From Symbiodinium natans (Eukaryota; Sar; Dinophyceae; Suessiales; Symbiodiniaceae): a stretch of 64,000 nucleotides of DNA. Position numbers and translations under genes: made by a program. Location of the stretch: positions 332,022 through 396,021 of the forward strand of contig CAJNDS010002489.1 in the NCBI GenBank assembly GCA_905221605.1, in the 5' to 3' direction. The notes beneath the pieces were generated by a model. The model did no database searches. It saw only the letters and a list, made by a program, of their open reading frames with translations, and had not been told where the DNA came from. Below, piece by piece: positions 1-64,000 of the stretch (position 1 is its first letter; every line of letters begins with the position of its first letter).

Positions 1-45
1 CTTGCGCCGGCGTCCTAGTTCGTGTGATTCATTGGAACCATACCC

Positions 46-130
46 TGAAACCTAAACCCTAAACCCTAATCCCTAATCCCTAAACCCCTGAAACCCTATA
101 AGCCCTGAAGCCCTATAAGCCCTGAAGCCC
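46..130 (+). repeat. Degenerate CCCTAAA array
   Basis: CCCTAAA, CCCTAAT and CCCTATAAG/CCCTGAAG variants form a short degenerate interstitial telomere-like tract at the left edge. Confidence 0.85.
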
Positions 131-816
131 TATGCTCAACCGCTGAAGCGATGAGCCCTTCTGATCCTGCAGCCCAACAGCTACTGGGTACCCTTCTGGA
201 CTCTGGAGGCCCCCTAGCTGGCCCTGTGCGCTGCATTCTAGACGGCGGGACAGTCTACGGGACACCTGAGAGAACGTTTTCAGGATGCATTGCTGGCTCC
301 TCACCATAGTCAAATTTTTTGGGAAGGCACTGTCGGACTTGAGATTGGCGAAGCCCCAATCCCAAACCCTAGAATTGCTGCTCACCATCAGGGACTTGCA
401 GGCGGAAGAATGCTTGTCCTGAAGTGAGACAACCTGGTGGGCCGGCAAATGTTTTTTGGGTGCTCATGCCCCAACCACGACCAGAGCGACACCAGAGCCA
501 GCTGCAGCTTCAGTTGGGAGACAGCGGCTCCCATGTGCTTCCTCCCCACATGAACACCCCTCAAGTGTCTGTAATCCACCTCCACCTCTCTTGGGCACAA
601 AACCTGCCAAATCCTTAGCCACTTTAGCCTGTCCCGCTTGAAGAAAGAGCCCTGAAGCCCCCTGGTTCCCTCCGAAACCTTGAGCCTCTATAGTCCCTCC
701 ACCCTAAACCCTAAGCCCGAAACTCAAAAACCCTCTGCGGGCCGTGAAGTCGCGCAGCGGTACACGGCCGACGGCCGACAGCAGCGAGGCCTTAGGCCGA
801 AGCCCACGATTTTCTT
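131..816. other. Non-coding stretch without a recognisable gene
   Basis: Short open frames on both strands overlap one another and none has recognisable protein character. Isolated CCCTAAA words occur near 362 and 700. Confidence 0.6.
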
Positions 817-880
817 CTTGGAGGTTCATGGGTAGTGTACAAGTACTACTTGGAGGTTCAGGGTTTAGGGGTTAGGGCTA

Positions 881-985
881 CTTGGAAGTTCAAGGGTAGT
901 TACAAGTAGGGTCATAAGTAGGAGAACTCCAGCTATCACCTGTTTTTGTTATACCCCTACTTCTAACTTCCCCCGAGCCTCCAAG
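881..985. repeat. Family A fold-back element (MITE-like)
   Basis: The 105-bp sequence starts CTTGGAAGTTCAAGGGTAG and ends with the imperfect complement, ...CTTCCCCCGAGCCTCCAAG. It is flanked by TA on both sides, consistent with a TA duplication. Inner parts share GTAGGGTCATAAG/CCCCTACTTCTAAC words with other copies. A half copy (CTTGGAGGTTCATGGGTAG) lies just upstream at 817. It carries no coding capacity, so it would depend on an enzyme elsewhere. Confidence 0.75.
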
Positions 986-1168
986 TAAGGCGCTGTATGA
1001 GGCGAGTGGAGGCTTGCTATGGGGATTTCGAGATGCCAAGTGCCAGTTGCGCGCCGGAGTTTAAGAACACATGATACTTGGAGGGCAACTTGGTTTTGTC
1101 TTATGTTCTGGCCCTCGGTTGACAGATCAGCGTTCACATCACCCCTTTGCGACTGAAACTCTGCTTTT

Positions 1169-1283
1169 GCAGGTTGATGGGTAGTTATAACTAGGATGAT
1201 AAGTACCCAAATAAGGCTACCATCAGGTAGCATTATCTAGCTACCCTACTTGTGCCCCCACTTCTAACTACCCGTGAACCTCC
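1169..1283. repeat. Family A fold-back element
   Basis: The left arm (GCAGGTTGATGGGTAGTTA) pairs with the right arm (TAACTACCCGTGAACCTCC). The outer CTTGG end is lost on the left. Confidence 0.7.
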
Positions 1284-1302
1284 CAGCGCCCTCTAAGCTT
1301 AC

Positions 1303-1467
1303 CCTAAACCCTATTGGACCCGGAACTGAGGGCGAACCCTAAACCCAAAACCCTTTTTTACCCTAAACCCTTTTTGTACCCTAAACCCTAAACCCTTTTG
1401 TACCCTAAACCCTAAACCCTAAACCCCAAACCCCAAACCCCAAACCCCAAACCCTAAACCCTAAACC
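1303..1467 (+). repeat. CCCTAAA array
   Basis: CCCTAAA units are mixed with CCCTTTTTG and CCCCAAA variants. Confidence 0.9.
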
Positions 1468-1542
1468 CTCTAAGCTTGAGACACGCGAGCGCTGCAGCAT
1501 GTCCCCAGGTGCATCCTGGCAGTTCTGGGCCTTGGCGGTGGC

Positions 1543-1638
1543 TTAGGGTTTAGGGTTTAGGGTTTAGGGTTTAGGGTTTAGGGTTTAGGGTTTAGGGTTT
1601 AGGGTTTAGGGTTTAGGGTTTAGAGTTTAGAGTTTAGG
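1543..1638 (-). repeat. TTTAGGG array
   Basis: About thirteen TTTAGGG units, the last two changed to TTTAGAG, running into a poly(G) tract (about 1639-1656). It is opposite in orientation to the array at 1303. Confidence 0.95.
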
Positions 1639-1765
1639 GTGGGGGGGGGGGGGGGGAACTGCTGTTTGGTTTCAGGCCCCGACTCCATTCCAAGTGCCAG
1701 AGCTTGACGGTTTAGGGTTTGGGGCTACATGCTTCATCTTCACAAAAAGTGCGTAAAACCAATCA

Positions 1766-1825
1766 ATCCCTAAACCCTAAACCCCAAACCCTAAACCCTA
1801 AACCCGAAACCCTAAACCCTAAACT
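1766..1825 (+). repeat. CCCTAAA array
   Basis: About eight units with CCCCAAA and CCCGAAA variants. Confidence 0.9.
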
Positions 1826-2089
1826 GAAATCACGGTGATTTATTTGGTATTCGGGCGGCAGGGTTCAGGCTGTCTTTGCCGGCTTTGCTAGCTTTGCTTG
1901 GACCCCTCAACCCAAACCCCGGCCAAACATTTCCAAGGGCTTGGCTCTACTCAAGGGTTTCGGGTGGCGTGTCCATGTTACTCCAGCCATGAAATTGTGT
2001 AGTTGTGAGTGATTCACACAGAAGCTTGGGCTTCATGAGTTGCACGATGGGCTCATGAGGACCTTAGGATTCTGGGATTTTACAGGGAG

Positions 2090-2213
2090 TTTAGGGTTTA
2101 GGGTTTTGGGGTTTTGGGCTTAAACCCTAAACGCCCTTCAACCCTAAACCCTAAGCCCCCTTCAACCGTAAACCCTAAACCCTCAACCCTAAACCCTAAA
2201 CCCTAAACCCCAA
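2090..2213. repeat. Facing telomere-like arrays
   Basis: TTTAGGG words (2090-2122) are followed at once by CCCTAAA words (2124-2213), making an inverted pair with almost no spacer. Confidence 0.85.
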
Positions 2214-2310
2214 CCCGCAGCTGGCGCACCATCGTCATTGGATCCGCCACCCGCCAAAGCGTGGACCCTTGCATGGCGTGGGGTACTCCATCCGTATGCT
2301 TATATAAGTT

Positions 2311-2407
2311 CTTAGTAGGGAAGGAGGGAAGTGGGTATCCTATTAAACACCCCTGAAAGAGTTTATATACATGTGTTGGGATAGAAGGTACTTAGTTCCC
2401 TACTAAG
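2311..2407. repeat. Small inverted-repeat element
   Basis: CTTAGTAGGGAA at the left and TTCCCTACTAAG at the right are perfect complements about 97 bp apart. I found no second complete copy; the words AGTAGGGAATGAGG near 61031 are similar. Confidence 0.5.
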
Positions 2408-2914
2408 CAAGCGTGTCCCGCAAACCTTGAACCAGACCCTTACATGTCCTAGAGCCTACAAACGCTAAAGCCTCTGAAGCCTGAACCTTAAGCCCCTGTG
2501 GTCCATCCTCGAACTTTCAGCGGTCATTGCCCCGAGCTGAAGATGTGAAAGGGGCCGCAAGACATGAACAATCCTCCCCCAGCATCCTCCGAAGGGCTCG
2601 TGTACCTCTCAGGCATATACTTGGGCCCCAAAAGTCCACTTTCTGGGAGACTGCTGTAAAGCCAACGTATATCGTGTTCAGGCTGGACCCTTGGGGTTCT
2701 GTTTGGGTTTAAGGTTGAGGGTTTAGAGCCCGAATCCCCCCCCCCTCCCTAAGCCCCCCCTACACCGCCAGCTCGCAACCCCTAAGTCACCGAAACGCGT
2801 TATTGCTTTGCTTCTGGACTCCTGAACCTTTTGCTGCCGGGCTGCTTCCAGTGGCTCGTTAACCTAAAGCCCGAAAGCCCCCAAGTCAACCTACTTACGT
2901 ACTTCAACTTACTG

Positions 2915-2998
2915 CTAGGAGGATCATGGGTAGAGGTAAGTGCGGTTATGAGCATAGGTACTTCTAGCCCTGCTTATGCCTACCCATGAACCTCCAAG
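2915..2998. repeat. Family A fold-back element
   Basis: Ends CTAGGAGGATCATGGGTAG and CTACCCATGAACCTCCAAG, with TA after the right end. It is 84 bp long, shorter than other copies through loss in the middle. Confidence 0.7.
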
Positions 2999-3003
2999 TA
3001 GAA

Positions 3004-4145
3004 CTTTCGGGCCACTCTGCCACCCGAAGCCACGTGCAGCATGGATTCTACCCTAAACCCTAAACCCTAAACACAAGAAACACAAAGTCCGTAGACCTGG
3101 GGGTGAAGCCCTTTTGCATCCAGGTCTGACGCCGGGCATCACCAAATTTAGTTAAGAGGCGAAACTCGTGTTCACCCTTCAAAGAATAGTCCGAATACCA
3201 AGCCCTAAACCCCCAAACCCCCTCAGCCCTTTGTCCCTTTTGCTCGTTCCCCCCAAGCAGGGTTTAGGGTTTAGGGATAGGCCCCCTAGAATCTGACACC
3301 CAAGCCTTCCAGTCGCAGTCGCACATTGTCCATGGTGCTCGCGACAAAGGTCCACGGAAGCCTGCGTTCGAGGGCTTACGGCGTTTGTTCTGCCTCCCGC
3401 CTTTCGCCCACATTGGGGGGCACATATGAGCTTTTTGGTACTTGACGAAAAGTAGGGGATTCCAGAAGTCTGCCTGTACTCCTATAACTCACCACACCAC
3501 CAGCCGATAGGCGAAACACGACCAGACCAAAATTGAAAATCTGTTTCAGATCTTTGTGGAAGACAAGCGACCTGATTCTATCAGGTCTGGCAGGCCTCGC
3601 AACAAAAAAACTTGCCAAGCTGCATCCAGCACCGCATATCCGGAATCTGCTGGGACAAGAGCACTGGGCATACCCTAAACCCTAAACCCTAAACCCTCAA
3701 CCCTCTAAATCCTGCACCCTGGACCCTAAACCCTAAACCCATGAACCCAGAGCCCAAAGGCTCATCTTCGCAGACGGCCCAGTTTTGATCTTTGCTCTTC
3801 GCCAGTATGGCTGGGGCAGCTCCATGGGGGAGGGTGCGCCTCGGGTACTTCAACCCTAAACCCTAAACCACAAACCCTAACCCTAAACCCTAAACCGGGT
3901 TCCCCCTGACGCACGTTGAGGGGGGCTGCCTCGCCGTCCGAAGATCCACGAAGGTCACCTGACAAGACTGCAGCGGATTCAGGGGCAACCCTAAACCCTT
4001 ATAAACCCTAAACCCTAAACCCCAGGAAGGGCCTCATGCATCCCCAAGTCCCCCGCCAACGAATGGTTGTGGACCCTCAATGCCCGAAGTCACTGCCCTA
4101 GCATCACCGGAAGCCCGAACTTAAAGCTGAAGCACTTATTGCCCT
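3004..4145. other. Non-coding stretch with scattered telomere-like words
   Basis: Short CCCTAAA runs lie at 3052-3071, 3672-3697, 3723-3740, 3852-3895 and 3987-4021, and TTTAGGG at 3262. No credible gene. Confidence 0.7.
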
Positions 4146-4575
4146 GTTAGGGTCCTTACTCTAAGGGGATCCTACTATTTGGAGGTCTATATTGGGGTCA
4201 AACCTATGAACCCTCTAAACCGTATAAACCCTACACCGCAAATCAGACCTGAACCTCAACCCTTCCCGACTCCGCCTCCTCCTGCGGCGCAGGCTCTGTC
4301 GTGTTGACGTCGTAGACCGACCATTGCCTCGAGAATTTAAAGGTTTCGGGATTAGGGTTTATAGGGTTTAGGGTTTAGTGTTCAGGGTTTAGGAGGAATG
4401 AGGGTGTAGATGGGGGTGTAGTCTTTAGGGCTCAGGATTTAGAATTTTCAGGTCTCAGAATCTGGGTGCTTCAGGTCTGATAGAAATCCTTGCGGGTTGT
4501 TGTCTACGGTTCTTGAGGATTCCGAAGACAAATGGTCGGAAAGCTCCAGAAAAGAGGCAGCGGCTACATCGCACC

Positions 4576-4663
4576 TGCAGGTTCATGGGTGCACCGGTGC
4601 ACCCTAAGTAAGGTTATGATGCTAGGGACTTCTTATCCTACTTCTAACTACCCATGAGCCTCT
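4576..4663. repeat. Family A fold-back element, diverged
   Basis: GCAGGTTCATGGGT pairs with ACCCATGAGCCTC. The inner AAGTAAGGTTATGA word is shared with the copies at 11299 and 13758. Confidence 0.6.
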
Positions 4664-5276
4664 GACCAGCTGGCTTCCGGATACCGCATCTCACAGCTAT
4701 CTTTGGCTCTATTCACCCACGTTTAGTGGGTTACGCAACTGAAGTGTCCGAGCTACTATCACACTTACCAACCACAAGTTGCGACTTGGATCCTACACCC
4801 TTTCCTTTCACCCTTAACCCTAAACCCTGAACACTGACCGAAACACTGTGCTTCGAACCTAAACCCCAAACCCTAAACCCTTTCCTCTAACCCTCAAGCC
4901 TTTAACCCTAAACCCTAAACCTTTTTCAGGAGCTCAACGAAAAAGCCACCCGACCGCATCCCGAAGCCCAGAGGCATGGAGAAGATGTCGTCGTACGGCT
5001 GCAAGAAAAAAGAACCTCAAGGCGTCTTTTAGGGCCTTTTAGGGTTTAGGGTTTAGGGTTAAGGGTTTAGAGGTACCCTTCTAACCGAAACGGCCCGGAA
5101 CCTTCATGGGTTGCCCTATACTTCTACGTATCCCTTCGCCTTTGTAAACCCTCGGCAGGGCATATGAAGCAAGAAGACTTCATGAGATGTTTTCTTCAGG
5201 CCACAGCCCCAGCATTGGGGCGACCGATGACTCGATCAAGTTCTAGGGGCCCATTCAACTAGAATGGGTTTTGGGC

Positions 5277-5422
5277 TTATATAATATATATATATATATA
5301 TAATATATAATATATATATATATAATATATAATATATAATATATATATATAATATATAATATATATAATCTATAATAATATATATATATATATATTATAT
5401 AATATATATAATATATATAATC
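5277..5422. repeat. (TA)n / ATATAATATA tract
   Basis: About 145 bp of TA with AATATA interruptions. It is self-complementary and could form cruciforms. Confidence 0.95.
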
Positions 5423-6394
5423 TACGCTATTGCACGATCAGGACCTCTATGCACTTCGAAGGCTTTCGTGTGTATATCCGTATATTCCGCAACATGCATG
5501 TCCTGCTTAGTTCGTGGTGCGCATAAATATTGGTGCATATTTAAGCTCTTTTGCTGCATCTTGCTGCTCTACTCAATCACGGCATGGTCTCCTCAAGCAT
5601 GTGCAGTACTGCCTGGCATGAACACAGAGGTTTTCACACCCCGACAATGATTTATGCGGGAAATGCGGGTGTTGGCAAAAGTGTGCCAAGGAGTGGGCTC
5701 CCAGGAGGCAATACTGTAAGCCTGTAAGCTGCAGCCTGTGGCATATCTGCACGTCTTGCTGTCAGTATGTGTTGTGCCGACTTGTCTCGCTGCAAAAGCA
5801 CAAAAGCATGCAAGGTAAGCATGTTGAGGCATTTGCTACTGGGGACTGGGCTGTCACTGGTCCGAGGCCATTGGGTTCCAGAACTCCACAAAATCTCGGG
5901 GTTTGCGAGGTTTGGGGTGAGGTTCAGTGGGTGGTGACTTTGGGTTCAGGATTCAGGCCGCACTCTTCATTCTTCCTCCAACACCTCTACTACGTGCTCA
6001 CAAGGTCTATACTTGGGATGGTGAGGGGGTGGGTGCTTCGAGCATTTCGAAAAGCTGCTCTTTTGCAGCCAGAACACTCTCGGTGTGGAGTGTCAATGCG
6101 CCTGTTGCAGACCGCGTAAACAAGGCCTGTGGGCGCAACAGTTCCCGGCGATTCTCTGAGCTCTGAAGTTCTGCCGGCACTCTGAAGTGTCTGCCGGGCT
6201 GGCAGATACAACGGATGTGTTTTGCTTTGCCAGGGTTATCGTGTACGTAGCCTTTAGCACAGACCCTATCGATTGTACAAGGCCCCTCCACAAGGACATC
6301 AAACAACCCCCCAGCAGCGAAACCCTAAACCCTAAACCCTCAAACCCTAAGCGGCCCAAGGTCAGGGTTTATACGGGACGTTTGGGTGCGGCTT
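5423..6394. other. Non-coding stretch, weak overlapping frames
   Basis: Several frames of 60-116 codons overlap on both strands with no family resemblance. None can be supported as a gene. Confidence 0.55.
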
Positions 6395-6477
6395 CTTGGA
6401 GGTTCATGACACTTAAGGGCTTATAAGTGGGTTATAAGTACAGTCATCATTGGTTAGTAAGTACCATGACCTCCAAG
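6395..6477. repeat. Family A fold-back element
   Basis: CTTGGAGGTTCATG...CATGACCTCCAAG, about 83 bp, with TA after the right end. The middle has GTGGGTTATAAGTA. Confidence 0.65.
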
Positions 6478-6612
6478 TAGATTCAGGAGTTGAGGCTTTT
6501 TGTAGGGCTTTATCTGGCTCGGCAGTGAATCTGGAACTTGCACACCCTCTCTCTCCGACTTGCGCGTGTCATCCTTGCGCACGGGCCTTGAGGGTATAGG
6601 GTGAAGGGCCCC

Positions 6613-6662
6613 CTAAACCCTAAACCCTAAACCCTAAACCCGAAACCCGAAACCCTAAACCC
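6613..6662 (+). repeat. CCCTAAA array
   Basis: Six to seven units, with CCCGAAA variants at the right end. Confidence 0.9.
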
Positions 6663-7076
6663 CGACCTGATGGGCCAAAACCCGGATCTTTGGCCGGATC
6701 TCCAGTATCTCTTCGTACCTCCAGCTTTCTGGGCTACACCGGATTTCAGCTGAGTTGGAAGGAACTTAAACAAAAGCTCTTGCCTATAGCAAATACTATA
6801 CTACCCCGAGTCTTGAGTTCACTTATAAAGTTGGAACGTGGTTTAAGGATGATTAGAGCTAGGATTCCCTGTTAGTAACCCTCTTGGGGTATGAGTAGAA
6901 TGACGTTCCAAACTTTGGGGATTTACCCTTGGCTGCACTTAGCAGGGTAGCTCTAAATTTAATGTTTAGCTGCCTTGTTAAGAAACCCAATAAACCCCAA
7001 AAAGGCTAAGGACCTAAAATTTTGGGCGAAGGTGGTCTTGGGGTGGCCTTCAGGGCTCCGCTTTAGGATTTTGGGA

Positions 7077-7094
7077 GGGGGGGGGGGGGGGGGT
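7077..7094 (+). repeat. Poly(G) tract
   Basis: An uninterrupted run of about 17 G; similar runs recur through the window. Confidence 0.9.
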
Positions 7095-8001
7095 TTTTCA
7101 GGGCTCAAACTGTGGGTTTAGGGTGGACCCACCAGACATCTCGCCCCAGTGCATTCACTTTCTGTGGAACTTGCCTAAACTCTAAACCCTAAACCCTGAA
7201 CCCTTTTTTGTCCTTAACAGAGGAAGCATTCAGGCTCCTGGAATCCACTTCCTGTCCCGGAAAAGCCGTGTCCAAACTTTGGCCGCCCTAGCAGGAACAT
7301 TCCGTTTCTCGTTCGGACCTGGGTTTAGGGTTTAGGGTTTAGGGTTTCGGGTTTAGGGTTTAGGGATATTCCGTCTGCTTGAGGATGCCTATGGACCCTT
7401 ACCAGAGCGCGAAGATGCACGAAAGACCCGAAGCCCCGCAGCTGAGCTGAAAGCCCTACACATGCACCCGACCTACAGAGTTTAGGGTTTAGGGTTTAGG
7501 GTTTAGGATTTAGGGTTTAGGGTTTAGGGCTGAACACTATGGCATTCTAAACCCGAAGGCAAGTTGCGCGAGGGGCATCAGCAGACCTCGGGGCTGTGAG
7601 CGAGTTGCCTATGCATATGGGGCTAGAGGTTTGGGGCTTCGGCTTGCGTCGGGTGCGTTCAAAATAAGAAAATATATACATGCATACATGTATAGATACA
7701 TTGTGTATATATATACATATTTTTTGCATACATTGATATTTGTATATAGTTTCATTTCAAGCAAGTGTTGGGATCGCTTTGGTAGGACAGTCCTCCAGAC
7801 CAAGCTTGCCAGCTTCGATCCAAATTCTCTGCACCAAATCCGAAAGCCCTGAAACCCGAACGCTTTGCACCGCCCTACACCCTAAACCCTAAACCCTAAA
7901 CCCAACACAAACCCAAAACCCTAAACCCTGAACCCACGGACGGCCTTCGGCCGTCCGCAGGTGTCGCTGGCCCGTGGAGTGGTCCAGTACAAGCCTGGGC
8001 T

Positions 8002-8345
8002 TGGGTTTAGGGTTTGGGGTTTGGGGTTTAGGGTTTAGGGCTGAGGGTTGAGGGTTGAGGGTTTAGGGTTTCGGGTTTAGGGCTTAGGGTTAGGGTTTAG
8101 GGTTTAGGGCTTAGGGTTTAGGGTTTAGGTTTAGGGTTTAGGGCTTAGGGTTTAGGGTTTAGGGTTTAGGGTCTGCGGTTTAGAGTTTAGGGTTTGGGGC
8201 TGTGGGTGTATATGGTTCAGGGTCTAGGGTTTAGGGTGTAAGTGTAGGGTACGGGTTTATGGTATAGGTTTTTTGTGCTTAGGGTATAGGGTTTAGGGTA
8301 TAAGGGCTTAGGGTATAGGATTTAGGGTTTAAGGTTTCGGCTTTA
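8002..8345 (-). repeat. Long degenerate TTTAGGG array
   Basis: About 340 bp of TTTAGGG drifting into TTGAGGG, TTAGGGC and TATAGGG variants. It is the longest decayed array in the window. Confidence 0.85.
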
Positions 8346-9328
8346 CGGTTTGGGGTTAAGGAGTTTGGGTGTATCGGGTGTCCCAGATGGTTTTTTTGTT
8401 CGCCGCCCACCTTGCTAACACAATACGCGTCACTCTGCCAAGATGGGGCAGAATTAAGTAGGGTTTTATTGCTTCGGGGACAGGGCTTCTAAGGTTTCCA
8501 TGGGACAGGGGTTTAGGGCTTCGACTCTTGGGCGAGGATTCATGGGTTTGAGGTTTAGGAGTCTTACGGCGCCCCTAAAGCCCTGAGGGCTTGGAGTTTT
8601 AGGGCTTCCGGTTCTAGGGTTCTAGGGTTCTAAGGGTTTAGGGTTTACCGCTTTTGGGCTCGGAACCCGGGACCATACTTCGCAAAACCTTTCACCTAAA
8701 TCTCATGTCGTGACTGGATTGAAGGTCGAACCCACTTCAAGCCACTTCAAGTTACGGCGGCCCTTTGACTTAAACCCTCGCTCTCGGGTACTACGTCAAA
8801 ACCCTCAAGCCCAAACCCTGCCAAGCGTCGCCGCCGTGTTCGGCGTCAGCAGTGCCTTAGACGCTATGATTTATGTTGAGCTGCCGAGGCTGAAAGCCTA
8901 TTCGCCACCCGCCAAGCAGATGACCCACACTGCAGGCCGGCGCAGGTTGGGGCTTGGTTCTCTTTTCCCACGCACAGCTGGCCCAACCGCAAGGCAGGGT
9001 CTGGATGTCTCTTCGATGAAAAACCTCTGCGTCATGGCTGTTTGCGACTCGTCACCTAGTTCTCCCCCCCCCCCCCGCTCCGCAACCCCCAACTTGTGGA
9101 GCTTGGGGCTAGGTGAGGAGTCAGAATGCAAACCAGTAGTGCCGGCTAATCAGCGATGCTTGCACGCCCAAAGCCTGGCGGCGCAAACACACAGCTTTCC
9201 CTGATCAAGGTGGGTCTGCCGCATTTGTGTCAGCCTTCTCCCTGATGAGAATCTCCTGCTTAGGACATGTCCTTTCACACCCTCGATGCCCGCCAAGGCG
9301 TGGGACATCCCCGTGCAAGCGTGTTGTT

Positions 9329-9807
9329 TCGCGTGTTTTTCTTATCCTGAGAGGTCGACAACACTGGCAGCGTGGCAAAGTCATGGACTTGGGGTGGTCG
9401 GGGGAGGGGGCCGGGGGTTATAGGGCCTTGCTAAGAAAACACGATTTTGCGATTTTTCGGGCGCGTCTCTGCATGTCTTGGCGTGCAAACTGCATGTTGT
9501 TTTTTGGTTTGGGGAACATCGCATTATAAGTTTTGGGCACTTTTCGCTTGGGTTTTGCCACTACGAAAGAATGCCCACACGATGATAACGTCCGTTCGCG
9601 TGCGAATGGTCAGAGCACCCATGCCCGCACCAGGATAACGTCCGCGCGCGAATGGTTGGCGCATCCATGCCCATACGATGATAACTTCCATGTTACCAGT
9701 GCATGCGCGTTGTTGAAAAGTGGGCCTTTTCCCTCCCCTCCCCCCCCCCCCCTGAAACCACCCCAAGTCCATGACTTTGCCTATCAGGACAAGAACAACA
9801 CGCGATC
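9329..9807. repeat. Inverted-repeat element with internal 52-bp tandem
   Basis: GCAAAGTCATGGACTTGG (about 9374) and its perfect complement (about 9763-9780) form inner arms. The outer parts (TCGCGTGTTTTTCTTATCC, and ACAAGAACAACACGCGA near 9789) pair imperfectly, with an extra ~20 bp in the left arm. Between them lie GATAACGTCCG...CGAATGG units repeated about every 50 bp (9583-9690). It is probably a non-autonomous DNA element. Confidence 0.6.
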
Positions 9808-10118
9808 CGTTCTTGATGAGGACGAGGATTTGGACTCAATCTTTCATGCGAGATCTGATGCCCTACCGTTCGTCCGAGTTCGGCCGGATATCCGAATCGC
9901 ACCTCCAGTTGCGCTGCATCAGGGAATTTCAAATACACCCCCCACAGCTCAACTCCGCTGTGTGGCCTACCTCAGAATTTTCCACTAAACCGTGAACCCA
10001 AAACACCCCAAACAAGCCAAACAAGCCGAAGGCCACTGGAAGCACAACACACATCGCTCCAGTTTAGAGGCCAAGCCGCTGCCTGACTCACATTGTTTGG
10101 CATGTCCTCCTGCCAAGG
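9808..10118. other. Non-coding stretch
   Basis: No recognisable gene or repeat before the TTTAGGG array. Confidence 0.5.
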
Positions 10119-10184
10119 CTTAGGGTTTAGGGTTTAGGGTTTAGGGTTTAGGGTTTAGGGTTTAGGGTTTAGGGATTAGGGTTA
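10119..10184 (-). repeat. TTTAGGG array
   Basis: About nine near-perfect units. Confidence 0.95.
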
Positions 10185-10286
10185 GGTTTCACAAGTTGTT
10201 ACCTCCGCTGGTCCATCCAGCGATGCAATGTCCTCCAAAAAGCTGCTGTCAGCAACAACTGCTGTCTGAATCTTGACTGTCCACAT

Positions 10287-10371
10287 GAGGGTTTCCGAAA
10301 TTGGCGGTACCCTTCTGAACACCTTATTATAAGGGGATCCTGCCACTTGTGGGTCCCTAAACCATAAACCC
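10287..10371. repeat. Family D fold-back element, partial
   Basis: GAGGGTTTCCGAAATTGGCGG at the left and TTATTATAAGGGGATCCTGCC in the middle match other D copies. The right arm is replaced by CCATAAACCCC. Confidence 0.55.
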
Positions 10372-10469
10372 CTTTTTTCGCAAATGCCCACGTAGACTTT
10401 GCAGGTGACGCCTTCGAGTCCGCACGGGATGCTCATCCGGCTGGGCCAGCTCGAGCAGTTGGGGGTTAG

Positions 10470-10650
10470 GGTGTAGGGTTTAGGGTTTATAAGGATTATA
10501 AGGATTATAAGGATTATAAGGTTTATAAGGTTTATAAGGTTTATAAGGTTTATAAGGTTTATAAGGTTTATAAGGTATAAGGTTTAGGGTTTAGGGTCTA
10601 GGGTTTATAAGGTTTAGGGTCTAGGGTCTAGGGTTTAGGGTGTAGGGTTT
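10470..10650 (-). repeat. TTTATAAGG (9-nt) array between TTTAGGG words
   Basis: About eleven tandem 9-nt units, GATTATAAG then GTTTATAAG, sit between TTTAGGG blocks. It looks like a TTTAGGG array that acquired and amplified a longer unit. Confidence 0.85.
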
Positions 10651-10659
10651 AGGGACTTC

Positions 10660-11811
10660 TTCACCCGAAACCATGGACACTCGTAACATCATGATTTTAC
10701 CGGTTCCGCTCTGGTAGAAGCATGCTATCTCGGAGCATCTCGAAGCCCAAAACTCTCTACAGCACGTAGAGGTGTAGGTCTGAGTTACCATCCACTGGCA
10801 TCCTAAACCCTAGACGCCTATATCAATCCTGATCAAGCCGCACACCACTCCAGCAATGGAACGATGCAAAGAAAATGATAAACCACCGGCACCTCTGCCG
10901 CGGGCGCCACGGTCGTGGGGCCATGCACTACACGCTCGGCGCCGGTACGTCGATCGACCAGACGCAGGTACTCATCCTCCACAAAGGCTCGGTTTTGGGC
11001 TGCGGGACTCTGAGATCAAGGCCCCTCTCGGCACAAACTGCGGATACACTTGCTTCATAATGACAATGCAAGTCAGTAACAAATGTCGTAATCACTACGT
11101 CGAAATAGCTCTTACAAGTAGTTGAAATCCTGACTCACAACTCACTTTGTGTCCGCTTCGCTTTTGCTAGTTTTTGACAATGTATACGACACGGCCCAAA
11201 CAACATGCCACATAATCCTGAACAAACAACTGAAGAACCGAAGAATCCACCACCAGAAAAACAAATGCTTTTGGGAACTCCTGAGAACAGGACTCATACT
11301 TGGAGGTTCAAAGGGTAATTAGTTGTAAGTAGGGTGAGGGGTAACCTAAGTAAGGTTATAAGTATGGTTACCCTCTCGGTTCTACTGGTCGACAGTACTG
11401 AGAGAGATTGTCTGACTTTTATGTCTTATAAAAGCAATGTGAGAGCAAAAGTGACCCGCCCGACTCTTGAAAATGAGGAGTGACAAAATACCCTTCTGCT
11501 CACAAGGAACAGCATTACCTCTCTTCTGTCTTGATGATTTATGATTTTCTCCGCTTAGAGAAGGTAGCAGCTCTGGTACTTGAACAAGAAAAACAAGAGA
11601 GTAACGTTCTCGTAGCAGAGCAGGCCTGTTTTCTACAAGTTGATAGTTGTTGCCATGTATGACAGTTCCTCCCACCGACTGATGGAAACAACCTTTTTTG
11701 TTGAATGAGAAACGCCGTGTTGAACCGGCATAAATTGGAAAACTCGAGCGCGACGCTCTTAAGGTCAGAATCGAAACTTGAACCCTCCTGGCCTCGTAGC
11801 CTTGAGCCCTT
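10660..11811. other. Non-coding stretch with one half family A copy
   Basis: A left family A arm (CTTGGAGGTTCAAAGGGTAA) lies at 11299 with TAAGTAGGGT downstream, but its partner arm is lost. Open frames here overlap on both strands without family resemblance. Confidence 0.5.
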
Positions 11812-11856
11812 ACCTAAACCCTAAACCCTAAACCCTAAACCCTAAACCCTAAACCC
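11812..11856 (+). repeat. CCCTAAA array
   Basis: Six units. Confidence 0.9.
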
Positions 11857-11999
11857 CCTGTGAACCGGAACCTTCGGAAGCCCGCACCTTGCGTACCACC
11901 ACCTTGCGGCTCATCCGTACGAGCTGCCTGGGTGGAGCATGGAGCTGGTTCAGGCCCAGGATTCCGCAACATGGGATACTGCCATGAAAGCCAGGATTC

Positions 12000-12050
12000 T
12001 AGGGTTTAGGGTTTAGGGTTTAGGGTTTAGGGTTTAAGGTTTAGGGCTAC
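12000..12050 (-). repeat. TTTAGGG array
   Basis: Seven units. Similar short arrays of 5-6 units follow at 12376-12410 and 12616-12660. Confidence 0.9.
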
Positions 12051-12661
12051 AACATGCGAAGGCAAGCATTAGCATTGGGGTAAGGTTTCTTGGAGTTGAA
12101 ACACCCCCACCATGCTGGAAGATTGGGCACAGGATCCAAGCTGGGCTTTGTTGTTGCGTGGTCATTCCTGGAGGGTGTAATTTTGCTTTCCCATGGCATT
12201 GATGCTGTGTGATTGGCTAACAAAGAACATATTATTTGAAACCGGCCTTTTATGCCGGAACCTCAACCTTCAACCCTGAAACTCCATGCTCTGGGCAGAT
12301 TCTGGCGTCAGAGCTATCGTCCGAGAAAGGATGGTGGTTACAAGCCAACTAGAAGCCCTGCAGCCCCAAAGACCTAGGGTTTAGGGTTTAGGGTTTAGGG
12401 TTTAGGGTACCCTTACCTCAGAAGGCTCCTGACAGCCTACGTCCTGCGATGACCCCATGTCGACCTAACTCCGCACGCCGGAGCCCCTTAGTTGTCCGAG
12501 GCGAGAATCTCGACTCTCATACTGTCCTGGCCGAAAGTTTAGGGCCTAGGCTGTTTGACGGAAGGACCCACGCAAGGGGATCATCAAGCCTGGGTCACCC
12601 AAGCAGGTGTAAATTTGGGTTTAGGGTTTAGGGTTTAGGGTTTAGGGTTTAGGGTTTAGGA

Positions 12662-13757
12662 TCCCCGACCATTCTTCAGCGGCAGTGTAGTCGGCAAGCA
12701 GCCTTAAGCACCCTGAGCCCAAACAACCTCGCCCCAAGATCCTCAACAAAAGCTTGCACTGCAGCAGGCTGCTCATAGGCATCCAGCATCAACCTTGCGG
12801 TCTCTCATGATGATTCGCGCAATCAGGCAATGAAGTCTTATGTATATGGGAAGCCCCGCATTGCGAACTTTGTGCCCATTGTGACTGCGAGCCTCAACGT
12901 GCCTCAACGAATGATGATGTGAGGAAGGGAGGGGTCCGGGGGAGGGTTCTGGTTCGAGTCTAGTTGTGACAACAAGCGAAGGTTGGGTCGAAACTGAAAC
13001 GCGTTCCTTACAATGGTGACCCAACCAATTCACAATGAGGACCCCTGTATGGTTCAAGGGCGCCTTTCCCGCTTGAGGGGTCATGCTGGGCTCCCTGGGA
13101 AGTTTAACCCTATAGGCGTGCAATCAGGACATTTGCGACTAAGCGCTGAGCGCCTCCCACCCCAAAGTCGGAACAACCCTTTCTTTCTCCAGCGACTTTA
13201 ATCACCAAAAAGGCGGTGTAGCTTGCCACATCCCTAAGCATATGCCTTAGATGGACCCTCGAACGTGTCGGCGCACCCTAAACCCTCAACCCTTGCCAGG
13301 GGGCAGGGTCGGACCTTCGTGAACGGAAGTCGATCCATTCAGCTCGTTTTTCACGACCGCGTACAGCTGCTCTTCCACCAAGAACGAATAGCGCCAGCCC
13401 AGGACGAACTGGAAGCACGGCGCTGTTCCCCCGAACCCTACACAGCCCGTTGCCCATTGGGTTTAGGGTTCAGGGTGCAGGGTTTAGGTTTCCGATCCCT
13501 GTGTGTTTTTCACCCCTCGAAGCCAGAACGCTAACCAGCCAAGCAGTGTCATAGGTACGTCGTTACAAGCAGCGTTATGCCCACCCTCACTTGCGTACCT
13601 GTCTGCTATAGGTACAAAGCACTAAACCCCAAACCCTAAATCCCCTCAAACAGCCTAGACCTGAGCCTCAACAATCCCCCAACAATGCAAGATGCAGGGC
13701 TGGGCCTTGTTAAATATGAAGAACTTGCCCTTTCTGTGAACCCCCCCACCCCTCCAC
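12662..13757. other. Non-coding stretch
   Basis: Only short overlapping frames and isolated telomere-like words (13274, 13459, 13622). Confidence 0.5.
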
Positions 13758-13864
13758 CTTGGAGGTTCATGGGTAGATATAGGTAGGGTTATATGTAGGG
13801 TAACGACACTTCTAACCTTACTTAGGGTACTCATAACCCTACTTATAACTACCCATGAACCTCC
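13758..13864. repeat. Family A fold-back element
   Basis: CTTGGAGGTTCATGGGTAG pairs with CTACCCATGAACCTCC. The inner halves (AGGTAGGGTTATA and ATAACCCTACTTATAA) also pair, so nearly the whole ~107 bp folds back. Confidence 0.8.
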
Positions 13865-14769
13865 TACTCTAGGTTGGCCCTTCTACAGTCCTGAAGCTCT
13901 CCTGAAACCTGGATCTTCTGGTGGACTGAGGAGCTCGACCCTCAGAACCGCTTCAGGGCTTAGATTCCCGCACCTCGTACGGACTCGGGTAGAAGAGTCC
14001 TGGACATCAAGGGGCACCCTAAAAACTACATAAATATTTTCCATATAAGGGTAGTAAAGGTGATTCTCTTTCATGTTTTGGGGCTCTTCAGCAAAGAGTA
14101 GTAAGGAGCGTGGTTTGCAAGGCTTTGGCTCAGCCCTGAACTCTGAATCCTAAGCACGGCGCTAAAAAAAATTTGAACCCCAAGAGTCCTCAAGCCCCGA
14201 GCGTGGTCGAACCCTGGTCTGTGCGGGGCATTAGCACTTCTTAGCAGGAAGCCGCGCATCAGTGCTTAACCTGAACCTGGCAGCAACCATGGTAATGAAC
14301 TGCACTGCCCCCGTCCCCCCACCTCCGCCCCACCCGAAAAAAAATAAAATGAGGTGCCCTTGTCCGGGCCTCGGAAGAATATACGGTGAACGTACAACCC
14401 TTTGCAATTGGACAGCTGGCCCCAAAAGCGCGCATACGAGGTGTGGGCAAGCTCCATCAACTCCCAACGCAAGCTGCACTCACCTCGAATGTCGTAATCG
14501 TATGATGTTTCGTTGTGTTTCCTCAGCCCTCAGCCGATATCCCACCTGGCTCACGGACCAGCCGAAGGATTCCAGAGCTCCTCAAGGGAGGCACTGAGGC
14601 TTGTGTTCCCAAGGAGCATGCTTTTGTTTGTATCGGTGTACACATGCATGTGGTGGTTCTTTTTCCATGGACCAAACTCGAAGGTAGAACTGCTTGTGCA
14701 GTATGTATTCGAGCGCATTCCCTCTATTCCCAAGCGCTGCTGTTGACATAAGGGCGACCTTTTTAGGGT

Positions 14770-14860
14770 ACAAGAGTAAGAGTAAGAGTAAGAATAAGGA
14801 GTAAGAGTAAGAGTAAGAGTAAGAGTAAGAGTAAGAGTAAGAGTAAGAGTAAGAGTAAGC
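14770..14860 (+). repeat. (GAGTAA)n microsatellite
   Basis: About fifteen hexamer units immediately before a GCCGCC stretch and the AGT tract. Confidence 0.95.
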
Positions 14861-14880
14861 GCCGCCGCCGCCGTCATCGC

Positions 14881-15200
<320 letters not shown>

Positions 15201-15999
15201 TGGTCGTTGTCGTCGTCACGGTAATATCAGTAGCAGTAGCAGGAGCAAGAGCAGAAGGCAAGACACCGGTTGTAGCACACCAGCTTGAACGTGGGGGAAC
15301 ACTCCAAAGAGCTTACAGTACCCTTCGCAATCCTTTGTGAGGGCAGCACGTTCCTGTTTCCTTAACCCCCTAAACACCACAAACGAGAAATACTGCCTCT
15401 TCCACCAGCAAAAGCTTCAGGCGATACCCTGGCGCGTTTGCCCGCGGACTCTGCTTCAGGTGTGCATCCTTCATGGAGGGAGGCAGTAGGTGCCAAGCTC
15501 TTGCAACTTTAGGTACAGTACCCAAACGAAAACTGCAACTGGGAGTCCAGAACCCTCTTAAGATTTTAATCGTAATCTTAATGACGTTTAGGGATTTGGG
15601 TTTAGAGTCTGGGGTTTAGGGGTCTTGAACATTCAGGATAGATATAAGCAGAGAAATAAGGTCATACCAGCTATAACTATAGCTGCGCTACTCAGAACCC
15701 CACGTATTATACTAGCCCTGAACCTTCAAGCAAGTCCCATTCACACTCCCCCGTCCTGTTCTCGACAATGACGGAGGCTTGGGCCTCCGATGCTCAGCAA
15801 AGTCATGGCCAAAGGCTCCTAAAAATGATGCCGGAATACTAAAACAAGATATGTCCATATATAGTTTTTAATGTAACATATTAAGCCCAAAGCCAACCCA
15901 AACCTAAACCCTCAATCCAAAAGCCCTGAGCCGCATGATGCAGGCAGGCCACATTGATCATCAATGCCTCCTCCGTGCCATTGACCTGAACTCTACATA
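15201..15999. other. Non-coding stretch
   Basis: No gene seen. One TTTAGGG-like decayed word cluster at 15589-15620. Confidence 0.5.
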
Positions 16000-16106
16000 C
16001 TTGGAGGTTCATGGGTAGTTTGAAGTACTGTTAGAAGTAGAATAACTAAAATTATAACCTTACTTAGGCTACCTGTAACGCTTCTTACTACCCATGAACC
16101 TCCAAG
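16000..16106. repeat. Family A fold-back element, best-preserved ends
   Basis: Left CTTGGAGGTTCATGGGTAGT and right ACTACCCATGAACCTCCAAG are perfect complements. TA lies on both outer sides (15998-15999 and 16107-16108). This is the clearest evidence that the family has about 20-bp terminal inverted repeats and a TA target. Confidence 0.85.
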
Positions 16107-16744
16107 TATCTCACAAGCGCCATATGCTTGAACAATCAACCCTGGAACCCTGTCTCGCATCCGGCCAAGCAACCCTTATTAATTTCATTTTGTTGAATTC
16201 TACCGGTTGCCGGACAAGCTGCTTGAGGTCCTAATCCGCCTCACCAAACTCCTTTTAAGCTGCTTAGGGCAAGGTGCCAAATGCTCCAGCGGCTCTGGTG
16301 CATAAACCAAGGGCCCGCGGACGATGCGCTCGTCGCCGGTCAGACTATCAACGAGGCGGTGGTACTGCGTCTTCCTCGGCAAAGCCAAATCGCCGCAAAC
16401 TCAACGAGAAGAACGCAAATGCAGCCCGATATGCCCCGCAAGGCCATCCCAACCTTCCCTTGTCGTCAGACTCTGCAGAAGTACAGCAGGCGTGCACACG
16501 CACACCCACACTTTTCAACGCTGCCCGGTTGGCCCACCAACATGCTGGCAACAAACAGGAGCACGAGAATCTGGCGGGACATGCAGCACAAGCGGCAACC
16601 ACATGGCTCAACATCCTAGTGAGACTTCCAGCATGTTGAACAAGAACATCCTGCACTTTTCAAACACACATCCTTCCAGCACACACATGTGGTATGGAGG
16701 AAGCAACTGCGACGGAGCTTGAACATCAATGATGTCACACGCAC

Positions 16745-16935
16745 AGCTTGCAGGTACATCAACCTGCGTGCACGAATCCCAGCTTCTGAACGAGGGCCGC
16801 TCTGCTGTTCTGTGCGAAAAGCCAAGCGAAGGTCGATCCCTTAACAAACATGTCAGTTAGGATGTTCCCCCTTATAGAAGGCGGATGTGCTTCCTGATGC
16901 ACGTGCTCTGAGCGGTATGGATTCCCCCAACACAT
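16745..16935 (-). pseudogene. Possible remnant of a copia RNase H C-terminus
   Basis: Minus-strand translation gives ILTDMFVKGSTFAW followed by LVQKLGFVHAG. This resembles the 'LADxFTKxL...LxxKLGxv' end of copia RNase H. A family B half-arm (GGATGTTCCCCCTTATA at about 16859-16876) sits directly upstream and may have interrupted it. No RT or integrase motif is visible nearby, so the call is weak. Confidence 0.25.
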
Positions 16936-17227
16936 GCACACACACACACACACAGACTACTAAACAGCAAAAGAAATATCAGCAATGATCATATGAAAGC
17001 CTTAATTTCAGAAATGGTGTAAGTAGAACATGATATTTGCAATGGCATGAGCCATGTCAGCATCATGGTTCTCACCTCTATATATGGTCTTGAGCTGCTA
17101 ATTGCCTCCGGGTTGGCCAGGAGACTCCCTAGGCTCAACCTCACGACACCCTCGTCATGCCATCACTTCAAGAACATCAGTGGCCCAGTGCAGACAACAT
17201 GAACAAGCCCATCAGCAAGCAAAAGCC

Positions 17228-17265
17228 GAACGACATAACCCTAAACCCTAAACCCTAAACCCTAA
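17228..17265 (+). repeat. CCCTAAA array
   Basis: Five units. Confidence 0.85.
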
Positions 17266-17572
17266 AGTGGCGGCTGAGCGGCTGGAGCTGAAACCTAGGT
17301 GATGCAAGAAGGGTGGCGCAGAGATTCAGGGTTTGGCAGATTTAGGGTGTTGCAGGAGATTGCCCAAAATGAGGACGGCAATGAGCAGACTCCGGAAGAT
17401 TCTGGATTGAGCAGGGGCCTTGCCTTACCTCAACCTTAAACTGTAGGGCTTAGACCGTCGGACTGTAAGTCTAAGAGAGTAGGGCTGGATTTCGCAGTGG
17501 GCATGCGGGTTTGTGCCCAAAGAAAAATGCTGCTTGATCCGAGCTGTTCTTGTTGTGCATGCTGTTGGTCTC

Positions 17573-17635
17573 TCCCTCTCTCCCTCTCTCCCTCTCTCCC
17601 TCTCTCCCTCCCTCTCTCCCTCTCTCCCTACTCTC
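17573..17635 (+). repeat. (CTCTCCCT)n microsatellite
   Basis: About eight units of CTCTCCCT with one shortened unit. Confidence 0.95.
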
Positions 17636-17748
17636 CCAGCAGGAAGAGCAAATAACTAAACAACTCTGTGGAGGGTGTGGAGCCTTCAGAGCGAAGCGAG
17701 AACCCTATTCTACACCCTGAATTTGTGGAAGGTTGGAGGATCTACTAC

Positions 17749-17885
17749 TTGCTTAAGAGCCCGCCAAAATTGCAAAACAACAATCCCTATGTTGCCCTTT
17801 AAAAGGAATAAGATTTTATATAATAATTATACTAAAAGGAATAAGATTTTATATAATAATTAAATTTTTGGGGGGTTGTAAGCAA
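17749..17885. repeat. Family C fold-back element with internal duplication
   Basis: TTGCTTAAGAGCCCGCCAAAA pairs loosely with TTTTTGGGGGGTTGTAAGCAA. The middle has two direct copies of AGGAATAAGATTTTATATAA. Confidence 0.65.
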
Positions 17886-18292
17886 ATGGTAGGGATCCTA
17901 GAAGCCTCAAAGTTTAGCCTCGCAGCTTCGGCCTCACTCGCTCCACGTCCTGGGAGGAACTGTCTTGCAGGTTTAGGGTTCAGGGTTCAGGGTTTAGGGT
18001 TTAGGGTTTAGGGTGGCATGCGCGTCGCGCTCTGCAAACGGGGTCGCGCGCTCGTTGCGCGAATACGTCGCAACCTCAAAGCTAAGGCTTTCGCTGTGAA
18101 AAAGTAAAAAAGAAGCCTGTGGGCAACAGGCCGCTGACTTATGAGTCGCGCGTGAGTTGGCGGACCTTTTTTTCCCTCAACCCGAAACCCTTAAGCTTTT
18201 GTCTGCAGCCGCTGGAGGGTTTCAATGCTCATCCCTGCCCAACCCCGACAGCAAACCCTACTTATATCTACCAATGAATCTCCAAGTAGCCC

Positions 18293-18342
18293 TAAACCCT
18301 AAACTCTAAACCCTAACCCTAAACCCTAAACCCTAAACCCTA
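18293..18342 (+). repeat. CCCTAAA array next to a family A half copy
   Basis: Seven units, directly after a right family A arm (CTACCAATGAATCTCCAAG, about 18268-18286). Confidence 0.85.
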
Positions 18343-18713
18343 CGCCCTAAAGTTTCAGGGATGTCGGGTTGTTGGGTCACACAACGCATGACGGAGTCCT
18401 CCATCGGGAGCTGCCACACAAGGCCGGGTCCAAGCACGTGCCGTAGCTCCTCCGGCCCCTAAACTTAGGGTTTAGGGTTCAGGGCTTAGGGTTTAGAGTT
18501 TAGGGTTCTCCTACTGCACCATTGATGGGGTAGTATTTTAAAATGATCAGATCGGGTTGTGCATTCATAAGAATGTGCAATGATTTTCAACAACGACCCA
18601 GCAAGTGTAGGAGTGTAGGAGTCATATTTTACAATAGAATTGGTGTTCTTTTTGTTTTTTCTTTGGGGGGGGGGGAGGGCGGGGCATTTATACTCTGGAC
18701 ATACTTGGAGGTC

Positions 18714-18815
18714 CATGGGTAGTAATAAGGAGGGTTATAGGCAGGATAGCTCTAGTCTTAACTTTGTTTGGGGTGCTTCTAAACCTACTCATATAAGTAC
18801 CCATGAACCTCCAAG
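18714..18815. repeat. Family A fold-back element
   Basis: CTTGGAGGTCCATGGGTAG pairs with TACCCATGAACCTCCAAG. TA precedes the left end, but TG follows the right end. Confidence 0.75.
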
Positions 18816-18956
18816 TGCAGAGGTTAGAAGGGGACGCTGTTGGTACCCAGGAGGCTCCTGTAGTATATATCTCTTGGAGGGACTGGGCCCTGAATCCTAT
18901 GCTCGGAACCCCCCCCCCCCCCCCCGCCCCCCCAAGATAGGTGGATCTGGACCCAA

Positions 18957-19055
18957 AGAGCCCAATACCCCTTAACTAAGCAAGATTCCTTAAATCATAA
19001 TAAGGATCCCTTTATAATTTAAGGTATATTCCTTATTTAAGGGGTATTGGGCTCT
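18957..19055. repeat. 99-bp element with perfect 19-bp inverted ends
   Basis: AGAGCCCAATACCCCTTAA and TTAAGGGGTATTGGGCTCT are exact complements. The middle (TAAGGATCCCTTTATAATTTAAGG) is AT-rich and partly self-complementary. No second copy seen in the window. Confidence 0.65.
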
Positions 19056-19151
19056 CTGGGGAAAAGCCGTCCTTTGTTTCGGGTTTCGGGTTTCGTGAGC
19101 TGCAGGGCCGGATTCAGCACATGGGATGCGGTGTCTCAACCCCCAAGTCTG

Positions 19152-19269
19152 AACCCCCCCCCTTCCCCCCCCCCCCCCCCCCCAAAAAAAAAAGGATAAT
19201 AGAAAATAATAATAATAAGAAGAAGAATAGAAAAAATAATAATAATAATAGAACTAATAATAATAAACT
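19152..19269 (+). repeat. Poly(C), poly(A), AAT-rich simple sequence
   Basis: Runs of C and A are followed by AATAATAAG and AATAATAATAG units. Confidence 0.9.
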
Positions 19270-19414
19270 CCAAGCCTATAGGAGCCCTGAGTCCAAATGG
19301 GAACCAGCTTTAGGATTTAGGGTTTAGGGAGCCGGCCAGAAGACCCCGAAATCCCCGTTGCCCCCTGCAGGGCCTGCGATCTCCGGTTCTTCAAGACCTG
19401 AATGGCGGGAAAGG

Positions 19415-19460
19415 GTTTAGGGTTTAGGGTTTCGGGTTTAGGGTTTAGGGTTCAGGGATC
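19415..19460 (-). repeat. TTTAGGG array
   Basis: Short array with TTTCGGG and TTCAGGG variants. Confidence 0.8.
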
Positions 19461-19872
19461 AGGGTTCAGGGTGCTGGTCAGGAGAATGATTGGTCAGCCA
19501 ATGTTGGCAATTCGTTCACTCGTGAGATACCGCAGTGCTTGCCCTTCCAGTGGCTTTTGTGTCTGCGGCTTCTCGGGCGGAAGTAAACATCGCCCTGCAG
19601 CTTGTGTGGGGGCTGTTCGGCTTCGGGTCCTGCCTTAGATGCCGACTGGTAAGGCATCTTAATGATGAGGATAAACGGACCAGAATTCGAAAACCAGTCT
19701 ACTATAAGCTCTGGGGTTAAGGCCTGCAACGTGGGGCAGATGAGCGCTCTCTGAGCTCCTCACAGCGAACTCAAGCGTCGCAATGCGCGGCACTTTCCGA
19801 ACTTCCTTGCGAGCGCATGGCCGCCACAGTGACTCTCCCCAGGAAAATGAAAGAACCTTGTGAAACCCAAAT

Positions 19873-19974
19873 GGGGCTTTACGAAGATACGGGACCCCTC
19901 ATATGGACCCCAAATAGTGGGATTCCCCTGCAATAAGGACCCCAAGAAGGTATCTCCTAATTTCGGAAACCCCC
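19873..19974. repeat. Family D fold-back element
   Basis: GGGGCTTTACGAAGATACGGG pairs with CTCCTAATTTCGGAAACCCCC. The middle has CCCCAAATAGTGGGATTCCCC and AATAAGGACCCC, the complement of the motif in the 35905 copy, so it lies in reverse orientation. Confidence 0.7.
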
Positions 19975-20392
19975 AAGTCTCTTGTGGAGACTCGCCTGCC
20001 GCCTACCAGGCTCAAGCCAGGCTAAAGCCTTCAAGATGCAAGTAAGGGCAGTACAATGAGCTCAGTTCAGGATGGTGGCCGGGTGCGCTAGCCTATGCAG
20101 CCTTTGAAACACTGAACCAGGAACAACCAACAGCTCTCTTGCAGAGTTGAGATTGGAAAGATCGCCCATTGCTTGCGCTTGCTTCATTATGGCTTAATTC
20201 GACAAGTTCGAGTTAAAGTTAAGGTTTAGGCGCGCCAAACGGGGGCTGGCCAGGAAAGGAGTCTGGGTCTGGATCAGATGGCACCGCACTCGCTCCACTT
20301 CAACATTCGCACACATTCCTGCGGTGCTTCGATGCTTTTGAGTGGGGAGGATCGCTCGGGGAAGCCCTTGTGGGCATCATCTCCAACCGCCC

Positions 20393-20578
20393 CAACCCTA
20401 AACCCTATAAACTTAAGCTATCACTCACCACCCCCAACCGCCCCAACCCTAACCCCCAAACCCCAAACCCCAAACCCCAAACCCCAAACCCCAAACCCCA
20501 AACCCCAAACCCCAAACCCCAAACCCCAAACCCCAAACCCCAAACCCTAAACCCTAAACCCTAAACATCCCTAAACCC
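20393..20578 (+). repeat. CCCCAAA array with CCCTAAA ends
   Basis: From about 20452 to 20543 roughly thirteen perfect CCCCAAA units run between CCCTAAA units. A single T-to-C variant has been homogenised across a block. Confidence 0.95.
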
Positions 20579-20580
20579 TA

Positions 20581-21747
20581 AACCTGCCTGTGCTGGTCAA
20601 GGCTCCCAGCCCTCACGTTGCTGATGTGGCCAGAGGATCAAAGTGCCCGGGCCATCCCTGCCCAGGGGGGGGTCTCCGCATGGGGTGGTGACGTTTCAAG
20701 CCTCAGCCTTAAATCCTAAGCCACTCTGAAACCCTGTAAGTTTAAGGGTTTAGGGTTGCGGTTGAGGGTTGAAGCCCCTGTAAACTCTTGAGCCCACCCG
20801 TAAGGCCAGAATCCCGAAGCAGTTCTCAGGGGCCTAGGATCTTGGGTGGCAACGTGCCAGGGTGGTCTCTGCTGCGAGAGCCGGGTTTAGGGGTTTAAAC
20901 TCTCTCACACTCTAAACCCTAAACCCTAAACCCTAAACAGTCACGGCAGGCAGGGCCCGACTTCTCACACCCTGGGGTTTAGGGTTTAGGGTTTAGGATG
21001 TTCAGGGTTTAGGGCAAGTTCGTCTGGGGTCCATAGAACTACACCTGCCCTGACAGGCGCTTCCCTACTTTCGGAAACCCCCAGATAGGCTAGGATGCAT
21101 TGAAGTTGGCATCGCCGACAAGAAAGAGTGGTACGCCGCGCTTCTACCCCCCAAACATATCTAGAAACAAAGGGTTTTTGCCACCCGCCAAGCAGACACG
21201 CCGCACTGCAAAGGGTTTGGGGTTTAGGGTTGGGGGTTTAGGGTATCCCAGCTCATGCAACTGGACTTCCCCATGAACCCTTTTGCATGGGAGCCCAGGA
21301 TGGAAAATGGATTGGGCTCTCGAGCACCTGACCCACTCGCCATACAAAGTGGGGACCACCAATTGCTCGTCCTGCCAGCTAGCCCAGAAACCGCCATGTC
21401 TTAGCTTTTAAAGCAACTTAGGTGGCTGTCTTCTCTTGCTTGGTTTGATTCGGTCAACGGTAGGTACATGCCGCTGCGCTTCATAATCCTGGGGTGCCTG
21501 ACGCAGGTGCTTCTAAGGCTTCAGGGGCTCGTTTCATCCACCTCACTGCAGACCTATCCGAAGTCATAGCCCCGAAGAAATCCAAGATTGTGGCGTTGGC
21601 GTCTTGAAACCTTCTTCAGGGCCTCTTGGGTTCAGACGCTGGCGAGTCCTTTTGAATCCTTAACCCTTTCATGGTGGATCCTCTTTTATATTCCCCCCCT
21701 CTGACCCCCTTCTTTCCCTGAACCCCCAACCCCTAAGCCCACCCCCC

Positions 21748-21782
<35 letters not shown>

Positions 21783-22098
21783 TTCCCCAACCTTAAGCCC
21801 TCAACCCTAAAACCCTAACACCGATACCCTTTTTTCTCCCTAAACCCCAAACCCCCGTCGGAAGGCCATGGGGATCGAAAAGGAGCCGCTCCCCGGGGCG
21901 CCCAAAGTAAATTGGTGCCTTAAAACACGAACTTTCTTACGATGCTCGCTGTGTACCCTGCGCTTCAGTAAACCCTTAACCTTAAATCGGGTCGAGCCGG
22001 CGGGGTTCAGCCGGCTGTTCAGGGTTTTAGGGTCTAGGGTTACGTGGGCCAGTGCAGGGTCTCTAAGGCAACGAAAGAGTTGGGAGAATGTTTAGCCG
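20581..22098. other. Non-coding stretch with poly(C)
   Basis: Isolated telomere-like words (20917, 20973, 21218) and a poly(C) run of about 38 (21745-21782). No credible gene. The word CCACCCGCCAAGCAGA near 21182 also occurs near 8907. Confidence 0.6.
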
Positions 22099-22178
22099 CC
22101 CTAAACCCTAAACTTATAAACCCTAAACCCTAAACCCTAAACCCTAAACCCTAAACCCTAAACCCTAAACCCTAAACC
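22099..22178 (+). repeat. CCCTAAA array
   Basis: About eleven near-perfect units. Confidence 0.95.
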
Positions 22179-22747
22179 GTGGCAGGACGACTCCACCGGC
22201 CAAAGCGTTGGTTGATGCTTTCAAGGCGTAGCCACCATAGCGAACCCAACCCTAATTTCTCACGCCAAAGGTTCAGTCGTTACCATTAGATGGTTATGAT
22301 TAGATTAGTACCAGTATTATTAATTACTGTATGTACTACTACGCATCTTACTGTTCCATATTAACATGATAATAGTGGCGCAACAAGGTTTGAGGGTTAT
22401 TCTGAAAAGGCTCCTCTTTGAGGTTGACGATGTTCACGAGAGCTATGACGAGAAATATCACCTGCACATCTGCTGCTTGCACAAGGCTTGCTCGCCAAGC
22501 TTGCAAGGACTTGGGATGTAGATCGGAAGGTGAGGGGAGTGTTCCGTCCTAAGCAGGCCGGATTGCACCGTGCCCTAAACCCTAAACTCTAACCCTAAAC
22601 CCTAACTCCCAAAAGGGCGGGAGCCGACAAACTCCGGTCTCCCCAATCATCTCCCATCTATCCGAAACTCCTTCGGTGCGTAGGTTTGTTTCTCAGGCGG
22701 CTGGCCAGGTCTTCGTAACAAAAAGAGCATGCGAGGCCTGTCTCAAA

Positions 22748-22806
22748 GGCGCTTCTTCTTCTTCTGCTTCCTCTTCTCCTGCTTCTTCTGCTTCTGCTTC
22801 TTCTGC
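22748..22806 (+). repeat. (CTT)n / CTTCTG tract
   Basis: Imperfect CTT and CTG triplets. Confidence 0.9.
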
Positions 22807-22959
22807 GGGGCAATGAGGGTCAGGCCAAAGTTTTGCTTCTGCGCGGGCGCGCCCGAGTTCGAAGTCTGCTAAGTGCCGCTTTGGAACAGTGCACCAAGCC
22901 CTCTGGTGGTATCCCTTGGCCCTGAACCCGCAGCACCTCCCAAGTCCCTCTCCCTCTCC

Positions 22960-23103
22960 CCTCTCCCTCTGTCTCTCCCTCTCTCTTCTTCTTCTACTTC
23001 TACCCAGCGAAGAGGACCTCGTCTCCCTCTCTCTCCCACTCTCTCTCTCTCTCTCTCCCTCTCTCTCTCTCTCTCCCTCTCTCTCTCTCTCTCTCCCTCT
23101 CTC

Positions 23104-23152
<49 letters not shown>
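22960..23152 (+). repeat. (CT)n microsatellite
   Basis: CT dinucleotide with CCCT interruptions, densest from 23037 to 23152. It yields Ser/Leu-rich and Arg/Glu-rich frames that are not genes. Confidence 0.95.
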
Positions 23153-23154
<2 letters not shown>

Positions 23155-24057
23155 CTCCCTACGGCAAACCTGAAACACGAAGACACACAGCGCGTGCCGT
23201 ACAGCAAACGGCCAAGAGCCTGTTTTATTGGAAGAGGGAGGGGGCCAGTAGCAAGAGACACAGGAGGCAACTTTGCCCATGCTGGTGCAGGAACTTCATC
23301 TTTCAGCCTTAAACCCTATAAACCCTAAACCCTGAGCTCACTTTCTCGCTGCAGCTTCTGCCGACGAGGCACCAGGCCCACCAAGACCATGCCCACGCAT
23401 AAGGGGCCTTTTGGACTGTTCGGTAACCATGATTAAATTGAAAAGAGTGAAGCCAATGTTTGAACACGTGTTGATGTGGCGATTCTACAAATGGTTGGCA
23501 AAACGCTTTGCGGATGTTTGCGGTATAGGGTGGAACTGCTTCCCTTGTGCAGGGCGACAACTTGTGCAGGAACGAGATTCCCAGACCTCCTTCCCTCGCT
23601 GCACGAAGGCACATGCAAGATCGGGTTCTTTGAACGTAGCTGCGGAAGGAGATGAGACTTCGGCAGCTCGTTATAAAGCAAGGGTTGTGCAGTCTGAGAC
23701 GCCCCAGATGGACAGTTTGCACCAGCTGGTCTTCCTCGGGTCTGAAGCTATGGTTGCGGGGTTTGGGGTTGCGCTCAAAAGGGTGTGGCTTGGCTGATAG
23801 GGTAAAAGAAGGAACGCAGCTCTGAACCCGTCCACAAGCCCTCAAAACCACACCAAATCACAACACCCTGAACTTAGAGGAACTGACGCAAGCTTAAATC
23901 TTGATTTGTCAAAGTCGTTCCGGGTCTGACTTGCAACCTGTTTTGGGCTTGGGCTACCAAGCCCCCAGTCAGAAGCCCCATGCAGGCAGCACCAGCACCC
24001 CAAAATCCCCTTTAGGGCTTCCAGGGTTTAGGGTTTAGACTTTAGGGTAGCCATAAC
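23153..24057. other. Stretch with open frames on both strands, no supported gene
   Basis: A minus-strand frame (23309-23851) and an overlapping plus-strand frame (23411-23797, first ATG at 23429) are the longest. Neither shows a known motif, and they exclude each other. Confidence 0.4.
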
Positions 24058-24156
24058 TTGGGATGTTCCCCCTTATACTAACAGCCCTTCGTAGGATTAG
24101 AATAGGGGGTACTATCATCCCTATTAAGGACTGTTAGGAAAAGGGGGAACATCCCC
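24058..24156. repeat. Family B fold-back element
   Basis: TTGGGATGTTCCCCCTTATA at the left pairs with AAGGGGGAACATCCCC at the right. ACTAACAG and CTGTTAG continue the arms inward. The middle has GGGGGTACTATCATCCC. Confidence 0.75.
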
Positions 24157-24218
24157 ATCTAAAACCCTGGAGTTCTGAGCACCCTGCTTGAAGGCTGATG
24201 GGTGGCTCTGACTACTAG

Positions 24219-24345
24219 TTGCTTAAGAACGCCCCCCAACAGTTCAACAAACAATTAAGATAATCATCCCTGTACTACTTATATTATAAGGAAGAATATC
24301 CTCATTTGGGCGGGCGGGGGGGGGGGGGGGGGGGGGTGGCTTAAA
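24219..24345. repeat. Family C fold-back element
   Basis: TTGCTTAAGAACGCCCCCCA at the left. At the right, TTTGGGCGGGCGG plus a poly(G) run (about 24310-24336) ends GGCTTAA. It shares ATTATAAGGAAGAATAT with other C copies. Confidence 0.65.
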
Positions 24346-24465
24346 TAGGGTTTATTTGGAAGCTGGCACTCGGGTTTTGTTATTACCAAACCCATTCCGA
24401 CGAGGGTACGAGGCTGTCACGTGGGAAACTGGGAGTCTATGTCTTTTCGGGGTCGCCAGACATGT

Positions 24466-24600
24466 TCTTAGATTGGAAGAAAACTTGAACCCAAAAATCT
24501 TAGGGACCAGGGCTTGCGATTTGGCTCTTTGGAAGAAAACTTGAACCCAATATCTTAGGGACCAGGGCTTGATTTGGCTCTTTGGAGGAAAACTTGACGT
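24466..24600. repeat. Reverse-oriented units of the ~55-bp repeat
   Basis: Two to three units (GGAAGAAAACTTGAACCCAA...CAGGGCTTGCGATTTGGCTC) in the orientation opposite to the main array at 26450. Confidence 0.8.
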
Positions 24601-24652
24601 TCCCACGAGGGCACGCTGCTGTCACGTAAGTCGTACTATCATGGCCTCTTCT

Positions 24653-24827
24653 AACCTTGTTCTTGTCCCTCCCGCTTCTCTCCCCCTGACCCTGTCACTC
24701 CTTCTCTATATCTCCTCATTCTTTTTAAAGTGGTACGAATGAGAGGAAGGCAACGTCCCCCCCCTGGAGGCACCCAGCATCAGCTTCCACCCCTTCCTGT
24801 TCTTCTCAGAAAAGAAAGAACAAACAG

Positions 24828-24870
<43 letters not shown>

Positions 24871-25303
24871 GTGCAGCGTGGGGCGGTCGTGGGGAAACCC
24901 CTTGTCCTCAAGCCCGCTGAAAAAGGGGGAAAAAAGGAGCGCGAGAGGGGTGTGGAGAAGAGAGACGAGTGAGGAGCGAGAAGAAGGTGCAAACTCCCTT
25001 TTTTTCTTGTCTAAACAGAGAACGAGATAAGGGGAAAGCCAAGAGGGCCAAGAGGCCCTCTCGCTCTCTCTCCCCCACGGTCTACGCTTCTCTCCATGCC
25101 CTGCGTTGTCTCATTCCCTCTCTCCTTCTGCAAATCTCTTGGAAGCTGATGCTCCTTTTTTTGTGGGCAGGTGCCTCCAGGGGAGGACGCTGCCTTCATC
25201 TCATTCCGCCTTCCCGTACCACTTTAACAGAAAAATGAGGAGATAGAGAGAAAAAGAGACAGGGTCAGGGGGGAGAGAAGAAGGAGGGACAAGAACAAGG
25301 TAG
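24653..25303. repeat. Long inverted repeat (~120-bp arms)
   Basis: ACCTTGTTCTTGTCCCTCC at the left and GGAGGGACAAGAACAAGGT at the right are perfect ends. The pairing continues through CCCTGACCCTGTC, TCTCCTCATT, AAAGTGGTACG and CCTGGAGGCACC, with small mismatches. The ~390-bp centre includes a (GA)n tract (24828-24868). A transcript would form a long hairpin. Confidence 0.75.
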
Positions 25304-25564
25304 GAAGAACTTGTAAATTCCTCTTCTCTCTTCTCTTTTCCTCTTTCTTTTCCACAAGAAAGAAAATTAATATGGACTTGAGAAAGGGGAAGCTAAGAGT
25401 CAAGAGACCCTTTCTCTCCCACGGTCTATGCTTCTCTCTCTATGCCTCGCCGTGTCTCACTCCCTCTCTGCTTCAGCAAATCTCTGCTTTGTAGTTCACC
25501 CTCCTCCTCGTCTTCCAATTCTACAAGACATGCCGCCCATAAAAGCAAAAAGATGGAGAGAGCG

Positions 25565-25605
<41 letters not shown>

Positions 25606-27970
25606 ACGAGCGAGCGAACCGGAAGAAGAAAGGAACAAGGTAGGAAGACATGTAAACTCATCTTTAACAAGAAAAACTGATTGGGAGCATAAACTTGTCC
25701 AATTTTTTTGGAGGGCTGCGCCTGCGACTTGTCTTTTTGGGAGCACATTTTGCCAAAATCTTGGGGGGCGTGTTTTGGGAGCATCCCCTTCTCCAAAGTC
25801 TTAGGAAGACGGTGCTTGCGATTTGTCTTTTGGGAGCACAGAAAATCTTAAGTCTTCGGCCCGCTTTCTTTCAAAGGGTTCAAAAAAATGGAGGTCTCCG
25901 GTGTGGGTGTCCGTGAAAAGTAGGTCTTGTTACAGAAAAGAAAAACAGGACACCCTAATTTTGGATACATGTAACATCATTTCTTTCTTTTATTGCCTCT
26001 TGCGCAAGGAACGACAGGAAGGCAACGGTGGAAAAAGGGGAGCGCCTTTCCTTCAAGTTTCCAAAATCGGAGTCTCTGGTGTGGGTGTCCTGTTAAGGTG
26101 GGTGGCTACAGAAAAGGAAGAAAAGGACACCCGAAACACTCTAAAAAACTTGGACAACCCTTTTCTACATGCTAAATTGTTTACTTTATACCGAATGAAA
26201 CGAACGAAAGTGAGAGAGGACAAAGAAGCACTTTTCTTTCAAGGTTCCAAAAACAAGATCTCCGGTGCGGGTGTGTATTTAATATTTCGCTACAAAAAAG
26301 GAAAAGGACACCCGAAACACTCAAAAAAAACTTGGACACCCCTCTTTACATATTACATTAGATATTCATACTTAAATTAAAGCGTTCAGAAAATGAAACG
26401 AACGAAAGGTGAGAGTGAACAAAGAGCACCTTTTCTTTCAAGGTTTCGTGGGGTCATTTCTTTGCTCCAAACAGTCAAATCGCAAGCCCAGGTCCCTAAG
26501 ATTTTGAGTTCAAGTTTTGCTCCAAAGAACATCAAAGAGCCAAATCGCAAGCCCTGCTCCCTAAAACTTTGGCTTCAAGCTTTGCTCCAAAATCGCCAAA
26601 TCGCAAGCCCTGCTCCCTAAAACTTTGGCTTCAAGTCTTGCTCCAAAAGGCCAAATGACAAGCCCTGGTCCCTGAAACTTTGGCTTCAAGTTTTCCTCCA
26701 AAAAGTCAGATCGCAAGCCCTGGTGCTTAAGATTTTGGGTTCAAGTTTTCCTCCAAAGAGTCAAAGCGCAAGCCCTGGTCCCTAAGATTGTGGGGTCATG
26801 TTTTGCTCCAAACAGCCAAATCGCAAGCCCTGGTCCCCAAAATTTTGGGTTCAATTTTTCTTCCAAAGAGACAAATCACAAGCCCTGGTCCCTAAGATTT
26901 TGGGTTCAATTTTTCTTCCAAAGAGCCAAATCACAAGCCCTGGTCCCTAAGATTTTGGGTTCAAGTCTTCCTCCAAAGAGCCAAATCGCAAGCCTTGGTC
27001 CCGCAGATTCTGGGTTCAAGCTTTCTCCAAAGAGCCAAATCGCAAGCTCTGGTCCCTAAGATTTTGGGTTCAAGTTTTCCTCCAAAGACCCAAATCTGGT
27101 CCCTAAGATTGCGGGCAAACCGGAAGCCTTGGTCCCTAAGATTTGGGGTTCAAGTTTTCCTCCAAAGAGCCAAATCACAAGCCCCGGCCCCTAAGATTTT
27201 GGGTTCCAGTTTTGCTCCAAAAAGCCAAATCGCAAGCCCTGGTCCCTAAGATTGTGGGTTCCAAGTAGTTTTCCTCCAAAGAGCCAAATCGCAAGCCCTG
27301 GTCCCTGAGATTGCGGGGTCATTCTTTGCTCCAATCAGTCAAATCGCAAGCCCTGGTCCCCCAATTTTGGGTTCAAGTTTTCCCCCAAAGAGCCAGTTCG
27401 CAAGCCCTGGTCCCCAAAATGTTCGGTTCAAGTTTTCCTCCAAAGAGTCACATCGCAAGCCCTGGTCCCTAAGATTTTGGCTTCAAAAAGCCAAATCGCA
27501 AGCCCTGGTCCATATGATGGTGGGTTCAATTTTTCCTCCAAAGAGCCAGATCGCAAGCCCTGGTCCCGAAAAACTTGGGTTCAAGTTTTCTTCCAAAGAG
27601 TCAAATCGCAAGCCCTTGTCCCGCAGATTGTGGGTTCAAGTTTTCCTCCAAAGAGCCACCCCAAATCTTAGGTACCAGGACTTGTGAATTTGACTCGTTG
27701 GAGCAAAGAATGACCCCACAATCTTAGGGACCAGGGCTTGCGATTTGTCTCTTTGGAGGAAAACTTGAACCCAACATTTTGGAGAGCAGGGCTTGCGATT
27801 TGGCTTTTTGGAGGAAAACTTGAACCTAACATCTTAGGGACCAAATCTTAGGGAGCAGGGCTTGCGATTTTGCCCCCCCAAATGTTGTTCCTACCCCTTT
27901 CCCGTTTTGTGTGGTATTTGCAGGACTTTTGCAGAGTGCCAAGGGGATCCCGGCAAATTTTGACCGGCAA
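25205..27970. repeat. Segmental tandem duplication, copy 1 (2766 bp)
   Basis: It starts TCCGCCTTCCCGTACCACTT and ends TTTTGACCGGCAA. The same start and end words recur at 27971 and 30367, head to tail with no spacer. It contains a (GA)n tract, a region of AT-rich diverse sequence (25640-26440), the main ~55-bp array and a piece of the 88-92-bp repeat. Frames inside (for example 25823-26380) end at repeats and show no known domain. Confidence 0.9.
26450..27870. repeat. ~55-bp tandem array with orientation switch
   Basis: About twenty units of TCAAGTTTTCCTCCAAAGAG / CCAAATCGCAAGCCCTGGTC / CCTAAGATTTTGGGT. At about 27660 the units flip to the complementary strand (27661-27870). The second duplication copy has the same switch at about 30056. 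Confidence 0.9.
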
Positions 27971-28326
27971 TCCGCCTTCCCGTACCACTTTAACAGAAAA
28001 ATGAGGAGATAGAGAGAAAAAGAGACAGGGTCAGGGGGGAGAGAAGAAGGAGGGACAAGAACAAGGTAGGAAGAACATGTAAATTCCTCTTCTCTCTTCT
28101 CTTTTCCTCTTTCTTTTCCACAAGAAAGAAAATTAATATGGACTTGAGAAAGGGGAAGCTAAGAGTCAAGAGACCCTTTCTCTCCCACGGTCTATGCTTC
28201 TCTCTCTATGCCTCGCCGTGTCTCACTCCCTCTCTGCTTCAGCAAATCTCTGCTTTGTAGTTCACCCTCCTCCTCGTCTTCCAATTCTACAAGACATGCC
28301 GCCCATAAAAGCAAAAAGATGGAGAG

Positions 28327-28365
<39 letters not shown>

Positions 28366-30367
28366 GCGAGCGAACCGGAAGAAGAAAGGAACAAGGTAGG
28401 AAGACATGTAAACTCATCTTTAACAAGAAAAACTGATTGGGAGCATAAACTTGTCCAAATTTTTTGGAGGGCTGCGCCTGCGACTTGTCTTTTGGGAGCA
28501 CATTTTGCCAAAATCTTGGGGGGGCGTGTTTTGGGAGCATCCCCTTCTCCAAAATCTTAGGAAGACGGTGCTTGCGATTTGTCTTTTGGGAGCACAGAAA
28601 ATCTTAAGTCTTCGGCCTGCTTTCTTTCAAAGGGTTCAAAAAAATGGAGGTCTCCGGTGTGGGTGTCCGTGAAAAGTAGGTCTTGTTACAGAAAAGAAAA
28701 ACAGGACACCCTAATTTTGGATACATGTAATATCATTTCTTTCTTTTATTGCCTCTTGCGCAAGGAACGACAGGAAGGCAACGGTGGAAAAAGGGGAGCG
28801 CCTTTCCTTCAAGTTTCCAAAATCGGAGTCTCTGGTGTGGGTGTCCTGTTAAGGTGGGTGGCTACAGAAAAGGAAGAAAAGGACACCCGAAACACTCTAA
28901 AAAACTTGGACAACCCTTTCTACATGCTAAATTATTTACTTTATACCGAATGAAACGAACGAAAGTGAGAGAGGACAAAGAAGCACTTTTCTTTCAAGGT
29001 TTCCAAAAACAAGATCTCCGGCGCGGGTGTATATTTAATATTTCGCTACAAAAAAGGAAAAGGACACCCGAAACACTCAAAAAAAACTTGGACACCCCTC
29101 TTTACATATTACATTAGATATTCATACTCAAATTAAAGCGTTCAGAAAATGAAACGAACGAAAGGTGAGAGTGAACAAAGAGCACCTTTTCTTTCAAGGT
29201 TTCGTGGGGTCATTTCTTTGCTCCAAACAGTCAAATCGCAAGCCCAGGTCCCTAAGATTTTGAGTTCAAGTTTTGCTCCAAAGAACATCAAAGAGCCAAA
29301 TCGCAAGCCCTGCTCTCTAAAACGTTGGCTTCAAGTTTTGCTCCAAAAAACCAAATCGCAAGCCCTGCTCCCTAAAACTTTGGCTTCAAGTCTTGCTCCA
29401 AAAGGCCAAATGACAAGCCCTGGTCCCTGAAACTTTGGCTTCAAGTTTTCCTCCAAAAAGTCAGATCGCAAGCCCTGGTGCTTAACATTTTGGGTTCAAG
29501 TTTTCCTCCAAAGAGTCAAAGCGCAAGCCCTGGTCCCTAAGATTGTGGGGTCATGTTTTGCTCCAAACAGCCAAATCGCAAGCCCTGGTCCCCAAAATTT
29601 TGGGTTCAATTTTTCTTCCAAAGAGACAAATCACAAGCCCTGGTCCCTAAGATTTTGGGTTCAATTTTTCTTCCAAAGAGCCAAATCACAAGCCCTGGTC
29701 CCTAAGATTTTGGGTTCAAGTCTTCCTCCAAAGAGCCAAATCGCAAGCCTTGGTCCCGCAGATGCTGGGTTCAAGCTTTCTCCAAAGAGCCAAATCGCAA
29801 GCTCTGGTCCCTAAGATTTTGGGTTCAAGTTTTCCTCAAAAGACCCAAATCTGGTCCCTAAGATTGCGGGCAAACCGGAAGCCCCGGCCCCTAAGATTTT
29901 GGCTTCCAGTTTGGCTTCAAAAAGCCAAATCGCAAGCCCTGGTCCACCTGGTCCACCTGGTCCCGAAAAACTTGGGTTCAAGTTTTCTTCCAAAGAGTCA
30001 AATCGCAAGCCCTGGTCCCGCAGATTGTGGGTTCAAGTTTTCCTCCAAAGAGCCACCCCAAATCTTAGGTACCAGGACTTGTGAATTTGACTCGTTGGAG
30101 CAAAGAATGACCCCACAATCTTAGGGACCAGGGCTTGCGATTTGTCTCTTTGGAGGAAAACTTGAACCCAACATTTTGGAGAGCAGGGCTTGCGATTTGG
30201 CTTTTTGGAGGAAAACTTGAACCTAACATCTTAGGGACCAAATCTTAGGGAGCAGGGCTTGCGATTTTGCCCCCCCAAATGTTGTTCCTACCCCTTTCCC
30301 GTTTTGTGTGGTATTTGCAGGACTTTTGCAGAGTGCCAAGGGGATCCCGGCAAATTTTGACCGGCAA
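27971..30367. repeat. Segmental tandem duplication, copy 2 (2397 bp)
   Basis: Nearly identical to copy 1, with a few substitutions and a shorter (GA)n. It is about 370 bp shorter, the loss being mainly in the ~55-bp array (around 29880-29960, and one unit near 29330). The high identity implies recent duplication by unequal exchange. Confidence 0.9.
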
Positions 30368-30835
30368 ATGTTGTTCCTACCCTTTCCCGTTTTGTGTGGT
30401 ATTTGCAGGACTTTTCCAGGGCACCAAGGGGATCCCGGCAGATTTGGACCCGCGAAGTTGTTCCTACCCTTTCCCTGTTTGTGTGGTATTTGCAGGACAT
30501 TTCCAGGGCGCCAAGGGGATCCCGGCAAATTTTGACCGGCAAATGTTGTTCCTACCCTTTCCGGTTTTGTGTGGTATTTGCAGGCCATGTGCACGGTGCC
30601 AAGGGGATCCCGGCAAATTTTGACCCCCAAATGTTGTTCCTACCCTTTCCCGTTTTGTGTGGTATTTGCAGGACTTCTGCAGGGTGCCATGCAAGGGGAT
30701 CCCGGCAAATTTTGACCGGCAAATTTTGTTCCTACCCTTTCCGGTTTTGTGTGGTATTTGCAGGCCATGTGCACGGTGCCAAGGGGATCCCGGCAAATTT
30801 TGACCTCTTAAATGTTGTTCCTACCCTTTCCGGGG
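30277..30835. repeat. 88-92-bp tandem array
   Basis: Six units start near 30277, 30366, 30454, 30541, 30629 and 30721, with a partial unit at 30810. Each has TTGTTCCTACCCTTTCC, TTTGTGTGGTATTTGCAGG and GGGGATCCCGGCAAATTTTG. The units differ by small changes, so they are not freshly amplified. Open frames across them are repeat artefacts. Confidence 0.9.
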
Positions 30836-30876
30836 TCTTCCCCCTGCTCGCCCCCTGGGGGCCTCATTTTTTTGGT

Positions 30877-31316
30877 TTTGAACGGCCACCACCACCACCA
30901 CCACCACCACCAGACAATACCACAAAAGAAAAGCCCCATTTTGTTAACCTCATTTTTTGGTTTTGAACGGCCACCACGACCACCACCACCACCACCACCA
31001 GACAATACCACCAAAAAAAAAAAAACAATTTTTTTAACCTCATTTTTTGGTTTTGAACGACCACCACCACCACCACCAGACAATACCACCAAAAAAAGCC
31101 CCATGTTGTTAACCTCATTTTTTGTTTCAAACGGCAACCACCACCACCACCACCAGACAATACCACCCAAAAATAACCCCATTTTGTTAACCTCATTTTT
31201 TGGTTTTGAACGGCCACCACCACCACCACCACCACCACCACCAGACAATACCACAAAAGAAAAGCCCCATTTTGTTAACCTGATTTTTTTGGTTTCTAAC
31301 GGCAACCACCACCACC
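30877..31316. repeat. Tandem array with CCACCA runs
   Basis: Six units of 73-90 bp: AACGGCCACCACC..., CAGACAATACCACC, AAAGCCCCATTTTG and TTAACCTCATTTTTTGG. The unit length varies with the number of CCACCA triplets and of A residues. Confidence 0.9.
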
Positions 31317-31565
31317 CCCGCGAGGAGCACACCCTGCGAATGACGCATGCTTATGCACTAAATTGAGAGGTTTAAGGGTTTGGGGATTTTTGGGTTTATG
31401 GGTCTAGTAGTTTCAGTTTATGAGGGGGGGGGGGGGCGTAGCGGGGGGGTCTCCCCCCTGCTCGCCCCCTGGGGGGCCTTGAGGGGAAGGGGGGAGCTCG
31501 AGGGGGGCAAGCCCTCGATCCAGAGGGTGCGGGGGGCGGAGCCCCCCGCGAACGGTGGTGAATAT
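31317..31565. other. Non-coding stretch, GC-rich
   Basis: A poly(G) run at 31426-31450 and the word CCCCCTGCTCGCCCCCTGGG (about 31455), which also occurs at about 30840. No gene. Confidence 0.6.
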
Positions 31566-31912
31566 TTGAGTTTTTCAGACTGAAGATGATGGGAGATGAT
31601 GGAGATGAAGAAGATGATGAAAGATGAGGAAGATGAAGAAGATGATGCAAGATGACGAAGATGATGAAGATGATGAAGAAGATGAAGGTGATGAAGATGA
31701 TGAAGATGAACGAGCTGAGGGAGATGAAGCAGATGATGAAGATGAGGGAGATGAGGGAGATGAAGAAGATGATAAAGATGAAGATGATAGAGTTCAACGA
31801 GCTCAGCGAGATGAAAGAGATGAAGGAGATGATGAAGATGATGGAGATGATGGAGATGATGAAGATGAAGGAAACAAAGGATATTAAGGAGATGACGAAA
31901 AGATGAAAATGA
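31566..31912 (+). repeat. GATGAA/GATGAT-rich simple repeat
   Basis: About 345 bp of purine-rich GAWGAN triplets. The translations are Asp/Glu-rich or Met/Lys-rich in different frames, as expected for a decayed microsatellite. Confidence 0.9.
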
Positions 31913-31917
31913 TGATG

Positions 31918-33866
31918 CCCCCCCCCCCTCCCAGAATTAAATAATTTAAAAAATTTAAATCCGAAACGCCCCTTTCGGATTTAAATTATGTAAATTGTTT
32001 AATTCTGGGAAGGGGGGGGGCCCGGTCCTGCCCCCCCCCCCAAATCGGATTTAAATTATTTAAATTATTTAAATTATTTATTTTATTTAAATTATTTAAT
32101 TCCGGGAGGGGAATTAAATAGTTTAAATAATTTAAATCTGAAAGGCGGGGTTCGGATTTAAATTATTTAAATTATTTAATTCCCCCCCCCGGAATTAAAT
32201 AATTTAAATAATTTAAATAATTTAAATCCAAAAAGGGGGGGGGGCCAGGCCCGGGCCCCCTCCCCCTCCCAGAATTAAATAATTTAAATAATTTAAATCC
32301 GGAACGCCCCTTTCGGATTTAAATTATTTAAATTATTTAATTCTGGGAGGGGGAGGGGGCCGGGGCCTGCCCCCCCCCCCCTTTTCGGATTTAATTTATT
32401 TAAATTATTTAAATTATTTAAATTATTTAAATTATTTAATTCCGGGGGGGGAATTAAATAATTTAAATAATTTAAATCTGAAAGGGGGGGTTCGGATTTA
32501 AATTATTTAAATTATTTAATTCCCCCCCCCGGAATTAAATAAATAATTTAAATAATTTAAATAATTTAAATCCGAAAAGGGGGGGGGGGCCAGGCCCAGG
32601 CCCCCTCCCCCTCCCAGAATTAAATAATTTAAATAATTTAAATCCGGAACGCCCCTTTCGGATTTAAATTATTTAAATTATTTAATTCTGGGAGGGGGAG
32701 GGGGCCGGGCCTGCCCCCCCCCCCTTTTCGGATTTAATTTATTTAAATTATTTAAATTATTTAAATTATTTAAATTATTTAATTCCGGGGGGGGAATTAA
32801 ATAATTTAAATAATTTAAATCTGAAAGGGGGGGTTCGGATTTAAATTATTTAAATTATTTAATTCCCCCCCCCGGAATTAAATAATTTAAATAATTTAAA
32901 TAATTTAAATAATTTAAATAATTTAAATAATTTAAATAATTTAAATCCGAAAAGGGGGGGGGGCCAGGCCCAGGCCCCCTCCCCCTCCCAGAATTAAATA
33001 ATTTAAATAATTTAAATCCGGAACGCCCCTTTCGGATTTAAATTATTTAAATTATTTAATTCTGGGAGGGGGAGGGGGCCTGGGCCTGGCCCCCCCCCCC
33101 CTTTTCGGATTTAATTTATTTAAATTATTTAAATTATTTAAATTATTTAAATTATTTAAATTATTTAATTTAATTCCGGGAGGGGAATTAAATAATTTAA
33201 ATAATTTAAATCGAAAGGGGGGGTTCGGATTTAAATTATTTAAATTATTTAATTCCCCCCCCCACCCGGAATTAAATAATTTAAATAATTTAAATAATTT
33301 AAATAATTTAAATAATTTAAATAATTTAAATAATTTAAATCCGAAAAGGGGGGGGGCCAGGCCCAGGCCCCCTCCCCCTCCCAGAATTAAATAATTTAAA
33401 TAATTTAAATCCGGAACGCCCCTTTCGGATTTAAATTATTTAAATTATTTAATTCTGGGAGGGGGAGGGGGCCTGGGCCTGCCCCCCCCCCCTTTTCGGA
33501 TTTAATTTATTTAAATTATTTAAATTATTTAAATTATTTAAATTATTTAATTATTTAAATTATTTAAATTATTTAAATTATTTAAATTATTTGAATTAAA
33601 TGGGGGGGGAATTAAATAATTTAAATAATTTAAATCTGAAAGGGGGGGTTCGGATTTAAATTATTTAAATTATTTAATTCCCCCCCCGGAATTAAATAAT
33701 TTAAATAATTTAAATAATTTAAATAGTAATTTAAATAATTTAAATCCGAAAAGGGGGGGGGGGCCAGGCCCAGGCCCCCTCCCCCTCCCAGAATTAAATA
33801 ATTTAAATAAATTTAAATCCGGAACGCCCCTTTCGGATTTAAATTATTTAAATTATTTAATTCCTT
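31918..33866. repeat. Higher-order array of AT-rich palindromes with growing period
   Basis: Six units start (word CAGAATTAAATAATTTAAA) at 31932, 32270, 32615, 32989, 33382 and 33789. The spacing is 338, 345, 374, 393 and 407 bp. Each unit has a hairpin with a 34-bp perfect stem (for example 33380-33459; the stem runs from CCCAGAATT to AAATCCG, with a 12-base loop), further AATTATTTAAATT palindromes and G/C runs. The growing spacing comes from more TTTAAATAA words per unit. Confidence 0.92.
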
Positions 33867-33889
33867 GCCCCAGACCCCCCAGAAACGAT

Positions 33890-33990
33890 AATAGGGTCTA
33901 TTTGGAAGTTGTCTCTTGTAAATAAGTATACGTTTTGGGGCCTTATTTCCTCTTTAAAACACGAGTCTCAGCTTCCAAATAGACCCTATT
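33890..33990. repeat. 101-bp element with perfect ~19-bp inverted ends
   Basis: AATAGGGTCTATTTGGAAG and its exact complement bound the element. A single related end (AAATAGGGTTTATTTGGAAG) is at about 24344. Confidence 0.7.
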
Positions 33991-34002
33991 TAAGCTGCAC
34001 AC

Positions 34003-34192
34003 CCTCCCCCCCCCCCCTGCCCCCCCCCCCCCCGCCCCCCCCCCCCCCCCCTCCCCCCCCCCCCCCCCCCCAACCACCCTCCGCCCCCGCTCCCCGCCCC
34101 CCCCCCCCGCCCCCCCCCCCCCCCGCCCCCCCCCCCACCCCCCCCCCACCCCCCCCCCACACCCCCCACCCCCACCCCCCCACCCCCCCACA
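34003..34192 (+). repeat. Poly(C)-rich tract
   Basis: About 190 bp that is nearly all C with G, T and A interruptions. The complementary strand has many G runs and could form quadruplexes. Exact length is likely to be unreliable in any assembly. Confidence 0.9.
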
Positions 34193-34900
34193 AAAAAATA
34201 TCAAGTCCCCATTATTAAGACTCCCAGCGCTGGCTTTCATTCTTCCAGGGCGCAGTCTGTGAGGTTACAAGCTTACAAGGGTGTCAGGTTTGAAAAGACA
34301 TTGCGAGCACTTGCATGGCCAAACCCTGTATCCTTTTAGGGGCCTATAAGTTTTGCTGGTGGGCAAAAAAACAGCCTCAAGCTGGTGTCTCTGAGCTGGG
34401 GTCTCTTTGAACAAACTTAGCAAACCGGGGAAACTTACCATTTGGCCCTGCCAGGTCCCGGAGAAAGGGGCTGGCTCATGCACGGCAATCGTGCTTTTTC
34501 ATACTGCAAGTGCTCCCTAAGCTTTCAGCTGCAGTTCCCCTTAATCAATATTACGATATCCTCTTGGGTTTTGTAAAAACAAAAACAAACAATAATTCCC
34601 AAGAGGGATATAGTTCGCTTGCACGACATCTGAAGCGGGAGCGCAGGAAGGTGTCATACGGCTCCCACCATGGTCTCCAAAGATTCGCACTCGACGCGAC
34701 TGCATCATGCTGAATGTCCGGACCCTAAACTCTAAACCCTAAACCCAAGACGCTAGACCCTAAACCCCAATACTGGGGCATCGTGTCGAGCATGCCTTTG
34801 AGGGTGACCACTTCCGGATGGTTTCTCGACTTGCTCTTGGGGCGCGGCTTGCTCATCCTAAGTCTAGGGTTTAGGGTTTAGGGTTACGGCTTGCTCATCT
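34193..34900. other. Non-coding stretch
   Basis: No recognisable gene. Short telomere-like words at 34723-34745 and 34864-34886. Confidence 0.5.
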
Positions 34901-35078
34901 GGGGGGTTTCCGAAATTTTGAAATAACTGGGGTTTCTGCTTTAGGGTTTAGGGCTTAGGGTTTCTACTGAGGTCCTTATTATAAGGGAGTCCTGCTATTT
35001 GGGGGGTTCTTTTGCACTTGGCGCTGTCTCCGAGTCTACATGAGGGTTACCGGGTACCCTATTTTCCTAAACCCCCCA
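34901..35078. repeat. Family D element with TTTAGGG insertion
   Basis: GGGGGGTTTCCGAAATTTTG at the left and TATTTTCCTAAACCCCCC at the right pair imperfectly. The core CCTTATTATAAGGGAGTCCTGC matches other copies. TTTAGGG words (34942-34962) lie inside the left half. Confidence 0.6.
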
Positions 35079-35380
35079 ACTCCTGGCTGATACAGGAGTA
35101 GTTGATTTGATGCGTTCTGACAGCTGTTGGGAGTACTCCGACCGTGAGCCACCCACACGGTGAGCCAGGCATCGGCCACCGAGCACCTACGCTGACAGCC
35201 TGAGAACCTCAAGTTGCAGGCCGGCCCAAAAAAAAAGAAATGTACTTTTTTCGGGTCGGGGACTTTTCGCCGCCCTGAGTTCTAGAGGACCAGTATGCGA
35301 CAGATGCCGTGCCTACGGCATTCGACCCTTGGCAAAATCCACATCTGAAAGATCAAGGTTCTACCCTAAGAATCTTGGGC

Positions 35381-35780
35381 CCTAAACCCTAAACCCTAAA
35401 CCCTAAACCTTAAACACTAAACCTCAAAACCTCAGGATCTGAGACCCCGGAAACCTGCCCTTCCTGGGAGGTACCAGTCCCTCTCTAGGATGGTCATTGG
35501 AGCCTTAGAGTATAGCAAGTTCCGAACCCTAAACCCTAAACCCTAAACCCTAAACCCTAAACCCTAAACCCTAAACCCTAAACCCCGAACCCGAACAAGT
35601 TCCCAAAAATTTCGGTCCTCCACCATGTCACCCTTTGCTTCCTGCCTGCTTCGCCGCAAGGAAGGCGAAAATCTCGACCACCTCCTGGTGTGAAAGCACC
35701 TGGGGACTTGTGAAGGGAAAAAGGGGTTCAGGGTTTAGGGTTTAGGGTTTAGGGTTTAGGGCTTAGGGTTTAGGGTTTAC
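35381..35780. repeat. Cluster of telomere-like arrays on both strands
   Basis: CCCTAAA at 35381-35412 (four units) and 35524-35594 (about nine units), then TTTAGGG at 35730-35780 (about seven units). Confidence 0.9.
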
Positions 35781-35904
35781 GGGGACACCAACGGCTGTCT
35801 GCTGCAGCTCCCCCACTCGAATGATCCCACCAGAGTCGGACAAGCCCTGAAGCTTTTCAAAACGCCTAAGCCTCCTCAAGCCCTAAGAACCCTGAACCCT
35901 CAAT

Positions 35905-36011
35905 TTGGGGGTTTACGATATTAGGGGGTACCTTATTGGGGTCCTTCGTGAAAAGGGGATCCTACTATTTGAGGGTCTATGTTGGGTTCCCTTATTTTCG
36001 TAAACCCTCAA
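35905..36011. repeat. Family D fold-back element
   Basis: TTGGGGGTTTACGATATTAGG pairs with CCCTTATTTTCGTAAACCCTC. The core is GTCCTTCGTGAAAAGGGGATCC followed by TACTATTTG. A core-only remnant is at about 4146-4200. Confidence 0.75.
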
Positions 36012-37511
36012 CCTTTCGAGGCTTAGGACTTTGGCTGTGCCGGGAAGGGCAGGAAAAAAAAGCTTAATTGCTTTAAGAGCTTACCGGGAGCTTCAGGGGT
36101 TGCATATGTACATAGAAGTGAGGTTATAAGTCGCCTAAATAAGGTTTACAGCCAAGTATACCTCTAACTACCCTACTCATAACCCTGCTTAGAGTAAGGG
36201 CTTGAAGGAGCGTCTGAAAAACCTTCCCTGATGCTGGACACATCCCGGCAACAATCGGCCACTCTTTGTTCGGACCCTAGCTGCCCTGACTGGTGCCCAA
36301 GTACCAGCTCCCCTCCTCCGCTAGAAGCGGCTTGGGGCTTCTTAGGTGGTCCACAGGGGCCATAAAGGGAATATTACTAGTAATGAAGTATTCCGACATT
36401 GCGACACTATAAGGTCTAGGGCATCCTGACCCAAAGCCTGCGATAAACTGTAGTCCCACATCGACGAACCCAGCCATGCTCCGATCCAGGACTTTGCAAC
36501 TTGGGACTCGCGCCCCGCTCTTGGAAATCTCCTTTGCGAAGAAGGTTGCCTGAGTTCTGGCACAGCTTTCTTGGGTTCAGGGTGTAGGGCTAGGGTGTAG
36601 GGCACTGTCAGGGGCTTTTGGGTGATTTAGCCGGCCTTTTCACGGTAGCCAGCGGAACCTACTGAGGCCTGGCGAGCGGCCCTGCCGGGCAGGGCCTTCG
36701 TGCACTGTGGTCCTCGAGTCGTCGAGCCTCAGAAGCCCTCAGTCCTGAAGAGGGTGCGACTCTGGCTCGAAAGATTCTGATATTCCGCTGGAAAGACGAC
36801 GCGGAACCCATGAACTGGCGGCAGAAAGAGACCCGAACCCGAAGCTAATGGATTGGGCATGGTGTGGGGGTGCAAGGGTTTCTTAGCTTAGGGTTCAGGA
36901 CTTTGATTCGCTGAACATCCAGGTCTTACAGGGCTTCGAATCGAAGCCTCGAAGTTTACGTGAAGTCACCATTTTAGGTCCTCAATGTCCCCTCCTAGAT
37001 TCCGAGATCCTTCTTTGCGGTGGAACGCTGGTGACCCCCTAAACCCTAAACCCTAAACACCTAAACCCTAAACCCAGTAACTCCTGTGAGCCGTGCAGAC
37101 ATGGCAGGAAAGCGCACCAGATGTCTGAGAGGCCTGGCAGCTGTGGAGTGCAAGATGTTTGAACTCAAAAAAACGTGGACAGATGCAATCTTACATGAAT
37201 GCCTGACACAAACAGAATGTACATACAGCTAAGATACGACTCCATTGCTCTGTTGCGATTACGGGCTCGCGGTTTAGCGTAAGTGTTTAGGTTCACTTTT
37301 TGAGAACCGGTTTTGGGGACAGAATACCCACCCAGCTCATCGCAAGAAGGTGGTACCGAGTCGACCCAAAACCACCCCAAGCCGAAAGGTCCCGCAATCA
37401 TATCGCAGACAAAAAACTAGCCCTGAACCCGAAACCCAAAAAACCCTGGCGAAGCATGCAGGCCCTCCCGCCTGATGGCATCCTGCCAGCTGGGAACCTT
37501 GGGAGTCTCAC
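36012..37511. other. Non-coding stretch
   Basis: A decayed family A-like sequence (about 36085-36195, with GAGGTTATAAGTCGCC and CTACTCATAACCC). One short CCCTAAA run at 37039. No credible gene. Confidence 0.5.
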
Positions 37512-37668
37512 TAGGGTTTAGCGTTTAGGGTTAGGGTTTAGGGTTTAGGGTTTAGGGTTTAGGGTTTAGGGTTTAGGGTTTAGGGTTTAGGGTTTAGGGT
37601 TTAGGGTTTAGGGTTTAGGGTTTAGGGCTTAGGGTTTAGGGTTTAGGGTTTAGGGTTTAGGGTTTAGC
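37512..37668 (-). repeat. Longest clean TTTAGGG array
   Basis: About 22 units with only two or three variant units (TTTAGCG, TTAGGG, TTTAGGGC). Confidence 0.97.
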
Positions 37669-37997
37669 CACAGCACTGCGGGGTCTGAAACTCGGCGATT
37701 GGGAGAAAACCCTCGAGGCACAACGCCTAGCTAGGTTCAGGCCATGATGATCGCACCTTACTCATATGACAGGGCGCCTGTGTCACATGTGATGAGGGGG
37801 CATCCGTGTTTGGCACGACGAGCAAGGAATTCAGTCTGGGGGTTGGGGTTTCGTAGGGAATTAAGGTCATGAGGGCACCCTATTTAAATAGGAATGGACC
37901 GACATCTGATATCTTGGTCTATCTCCGAATACGGATAATATTGATTTGTTTTGGCCCCTTTATTGCCTTCAGGAATCCCTGAAAAAGAGCAAGAAGG

Positions 37998-38085
37998 TCG
38001 CGGAACCGAACCGGAACCGCTGAACCGAACCGCAGGAAACGGTGAACCGCATCCAAACCGGAACCGGCCGAACCGGAACCGATGT
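37998..38085 (+). repeat. AACCG-rich block (left)
   Basis: GAACCGAACCGGAACCG-type units. A second AACCG block in the same orientation lies at 38430-38540, on the other side of CT- and CAGCCACCCA-rich DNA. Confidence 0.8.
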
Positions 38086-38096
38086 ATGTGTTTGTG

Positions 38097-38425
38097 TTGT
38101 CTCTCTCTGTCTCTCTCTGTCTCTCTCTGTCTCTCTCTCTCTCTCTGTGTCTCTCACCCTCGCCCCTCCAGCCACTCACTCCAGCCACCCACACCTCAGC
38201 TACTCACCCAGCCACCCCTCCAGCCCCCCACCCCTGCTTCTCACCCCTGCTGCCTCCAGCCAATCGCCACCCTCCCCTCCAGCCACCCACCCTTTGAAGT
38301 GCGTGTTTGTCCGGCTTGAAGTCAAGCCCCTCTCCAGCCACCAGCCACACAGCCACAGCCACCCACCCCTCCAGCCACAGCCACGCAGAGAGGTGGGTGG
38401 CTGGCGGGGTGGGTGGCTACATTGA
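38097..38425 (+). repeat. (TCTCTCTG)n then CAGCCACCCA-type repeats
   Basis: A CT/CTG microsatellite (38097-38158) passes into Pro-codon-like CAGCCACCC units. It ends with a short inverted part (CCACCCACC...GGTGGGTGG, about 38359-38415). Confidence 0.85.
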
Positions 38426-38429
38426 TTAC

Positions 38430-38540
38430 TAAGTGACGAAGAACCGCGAAGAACCGCGAACCGCACAGAACCGAACAGTCCCCGAACCGCCTGGAAACGC
38501 CCCTTGCGCGAACAGAAACGAACCGAATGGAACCGTGCAC
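38430..38540 (+). repeat. AACCG-rich block (right)
   Basis: GAAGAACCGCGAAGAACCGCG then AACCGCACAGAACCGAAC. It resembles the left block at 37998. Confidence 0.75.
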
Positions 38541-40306
38541 TTCCTGAAAGGTACTTGGTTCCCTATTCCCTAGAAAGAACCACATTCATAGACTGCATGT
38601 TTTCAGTGGCCGGGGACTCTACTTAGCACCTGCCGGAGGCAAGGCTTGAGGTGACTGAGGCTGCCCTGTAGAGACTAGGGTTGAGGGTTTCAGGGTTTGG
38701 GGTTTTTAGGGTTGGTGTTTGGGGCACAACTCGTGTACTGGGAACCTTCACCATAAATGTCCTGAACACTTCTCTATCAAGCAAGACCGGGTAAGAAGTA
38801 TGCAAAGCCGGCAAGGAACTGAGGAACCACCAATGACGATGGCATACATCCAAATATTCAAGGGGTATCCCTAAACCCTAAACCCTAAACCCTAAACCCG
38901 AGGGTGATGAACCCAAAAGTCGTCGGTCGTGAACTGCAATTTCTAATTCGAAGACTTTACCCAGGGTCAGAGATTACAGGTGTCCCCCCTAGGGATTTGC
39001 TGTAAGGTCGAAGCCGCACCTCGCGCAAAAACCCCTGCACGACTGTATCCACACAGTCGTGCATGACAGACCTACTTCAGTGGACCTGAACCTGAGAACT
39101 TGCTCACCCATTTTGAGTCCTTCCTTGGCCCCAAGCACCCCCAAACTGAGTGATTTATGAATATGTCCCCTTACAAGGAAAACAAGGCACATTGCAAGAT
39201 TCTCCCCAAGAGTAACCCGGAAAATCCTGAAACCCGCAGCGCAGGAAACCCGAAGGCTTTCTTGGGGCAGCCACCAGCTCACTGTGCGCCACGGCGCCGG
39301 CTTGGCGCTCGTCGCCCGTCTGCGGCGTGTCAAGCAGAGCTGCGGCATTATGAATCATCAAGTGATTATAAGGATAGCCTAGTAATGACTGTTGATAATG
39401 ATAAGAATAATGGCAATAGTAGCAATAATAAGAATCGCAGTGATAATAGTAAGAAAACCATACTAGCAAGATTTAAACGAAGAGTGATCGTCAAGGGCTG
39501 ACGGGCCTCATGCGCTTTAGCCACACTGTTTAGAACAACCCACGCGAGGCTAAGAGCATCCATTGTGGTTGCCTGCGGGGCGCTGCTCAGCCGTTTGGTT
39601 TAGGGTTTTGCGCCATCATTGGCAGAAAAAACAGTTCTAGAGTTTAGGGTTTAGGAAGTTTGCCTTTGTTGCCTTTTTATCGGCTTTCGACTGCCTCCTC
39701 TGCACTCTGCAGATGAACTCTGGCAAGCCGCCGGCTACGCGGAGGACTCCCCCGACGTCGAAGCCAAGGAATTCAAGGCCCTGGAATCCAGCCCTAAACC
39801 CTAAACCTTAAAAACTAAACCCTAAACCCGAAACCCTGAGATTTCGGTCGGACCTCCTAACCGAAATTCTGGGAAAACCTGGGAGCCCCCAGTAGCGTTC
39901 GACCGGCACCTCGCCGTAGTTGCCGATCCGCTCCGAGCTCCCTTCGCGGTACATCCTCAACTTCCAGGTAGGTTTCTAAACCCCAAACTCTAGGTTTCTA
40001 AACTGAAACCCTAAACCCTAAACCCTAAACCCTGAACCCGAAACCCTAAACCCTAAGCCCTAAACCCTAAACTAGCAGGTGCTGCAGAGAGGCCTCGAGA
40101 TTGGAGGCGCAGTCAAAGCTTCTCTGTCTGTGGGGTCCGAGATTTCTCTGAACATATGGCCCCGTAAACAAGGGAAGTGTCACACAATCATTGGAGTGTT
40201 TTTTCCCTTTGTCAAGGTTGAATTTGCCCCCCCCCCCCGCCGGTTTAAAGGGAGGTGTACCAAAATGGCGTGTTTAACCCTTTGTTAAGGTTGAATTAGG
40301 CATATT
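38541..40306. other. Non-coding stretch with telomere-like runs
   Basis: CCCTAAA at 38870-38900, 39793-39833 and 40003-40074. Between them are only short frames without family character. Confidence 0.55.
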
Positions 40307-40408
40307 TTGGGATGTCCCCCCTTATACTAACAGCTCCTGAATAGGGATTCTAGTAGGGGGTATTCCAATCGCTGCTAAGGACTGTTAGTATAAGGGTGAA
40401 CATCCCAA
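40307..40408. repeat. Family B fold-back element
   Basis: TTGGGATGTCCCCCCTTATA then CTAACAG at the left. CTGTTAGTATAAGGGTGAAC then ATCCCAA at the right. The arms pair over about 28 bp. Confidence 0.8.
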
Positions 40409-40744
40409 GTCCCAGGAATTGGCGAGGGTCTTCAGACTGCCTTTAGACGTGCAGAGTATAGGGCTTCTTAGTTGTCCAGTACCTAGGGGTTTTAAAGGTT
40501 AACCTTTGGGATTATAAGGGGAATATATTAACCCAAAAAGGTTAAAGGTTATCTACTCTACTACTAAGGCTTAGGGCTGGGTGGGGGGGGGGGTTCGCCT
40601 CTCGCACTCGCACAAGCAGGCACGGATTCTTCTCGGGTTCGTCTCTTTGTTAGGGGTTCTGTCGCCACCCGCCCAGCTGACCGGTGTCACTTGCCGGGTG
40701 GCAAAGGGCTTAGGTTAAATGGCTTCTTCAACCATGCCACACAC

Positions 40745-41250
40745 CCCATTACTTAAACCCCCCTAAACCCTGAACCCCCAACCATGAACCCCTAAACCCT
40801 AAACCGCTAAACCCTCAATCCCCCCCCCCCCCCCCGCCCCCCACACCCTAAATCCAACCTTGAGAACCCCTACTTTTTTTTGGGTAGCTTACCTAAGAAT
40901 CCGATAACGGGCCTTATGGCAAGAACCTACCCTGCACCCCTATCCTAACACCCTTAACCCTAAACACTAAACCCTAAAACCCTAACCCCTTACCCCTAAA
41001 CCCTAAACCGCAAACCCCTAAACCCTATTAACCCTATTAACCCTACAAACCCTGTAAACCCTGAAACCCTATGAACCGCAACAAAAAACCTATAAACCCG
41101 AAAAAAACCCCAATAAACCCTATAAACCCTATAAACCCTAAACCTACACCCCCTATCGAAGCCCCTGAAATTCCTCACCGTGGAACCCTAAACTCTAAAC
41201 CCTATACCGTAAACCCTAAACCCTAAACCCTAAACCCTAATCCCTCACCG
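40745..41250 (+). repeat. Degenerate CCCTAAA region
   Basis: About 500 bp with CCCTAAA, CCCTATTAA, CCCTGTAAA and CCCTATAAA words and a poly(C) run at 40820-40836. Confidence 0.85.
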
Positions 41251-41337
41251 TGGCTACCGACGCTCGGAGCTCCGCCCACGCTCGCAGCGCCTTCCACAAG
41301 CGCTCCTGGCACTTTGGGGTACTTTGGGGGCCACATT

Positions 41338-41410
41338 GGGGGTTTAGGGTTTATAGGGTTTAGGGTTTAGGGTTTAGGGTTTAGGGTTTAGGGTTTAGGG
41401 TTTAGGTTCA
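41338..41410 (-). repeat. TTTAGGG array
   Basis: About nine units, facing the CCCTAAA region to its left. Confidence 0.95.
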
Positions 41411-42227
41411 TAGTTGCTGAGCACCCTGGGCTATATATATATATATATATACATGCATGCATGTACCCCAAAAAAACGAAAGGACTCAGCTACTAAGTTG
41501 GTAATTTGCACTCTGAACCCTAAAAAAGAGCCCCCAGACCCTCAACCCTAATGCTAAACCCTCACCCGAAACCCAAACCCTAAAACCGACCCACAACCAC
41601 ACCACCCGGGGTGGGGGGTACCTTCCTAAAAAGAGGCGGGGGTGGAGGGGGGAAGGGCAACCACGTGTACGGTGTGTAGGGTACCTGATTCCCGGATTGC
41701 CAGCTAAGGACCCATGTAAGAAAAATGGCACATCGAGGAGCGAGATTCGCCTCGATAAACCCTAAACCCTAAACCCTAAACCCTAAACCCCGGCGTCTTC
41801 CACAGGCGGGCAAGTCGAGCAGCAGGGTTTCGGGTCTCTTGGGCTTCGGGATTTATATGGGTTGAGGGCTTGCTGTAAGGGATTGGGGTTTTAGGGCTTG
41901 GGGCTTTCGACGACTTGAGGGTAAAACACGGTAACGGTAAAACCCCTGAAGTCATCTAAGCTCTAAGCCGAAAACCCAAACCCGGAACTGCCTGAACTCC
42001 TTACTGAAGCCTCCACAACCTCAAAAATCAGCCCTTAGCATCTTACCGCAGGGCCGCGGGGACACGCTGCAATCAATGACTCTCCAGGATTTCTGAAATC
42101 TTATGGGGGGTCGCCACTGAATGAGATCGCAAATGGCTGTCGAGTCCAGGATGCCTTGTTTGGGTCTCAACCGTTCAACTCCTATGCTGCACTTGGAACC
42201 CCAGCAAAAATTGAATAAACAAATAAA

Positions 42228-42320
42228 AATAAAACATAAATAAATAAATAAATATATATATATATATATATATACCTATATATATATATATACCTATATA
42301 TATATATATATATATATGTG
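42228..42320. repeat. (TA)n / TAAA tract
   Basis: TAAATAAATAAA then (TA)n broken by two ACC triplets. Confidence 0.95.
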
Positions 42321-42658
42321 TATGTTTTTTTTTGCTGTTTCTTTGGAATTATAGTACCCACAAGTTCAAACAATATTTCCAAGTACCCCCCCCAAAAAAA
42401 AAAAAGTTCTTGATAGCCGATAGAAAATACATTCGGCCCCTCCTGAAACAATACCAGCTCCGTGGTTTTGAGTTGCAAGTCTCATCTCCTTAAACCCAAT
42501 AAGCAATAAGGGACTATGTAATATGTCCCACGGGCCTGCCTAGAAAAGAGCCGACTCACAAGTTACAACGGGATATTGTCATTCAAAGGTATAACGGACC
42601 GAGACAATACACATCCCAAAAAAATGCACCGCGCGCGCATGTACAGACCCCTTACCGG

Positions 42659-42763
42659 ATGGAGGCTCATGGGTACTTGTAAGTAGGGTGATGATGAAGG
42701 TACTTACAGCTATCATTGGCTATGGCACAACCCCCACAATATAAGTCCCCATGAACCTCCAAG
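42659..42763. repeat. Family A fold-back element
   Basis: GGAGGCTCATGGGTAC pairs with GTCCCCATGAACCTCC. The inner TTGTAAGTAGGGTGATGATG is shared with the 881 copy. Confidence 0.7.
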
Positions 42764-45682
42764 CACAGTACCTCTTTCTGGTCCGTTCCTGGAAACTCTC
42801 CCGACCGAAACATGAGCCCTCAAGCCGCCATGAGGAAAATTAGACTTACACCCTGAAGGCCTCATTGACGCAAAGCCCGTCGAAACTGAGGAGGGTAGCA
42901 AGAGACCTTGGGTCGTTTGCGGATCGTTTCGCCCACCCTCCCCGGCACCCCCCCCCTCCCCCCCGCCCCTGAGAAAAAAAAGCAAGCATCCCTCGCTCAA
43001 CCACCTCACCTAAAGCCCGAATCCCTCCTCCCAATATTACAGTCTTTTAAGTATACCTATGGGTGGAAGCGCCCAAGGATCCTGCCAAGTCTCGACAGGG
43101 AACCTCCCCCCCCCCCCCCCCGCCACACACAAAAAGAAGACAAGAAGGAAGGACTTGGAGTGCTCAGCAGGAAAGATCACGCACTTCACTACTCCGCAGT
43201 TGTTGGCCCCCCCCGCCCTGTGCCTCCAAAAAAATAATCTTGCAGCTAGCACCTGAGGCTTGAAAGGTTTGGGAACCCGAACTCCCTTCTTTTTTGCAAC
43301 TGGACTGTAATCGACTGCCACCACCCGAAACCCTAAACCCTAAACCCAAAACCCGAAACCCTAACCCCTAAACCCAAGAGTGATATTTGCCCGGGCTTCT
43401 AGGGCCCGAGCACCGTGTGCAAGTGCAGAAAGTCACGCGCTTGGAGCACCTGACGGTTTAGGGTGTAGGGTTTAGGGTTTATGGGGTTTAGGGTTTGGGG
43501 TTTGGGGTTTGGGGTTTGGGGTTTGGGGTTTGGGGTTTAGGGTTTAGGGTTTAGGGTTTAGGGTTGCTTGAAGCCTTTCGTCTCCTCCCACCCTGGTGTC
43601 GGCCTGCCGCGTGTGCACCCGAGAGAGCCCACCGAGGAGCTCCAGGAAGTGTTTGGAGTACCTCTCTTTGCGGTTTTTGTAGGTTCAGGGTTCAGGGTTC
43701 AGGGTTCAGGGTTCAGGGTTTAGGGTTTAGGGTAACCCGACCTGCACTCGCGCTAAGGTTTCAGGTTTCGGGTTTTAGGGGTTGTAGGGTTCAGGCTTGG
43801 AGGTTCCGTTGCTAGGCAAAGCTGCTGAGTTAACGAGCCTAGTCCCGAAAAGACCACAGTTACTCGGAGCAACGAAGTGACAGCTGCGTCAAGCTATATC
43901 AAGCCCCACCGAGAACCGAGGATTTAGGGTTTAGGGTTTAGAGAGAACCGCGCGTATGCATTGCATCCGAACCGGACTCTTCATATGCCGGCTGCGGGAC
44001 AGAAAACTCAAAATGAAAGGTCATCTACACTTCGATACGTCCAAGCTTCCTCAACCCATCAAAGCAACGAGCGGCTTCCACAACACCAAGGAAACATTCT
44101 TCGACGGCCCGCCTGCTGCAGGCGCCTTATTTATTTATTTTCATTTTTTTTTGTGGGGGGGGGGTCCTTGTAGTATATTTGTAAAGGGACCATATAACAG
44201 GAAGGAAACTATTAATTAGTCATTATTCCGGCCCCCAAAAATACAGGTCTCGCATGGCTGCATGAGCGGGCCTGTCAAGTCCCAAACGGCAGGACATGTC
44301 GAAGAGCCTCAAGACCTGCAGTGCATTCGGAGTTGGGGGTTTAAGGGCTTGGGAGTGTTTTCTCTCCCCCCTCCCAGCACGCACGCACGCGCGCGTACGC
44401 ACACACGCACACTGACTGTATTCTTTCTGTTGGAGAATTTCAGACTGTATTCTTTCTTTTGGAGAGTTTCAGGCTTCGGGGGGTCTTCTTGTGAAGGGAC
44501 CTTGGTTTAGGCTTTTCCTTGTTTTGATTTTGTTTTTTGTGGGGGGGGGGGGGGGGGGGGGGCTGCAGGGTATTGACCTCTTAAGATCGGCCAACGCGTG
44601 AGGTAATCAAAGAAGGTGTGGCCACGACATGGTGGTCTACGGCATCTACGGTGTCTACATCGAGGCAGACATGCTCCGTGATGCAGGGGAGGGGGGGCCG
44701 GCATTCTTCGGCTGCGAGGGCAACATGTCCCAGCCAAAGTCTGTCATTGCGCGCCTGCGTGACGTTGCCAGGATTGGTGTTCTCTTCGATGAAGGAGCCG
44801 CACGCTTCGAGCCTCATCTTGCCATTTCATCATGGGCTAATTATAAAAAAGGTCGAAATGGGTGAATCCACTCTCGAACCTATAGGCCTATATGCAACCA
44901 AGAACGCCGGAAGGCTTTGTGAGCTGCTTTCTGAAATTCCACAACTTGAGGCCCAGAGGCAGCCCGTCCATCTGGTACTTGTCCGCAGCCCGGTACACTT
45001 GAAGGGCCTGGCCGTGGCTGCTTGTGTTCTGAGACCGTGATGAAGGCTTCAGGGCCTTCAGGGTTCGGGAGAACTTTGGGGGTATGGGGCAAAAGGCCGT
45101 TGCAAGACTTTCGGAGCAGGGGTATGCAATGGCTTGAAACTACCCCCAGCCGCAGGACTCGGGGAATCGAAACACCAAGCAAGGCCGAACCTTGCCAGAT
45201 AAGCCAGCCCGTCCACAGCAAGAACCGGCCTTTCCCTCCAAGCACGAAGACCGCACCCCCAAAAGACCGTCAGCTTCCGACATCTTTGATTGCAGAAATA
45301 CTATAGAGTTTAGGATGGGCGCCCTGCTCTCTTTTGTGGTCATCGGTACCTCTGCCATCAAACCTTCCAGCACCACAGGCGTCGAAGCTCTGAGGCTGAG
45401 GCTTCTTTAGGGATTCCAGACCCAGGAGTAACCCAGGAATAAACAGTGTGCCCCTTTTTGGTTTTGAAATTTTGAGGGGGTCATAAGGGAACCCCAACCC
45501 TAAAAAAGGGAAAAAAAGGGCCTACTCCGGCTCCTAGGGTTACAAAGAAGCAATCATGGCGGAGCGCATTGTCCGGCGAAATGAGAGGGTCCAAATGGTG
45601 CACGTAGCGAAGCATGCACTTGAACCTCGCTGTCTACTAGGGCTTTTGCACGGGGGTCTACAAACCCTCAACCCTTCAACCC
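42764..45682. other. Non-coding stretch with arrays and poly(C/G)
   Basis: CCCTAAA at 43329-43375; TTTAGGG/TTTGGGG (about seven perfect GGGGTTT units) at 43486-43564; TTCAGGG units at 43682-43730; poly(G) at 44539-44562. Plus-strand frames at 44618-45040 and 44629-44865 and a minus-strand frame at 44880-45245 overlap and show no known motif. Confidence 0.6.
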
Positions 45683-45724
45683 TTCAACCCTAAACCCCTA
45701 AACCCCTAAACCCCTAAACCCCTA
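45683..45724 (+). repeat. CCCCTAAA array, left flank of the retrotransposon
   Basis: About four units of the 8-nt variant CCCCTAAA, which continue on the far side of the retrotransposon at 56917. Confidence 0.9.
45720..45724. other. Target-site duplication, left copy (CCCTA)
   Basis: CCCTA precedes the left LTR and recurs after the right LTR. Removing the element and one copy restores a continuous CCCCTAAA array. Confidence 0.85.
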
Positions 45725-46066
45725 TCAAGAGCGCGGGGCTCTTGAGGTCCAGCAAACGACATGGCAGCTTGGAGGCTTGTGCTTGGCTCTGGCTCGGCTT
45801 GTACTCCTTGTACGAACACCGCTTCACCACCAGAGGCCACTTTTCCTCACACTGCAGCACCGAAGTCCATCGGCCAGTCGAGCGGTCCTACCCTACCACA
45901 GAAAGGGCGACCACACAACACGCCACAACAACACACACAAAGGCACATGCGACCTGTTGCCTGCATGTCTGTGCTGCAACTGCTTCTTGTTCCGACTTTG
46001 CCTACGGCATGTCCTGGAACCACAAAGCCAAAGCAACAGGTGCATCTCATTCCACACCTTTCATCA
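45725..46066 (-). repeat. 3' LTR of the copia element
   Basis: Identical by eye to 56575-56916 (constant offset of 10,850 bp). It follows a purine tract on its internal side and ends at the CCCTA target duplication. It should supply the polyadenylation region. The terminal hairpin (45725-45745) lies next to the host DNA here and could act as an RNA structure near the transcript end, but no poly(A) signal is evident. Confidence 0.93.
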
Positions 46067-46075
46067 CCCCTCCTT
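46067..46075 (-). promoter_or_regulatory. Polypurine tract for plus-strand priming
   Basis: AAGGAGGGG on the element strand lies immediately upstream of the TGATGA start of the 3' LTR. Its position and nine-purine composition are what plus-strand DNA synthesis needs. Confidence 0.75.
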
Positions 46076-46282
46076 GAGCCACCTGTCAAGGTAGGCTCAC
46101 AAGGCGTTTTGGCAATCCAACTGACTGCCATAGGTACCCATGCTCTCCAAGCGGTGGGTCCTCAAGACTGGCCAATGGCCCTATACACCATCTTCTGTCG
46201 AACCTTTGGCCTCCTTTCTCACACGGCCAACGTCCAACTTCCACGCCACGGCCCAACAAGCTCGCTCTTCTCGCAAGCCCAT
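46076..46282 (-). other. 3' untranslated segment of the copia element
   Basis: About 200 bp between the Pol stop codon and the polypurine tract. I see no further reading frame or hairpin in it. Confidence 0.6.
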
Positions 46283-49200
46283 TCAGCCCGTTCTGGTAGG
46301 TCTCAAGCTTCGCTGTTGCCCACCATGCCCATATAGCGACTGTCCACCGGCTTCTCGACAGCATCTGCACAGCGTCCTCTGCGACACCTGGTCCACATTG
46401 CGAAGACCCCAACATCCACGATGCCAGTGGTAGCAATCTCCTCCCGGACCATGGTACAAGACCCCATCGAACGGAACCTGCACCACTGTCGGCGTCGAAG
46501 CCGGTAGCATCTCCTGCGTCTGAACCCCAATGTCTCTTCGTACAGGACGTTCAGGAAATAGGGCTGTAGGATCCACGGCAACCACTCGATTGGCCGGAGC
46601 ACTGCTTGCCCTCGGTCCAACTCCACCAGGTTCGCCCAAACCACCCACACGCACTGAGGTCACCCCATCTCTCACCTGCACTGATGTCGAGGGTCCAGCT
46701 TCACGACGCTCTGGAAAATACTTCGCAGCCAAATGACGAAGCCTCTCTTCTTCTTCCAGGCTCCTTGCCTTGGCCAGCAACGCCAACACTTCACGGTGTT
46801 CGGCCTTTTCTCCAGATCTCATCGCCTTCAAGCTCACAACCTTCTTTGTAGAGCCCTTCAAGCATTCCCACACAGCCACCACAGCTGTAACCAGTATCAA
46901 GACCACCAGCCACATTTCCCAGTCTGAAGCCAGAGCTTCTTTCAGCTGCACAGAAGTCGTCGCGTCACCCTTAACCCCACACACCATAGAGCACATCGTA
47001 GCTAACTTCAACGCCCAATCAGCCTGGAACTTCACCCCTGCTTCTAGCGTCCTGCTGTTGCTACTGCTGACTGCTGCTGCTGCGGGTTCACGACTGCTGT
47101 TGACTGCTGTTGCTTCAAGACTGCTGTCGACCGCCGTGGTTTCGAACTTGACCTGCTTCTGTCCACGTAGTACACGAAGCTCAGGGGGCCCATCTCGCAA
47201 ACTCCACTCGTCGAAGACCTCCTGAAGCCTCGCCTGGGGCACTTGTTTTGTCAAAACGTCTGCGAGCTGTCCCTGTCCTGGCTGGTGCTCCAACTCGATC
47301 TGGCCCGTGGCGATCATCTCCCGGATCCAGTGATGTCGGAGTTTGAGGTGTCTCGTCCTCCACGATCCCTCCCCAGTCAGAACTCCAATCGCAGCTGTGG
47401 AATCCACCTTCACGATGGTCCGTGCCGGCTTCAACCCCAAGTCTTCCAACGCCGACCTCACCGCTCGAAGCAAAGCCACTCCGTCGGACACTGCAATCAC
47501 CTCCGCCTCGGCACTCGACAAAGCGGTCAGTGATTGCTTCGAAGCCTTCCAAAGGATCGGATGACCCCTCCAAAAGACAACAGCCCCTGAGTAACTTTGA
47601 GCAGCAGTGGGAGCGAAGCTGGCGTCCGTGAACAGGACCAAGTCGTTGGCATGCTCGTGGTCCGGGCCCGGCAAGAAGAACTTCTTGTTGACGGTGCTGT
47701 TGAGATAGGCCACCATCTTTTTGCCCATCTTCACAGCCTCCCCTGCATTTCTCGTGACCAACGAGGACATCACTGCCATTGGGAATGCCAAATCCGGCCG
47801 CCCACGTTGGGAAGCCCACAACAGCTCTCCACACCGCTGCTGTGCCTCTTTCACCATGCTCGGATCCTGCTCATCCGTAGCGCTCCCTTCTGGGATTTCC
47901 CTCGCCATTGGCAGCTTGCTGAAGGACTTTACTTCCCGGCTTCGGACCAACTCCTGAAGGTAGCCCTGCTGGCCCACACAGTAGGTCCCATCGTCCAGCA
48001 TGCTAATCTCCAGGCCCAGAAACCGGACAGGTTTTCCTCGCTCCACCAAGCCATTGGTCTCCCATTGACTGCCCAACCATCCGAAGAACCCTCGCAAGAT
48101 GGAATCCGGCCCAGCCGCCAAGACGTCGTCCACATAGAAGACCACCAAGCCCGTCAAAGTCCACGTTCCAGGCTTCTCTTCCTTCAGGACCTTGTAGAGG
48201 TTGACGTCCGTCAAGCAGCCTTCCAACTTCACCGGCTTCCCATCATCGTCCTTCCACGTTGCAAGCCTTGCCTTTGAGTTGCGATGGTCCGTCCACCACT
48301 TTGGCGATTTCTTGAAACCATAAACTGCAGCGTCCACGACCCACAGCTCCCCCTCCTCGGCCAGGCCAGCTCTGATCGCTGCCCGGGGAGGCTCCATTGC
48401 ATACCCACGACCCGCTGGTAGTGGTGCAGCCAAGAAGGCGTTCTTCACGTCATCCGTCCCAATGCTCCACTTGTTGGCACTGGCTTCAGCGACCACAATC
48501 CGAACTCCATCGATTGTAGCTCCTGCCGCATACAGATCACCCACCTCCAGGCCCTCATTGGCGAAGTTTCCACAAGCCACCGCCCGCACTCGACGTCGGT
48601 ACTTCCCCTCCTCAGGCCTTGTAGGAGGCTTCACTGTGTACACGAGTTTGGACGGCACCACCACTGAATTTGGATCGGCCCGGAAACGTCTCACATCTTC
48701 ACCCCAAATCTTGTGGATAGCGTTCATGCCCACCATCGAGTCGACCTCCTTGGCCATAGGCTTTTTCCACTTTTCAATCGCCTCACTCGCCTCCTTCGGG
48801 TCAACGGTGTGCACGACCTGAAGCACCTCGTCCTCCTTCAAGTCGTTCAGCAACGCTTCAATCCCTGGGGTGTAAAGGCCCTCAGAGGTAGCCTTCCTCA
48901 GCATAGGCTCCATCCAGGATTCCTCTGGCTCGCCCAGCTCCTGAAACTCAACCTCCTCGAACAACATCATGTCGTCGACGATGAGCTTGTTCTCCCTCGC
49001 GGTTTCCACCCTCATTGGTGCCAAGCGAGGTTCACGATCATCTTGTGCAGGAGGGTCCCTACGTCCCATCCATGGCAACGCCGGCAATGGTGCCTCTTCC
49101 ACCACCACCCTTCGGTCCCAGTACAGGAGATACTCCACCCTTCCAAGGAACATGTTGTACACCTGGACGACCACCAACTCCTCCCAGTCCAACGTGTTCT

Positions 49201-52200
49201 CAGGCGTGGGGTCCACCACCGGAAACTCCTGCACATCCATGATAGTGACCAAATGCCTTCGGAATCCGTCCTCCGTGACCATGTAGACCTCAGGCTCAGT
49301 CTCCCAATCTTCCATGCTGTTGTACACCAACATTGGCACCACCTCATCTACGGTGTCATCCACGGGCAGAATCTCTCTCCACTGTCCACGAAAAGCATCA
49401 ATCACCTCTTGCCCGCTGTGAACGTCCGCTTCCCATCGTTCGTACTCATCCTCTTGAAGCCTCACAAACCTGGTGATCAGTTCCATCCTTCGATTCACCA
49501 GCTGAAGTGGTAAGGCATGAGGATTCGGTCCCGTGAACTTGTTCAAGCGAACCGAACTGCTGGGATCTCTCGGTTCCTGATCTCTCGATCTAGACCTCTC
49601 CCTTGGATTCACCGTGAAAGTGGTATAGTGGGACATGATAGCTCCCGCTCTCGCTGGACCTGCAGGAACCGTAGTAGCTGCCCCCCGTGGTGGCAGTTCT
49701 TGCAACGCTCGAGTCATCTCGCTCTCGTGGATGTACTCTTCCCGCGTGGCCTCAACCCAGCTCACATAGAGGTACTTGGTGTCTCTCCTAGACTCCACGT
49801 AGTACCCAAAGATTGCCGAAGTACCACCGGGGCCATTCCACACCATGGTGACCGTCGCCATGTAGATCAACCGATACCGAGGTGATCCAATCACCTGCTC
49901 GGTGACTCTCCTCTCCAGCACCGGCTCAGCATCCTCCGACAAGATGAGCTCCAAGCGATCCTTTTGCTTCCAGAACTGATAGGCCAAATCCTCCTTCCTA
50001 GCAGCCTGGAACACTTGCCTTTCCTTCGGCAATGAGTCCATTCGCCAATTCACCGTGAACGGCTCAACCTCATGCCCTTCCAAGTACGCTGCCAGGACGT
50101 TGACGTCAGTAGTCATTCGCATTGGTCTCAACCGAACCTGCTGCTGCCCGTCACCACCAGACCCAGTAGCGTGTTGAGGTACTTGGAAGCAACGTTGATC
50201 TCCCGAATCACCCGTTGCCTCCTCATCCATGACTTCCTCCGCTGTGACGAAGCCCAAATCATTCAGCACCTCTTGCTCATCACTCTTCACCCGGTGGAAG
50301 TCCCTGATGGAGTACGCCGCCACCACCAGCCGATTGCCTTCCCACTCCTGGGTAGCGTGCCACTTCCTCGGAAGAAACACAATTGGTTGTCTCCCACTAC
50401 CATCGTCCACAAACTCCTTGATGTGGCCCAACTTCTCCTTCAGCTCCACTGGGGTTTCACCTTCGGGCACTCCTTCAACCCACAAACCTCCCTTTGTGAA
50501 CTGAGAAATTGGCACCAGGTACGATGGCTGATGCTTGGAATTGTGGGAATCACGATGCATCACCGTCTTCGAGTTCTTGAAGATCACGAAGGAATTCCAC
50601 CTGCTGTCCAAGTGAGCAGTGCGGTTCTCGATGAAGCGATTGATCACCCTGGTGACATACGGGAACTTCCGGGTGTTGGCTCGAAGACCACCAATGCCTC
50701 CCCGGATGAACGCCCCCGACGACCAGGCCTTTTCTTCTTCCATATCCTCACCTGGTCTCTCTTCACACTTTCGAGGTGGAGGATCTCCTGGAAGTAGCTC
50801 GAACAGCTCCTCAACGATCTCCGACGTGACCTCCCACTCCTCGTACAAGACCTCGCGAGCAAACGCTTCAGCCTCCGAAACAGCATCACCACCGTGCTGC
50901 TCCACTTCTTCCAACTCGCCAGACACTGCACGGGCCATACGCGGTGGACCCTTTCCAGTCAGGCGACGTCGCACCGAACCGTCCCCTCCTCGGCACGGCT
51001 CATCCCCTTCATGGGGCGCTAAGGACTCGAAGACACCATCTCCAGGTTCAACTTCAGGAGGTCCAGGATCCACAAGGGCTGCCTTGGGCTTCACGTTCTT
51101 GGTATGCAAAAACGAGTCCTCTGCATACACCAAGTGGCCATCGTCCACCGAGTTGCTCAAGCCCAGGTACACTCCCTCGACCCATCTAGGCTCAAACTCC
51201 CTTCGAACCGTTTTCCCTCCTGAGGCGAAAGGTCTCCGCTTCACCATCACCTTAGCTCCAAACGTCGTTGCCAGCTTTGACACCTGTGACAACGCTTTGG
51301 CCCGTTGTTGTGCCGCCACTGCTTCAGCTGCACATGGCCAGAATTTCAGGTCCAACCTCGCCGATGCCAAGGCTGTCCTAGCTCGCTGCTTGATTGTCTT
51401 GATGGCCGCCTCAGCGCCACCATTTCCCTGAGGAATTCCGGGCACACTGGTAGTCACCCGAATCGCTTGACCATGCAGCCATTGCACCAAGCCCTTGTTG
51501 GTGAACTGTGCTGCCTTGTCCGAGTGGAAACGAAGAACAGGAAGGTTCAGGTTCCTGAGGTAGAGGACAATTCCCTGCACCACACTGGCCACAGTGCTTC
51601 CCTTGATGTCGGCCAGTCCATGTGCAAACAAGAGATTGGCTGCCTTCGGCGCCTTCACATCCTCCGGGATTTCTCTTGGCCTGGTCCCAACCACTATCTC
51701 CTTATCAGGGTCTTCAGCCTGCTCTGGATCAGGTACAGGACCATCATCAAGTAGATCCGGCTCGTAGTCATCCCAGTCGATCCCCTCCTCTTCGACCAAA
51801 CCAACACCACCTCCTTCGTCTTCGGCAAACGGATCTGCTTCACCCTCAGGCACCTCCACCTCAGGGTCATCCGCAGTCTCCTCCAGCTCGTTGGTGATGT
51901 AGGACTCCGGCAAAGTGTACTTCGCGACCAGCATGTAGCGAAGATTGCGGTTTCGCTCCTGACGCCCCCTTCCATGTGGGTTTACCCCCAAGGTGCGGAA
52001 GGGGCCAGCGATATCGATGTTCAGGACGAACAAACTCGGGTGGGATACTCGCCGGTGCTGATGTCCTGTCGCACCGTACGTGGTGCATTGCAAGCAGTCT
52101 CTTCTTGCCGGGTAGTGACCCGCTTTGACGTGGTCTCGCCACTGCTCCTGCGACATTGCTCTGAGAGTCGCAGGGTCCACGACAAAGTCACCCCGGGATA

Positions 52201-55200
52201 CCGCCTCCAACACCACTCGCTTCAATCCTGAGGCCAAACCACCATCTGAGACTTCTCTTCCCATTGGCTCCCCAGGTTGCACCCGCTTGTCCTTCAAGAC
52301 CTCCATGTTGTAGTTGGTGATGATCTCGGTGGGCCTCGTCACTGCCAATCCAAGTGCTCCTTGGTCACAAAGCACCCGGTCCATTGCAGTCGCCACCAAG
52401 AACCTTTCCCCCAACCTCACTTGCTGCTGCCCATAGCTGTACTCACCCCAGTTCAGGTTTCGCTCTGGTCCCGACCACACAAAACCAGTCTTCTCCTCAG
52501 GGTGCTTCGACGCTAGCCTCGCCAAGCAGTACAGCAACTTCACCTGGGCAGACTTCACGAAGACGGCCTCATCCTGAGCAGGCCCATGTGCCCCACCGGC
52601 CACAATGCATTTCAGCTTGCCCTTGACCGCAGCCCATAGCAAGGCCTGGTAGACATCCTGCTCAATGTTACCAGCCACCTTCAACACCATACGTCCCTCC
52701 TGCTCCAAGACCTTCAGGAAGCCATCCTCGTTCTCATGGGCAGGAAGATGCAGGATCCACTCGGGCGCCTGCAAGAAGGACTTCTTGACTCGTCGAGGAA
52801 GTGGAAGAGCCTTCAGGTAGTCCCAACCTTTTGCTAGGTTCAGCTCCACACACAACCTTGTCCTCAAAGCCTCAGGTAGCTCCCCAAACACAGGCCCCAT
52901 CAACGCCTTCCAGAGAGCATTCCTCGATCCTGAAGCCACGTAGTCGTCGAGATGCGTAGTCCACGGTGCAGTGTTAGCGCCCACCTTCAGGGCCTCCAGC
53001 TTCATCTGCAAGGTTTGCACCTCATCCCGAAACTCTTGAAGCTTGGCGTTCTCCACCTGCTCGATGATCTTGTCCGCCTCTGCCATGGTGAGCTCCGGAC
53101 ATCCAGCCTTCACGCTGGTTCGCAGCACCCCAAGTGTTGGGTGCACAATCTTCAAGCCCTTTCGTCCCCAAGATATCTCGCAACCAGCACGAACGAGGTC
53201 TCCCATGGGCAACAAAGGCTGAGTCGTTGTAGACGGTGTGAGTATAGATCCCGCTGGCGTCTGGTAGAGCTGAGTCCTCTCGTTGTTGGCCAGCACCACA
53301 CTCACCTGGTTTGCATCCTGAAGCTCATGAGGATCTCGAGGTTGTCGAAGAATGTTCGTAGCCCCAGAGTCAATGAGCACCGTTGGCACATCCAGCTCTG
53401 CCTTGAACATCCGAGGATCTCCTCCACGAGGTCGCACCACCACGTCTTCAACCCTCAAGGCTCTCAACCGAAGCTCATCCAGCTGCCTCTGGATCGATGC
53501 CAATCCTGGATGTCCACCTCCAGCTCCTTCTCCCACCAAAGACCTCAGAGCTTGTACCGCATCAGTCATCGCAGACTGGAGCTCCGAGTTGGGACTCGAC
53601 GCTGAGGTTGTCGTGGACACCGGTGATGTCGGCTGTGGCTCCGGTTCCGACACCATGCTTCTAGCTGCAGGCTCCTCCTTCGCCCGGCTCGGTTGGCTGT
53701 GGCCTCCACCACCGCCCTTTCCACCAGTAGAACTCGAAGGTCTCGACGCCAAGGCCTTCGTCGGACAATCCGCCGCTATGTGTCCTTCACCTCCACATTC
53801 AAGGCACCGCCCACGCTTGGAGATCCCTTCGAAGGAGTGCTTAAAGCGACACGTTTTCCCTCGGCGACATCCTTCAGGACTTTTGGCGAACCACGGACAG
53901 ATCTTCTGCTCGCCGTCCTTTCCTTTTCCAAAGGCTTCTTTTCCTTTGCCCTTTCCCTTGTCTCGCTCTCTTTCCTTGCCCTTGCCCTTGTCCCGATCCT
54001 TGTCCTTGTCGCGGTCTGTAGCCCCATCCTCAACCTGCATAGGCTTGGCCTTGGGCTCTGCACCACGACTGCTTCCCATCACCATCACACCTGCCAGCGT
54101 CTCCATCTCCGCCTTGAGGTGCTGCTGGTACTGCATGACAGTGGCCAACGTAGGCGACGTGTCGACCATCAAAGTGTTCTTGACCAGGGATGTCCTGAAT
54201 GCAGCGTCTGCATTCTTCTGCAGCACGCCTGCCACGATCACCGACAGCCCTCTAGCCAAGATCATCGGATCTGGGCAAGTGACAGCGATACCTTGAGCTC
54301 GCTGCATCCATCTCTCCCACTGACGCAAGGCCCGCACTGCCTGCTCTGCATCTGCCGCCTTGGTAGTCTCCGTCAACGACTTCAGGAGGTGCAGCTTCTC
54401 GGACTCGCCCCCCGGGCAGTACTGAACATACAGCCGGTAGACGATCTTCACCGCACTGCGAGTACACTGCCTCGCCACCAAGTCCCTCCGGACTTCCGGC
54501 GCCAATGCTGCCAGCAACATTCCAGCAGCTCGGGCATTGACACGAGCGTACCGCCCGTCGTCCAAATCCATTCCAGAGGGCCCTTGCATAGCCAACCTCT
54601 GGTAGGGCGTACTTGCCACCCACTTCGCGTAGTGCAACGAGACCTCACTCTTGACGGCCTCCCACCAAGCACCACTTCCATCACTGAGGTCTCGCATCGG
54701 CCCGTCAATCAGCTCCATCCAGTCTTGAATGACGACCGGGCTATCCTCAGCGCCAGGAGGATCCAATGCCGGCAAAGCTGCAATCCCAGGCTTCACCTGC
54801 TCCGGCTGACCCACCTTCTGGTTCATCATGTTCAGCTGTGCCTGCTGGAGCTGCTGGATACCTGCGGCCAGCATTCCAACCAGTCCCGGCTGATCTCCGA
54901 TCCCTCCACCAAACGAGGAACCGCCCACATTTCCAGCCCCAGAACCAGCCGACTGGTTCGGGCCACGAGTTGCACTCCTCGGCAACTCCCCTGCACTTTG
55001 CGGTCCACCTCCATACGCTTGAGGACCTCCAGGTGCTTGAGGAGCTCCAGGAACTTGGCCAACTCCCGACACACCACCACTTCCAATCTGCTGGTACCTT
55101 GTGGAACTTGAGGAACGCCAGGTAGCTGAGGACCATGTGGACCACGTGGACCTCCCGAAACGCCAGGTAGCTGAGGACCTTGTAGACCTCCCGAACCACC

Positions 55201-55609
55201 ATGTAGCTGAGGCCCTTTTTGACCTCCCGAAACACCAGGTAGCTGAGGCCCTTGTAGACCTCCCGAAACACCAGGTAGCTGAGGCCCTGTAGACCTCCCG
55301 AAACACCAGGTAGCTGAGGAGGACCTCCCAAACCACCAAGAAGCTGAGGACCTTGTGGACCTCCCGAAACGCCTGGTAGCTGAGGACCATGTGGACCTCC
55401 CGAACCACCAGGAAGCTGAGGACCTTGAGGAACTTGAGGAACGCCAGCTCCAGAAAGACCACCTTGTGCTTGAGATGTCCCGTGAAGTGAGCTACCTCCT
55501 CCATGAGGTACTCCGTGAAGTGGATCATCCCCTGGCACCTGAGGACCTCCTGGAACTCGACCAACTCCCTGCTCGGCCTCGCCCCCAGACTGTCTCCCAA
55601 AACCAGCAT
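46283..55609 (-). CDS. Retrotransposon ORF2: Gag-Pol polyprotein with dioxygenase-like domain
   Basis: An open frame of 3108 codons ending at TGA 46283-46285. The ATG at 55609 is only the first in frame; meaningful sequence starts about 55110, after the 36-nt repeat. In order: capsid-like helical region (about 294-520); a Lys/Asp/Gly-rich basic stretch (530-567); CCCH finger C571, C581, C587, H591; CCHC knuckle C602, C605, H610, C615; aspartic protease DSGAT (D747); pre-integrase HHCC (H1160, H1165, C1172, C1175); integrase D1199, D1364, E1400; dioxygenase-like domain (1647-1775); uncharacterised segment (1776-2290); RT with D2387 and YVDD (D2494, D2495); RNase H D2662, E2701, D2736, D2784; and a tail with a membrane segment and Cys/His cluster. 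All catalytic residues are present and there is no internal stop, so this copy may be active apart from the Gag frame problem. Copia polyproteins are usually about 1300-1500 residues. Confidence 0.93.
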   Translation of the reverse strand: MLVLGDSLGARPSRELVEFQEVLRCQGMIHFTEYLMEEVAHFTGHLKHKVVFLELAFLKFLKVLSFLVVREVHMVLSYQAFREVHKVLSFLVVWEVLLSYLVFREVYRASATWCFGRSTRASATWCFGRSKRASATWWFGRSTRSSATWRFGRSTWSTWSSATWRSSSSTRYQQIGSGGVSGVGQVPGAPQAPGGPQAYGGGPQSAGELPRSATRGPNQSAGSGAGNVGGSSFGGGIGDQPGLVGMLAAGIQQLQQAQLNMMNQKVGQPEQVKPGIAALPALDPPGAEDSPVVIQDWMELIDGPMRDLSDGSGAWWEAVKSEVSLHYAKWVASTPYQRLAMQGPSGMDLDDGRYARVNARAAGMLLAALAPEVRRDLVARQCTRSAVKIVYRLYVQYCPGGESEKLHLLKSLTETTKAADAEQAVRALRQWERWMQRAQGIAVTCPDPMILARGLSVIVAGVLQKNADAAFRTSLVKNTLMVDTSPTLATVMQYQQHLKAEMETLAGVMVMGSSRGAEPKAKPMQVEDGATDRDKDKDRDKGKGKERERDKGKGKGKEAFGKGKDGEQKICPWFAKSPEGCRRGKTCRFKHSFEGISKRGRCLECGGEGHIAADCPTKALASRPSSSTGGKGGGGGHSQPSRAKEEPAARSMVSEPEPQPTSPVSTTTSASSPNSELQSAMTDAVQALRSLVGEGAGGGHPGLASIQRQLDELRLRALRVEDVVVRPRGGDPRMFKAELDVPTVLIDSGATNILRQPRDPHELQDANQVSVVLANNERTQLYQTPAGSILTPSTTTQPLLPMGDLVRAGCEISWGRKGLKIVHPTLGVLRTSVKAGCPELTMAEADKIIEQVENAKLQEFRDEVQTLQMKLEALKVGANTAPWTTHLDDYVASGSRNALWKALMGPVFGELPEALRTRLCVELNLAKGWDYLKALPLPRRVKKSFLQAPEWILHLPAHENEDGFLKVLEQEGRMVLKVAGNIEQDVYQALLWAAVKGKLKCIVAGGAHGPAQDEAVFVKSAQVKLLYCLARLASKHPEEKTGFVWSGPERNLNWGEYSYGQQQVRLGERFLVATAMDRVLCDQGALGLAVTRPTEIITNYNMEVLKDKRVQPGEPMGREVSDGGLASGLKRVVLEAVSRGDFVVDPATLRAMSQEQWRDHVKAGHYPARRDCLQCTTYGATGHQHRRVSHPSLFVLNIDIAGPFRTLGVNPHGRGRQERNRNLRYMLVAKYTLPESYITNELEETADDPEVEVPEGEADPFAEDEGGGVGLVEEEGIDWDDYEPDLLDDGPVPDPEQAEDPDKEIVVGTRPREIPEDVKAPKAANLLFAHGLADIKGSTVASVVQGIVLYLRNLNLPVLRFHSDKAAQFTNKGLVQWLHGQAIRVTTSVPGIPQGNGGAEAAIKTIKQRARTALASARLDLKFWPCAAEAVAAQQRAKALSQVSKLATTFGAKVMVKRRPFASGGKTVRREFEPRWVEGVYLGLSNSVDDGHLVYAEDSFLHTKNVKPKAALVDPGPPEVEPGDGVFESLAPHEGDEPCRGGDGSVRRRLTGKGPPRMARAVSGELEEVEQHGGDAVSEAEAFAREVLYEEWEVTSEIVEELFELLPGDPPPRKCEERPGEDMEEEKAWSSGAFIRGGIGGLRANTRKFPYVTRVINRFIENRTAHLDSRWNSFVIFKNSKTVMHRDSHNSKHQPSYLVPISQFTKGGLWVEGVPEGETPVELKEKLGHIKEFVDDGSGRQPIVFLPRKWHATQEWEGNRLVVAAYSIRDFHRVKSDEQEVLNDLGFVTAEEVMDEEATGDSGDQRCFQVPQHATGSGGDGQQQVRLRPMRMTTDVNVLAAYLEGHEVEPFTVNWRMDSLPKERQVFQAARKEDLAYQFWKQKDRLELILSEDAEPVLERRVTEQVIGSPRYRLIYMATVTMVWNGPGGTSAIFGYYVESRRDTKYLYVSWVEATREEYIHESEMTRALQELPPRGAATTVPAGPARAGAIMSHYTTFTVNPRERSRSRDQEPRDPSSSVRLNKFTGPNPHALPLQLVNRRMELITRFVRLQEDEYERWEADVHSGQEVIDAFRGQWREILPVDDTVDEVVPMLVYNSMEDWETEPEVYMVTEDGFRRHLVTIMDVQEFPVVDPTPENTLDWEELVVVQVYNMFLGRVEYLLYWDRRVVVEEAPLPALPWMGRRDPPAQDDREPRLAPMRVETARENKLIVDDMMLFEEVEFQELGEPEESWMEPMLRKATSEGLYTPGIEALLNDLKEDEVLQVVHTVDPKEASEAIEKWKKPMAKEVDSMVGMNAIHKIWGEDVRRFRADPNSVVVPSKLVYTVKPPTRPEEGKYRRRVRAVACGNFANEGLEVGDLYAAGATIDGVRIVVAEASANKWSIGTDDVKNAFLAAPLPAGRGYAMEPPRAAIRAGLAEEGELWVVDAAVYGFKKSPKWWTDHRNSKARLATWKDDDGKPVKLEGCLTDVNLYKVLKEEKPGTWTLTGLVVFYVDDVLAAGPDSILRGFFGWLGSQWETNGLVERGKPVRFLGLEISMLDDGTYCVGQQGYLQELVRSREVKSFSKLPMAREIPEGSATDEQDPSMVKEAQQRCGELLWASQRGRPDLAFPMAVMSSLVTRNAGEAVKMGKKMVAYLNSTVNKKFFLPGPDHEHANDLVLFTDASFAPTAAQSYSGAVVFWRGHPILWKASKQSLTALSSAEAEVIAVSDGVALLRAVRSALEDLGLKPARTIVKVDSTAAIGVLTGEGSWRTRHLKLRHHWIREMIATGQIELEHQPGQGQLADVLTKQVPQARLQEVFDEWSLRDGPPELRVLRGQKQVKFETTAVDSSLEATAVNSSREPAAAAVSSSNSRTLEAGVKFQADWALKLATMCSMVCGVKGDATTSVQLKEALASDWEMWLVVLILVTAVVAVWECLKGSTKKVVSLKAMRSGEKAEHREVLALLAKARSLEEEERLRHLAAKYFPERREAGPSTSVQVRDGVTSVRVGGLGEPGGVGPRASSAPANRVVAVDPTALFPERPVRRDIGVQTQEMLPASTPTVVQVPFDGVLYHGPGGDCYHWHRGCWGLRNVDQVSQRTLCRCCREAGGQSLYGHGGQQRSLRPTRTG
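46286..47215 (-). other. C-terminal tail of Pol: membrane segment and Cys/His cluster
   Basis: About 300 residues follow RNase H, where copia polyproteins normally end. After a Ser/Ala linker comes a hydrophobic run WLVVLILVTAVVAVW (about 2896-2917), long enough for one membrane span. Next are a charged, probably coiled-coil helix (HREVLALLAKARSLEEEE), a disordered stretch, and a cluster with C3059, H3061, H3063, C3066 and a CRCC near the end, probably zinc-binding. The C-x-x-H...C-G-L...C-x-C layout recalls small Ada-like metal-binding modules, but this is tentative. The tail could be an envelope-like or membrane-tethering addition. Confidence 0.6.
47250..48739 (-). other. Reverse transcriptase and RNase H domains
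   Basis: The RT (about 2290-2540) contains the copia-type start PMAKEVDSM, the first catalytic Asp in DDVKNAFLAAPL (D2387) and FYVDDVL (D2494, D2495). RNase H (about 2655-2790) has D2662 (LFTDASF), E2701 (SSAEAEV), D2736 (VDSTAAIG) and D2784 (LADVLTK), and the RHLKLRHHWIRE block characteristic of copia RNase H. All four acidic residues are intact. Confidence 0.95.
48740..50284 (-). other. Uncharacterised Pol segment between dioxygenase and RT
   Basis: Residues about 1776-2290 have no counterpart in ordinary copia polyproteins. They include aromatic-rich beta-like stretches (MATVTMVWNGPG, KYLYVSWVEAT, YLLYWDRRVVVEE), an Arg/Ser-rich linker (RERSRSRDQEPRD) and acidic helical parts just before the RT. 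I recognise no motif. It may be one or two folded domains or long linkers around the dioxygenase-like domain. Confidence 0.6.
50285..50671 (-). other. 2OG-Fe(II) dioxygenase-like domain (TET/JBP-like) inside Pol
   Basis: Residues about 1647-1775 of ORF2. Visible elements in order: WNSFVIFKNS, then MHRDSHN with the iron-binding HxD pair (H1685, D1687), a strand ending GGLWVEG (about 1706), and FLPRKWHATQEW with the distal His (H1751). A basic residue nine positions later (R1760 in GNRLVVAAYSIR) suits the 2-oxoglutarate carboxylate. This order and the GG-hydrophobic strand between HxD and the distal His are typical of the double-stranded beta-helix dioxygenases, and closest to the TET/JBP nucleic-acid oxygenases. 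The iron triad and Arg are all present, which suggests an active enzyme. The family match is by pattern only. The substrate is unknown. An AlkB-like or prolyl-hydroxylase-like member is the main alternative. Confidence 0.65.
51401..52142 (-). other. Integrase zinc-binding and catalytic core
   Basis: The HHCC motif is compressed: HX4HX6CX2C (1160-1175) instead of the usual ~30 residues between the second His and first Cys. The core carries D1199 in NIDIAGPF, D1364 in FHSDKAAQF and E1400 in GNGGAEAAIK. D1364 and E1400 are separated by exactly 35 residues, the D,D-35-E spacing. Between the first two Asp there are 164 residues instead of about 60. The surplus is a strongly acidic Glu/Asp/Pro segment, probably a loop. 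The C-terminal part (FEPRWVEGVYLGL) matches the copia integrase tail. Confidence 0.9.
53765..53899 (-). other. Nucleocapsid: CCCH finger plus CCHC zinc knuckle
   Basis: A CX9CX5CX3H finger (C571-H591) is followed by a classical CX2CX4HX4C knuckle (C602-C615). Both are preceded by about 35 residues dominated by Lys, Arg, Asp and Gly. The knuckle is the normal RNA-packaging motif of Gag. A CCCH finger next to it is an addition not found in standard copia. Confidence 0.85.
54050..54730 (-). other. Capsid-like (Gag core) region
   Basis: Residues about 294-520 of ORF2 are predominantly helix-forming, with Trp-rich turns (DWMELIDGPM, GAWWEAV, ALRQWERWM). They lie just before the zinc-binding nucleocapsid part, the position of the copia Gag core (UBN2/Retrotran_gag type). 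The assignment rests on position and character; I see no diagnostic motif. Confidence 0.55.
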
Positions 55610-56612
55610 TCATCAGCTCTTGTACCTGTCGTCGCAAAGCCACCACCTCGGTCTGCACCTGGTCTCTGCGATCCCTCATGTACTGTCCCAGCTGACGTTG
55701 CACTTCAACCCGAATTTCTGACGAACCCGTAGACCCTTGCGACGTTTGTTCTCCATGAAGTAGAGGTCCACGAGAAGGCCAACTGTTCATTCTCTCCACC
55801 GCCCTCTGGTCAAACAACGCGGAGTGACCCCCACCTTCCACGTGCTGGGTCATCACCTGGAGCTCTTCCGGCGGGGAGAAATTCCAAGGCGATTGCCTGG
55901 CTGCCGACTGCGGTGTTGCTGCTACGGCTGCTGCTCTGCTGCTGTGGCTGGGGGGCGTTCCCGGGGCCTGATTGGGTGTTAGTCCTAAAGACCCTAACAT
56001 CCTATCCCCTAAACCACCACCACCAGTCGTCGTCGCTCGCAGAAAGTCTGTCAGCCTTGTCATCCATCCATATGCGCCCGTTCCAGTCTGGACGTACCTC
56101 ATCTCCAGCCCAGTTGTACGCGACGCAGCTGTCGGCGAACCAGCACTCGCAGTGCCTTCCATGGCGGTCTGCACCATCTGCACTGCACCAAATCTTTCGG
56201 CTGCCACTGCAGTCTCCAAGCCACCATTGCTGGACTCCAAAACCCTATGTTGCTCCACCACTGGCCAGTTGTCATTGACCTGCTCCATCTCCAGGCCACC
56301 AGTAACACCAGGGTCTCCACTGCCCAGCACACCACTATTTGTCTGCCCATCGGCAACAGCAGGTGTACTCAGGTCTCCACCCTGAACCGGTCCCACAACA
56401 ACTGCACCAGTCCCAATTGCACCAGCACCATCTGTACCAGCACCAACTGCACCAGTACCATTTGTACCAGCACCAACTGTCAAAGATCCGTAGTTCGGCC
56501 CAGCTGTCTCACCAACCAGCGTAGGGGAACTCAATAATCCAGCGGTTGCGCCCAGGCCGCTTGGGCTCATAACCTCAAGAGCGCGGGGCTCTTGAGGTCC
56601 AGCAAACGACAT
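54747..56612 (-). CDS. Retrotransposon ORF1: N-terminal low-complexity part of Gag
   Basis: I start this frame at the ATG at 56612 inside the 5' LTR. The open frame extends upstream only to non-ATG codons, and a second in-frame ATG lies in the primer-binding site at 56570. The protein begins MSFAGPQ and is rich in Gly, Ala, Ser, Thr and Gln. It has short GTGA-type repeats near the start (about 56395-56490). Near 55610-55740 is a charged, probably coiled-coil stretch containing [19 protein letters not shown], followed by the Gly-Pro-Gln repeat ([10 protein letters not shown] units). About 55287, inside that repeat, a one-base loss takes this frame out of the repeat's sense, and what follows to the stop at 54747 is not meaningful. 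The capsid-like region lies in the next frame, so ORF1 encodes only the N-terminal part of Gag. A +1 shift anywhere in the overlap would join it to ORF2. Confidence 0.7.
55110..55440 (-). repeat. 36-nt coding tandem repeat in gag
   Basis: About nine units encode [12 protein letters not shown]-type 12-mers in one frame, [12 protein letters not shown] in the second and [12 protein letters not shown] in the third. All three frames are open. One unit (about 55281-55315) is 35 nt because CCCTTG has become CCCTG near 55287. Another unit has lost 6 nt. A second offset is needed near 55105 to reach the downstream Gag frame ([10 protein letters not shown]). Confidence 0.85.
56563..56574 (-). promoter_or_regulatory. 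Primer-binding site: initiator tRNA-Met anticodon arm (half-tRNA)
   Basis: The 12 bases directly inside the 5' LTR read GGTTATGAGCCC on the element strand. Their complement, GGGCTCATAACC, is the anticodon stem-loop of initiator tRNA-Met: a GGG stem, a CTCATAA loop with anticodon CAT, and the start of the 3' stem. Most LTR elements pair with the tRNA 3' end (TGG...). Pairing with the anticodon arm, so that a cleaved 5' tRNA half serves as primer, is known from Drosophila copia. The inferred primer end is near tRNA base 40. The site necessarily contains ATG (56568-56570), which is in frame with gag. Confidence 0.85.
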
Positions 56613-56916
56613 GGCAGCTTGGAGGCTTGTGCTTGGCTCTGGCTCGGCTTGTACTCCTTGTACGAACACCGCTTCACCACCAGAGGCCACTTTTCCTCAC
56701 ACTGCAGCACCGAAGTCCATCGGCCAGTCGAGCGGTCCTACCCTACCACAGAAAGGGCGACCACACAACACGCCACAACAACACACACAAAGGCACATGC
56801 GACCTGTTGCCTGCATGTCTGTGCTGCAACTGCTTCTTGTTCCGACTTTGCCTACGGCATGTCCTGGAACCACAAAGCCAAAGCAACAGGTGCATCTCAT
56901 TCCACACCTTTCATCA
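56575..56916 (-). repeat. 5' LTR of the copia element
   Basis: In element orientation this LTR starts TGATGAAAGG at 56916 and ends GCTCTTGA at 56575. The TG start is canonical, but the end is GA rather than CA. It should carry the promoter and transcription start. I see no TATA box and no TTTT box of the kind proposed for dinoflagellates. The last 38 bp contain an ATG (56610-56612) in frame with the gag frame, so translation may begin inside the LTR if the transcript starts upstream of it. The final 21 bp form a hairpin: an 8-bp perfect stem TCAAGAGC/GCTCTTGA around GCGGG on the plus strand. Confidence 0.93.
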
Positions 56917-56921
56917 CCCTA
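56917..56921. other. Target-site duplication, right copy (CCCTA)
   Basis: CCCTA follows the right LTR and matches 45720-45724. Five bp is the usual duplication length for copia integrases. Confidence 0.85.
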
Positions 56922-56968
56922 AACCCCTAAACCCCTAAGCCCCTAAACCCCTAAGCCCCTAAACCGTA
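56917..56968 (+). repeat. CCCCTAAA/CCCCTAAG array, right flank
   Basis: About six 8-nt units, two of them CCCCTAAG. This is the other half of the array interrupted by the retrotransposon. Confidence 0.9.
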
Positions 56969-57541
56969 AAGAGCCGACAAACCCTAGTCGCGAAAGGAAA
57001 AAGCAAGCGGTCTGAGCAAGAGGCAGTGGTGAGGACTGGGACAGCCACACCCTCAAGCCAAGAGCCTGACTCTTACTGGAGGCCTGCTTGACCCAACCAA
57101 CTCTTCTCTTCCATCCCTTCAGCCTGCTCTGGAGCCAGAGCATCAGACAATCTGCGGCCCCCCCCCCCCCCTCGAATCACGTGACAAGGGCTGGAATTCA
57201 CCTCAAGCTGCTATTATGTACGGACAGACAGACAGACATACAAACACACCCGGCCCCCCTCATGGGCCCAGAACCCCCGCCAGGTTGTTGAGCCAGCTCG
57301 AGAGCGACAGCGACTGTGAGTTCCAACTCATCCCCCAATGCTCGGCACAGGACGCGCTGGGCTCGATGTCGGTGACGGCCACGTAGTGGTGCTGTCCGTT
57401 TCGGAACCTCTGTGTTGCAGAGACTGGTATTCAGGTTGAGCAGCCGTTGGCAGTCTGGGCACCACAGGAGCTGCGATTGCCACATTATTGAAATTGCTAT
57501 TCCGCTATTGTATTTTCATACTATCTGAAATTTCATGCATG
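56969..57541. other. Non-coding stretch
   Basis: No supported gene. A minus-strand frame (57198-57485) has no recognisable domain. Poly(C) at 57157-57170. Confidence 0.45.
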
Positions 57542-57765
57542 CCTAAACCCTAAACCCTAAACCCTAAACCCTATACCCTAAACCCTAAACCCTAAACCCG
57601 AAATTATCTTCTCATGCTACGGCATGATTTCTGTGCAGCTGGGGAAGCTGCCCACCTTGCTGCGCCTGGCCAAATTCCCAGCCTCGGCCGCAGCTCCCAA
57701 CTTGGAGCTGAAGCAGTGGGTTTAGGGTTTAGGGTTTAGGGTTTAGGGTTTAGGGTTTAGGGGCG
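57542..57765. repeat. Facing telomere-like arrays
   Basis: CCCTAAA (57542-57601, about eight units) and TTTAGGG (57718-57762, six units) on either side of a 115-bp unique segment. Confidence 0.9.
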
Positions 57766-57845
57766 GATCCCTTGATCTACAGCCCACAAAAAGCATCTTC
57801 GATCGAGTAGCCTAGCACCTGCTTGACTCCCCCCCCACCCCTACA

Positions 57846-58110
57846 GCGTTTAGGGTTTAGGGTTTAGGGTTGCTTAAGAAGCCCCACCACAAGAATGAGA
57901 GTATTCTTCCTTATCAGGGACATATGGGCATTTCCCCATTATGATCCATACTTCAGGACCCCCCCAAAAAGGGTACCCCTATTTTCGGAAACGCCCGTAA
58001 TTATAGGGGTTATTGCCTTTTATTTGGGCGGGGGTTTTTAAGCAACCCTAAACCCTAAACCCTAAACCCTAAACCCTGAACCCTAAACCTAAACCCTAAA
58101 CCCTAAACCC
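57846..58110. repeat. Family C element bounded by inverted telomere-like repeats
   Basis: TTTAGGG units (57846-57869) lead directly into TTGCTTAAGAAGCCCC (57870). The right end TTTTTAAGCAA (to 58045) leads directly into CCCTAAA units (to 58110). The telomere-like words therefore extend the inverted repeat outward. Inside is a family D right arm (CCCCTATTTTCGGAAACGCCC, about 57973). Confidence 0.75.
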
Positions 58111-58202
58111 CTCTCTTTCTTTTCCCCACCGCAAGGACTGTGCTGAGATCGCGCAGCTTGGCACCTGGAGGCTCCCTGGATCCGACGTTGCCGGCGCCAC
58201 GC

Positions 58203-58322
58203 TTTAGGGTTTAGGGTTTAGGGTTTAGGGTTTAGGGTTTAGGGTTTAGGGTTTAGGGTTTAGGGTTTAGGGTTTGGGGTTTAGGGTTTAGGGTTTAGGG
58301 TTTAGGGTTTAGGGTTTAGGGC
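58203..58322 (-). repeat. TTTAGGG array
   Basis: About seventeen units with one TTTGGGG. Confidence 0.97.
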
Positions 58323-58482
58323 TCCAGGAGGTTCCAGAGGTTCTGGGGGGTGGGCGGGGGTGGCACCAGACAAAGCCGGAGCTTCAATTTCAACACTTGC
58401 AGGTTTTTTTACAGGCTGATGCAAGCTCCGCAGGGGGGCACCACTTGAGAAACCTTGAAATAAGACATGCTCTCTGCTTCTT

Positions 58483-58582
58483 CTTCTTCTTCTTGTTTAT
58501 TCTTGTTTCTTCTTCTTGCTTCTTCGTTCTTCCTTCTTCCTTCTTCTTCTTCTTTTGCGCACTTTAGGGTCCCCCGGACCCA

Positions 58583-58640
<58 letters not shown>
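58483..58640 (+). repeat. (CTT)n and (CT)n microsatellites
   Basis: TTCTTCTTC runs at 58479-58554 and CT dinucleotides at 58585-58640. Confidence 0.93.
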
Positions 58641-58754
58641 CATGTGAGCGAATTGCTGTTAAGCATCGACCCCCGAACCCTGAGGAGCTCTACAGATTCA
58701 GCACTGACTCTCATGTAACAGGAGAGGGGCCCCTCCGAGTTTCCAGATTCTGAT

Positions 58755-58791
58755 GGTTTAGGGTTTAGGGTTTAGGGTTTAGGGTTTAGGG
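58755..58791 (-). repeat. TTTAGGG array
   Basis: Five units. Confidence 0.9.
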
Positions 58792-58943
58792 CTTTGAGGT
58801 CGGAGGGATACCAATGCATGACTGAATATTGCCGACCTTAACCGTGCTCTGGGTTACACCTACTAGTTTAGAAAAGCATTGCTGCCAAGCTGAAGGTAAA
58901 AAAATTGGTTGCAGCAAGAAACGCTTCCTTGCACCCCTACATA

Positions 58944-59033
58944 GAGGGTTTTACGAAAATGAGGGTTCCAGTATAGACCCCCCCCCAGACAGTAGGGCTT
59001 CCTTGTAACAAGCACCCCTAATTTTGGAAACCC
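58944..59033. repeat. Family D fold-back element abutting a CCCTAAA array
   Basis: GAGGGTTTTACGAAAATGAGGG pairs with CACCCCTAATTTTGGAAACCC, and the right end merges with CCCTAAA units at 59031-59075. Confidence 0.7.
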
Positions 59034-59075
59034 TAAACCCTAAACCCTAAACCCTAAACCCTAAACCCTAAACCA

Positions 59076-60387
59076 CCATAGCGAAAGGGGGGGGGGGGGT
59101 GTTCGACCTCTGCACCTTGCAACAGGCAAGGATCCTATACTTCTAAGTTCTTGGCCCCCTAAATAAGGCCACCCTTATACGCTTGAGGTTTTATAAGGGT
59201 TTTGGGGAGTTTAGGGCTTTACTAGTTATGGGCTAGAAGGCTTGGGATGTTTGAGATGCTTAGAGCTCAGGCCCCTCTCCCTCGAGCCATAGGCGGCTTT
59301 CCCGCCAAGTCTCGGCATTTTGCACAAGAGCAGATCTTATGCGTAGTGGTACGAGTCTCATCTACGTCCAGGGCTCCCCCAATGTTGTTCTGCTCCTCTC
59401 TGTCTGTCTGTCTGTCTGTCTTCTCAAGCTTGGGTTTCTGCATTCTCTCTCAGCCGACACCCGAAACCCGAACACGCAAGCCTCAATCCGAATCTAGTCA
59501 GCTGACTGAGCCTCCAACCCGTTTTTGCAGCTGTCATGGGTTCCCCTACTACCCCCCTCTATACTCCCCCCTCCCCCCCCCCCACCAGGTTCCCCCCAGA
59601 ATTAAGGCTAATTAGGGATGACCAGCAGTGAATCCTGATACTCCGAATCTGCCTTGTCTTTCATCTGTGTGCTCGGGCGCGGCTCTCCTCTGCGAGCCCT
59701 CCTTGGAGGGCACGTGCAAAACCCTCTGAAAAACAATCCTGAGTCTGATCCTCTTAAACCCAGCAAGGCAGCAAGGCTTAAGGGAACATATAAGATGCCC
59801 CTTAAGGGCCTACCTCGCCTCTGTTTCCACACGCTTTTTTTTGGGGGGCCCTGGTATGCGGAGGCTGCGCCCTGGTGGTGCCAGCCTCCTCAAACCCCAT
59901 CCCCACCGGTGCCACTTCGCCTCAAGGCTGGCAAGCGGCGATGAGAGCTAAACCGAGTTTAGGGAGATTTAGGGTTCAGAGGCTATAGGGTATAGGGTTT
60001 CATAGGGTATAGGGTACCCTGGGTTTAGGGCTAAGCCCCGAAACCCAAAAAACCAAAAATCCTAAACTGGGAAGGTTCTCGGCTGATCTCCTGAGTCTTC
60101 TTTGCTTTCAAAGATAGTTTCAAAGAAGTCGGGGACATAACTGGGCATGTTGTTTTTCATTCATAGGGGTACCCTCAAAATATTACAACCCGTATTTGGG
60201 AACTATCTTTTGAACCTGGTACCCATATTCCCCTAACCCCTAAACCCTAAAACGTCACGGTGGCAGACTTTGGGTGGAACAGAGAATAGGTGGCAGGGCT
60301 TTGTGTGGCGACTGACCAACCAATCTGTCCACAACATGGTACAAGGCTTGTAGTGGTGCATGATCTCAATGGCGGAAGGGTTTAGGG
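59076..60387. other. Non-coding stretch
   Basis: Poly(G) at 59087-59099, a (CTGT)n run at 59399-59420 and poly(C) at 59571-59584. Frames at 59247-59615 and 59654-59944 lack recognisable domains. Confidence 0.5.
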
Positions 60388-60471
60388 TTGGGATGTTCCC
60401 CCCTTAGACCATGAATCCTTGAATAAGGGATTATCTAGTAAGGACCTGTTAGTATAAGGGGAACATCCCGA
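60388..60471. repeat. Family B fold-back element
   Basis: TTGGGATGTTCCCCCCTTAG pairs with GTATAAGGGGAACATCCCG. It lies between two TTTAGGG words in the same orientation. Confidence 0.75.
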
Positions 60472-60752
60472 GTTTAGGGTTGCCAGTTACGAGTCAGGAG
60501 CAGGAGTAGCAGGGCAAGTGGTCCTTGTCGAGGTTAATGCTCTAACTGGCTGTCCCTGTTTAGAGTTTATGATTGGGGGATTATCCCCGGCTGAGATCAC
60601 TACGAGTATACCTTGACACTCGTATACAACCACCATCAATATGCACGACCTTTTGTTGCTACGCTCCTATGGTGATTTCTGCTACGACTCTGATTATGAC
60701 TCATGACGATTGCTATCGCTCTGTTCTTATACTTTTGCAGCCACCCTTTTGC

Positions 60753-60832
60753 ATAAACCCTAAACCCTAAACCCCTAAACCCTAAATAAACCCCTGATCC
60801 CCTAACCCTAAACCCTAAACCCCCTACCCCTC
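60753..60832 (+). repeat. CCCTAAA array, degenerate
   Basis: About seven units mixed with CCCCTAAA and CCCTAAATAAA. Confidence 0.8.
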
Positions 60833-62845
60833 CCCCTCCTCCCCAAAGGGCCCCAAAACCCTGCCTCGCCTTCACTCCTTCGGCCGCTGCCGAGTCTGTA
60901 TGAGCCTCTGCTGCCAGGTCGCCCCACTCCCCCCCCTTAGGGTTTCGGGTTTTAGGGTTTTAGGGTTTAGGGTTTGTTTCTAGGGTTTAGGGATTAGGGG
61001 GTTTAGGGGGTTTAGGGTATGCTTGCTGGTAGTTTAGTAGGGAATGAGGGAATGAGGTTCCCTATGTAATACCCCTTAAAGGGTATGTATAGGAAACGCA
61101 GGCGGGTTTATAATCACTCCCACTCGGACACGCCAGGCGAGGTACACTCTGTCCCATGGTCTTGTTGCAGGGCACATCTGGCCACTCTGGGCTCCCTACT
61201 CGGGTTTAGGGTTTAGGGCTTTTAGGGTGTTCAGGGCTTAGGCTTGTCTTTTGGAAAAACGAGATTTGAGGGCTTTTTATAGGGCTCCTTTTTTTGAGGT
61301 TGTTACGGGCTTTTTTTAAGAAAGGACAAAAGACCAACTTTGTTAAGCTTTCTTCTGCCTCCCTCGAACTTTTTGGATCTCCCAGATACACTCCTCCTGT
61401 AATGGTTGAGCTTCCCATCGTATGGGCATGGACTTAGCTGGTTCGGGGGTCGTAACGTGCCGTCGTACCGTGCCTAACGAGACAATTGAAAGGCGAGCTC
61501 AGAGCTATGCTATAGGGCTCCCAGTCGACCCATAGGCTCCAATGTAGTTCCTTTTTGGGTTAGTCATACGGGATTCTAGTATACTACCCCAAACATGTAC
61601 TACAGAGGAGCCTTTGGGTAGGGCACAAAGCCCTACCCTAAGCCCTCATAGGAGACGGAGAGTATCGAACACTTGTCAACAAATGCTCGGAGCCCAAACA
61701 TGGGCGAGGGAGTGCCAGTTCCACATTGTAAAACACGCCGGAGAATAACCACAGTTATCTGCCTCCATTTTTTTCAGAAAATTCCGGGAGTGGGGTATTC
61801 CCATGAACCCCCGACACATCCTCTCGGGCTTGGAACTTAATTAAGGCCATCTGCACACAGTGCTGCGTCCATTGCTCGTGCAGGAACTACAACAGGCCTC
61901 ACCGAAAAATATTCTGCCTTATGAGGGAATTTCGGGGGTTATCATCTTTGATTCTTGGGGGTTCCTTGGGGGTTCTAAAGCAAATAGTATAAGGCCCCTG
62001 CACCCACAGTCCATGAGTAAGAACATTACCCCCACCCCTCCGCACGGGTGCGAGCAAGCTGCTCGCCGTCCGAATCGACGAGCCGGCCCCCTTTGCCGCT
62101 CCAGAAAAGGACCCCACCTGGGCATGACTGCGTTTAGCAGGGCTTCGGGAAACTTTTGGGGTCCTCCTGGGTCCTGTGATGTTGAAAAGGTATACTGGTG
62201 AGTGAGTTCGGACCCCTTAGGGCCCCTCAACTATAGGACCCTCTGCACTCCCTGAAGCCCTAAGACACTCAAGCCCTGCACAGCAAAAAGTGCCAGGGGC
62301 AGCGCTTGCGTTTGGCGCGACACCCTCGAGACGATAGGGCTTGCTCGGCGGCAGCCCTTCGAACCTCAAAAGTGTTGCAGTCTGCACCGTTACACCTCCT
62401 TCTGTTTCGCGGGGTCTCGGGTGGGTTTGTCCGTGGAGGTTGTATATAGTAGGCTTGGGACGCTGGGATTTGCAGTGCTTTGTTGAGCAGTACCATGAGC
62501 GGGCTCAGGACGGACGAGGGCGTTTGGGTTTGCACTCCTCAGTGTCCTAGATTCTCGAAATCTGGATGAAGCCTCTTTGCTTTTGCCATTGCCTGGGCTC
62601 GGAGACCCTTGCGATTAGGCGCATCTGACAAGCAGACGGCCCAGGAAGCAGCGGGACAAAAGCAATACAAACAAGCCTACCTTTGAGCTCAAGTGAGCAC
62701 CCCTTGCAATAACCAGGTGCCTCAGAGAGGAGCTTGACATGCCTGTCACGCCCATCCCCCCCCAAAAGCACTTGGCCCAAGACTCGCTGTTGCCGTATGC
62801 AAGCACAATGCGGCCATCCACACGGCCTCATGGCAGTTTCCCTCA
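60833..62845. other. Non-coding stretch
   Basis: TTTAGGG words at 60940-61017 and 61203. No credible gene on either strand. Confidence 0.5.
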
Positions 62846-63060
62846 GGGTTTAGGGTTTAGGGTTTAGGGTGCCTACAACCTAAAATGGATTATTAGAAGC
62901 CTCTGAATAAAGTTGCCATGATGCAACCAATTGAGCCTGCCTTTAAAACCATGTGCGGACAGCATCACTGCAGCAAATCCAACCCTAAACCCTAAACCCT
63001 AAACCCTGAACCCTGAACCCTAAACCCTAATTAAGGCACAAATCCTAAACCCTAAACCAC
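62846..63060. repeat. Facing telomere-like arrays
   Basis: TTTAGGG (62846-62870) and, after about 110 bp, CCCTAAA (62981-63055). Confidence 0.85.
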
Positions 63061-63332
63061 CACAACAAACGGAGATCGAGGCAGCTGCTCTCAAAGATGT
63101 GAACCGGCCGCCAGTTGCTGGCGACGGGGTCTTTCACCTGACAGGGTGTACTAGACCCATGGGTGACCCTTTCTTTGATGTTTGGCTTGTAGGCCGACGT
63201 CGGCGGATGTTTCTGAGGTGGAGAATTGAACAACGTGCGGCTTCTGCCAGCTTGAGCTTTTCGAGAGAAACATGTGACTTACACCGCTACGAGTACGACG
63301 CGTACCTTCAAGAGCCAAACCAGAACTACTAT

Positions 63333-63429
63333 TTGCTTAAGAACCCAAAAGAATTAAAGAAAAAAAAGTAATCCGTATAGAACCCTTATAAGGAAGAACA
63401 TGCGTTATTTTTTGGGGGTTCTTCAGCAA
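63333..63429. repeat. Family C fold-back element
   Basis: TTGCTTAAGAACCCAAAAGA pairs with TTTTTTGGGGGTTCTTCAGCAA. The middle CCCTTATAAGGAAGAACAT is shared with 24219. Confidence 0.7.
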
Positions 63430-63595
63430 TTTGTAGAGAGAACGCAAAGTCTCTCCTCTTCCTCTCCGGGGGGTTGGTGTGGAGTGGTTGCCGCCTTCAA
63501 ACATCTGGTAATCCCTAAAGCCTAAACCCTAAACCCTACAATCCCAGTGGACCACGAAGCCTCAAACTTAAACTCCAAGCCTTAAGCGGCCAAAG

Positions 63596-63680
63596 TTGGG
63601 ATGTTCACCCCTCTACTACTAGTCCTTAATAGGGAGTAGAATACCCATTAAAGTCTGTTAGTCCAAGGGGAACATCCCAA
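63596..63680. repeat. Family B fold-back element
   Basis: TTGGGATGTTCACCCC pairs with GGGGAACATCCCAA. GGCC words on both outer sides extend the match. CCCTAAA units follow at 63683-63705. Confidence 0.8.
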
Positions 63681-63963
63681 GGCCAAACCCTAAACCCTAA
63701 ACCCTCAAACTCTCACTTGGTGTTGCTTGAGCACAGTGGAGCTGAAGCATGCAGGCGGTGGGGCGATTTGTTGAGGCTGTGGATGGGTCTACTTCGGCTT
63801 CCCTTAGTCTAGGGTTCCAAGTAATTATGGGCCAGCAATTCTAAACCCTAAACCCTAAACCCTCAACCCTATAACTCTCATATACACAAGCAACTAAATC
63901 AGACGTCGGAGGCTCTCAACAAGGTATACTACGGGCCCATGGTTCCAACCTTTGACTTATATA

Positions 63964-63992
63964 AGGTTTAGGGTTTAGGGTTTAGGGTTAGG
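63964..63992 (-). repeat. TTTAGGG array at the window edge
   Basis: About four units; may continue outside the window. Confidence 0.85.
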
Positions 63993-64000
63993 GGGTTTCA

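Follow-up and report, generated by a model that had tools for sequence, protein, structure and literature searches.

A TET-like 2-oxoglutarate oxygenase domain predicted within the Pol polyprotein of a copia retrotransposon and shared by several retroelement lineages

The Pol polyprotein encoded in the window (the whole stretch of 64,000 nucleotides that was analysed) appears to contain, between integrase and reverse transcriptase (RT), a real 2-oxoglutarate (2OG) oxygenase domain, TET-like in its predicted fold and common to several retroelement lineages. The features of the 2OG oxygenase superfamily, namely a predicted double-stranded beta-helix, a conserved HxD...H triad and a basic 2OG ligand, are present as judged from the model and the alignments. 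The reading that is favoured here, with a probability of about 0.7, is that of a complete Fe(II)/2OG oxygenase from the TET/AlkB fold group that resembles TET most and has its predicted ligands in place within Pol, the oxidation of pyrimidines being its proposed activity. The domain is not special to the element of the window, since it recurs in other copia lineages, as a search of the same genome revealed, and in one LINE.

The element itself is a Ty1/copia LTR retrotransposon, identified by an RVT_2 match above cut-off, an integrase motif upstream of the RT, LTRs and a target-site duplication (Table 1). Motif and Pfam positions give the Pol order as protease, integrase, oxygenase, RT and RNase H. 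The LTR length was obtained from 345 identical bases found as direct repeats, minus 3 that count as polypurine tract at one end and as flanking DNA at the other, and the identity of the two LTRs indicates a recent insertion. As the insertion took place in CCCTAAA/CCCCTAAA-type repeats, the target-site duplication is partly ambiguous; interstitial TTTAGGG/CCCTAAA-type arrays are seen at 43293-43734, 45655-45736, 56892-56981, 57517-58351, 59007-59088 and 60727-61003, and one pair of them flanks the insertion. From these TTTAGGG-type repeats and the types of element present, the host is probably a dinoflagellate; the window contains no spliced-leader sequence. Copia elements are primed by a tRNA-Met half-molecule at the primer-binding site, and the putative site GGTTATGAGCCC may be complementary to the anticodon arm of tRNA-Met; no tRNA gene was found within the window.

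Table 1. Features of the element and of its oxygenase domain (window coordinates).
Feature	Position	Strand	Basis or remark
5' LTR, 342 bp	56575..56916	-	identical to 3' LTR
3' LTR, 342 bp	45725..46066	-	identical to 5' LTR
Target-site duplication CCCTA, low side	45720..45724	.	within CCCTAAA-type repeats, partly ambiguous
Target-site duplication CCCTA, high side	56917..56921	.	sequence of repeat family D5
Putative primer-binding site GGTTATGAGCCC	56563..56574	-	immediately after 5' LTR
Putative polypurine tract AAGGAGGGG	46067..46075	-	precedes 3' LTR
Putative gag open frame, 647 aa	54747..56690	-	other frame than pol, overlap within 36-base repeats (repeat family D3)
Pol open frame, 3108 aa	46283..55609	-	translation, no stop
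CCHC zinc knuckle, residues 602-615	53765..53806	-	Pfam zf-CCHC E 0.003, 18 bits, below 20.8 cut-off; plus motif
Aspartic protease motif IDSGA, residues 746-750	53360..53374	-	motif alone
Integrase catalytic motif D1199...D1364-x35-E1400	51410..52015	-	motif; rve E 0.032, below cut-off
Predicted oxygenase domain, Pol residues about 1625-1790	50240..50737	-	AF2 model, nearest folds TET/AlkB, alignments
HRDSHN from residue 1685 (codon 50555-50557): predicted Fe ligands H1685, D1687; plus N1690	50540..50557	-	
GGLWVEG, residues 1707-1713	50471..50491	-	
H1751 (predicted third Fe ligand) to R1760 (predicted 2OG ligand), with W1756, G1758	50330..50359	-	
Reverse transcriptase RVT_2, residues 2317-2560, YVDD at 2492	47930..48661	-	Pfam E 9.1e-12, 45.5 bits, cut-off 31.6
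RNase H motifs, residues 2660-2788, FTDASF at 2660	47246..47632	-	motifs alone

The earlier note on this DNA had described the HxD, the GGLWVEG strand, H1751 and R1760 in one unbroken frame between integrase and RT, and residue numbers and coordinates of all four are correct (WHATQEW begins at residue 1750 and RLVVAAY at 1760 in the translation of the Pol frame). The minus-strand frame runs through without a stop, and the domain is truly part of Pol. The region then given for it, 50285-50671 (residues 1647-1775), is correctly placed, but the extent of the domain is somewhat larger, as listed in Table 1. Integrase and RT had been called intact. The RT has its Pfam match and YVDD. In the integrase D1199, D1364 and E1400 are present, and as the Pfam rve match is weak and below cut-off, the word intact rests there on the motif; PHROG and NCBIfam transposase models match the integrase region with E 2e-4 to 4e-3. 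Three further peculiarities of the element were observed. The putative gag frame and the pol frame differ across the 36-base repeats at 54747-55609, while copy C1908 (L006) has an open frame of 3457 aa; the 164 residues between D1199 and D1364 (51518-52015) are partly acidic and make a spacing that seems unusually long; and the part of Pol following RNase H (46286-47182, residues ~2810-3108) contains a stretch that is hydrophobic and membrane-like, WLVVLILVTAVVAVW, as well as a tail rich in Cys and His, CYHWHRGCW...CRCC.

The genome to which the window belongs (759 Mb, 2543 contigs) was searched with the protein of the domain as query, which returned 1568 candidates; the best 150 were scored, all with E <= 7.3e-17 and with identities of 29-100%, and a domain private to one element is thereby ruled out. 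The copies were also considered as dead relics, against which stands the lack of an internal stop in 149 of the 150 scored matches, these being the best of 1568 candidates rather than a random sample, and a few of them two pieces of one copy. The sample studied comprised 70 loci around matches, 30 (with L003 as the window's own place) and 40 further ones. The alignment used for conservation has 43 rows, namely L030-L071 plus the window copy, with L036 and L065 identical in the domain, and the alignment used for the structure and the Pfam scan (A1) has the same 43 rows except that L025 replaces L065; relative to the window copy, the divergent rows of A1 show 25-46% identity and L025 shows 97%.

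Outside this genome, a search of the protein database with the domain gave no match at E <= 0.001, and at E <= 10 a single ENA protein was returned, P0002 (311 aa, E 7.5e-12), which by eye closely tracks the Pol of the window as far as the domain's beginning and from there on continues in another reading, so that it is uninformative on the catalytic residues. Neither the viral nor the prokaryote contigs yielded a relative of the domain, and the viral contigs yielded none of the element's RT. The sole match to the motif pattern (L001) was rejected, being an HRDLHN in an apparently unrelated phage protein. By tblastn against phages, the window domain gave nothing and L055 four chance matches only (E 2-9), and single-sequence searches of the PDB sequences returned chance matches only, two for the window domain and seven for L055, while a 37-residue piece matched nothing.

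Twelve positions are kept in at least 42 of the 43 rows: G1641, D1687, G1707, W1710, H1751, G1758 and R1760 in all of them, and G1632, G1637, H1685, N1690 and W1756 in 42. All four predicted Fe/2OG ligands are among the twelve, which rules out a chance motif and the family-wide loss of ligands that would have spoken against the earlier interpretation; positions other than ligands (G1632, G1637, G1641) are equally conserved. The exceptions within the active site are an R at H1685 in L071 and a D at N1690 in L035. Among the 24 close copies (L002-L025), positions 1685, 1687, 1690, 1707, 1710, 1751, 1756, 1758 and 1760 are unchanged in 24 of 24.

The domain thus conserved appears from these alignments to be under purifying selection, as had been asked of it at the outset. 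In the close copies pN/pS is 0.15 over 276 pairs, an estimate that is biased low because likeness to the oxygenase domain itself decided the ranking of the copies. Among the divergent copies, 17 of the 903 pairs from the 43 rows passed a filter of 0.05-0.65 synonymous differences per site; ten of them, which are not independent, have dS <= 1.05, with dN/dS of 0.05-0.16 in nine and 0.47 in L037/L038, and the seven with dS > 1.2, near saturation, have dN/dS of 0.40-0.76. For the linkers (region borders shifted by four codons) pN/pS is 0.39 on the upstream side, against 0.17 and 0.08 on the downstream side; the integrase-side value of 0.53 comes from a mixture that takes in decayed or misaligned copies, two of which have stops. 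As the linkers are also constrained, the distinctive evidence lies in which residues stay fixed.

The AF2 model of residues 1619-1792, built from A1, reached a pLDDT of 92.2 and a pTM of 0.88 (a single-sequence run, at pLDDT 34, was unusable), and its predicted fold is best matched by 2OG oxygenases, in agreement with the double-stranded beta-helix that had been expected. Together with the retention of the ligands in the family, this upholds the interpretation of HxD...H...R as an Fe(II)/2OG signature. The VIA-align Z scores were 9.7 for NgTET1, 8.6 for TET2, 8.5 for AlkB, 8.4 for a bacterial 2OG oxygenase and 7.8 for CcTet, the last being a level that the tool calls common, and families missing from this list carry no weight. 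NgTET1 leads AlkB by 1.2 Z, and AlkB is level with TET2. In the Pfam scan, the Tet_JBP model (PF12851) matched 16 of the 43 members, more than any other family, with a best match of 27.1 bits (E 2.7e-6), all below the cut-off of 34.9 bits; the window domain alone matched no Pfam, PHROG or NCBIfam model. A profile built from 16 members (A2), which were chosen after the Pfam scan for their TET likeness, finds two PDB sequences, both TET, and the fungal CcTet is among its finds. The Tet_JBP model run against the whole genome gave 0 matches at E <= 0.001, a zero that is uninformative because 14 control genomes were equally silent. The assignment to TET/JBP made in the earlier note thus stands as far as likeness is concerned and falls short of strict membership, since the Tet_JBP matches stay below cut-off and the best TET outscores AlkB by about 1 Z.

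Eight divergent copies (L072-L079), picked by hand, were examined in pieces of ~5.4 kb each. One of them, L072, is arranged like the window, with an integrase motif, the oxygenase and RVT_2. Three others, L073, L075 and L078, have RVT_2 downstream of the oxygenase, at 74.1, 32.4 and 24.7 bits respectively, with L078 falling short of the 31.6 cut-off. In L073 and L078 the zinc and core motifs of the integrase, read by eye, also come after the oxygenase; L075 is related to L078 and shares 54% identity with it. In L074 a CCHC knuckle is followed by the oxygenase and, much later, by integrase-like motifs (by eye), with no RT within the piece. A sub-threshold RVT_1 (25.8 vs 29.6 bits) is found downstream of the oxygenase in L077, and no Pfam match within the pieces of L076 and L079; L076 resembles L077 over nearly its full length and L079 over two stretches (BLAST E 0 and 4e-85). 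The adjoining piece of L076, L080, has Exo_endo_phos (36.1 bits) and RVT_1 (75.7 bits) in an open frame which is in phase with that of L076 by coordinates and lies inside an open frame of 3382 aa, and the two pieces together read as a LINE with endonuclease and RT downstream of the oxygenase. From the copia and LINE contexts it follows that the predicted domain occurs in at least two retroelement orders, and at two places in copia Pol.

In a tree built from the 43 domains, a branch with support 91/90 has on one side all three copies whose oxygenase precedes the integrase. The two copies that have it between integrase and RT fall apart, and grouping of the three LINE-like copies is weak (40/67). 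With 9 labelled rows among 43, the tree only hints at an exchange of the oxygenase domain between elements.

Segments in the same frames as the oxygenase were observed by eye in L077 (~255-500), L076 (~296-520), L078 (~260-520) and L074 (~1250-1460), where PPC or SLPC and E-x-P motifs resemble those of divergent C5-methyltransferase-like domains; the region at 52100-52822 of the window (Pol residues 930-1170) may be a degenerate relative, with GGAHGPAQD replacing the PPC-type motif (by eye). Pfam at E <= 5 gave no methyltransferase match for four pieces (L077, L074, L078 and window 52100-52822), and the label methyltransferase-like is accordingly a by-eye reading.

The oxygenase is encoded as part of Pol and presumably travels in the particle with integrase and RT. 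If the favoured reading is right, it would oxidise a pyrimidine, either methylated (5mC to 5hmC) or plain (T to 5hmU). Its substrate would be the element's own cDNA, during or after reverse transcription or at insertion, and the new copy might thereby avoid methylation-based silencing or match the modified DNA of the host. The fold group also accommodates an AlkB-like demethylase of RNA or alkylated DNA, which would remove m6A or m1A from the genomic RNA of the element, an activity that the AlkB domain of orchid Gypsy elements has been shown to have in vitro. We regard this as unlikely, given the distance of AlkB from NgTET1 in the structural comparison, the TET identity of both PDB sequences found with the 16-member profile, and the absence of the AlkB model (PF13532) among the 16 Pfam families matched by the 43 members at E <= 10 (HMMER filters drop most matches above about 0.1), where Tet_JBP has its 16 members.

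Less probable again is a protein hydroxylase of the P4H or Asp/Asn-hydroxylase type, whose targets would be Gag or host proteins. Many members of that superfamily show the order HxD, GG, H, R, 2OG-FeII_Oxy_3 matches two of the 43 members (best 8.5e-4) and Asp_Arg_Hydrox one (1.2e-4), and JMJD7 and YcfD, neither a nucleic-acid enzyme, stand at ranks 11 and 15 in Foldseek with E near that of NgTET1; nucleic-acid enzymes, however, head both the Foldseek and the VIA-align ranking, and the matches to Tet_JBP are far more numerous. The constraint on the adjoining linkers, similar to that on the domain, and the conserved positions outside the ligands would also suit a catalytically idle oxygenase fold that serves Pol as a spacer, either structural or for binding nucleic acid, yet at 25-46% identity the four ligands are among the most strictly kept residues, and binding alone needs no such thing, so that this last explanation is very improbable.

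A wider proposal, which is put forward tentatively and is rather doubtful at present, is that retroelements of this genome share an exchangeable module for the oxidation of DNA bases, sometimes beside a methyltransferase-like segment, with which they would edit their own cDNA at integration. In dinoflagellates 12-70% of thymine is reported to be replaced by 5-hydroxymethyluracil (PMC6723414), and in Breviolum 5hmU is described as enriched over most repeats (PMC11071213). If true, a shared module of this kind could contribute to the load of 5-hydroxymethyluracil or 5hmC on dinoflagellate repeats, and a base-oxidising enzyme carried by the repeats would be a concrete and testable candidate for part of the 5hmU found on them. 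A literature search of titles and abstract openings, with most subscription papers and any bioRxiv preprints outside its scope, listed no such retrotransposon domain beyond the cases cited here; an Alexandrium transcriptome study contains the words dinoflagellate, retrotransposon and 2OG-Fe (PMC7460133).

Several known systems are comparable in part. NgTET1 of Naegleria gruberi, 15% identical, is a cellular enzyme outside any Pol polyprotein. In Symbiodinium, SymbioLINE and SymbioDIRS carry DNMTs, and the Copia superfamily is given as being without any DNMT domain in the study concerned (PMC5890265), from whose text the terms TET, JBP, 2OG and oxygenase are absent; these are likewise DNA-modifying enzymes captured by retroelements, probably in the same host group, but the enzyme is a methyltransferase and not an oxygenase. 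A 2OG/Fe(II) oxygenase borne by an LTR retrotransposon is known from Phalaenopsis, where the AlkB of Ty3/Gypsy elements demethylates m6A in RNA in vitro; unlike the domain described here, it is of the AlkB type (PFAM13532) and lies in an additional ORF, and the angiosperm screen in the same source reports 15 unusual domains, all in Gypsy-type and 0 in Copia-type elements (PMC9289625). In fungi, DNA transposons of several kinds, among them Kyakuja, Zisupton, EnSpm and Helitron, carry TET/JBP genes that are thought to aid escape from methylation-based silencing, and the 2025 study of them found no retrotransposon encoding TET/JBP (PMC12730594). With these the present domain shares the nature of a transposon-borne TET-type dioxygenase that occurs in several unrelated lineages, with HxD (in fungi also HxE) and a later H, whereas it differs in lying inside retroelement polyproteins and in remaining below the Tet_JBP cut-off. 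In the present genome a TET-like domain lies inside copia Pol and in a LINE, in many copies and under purifying selection.
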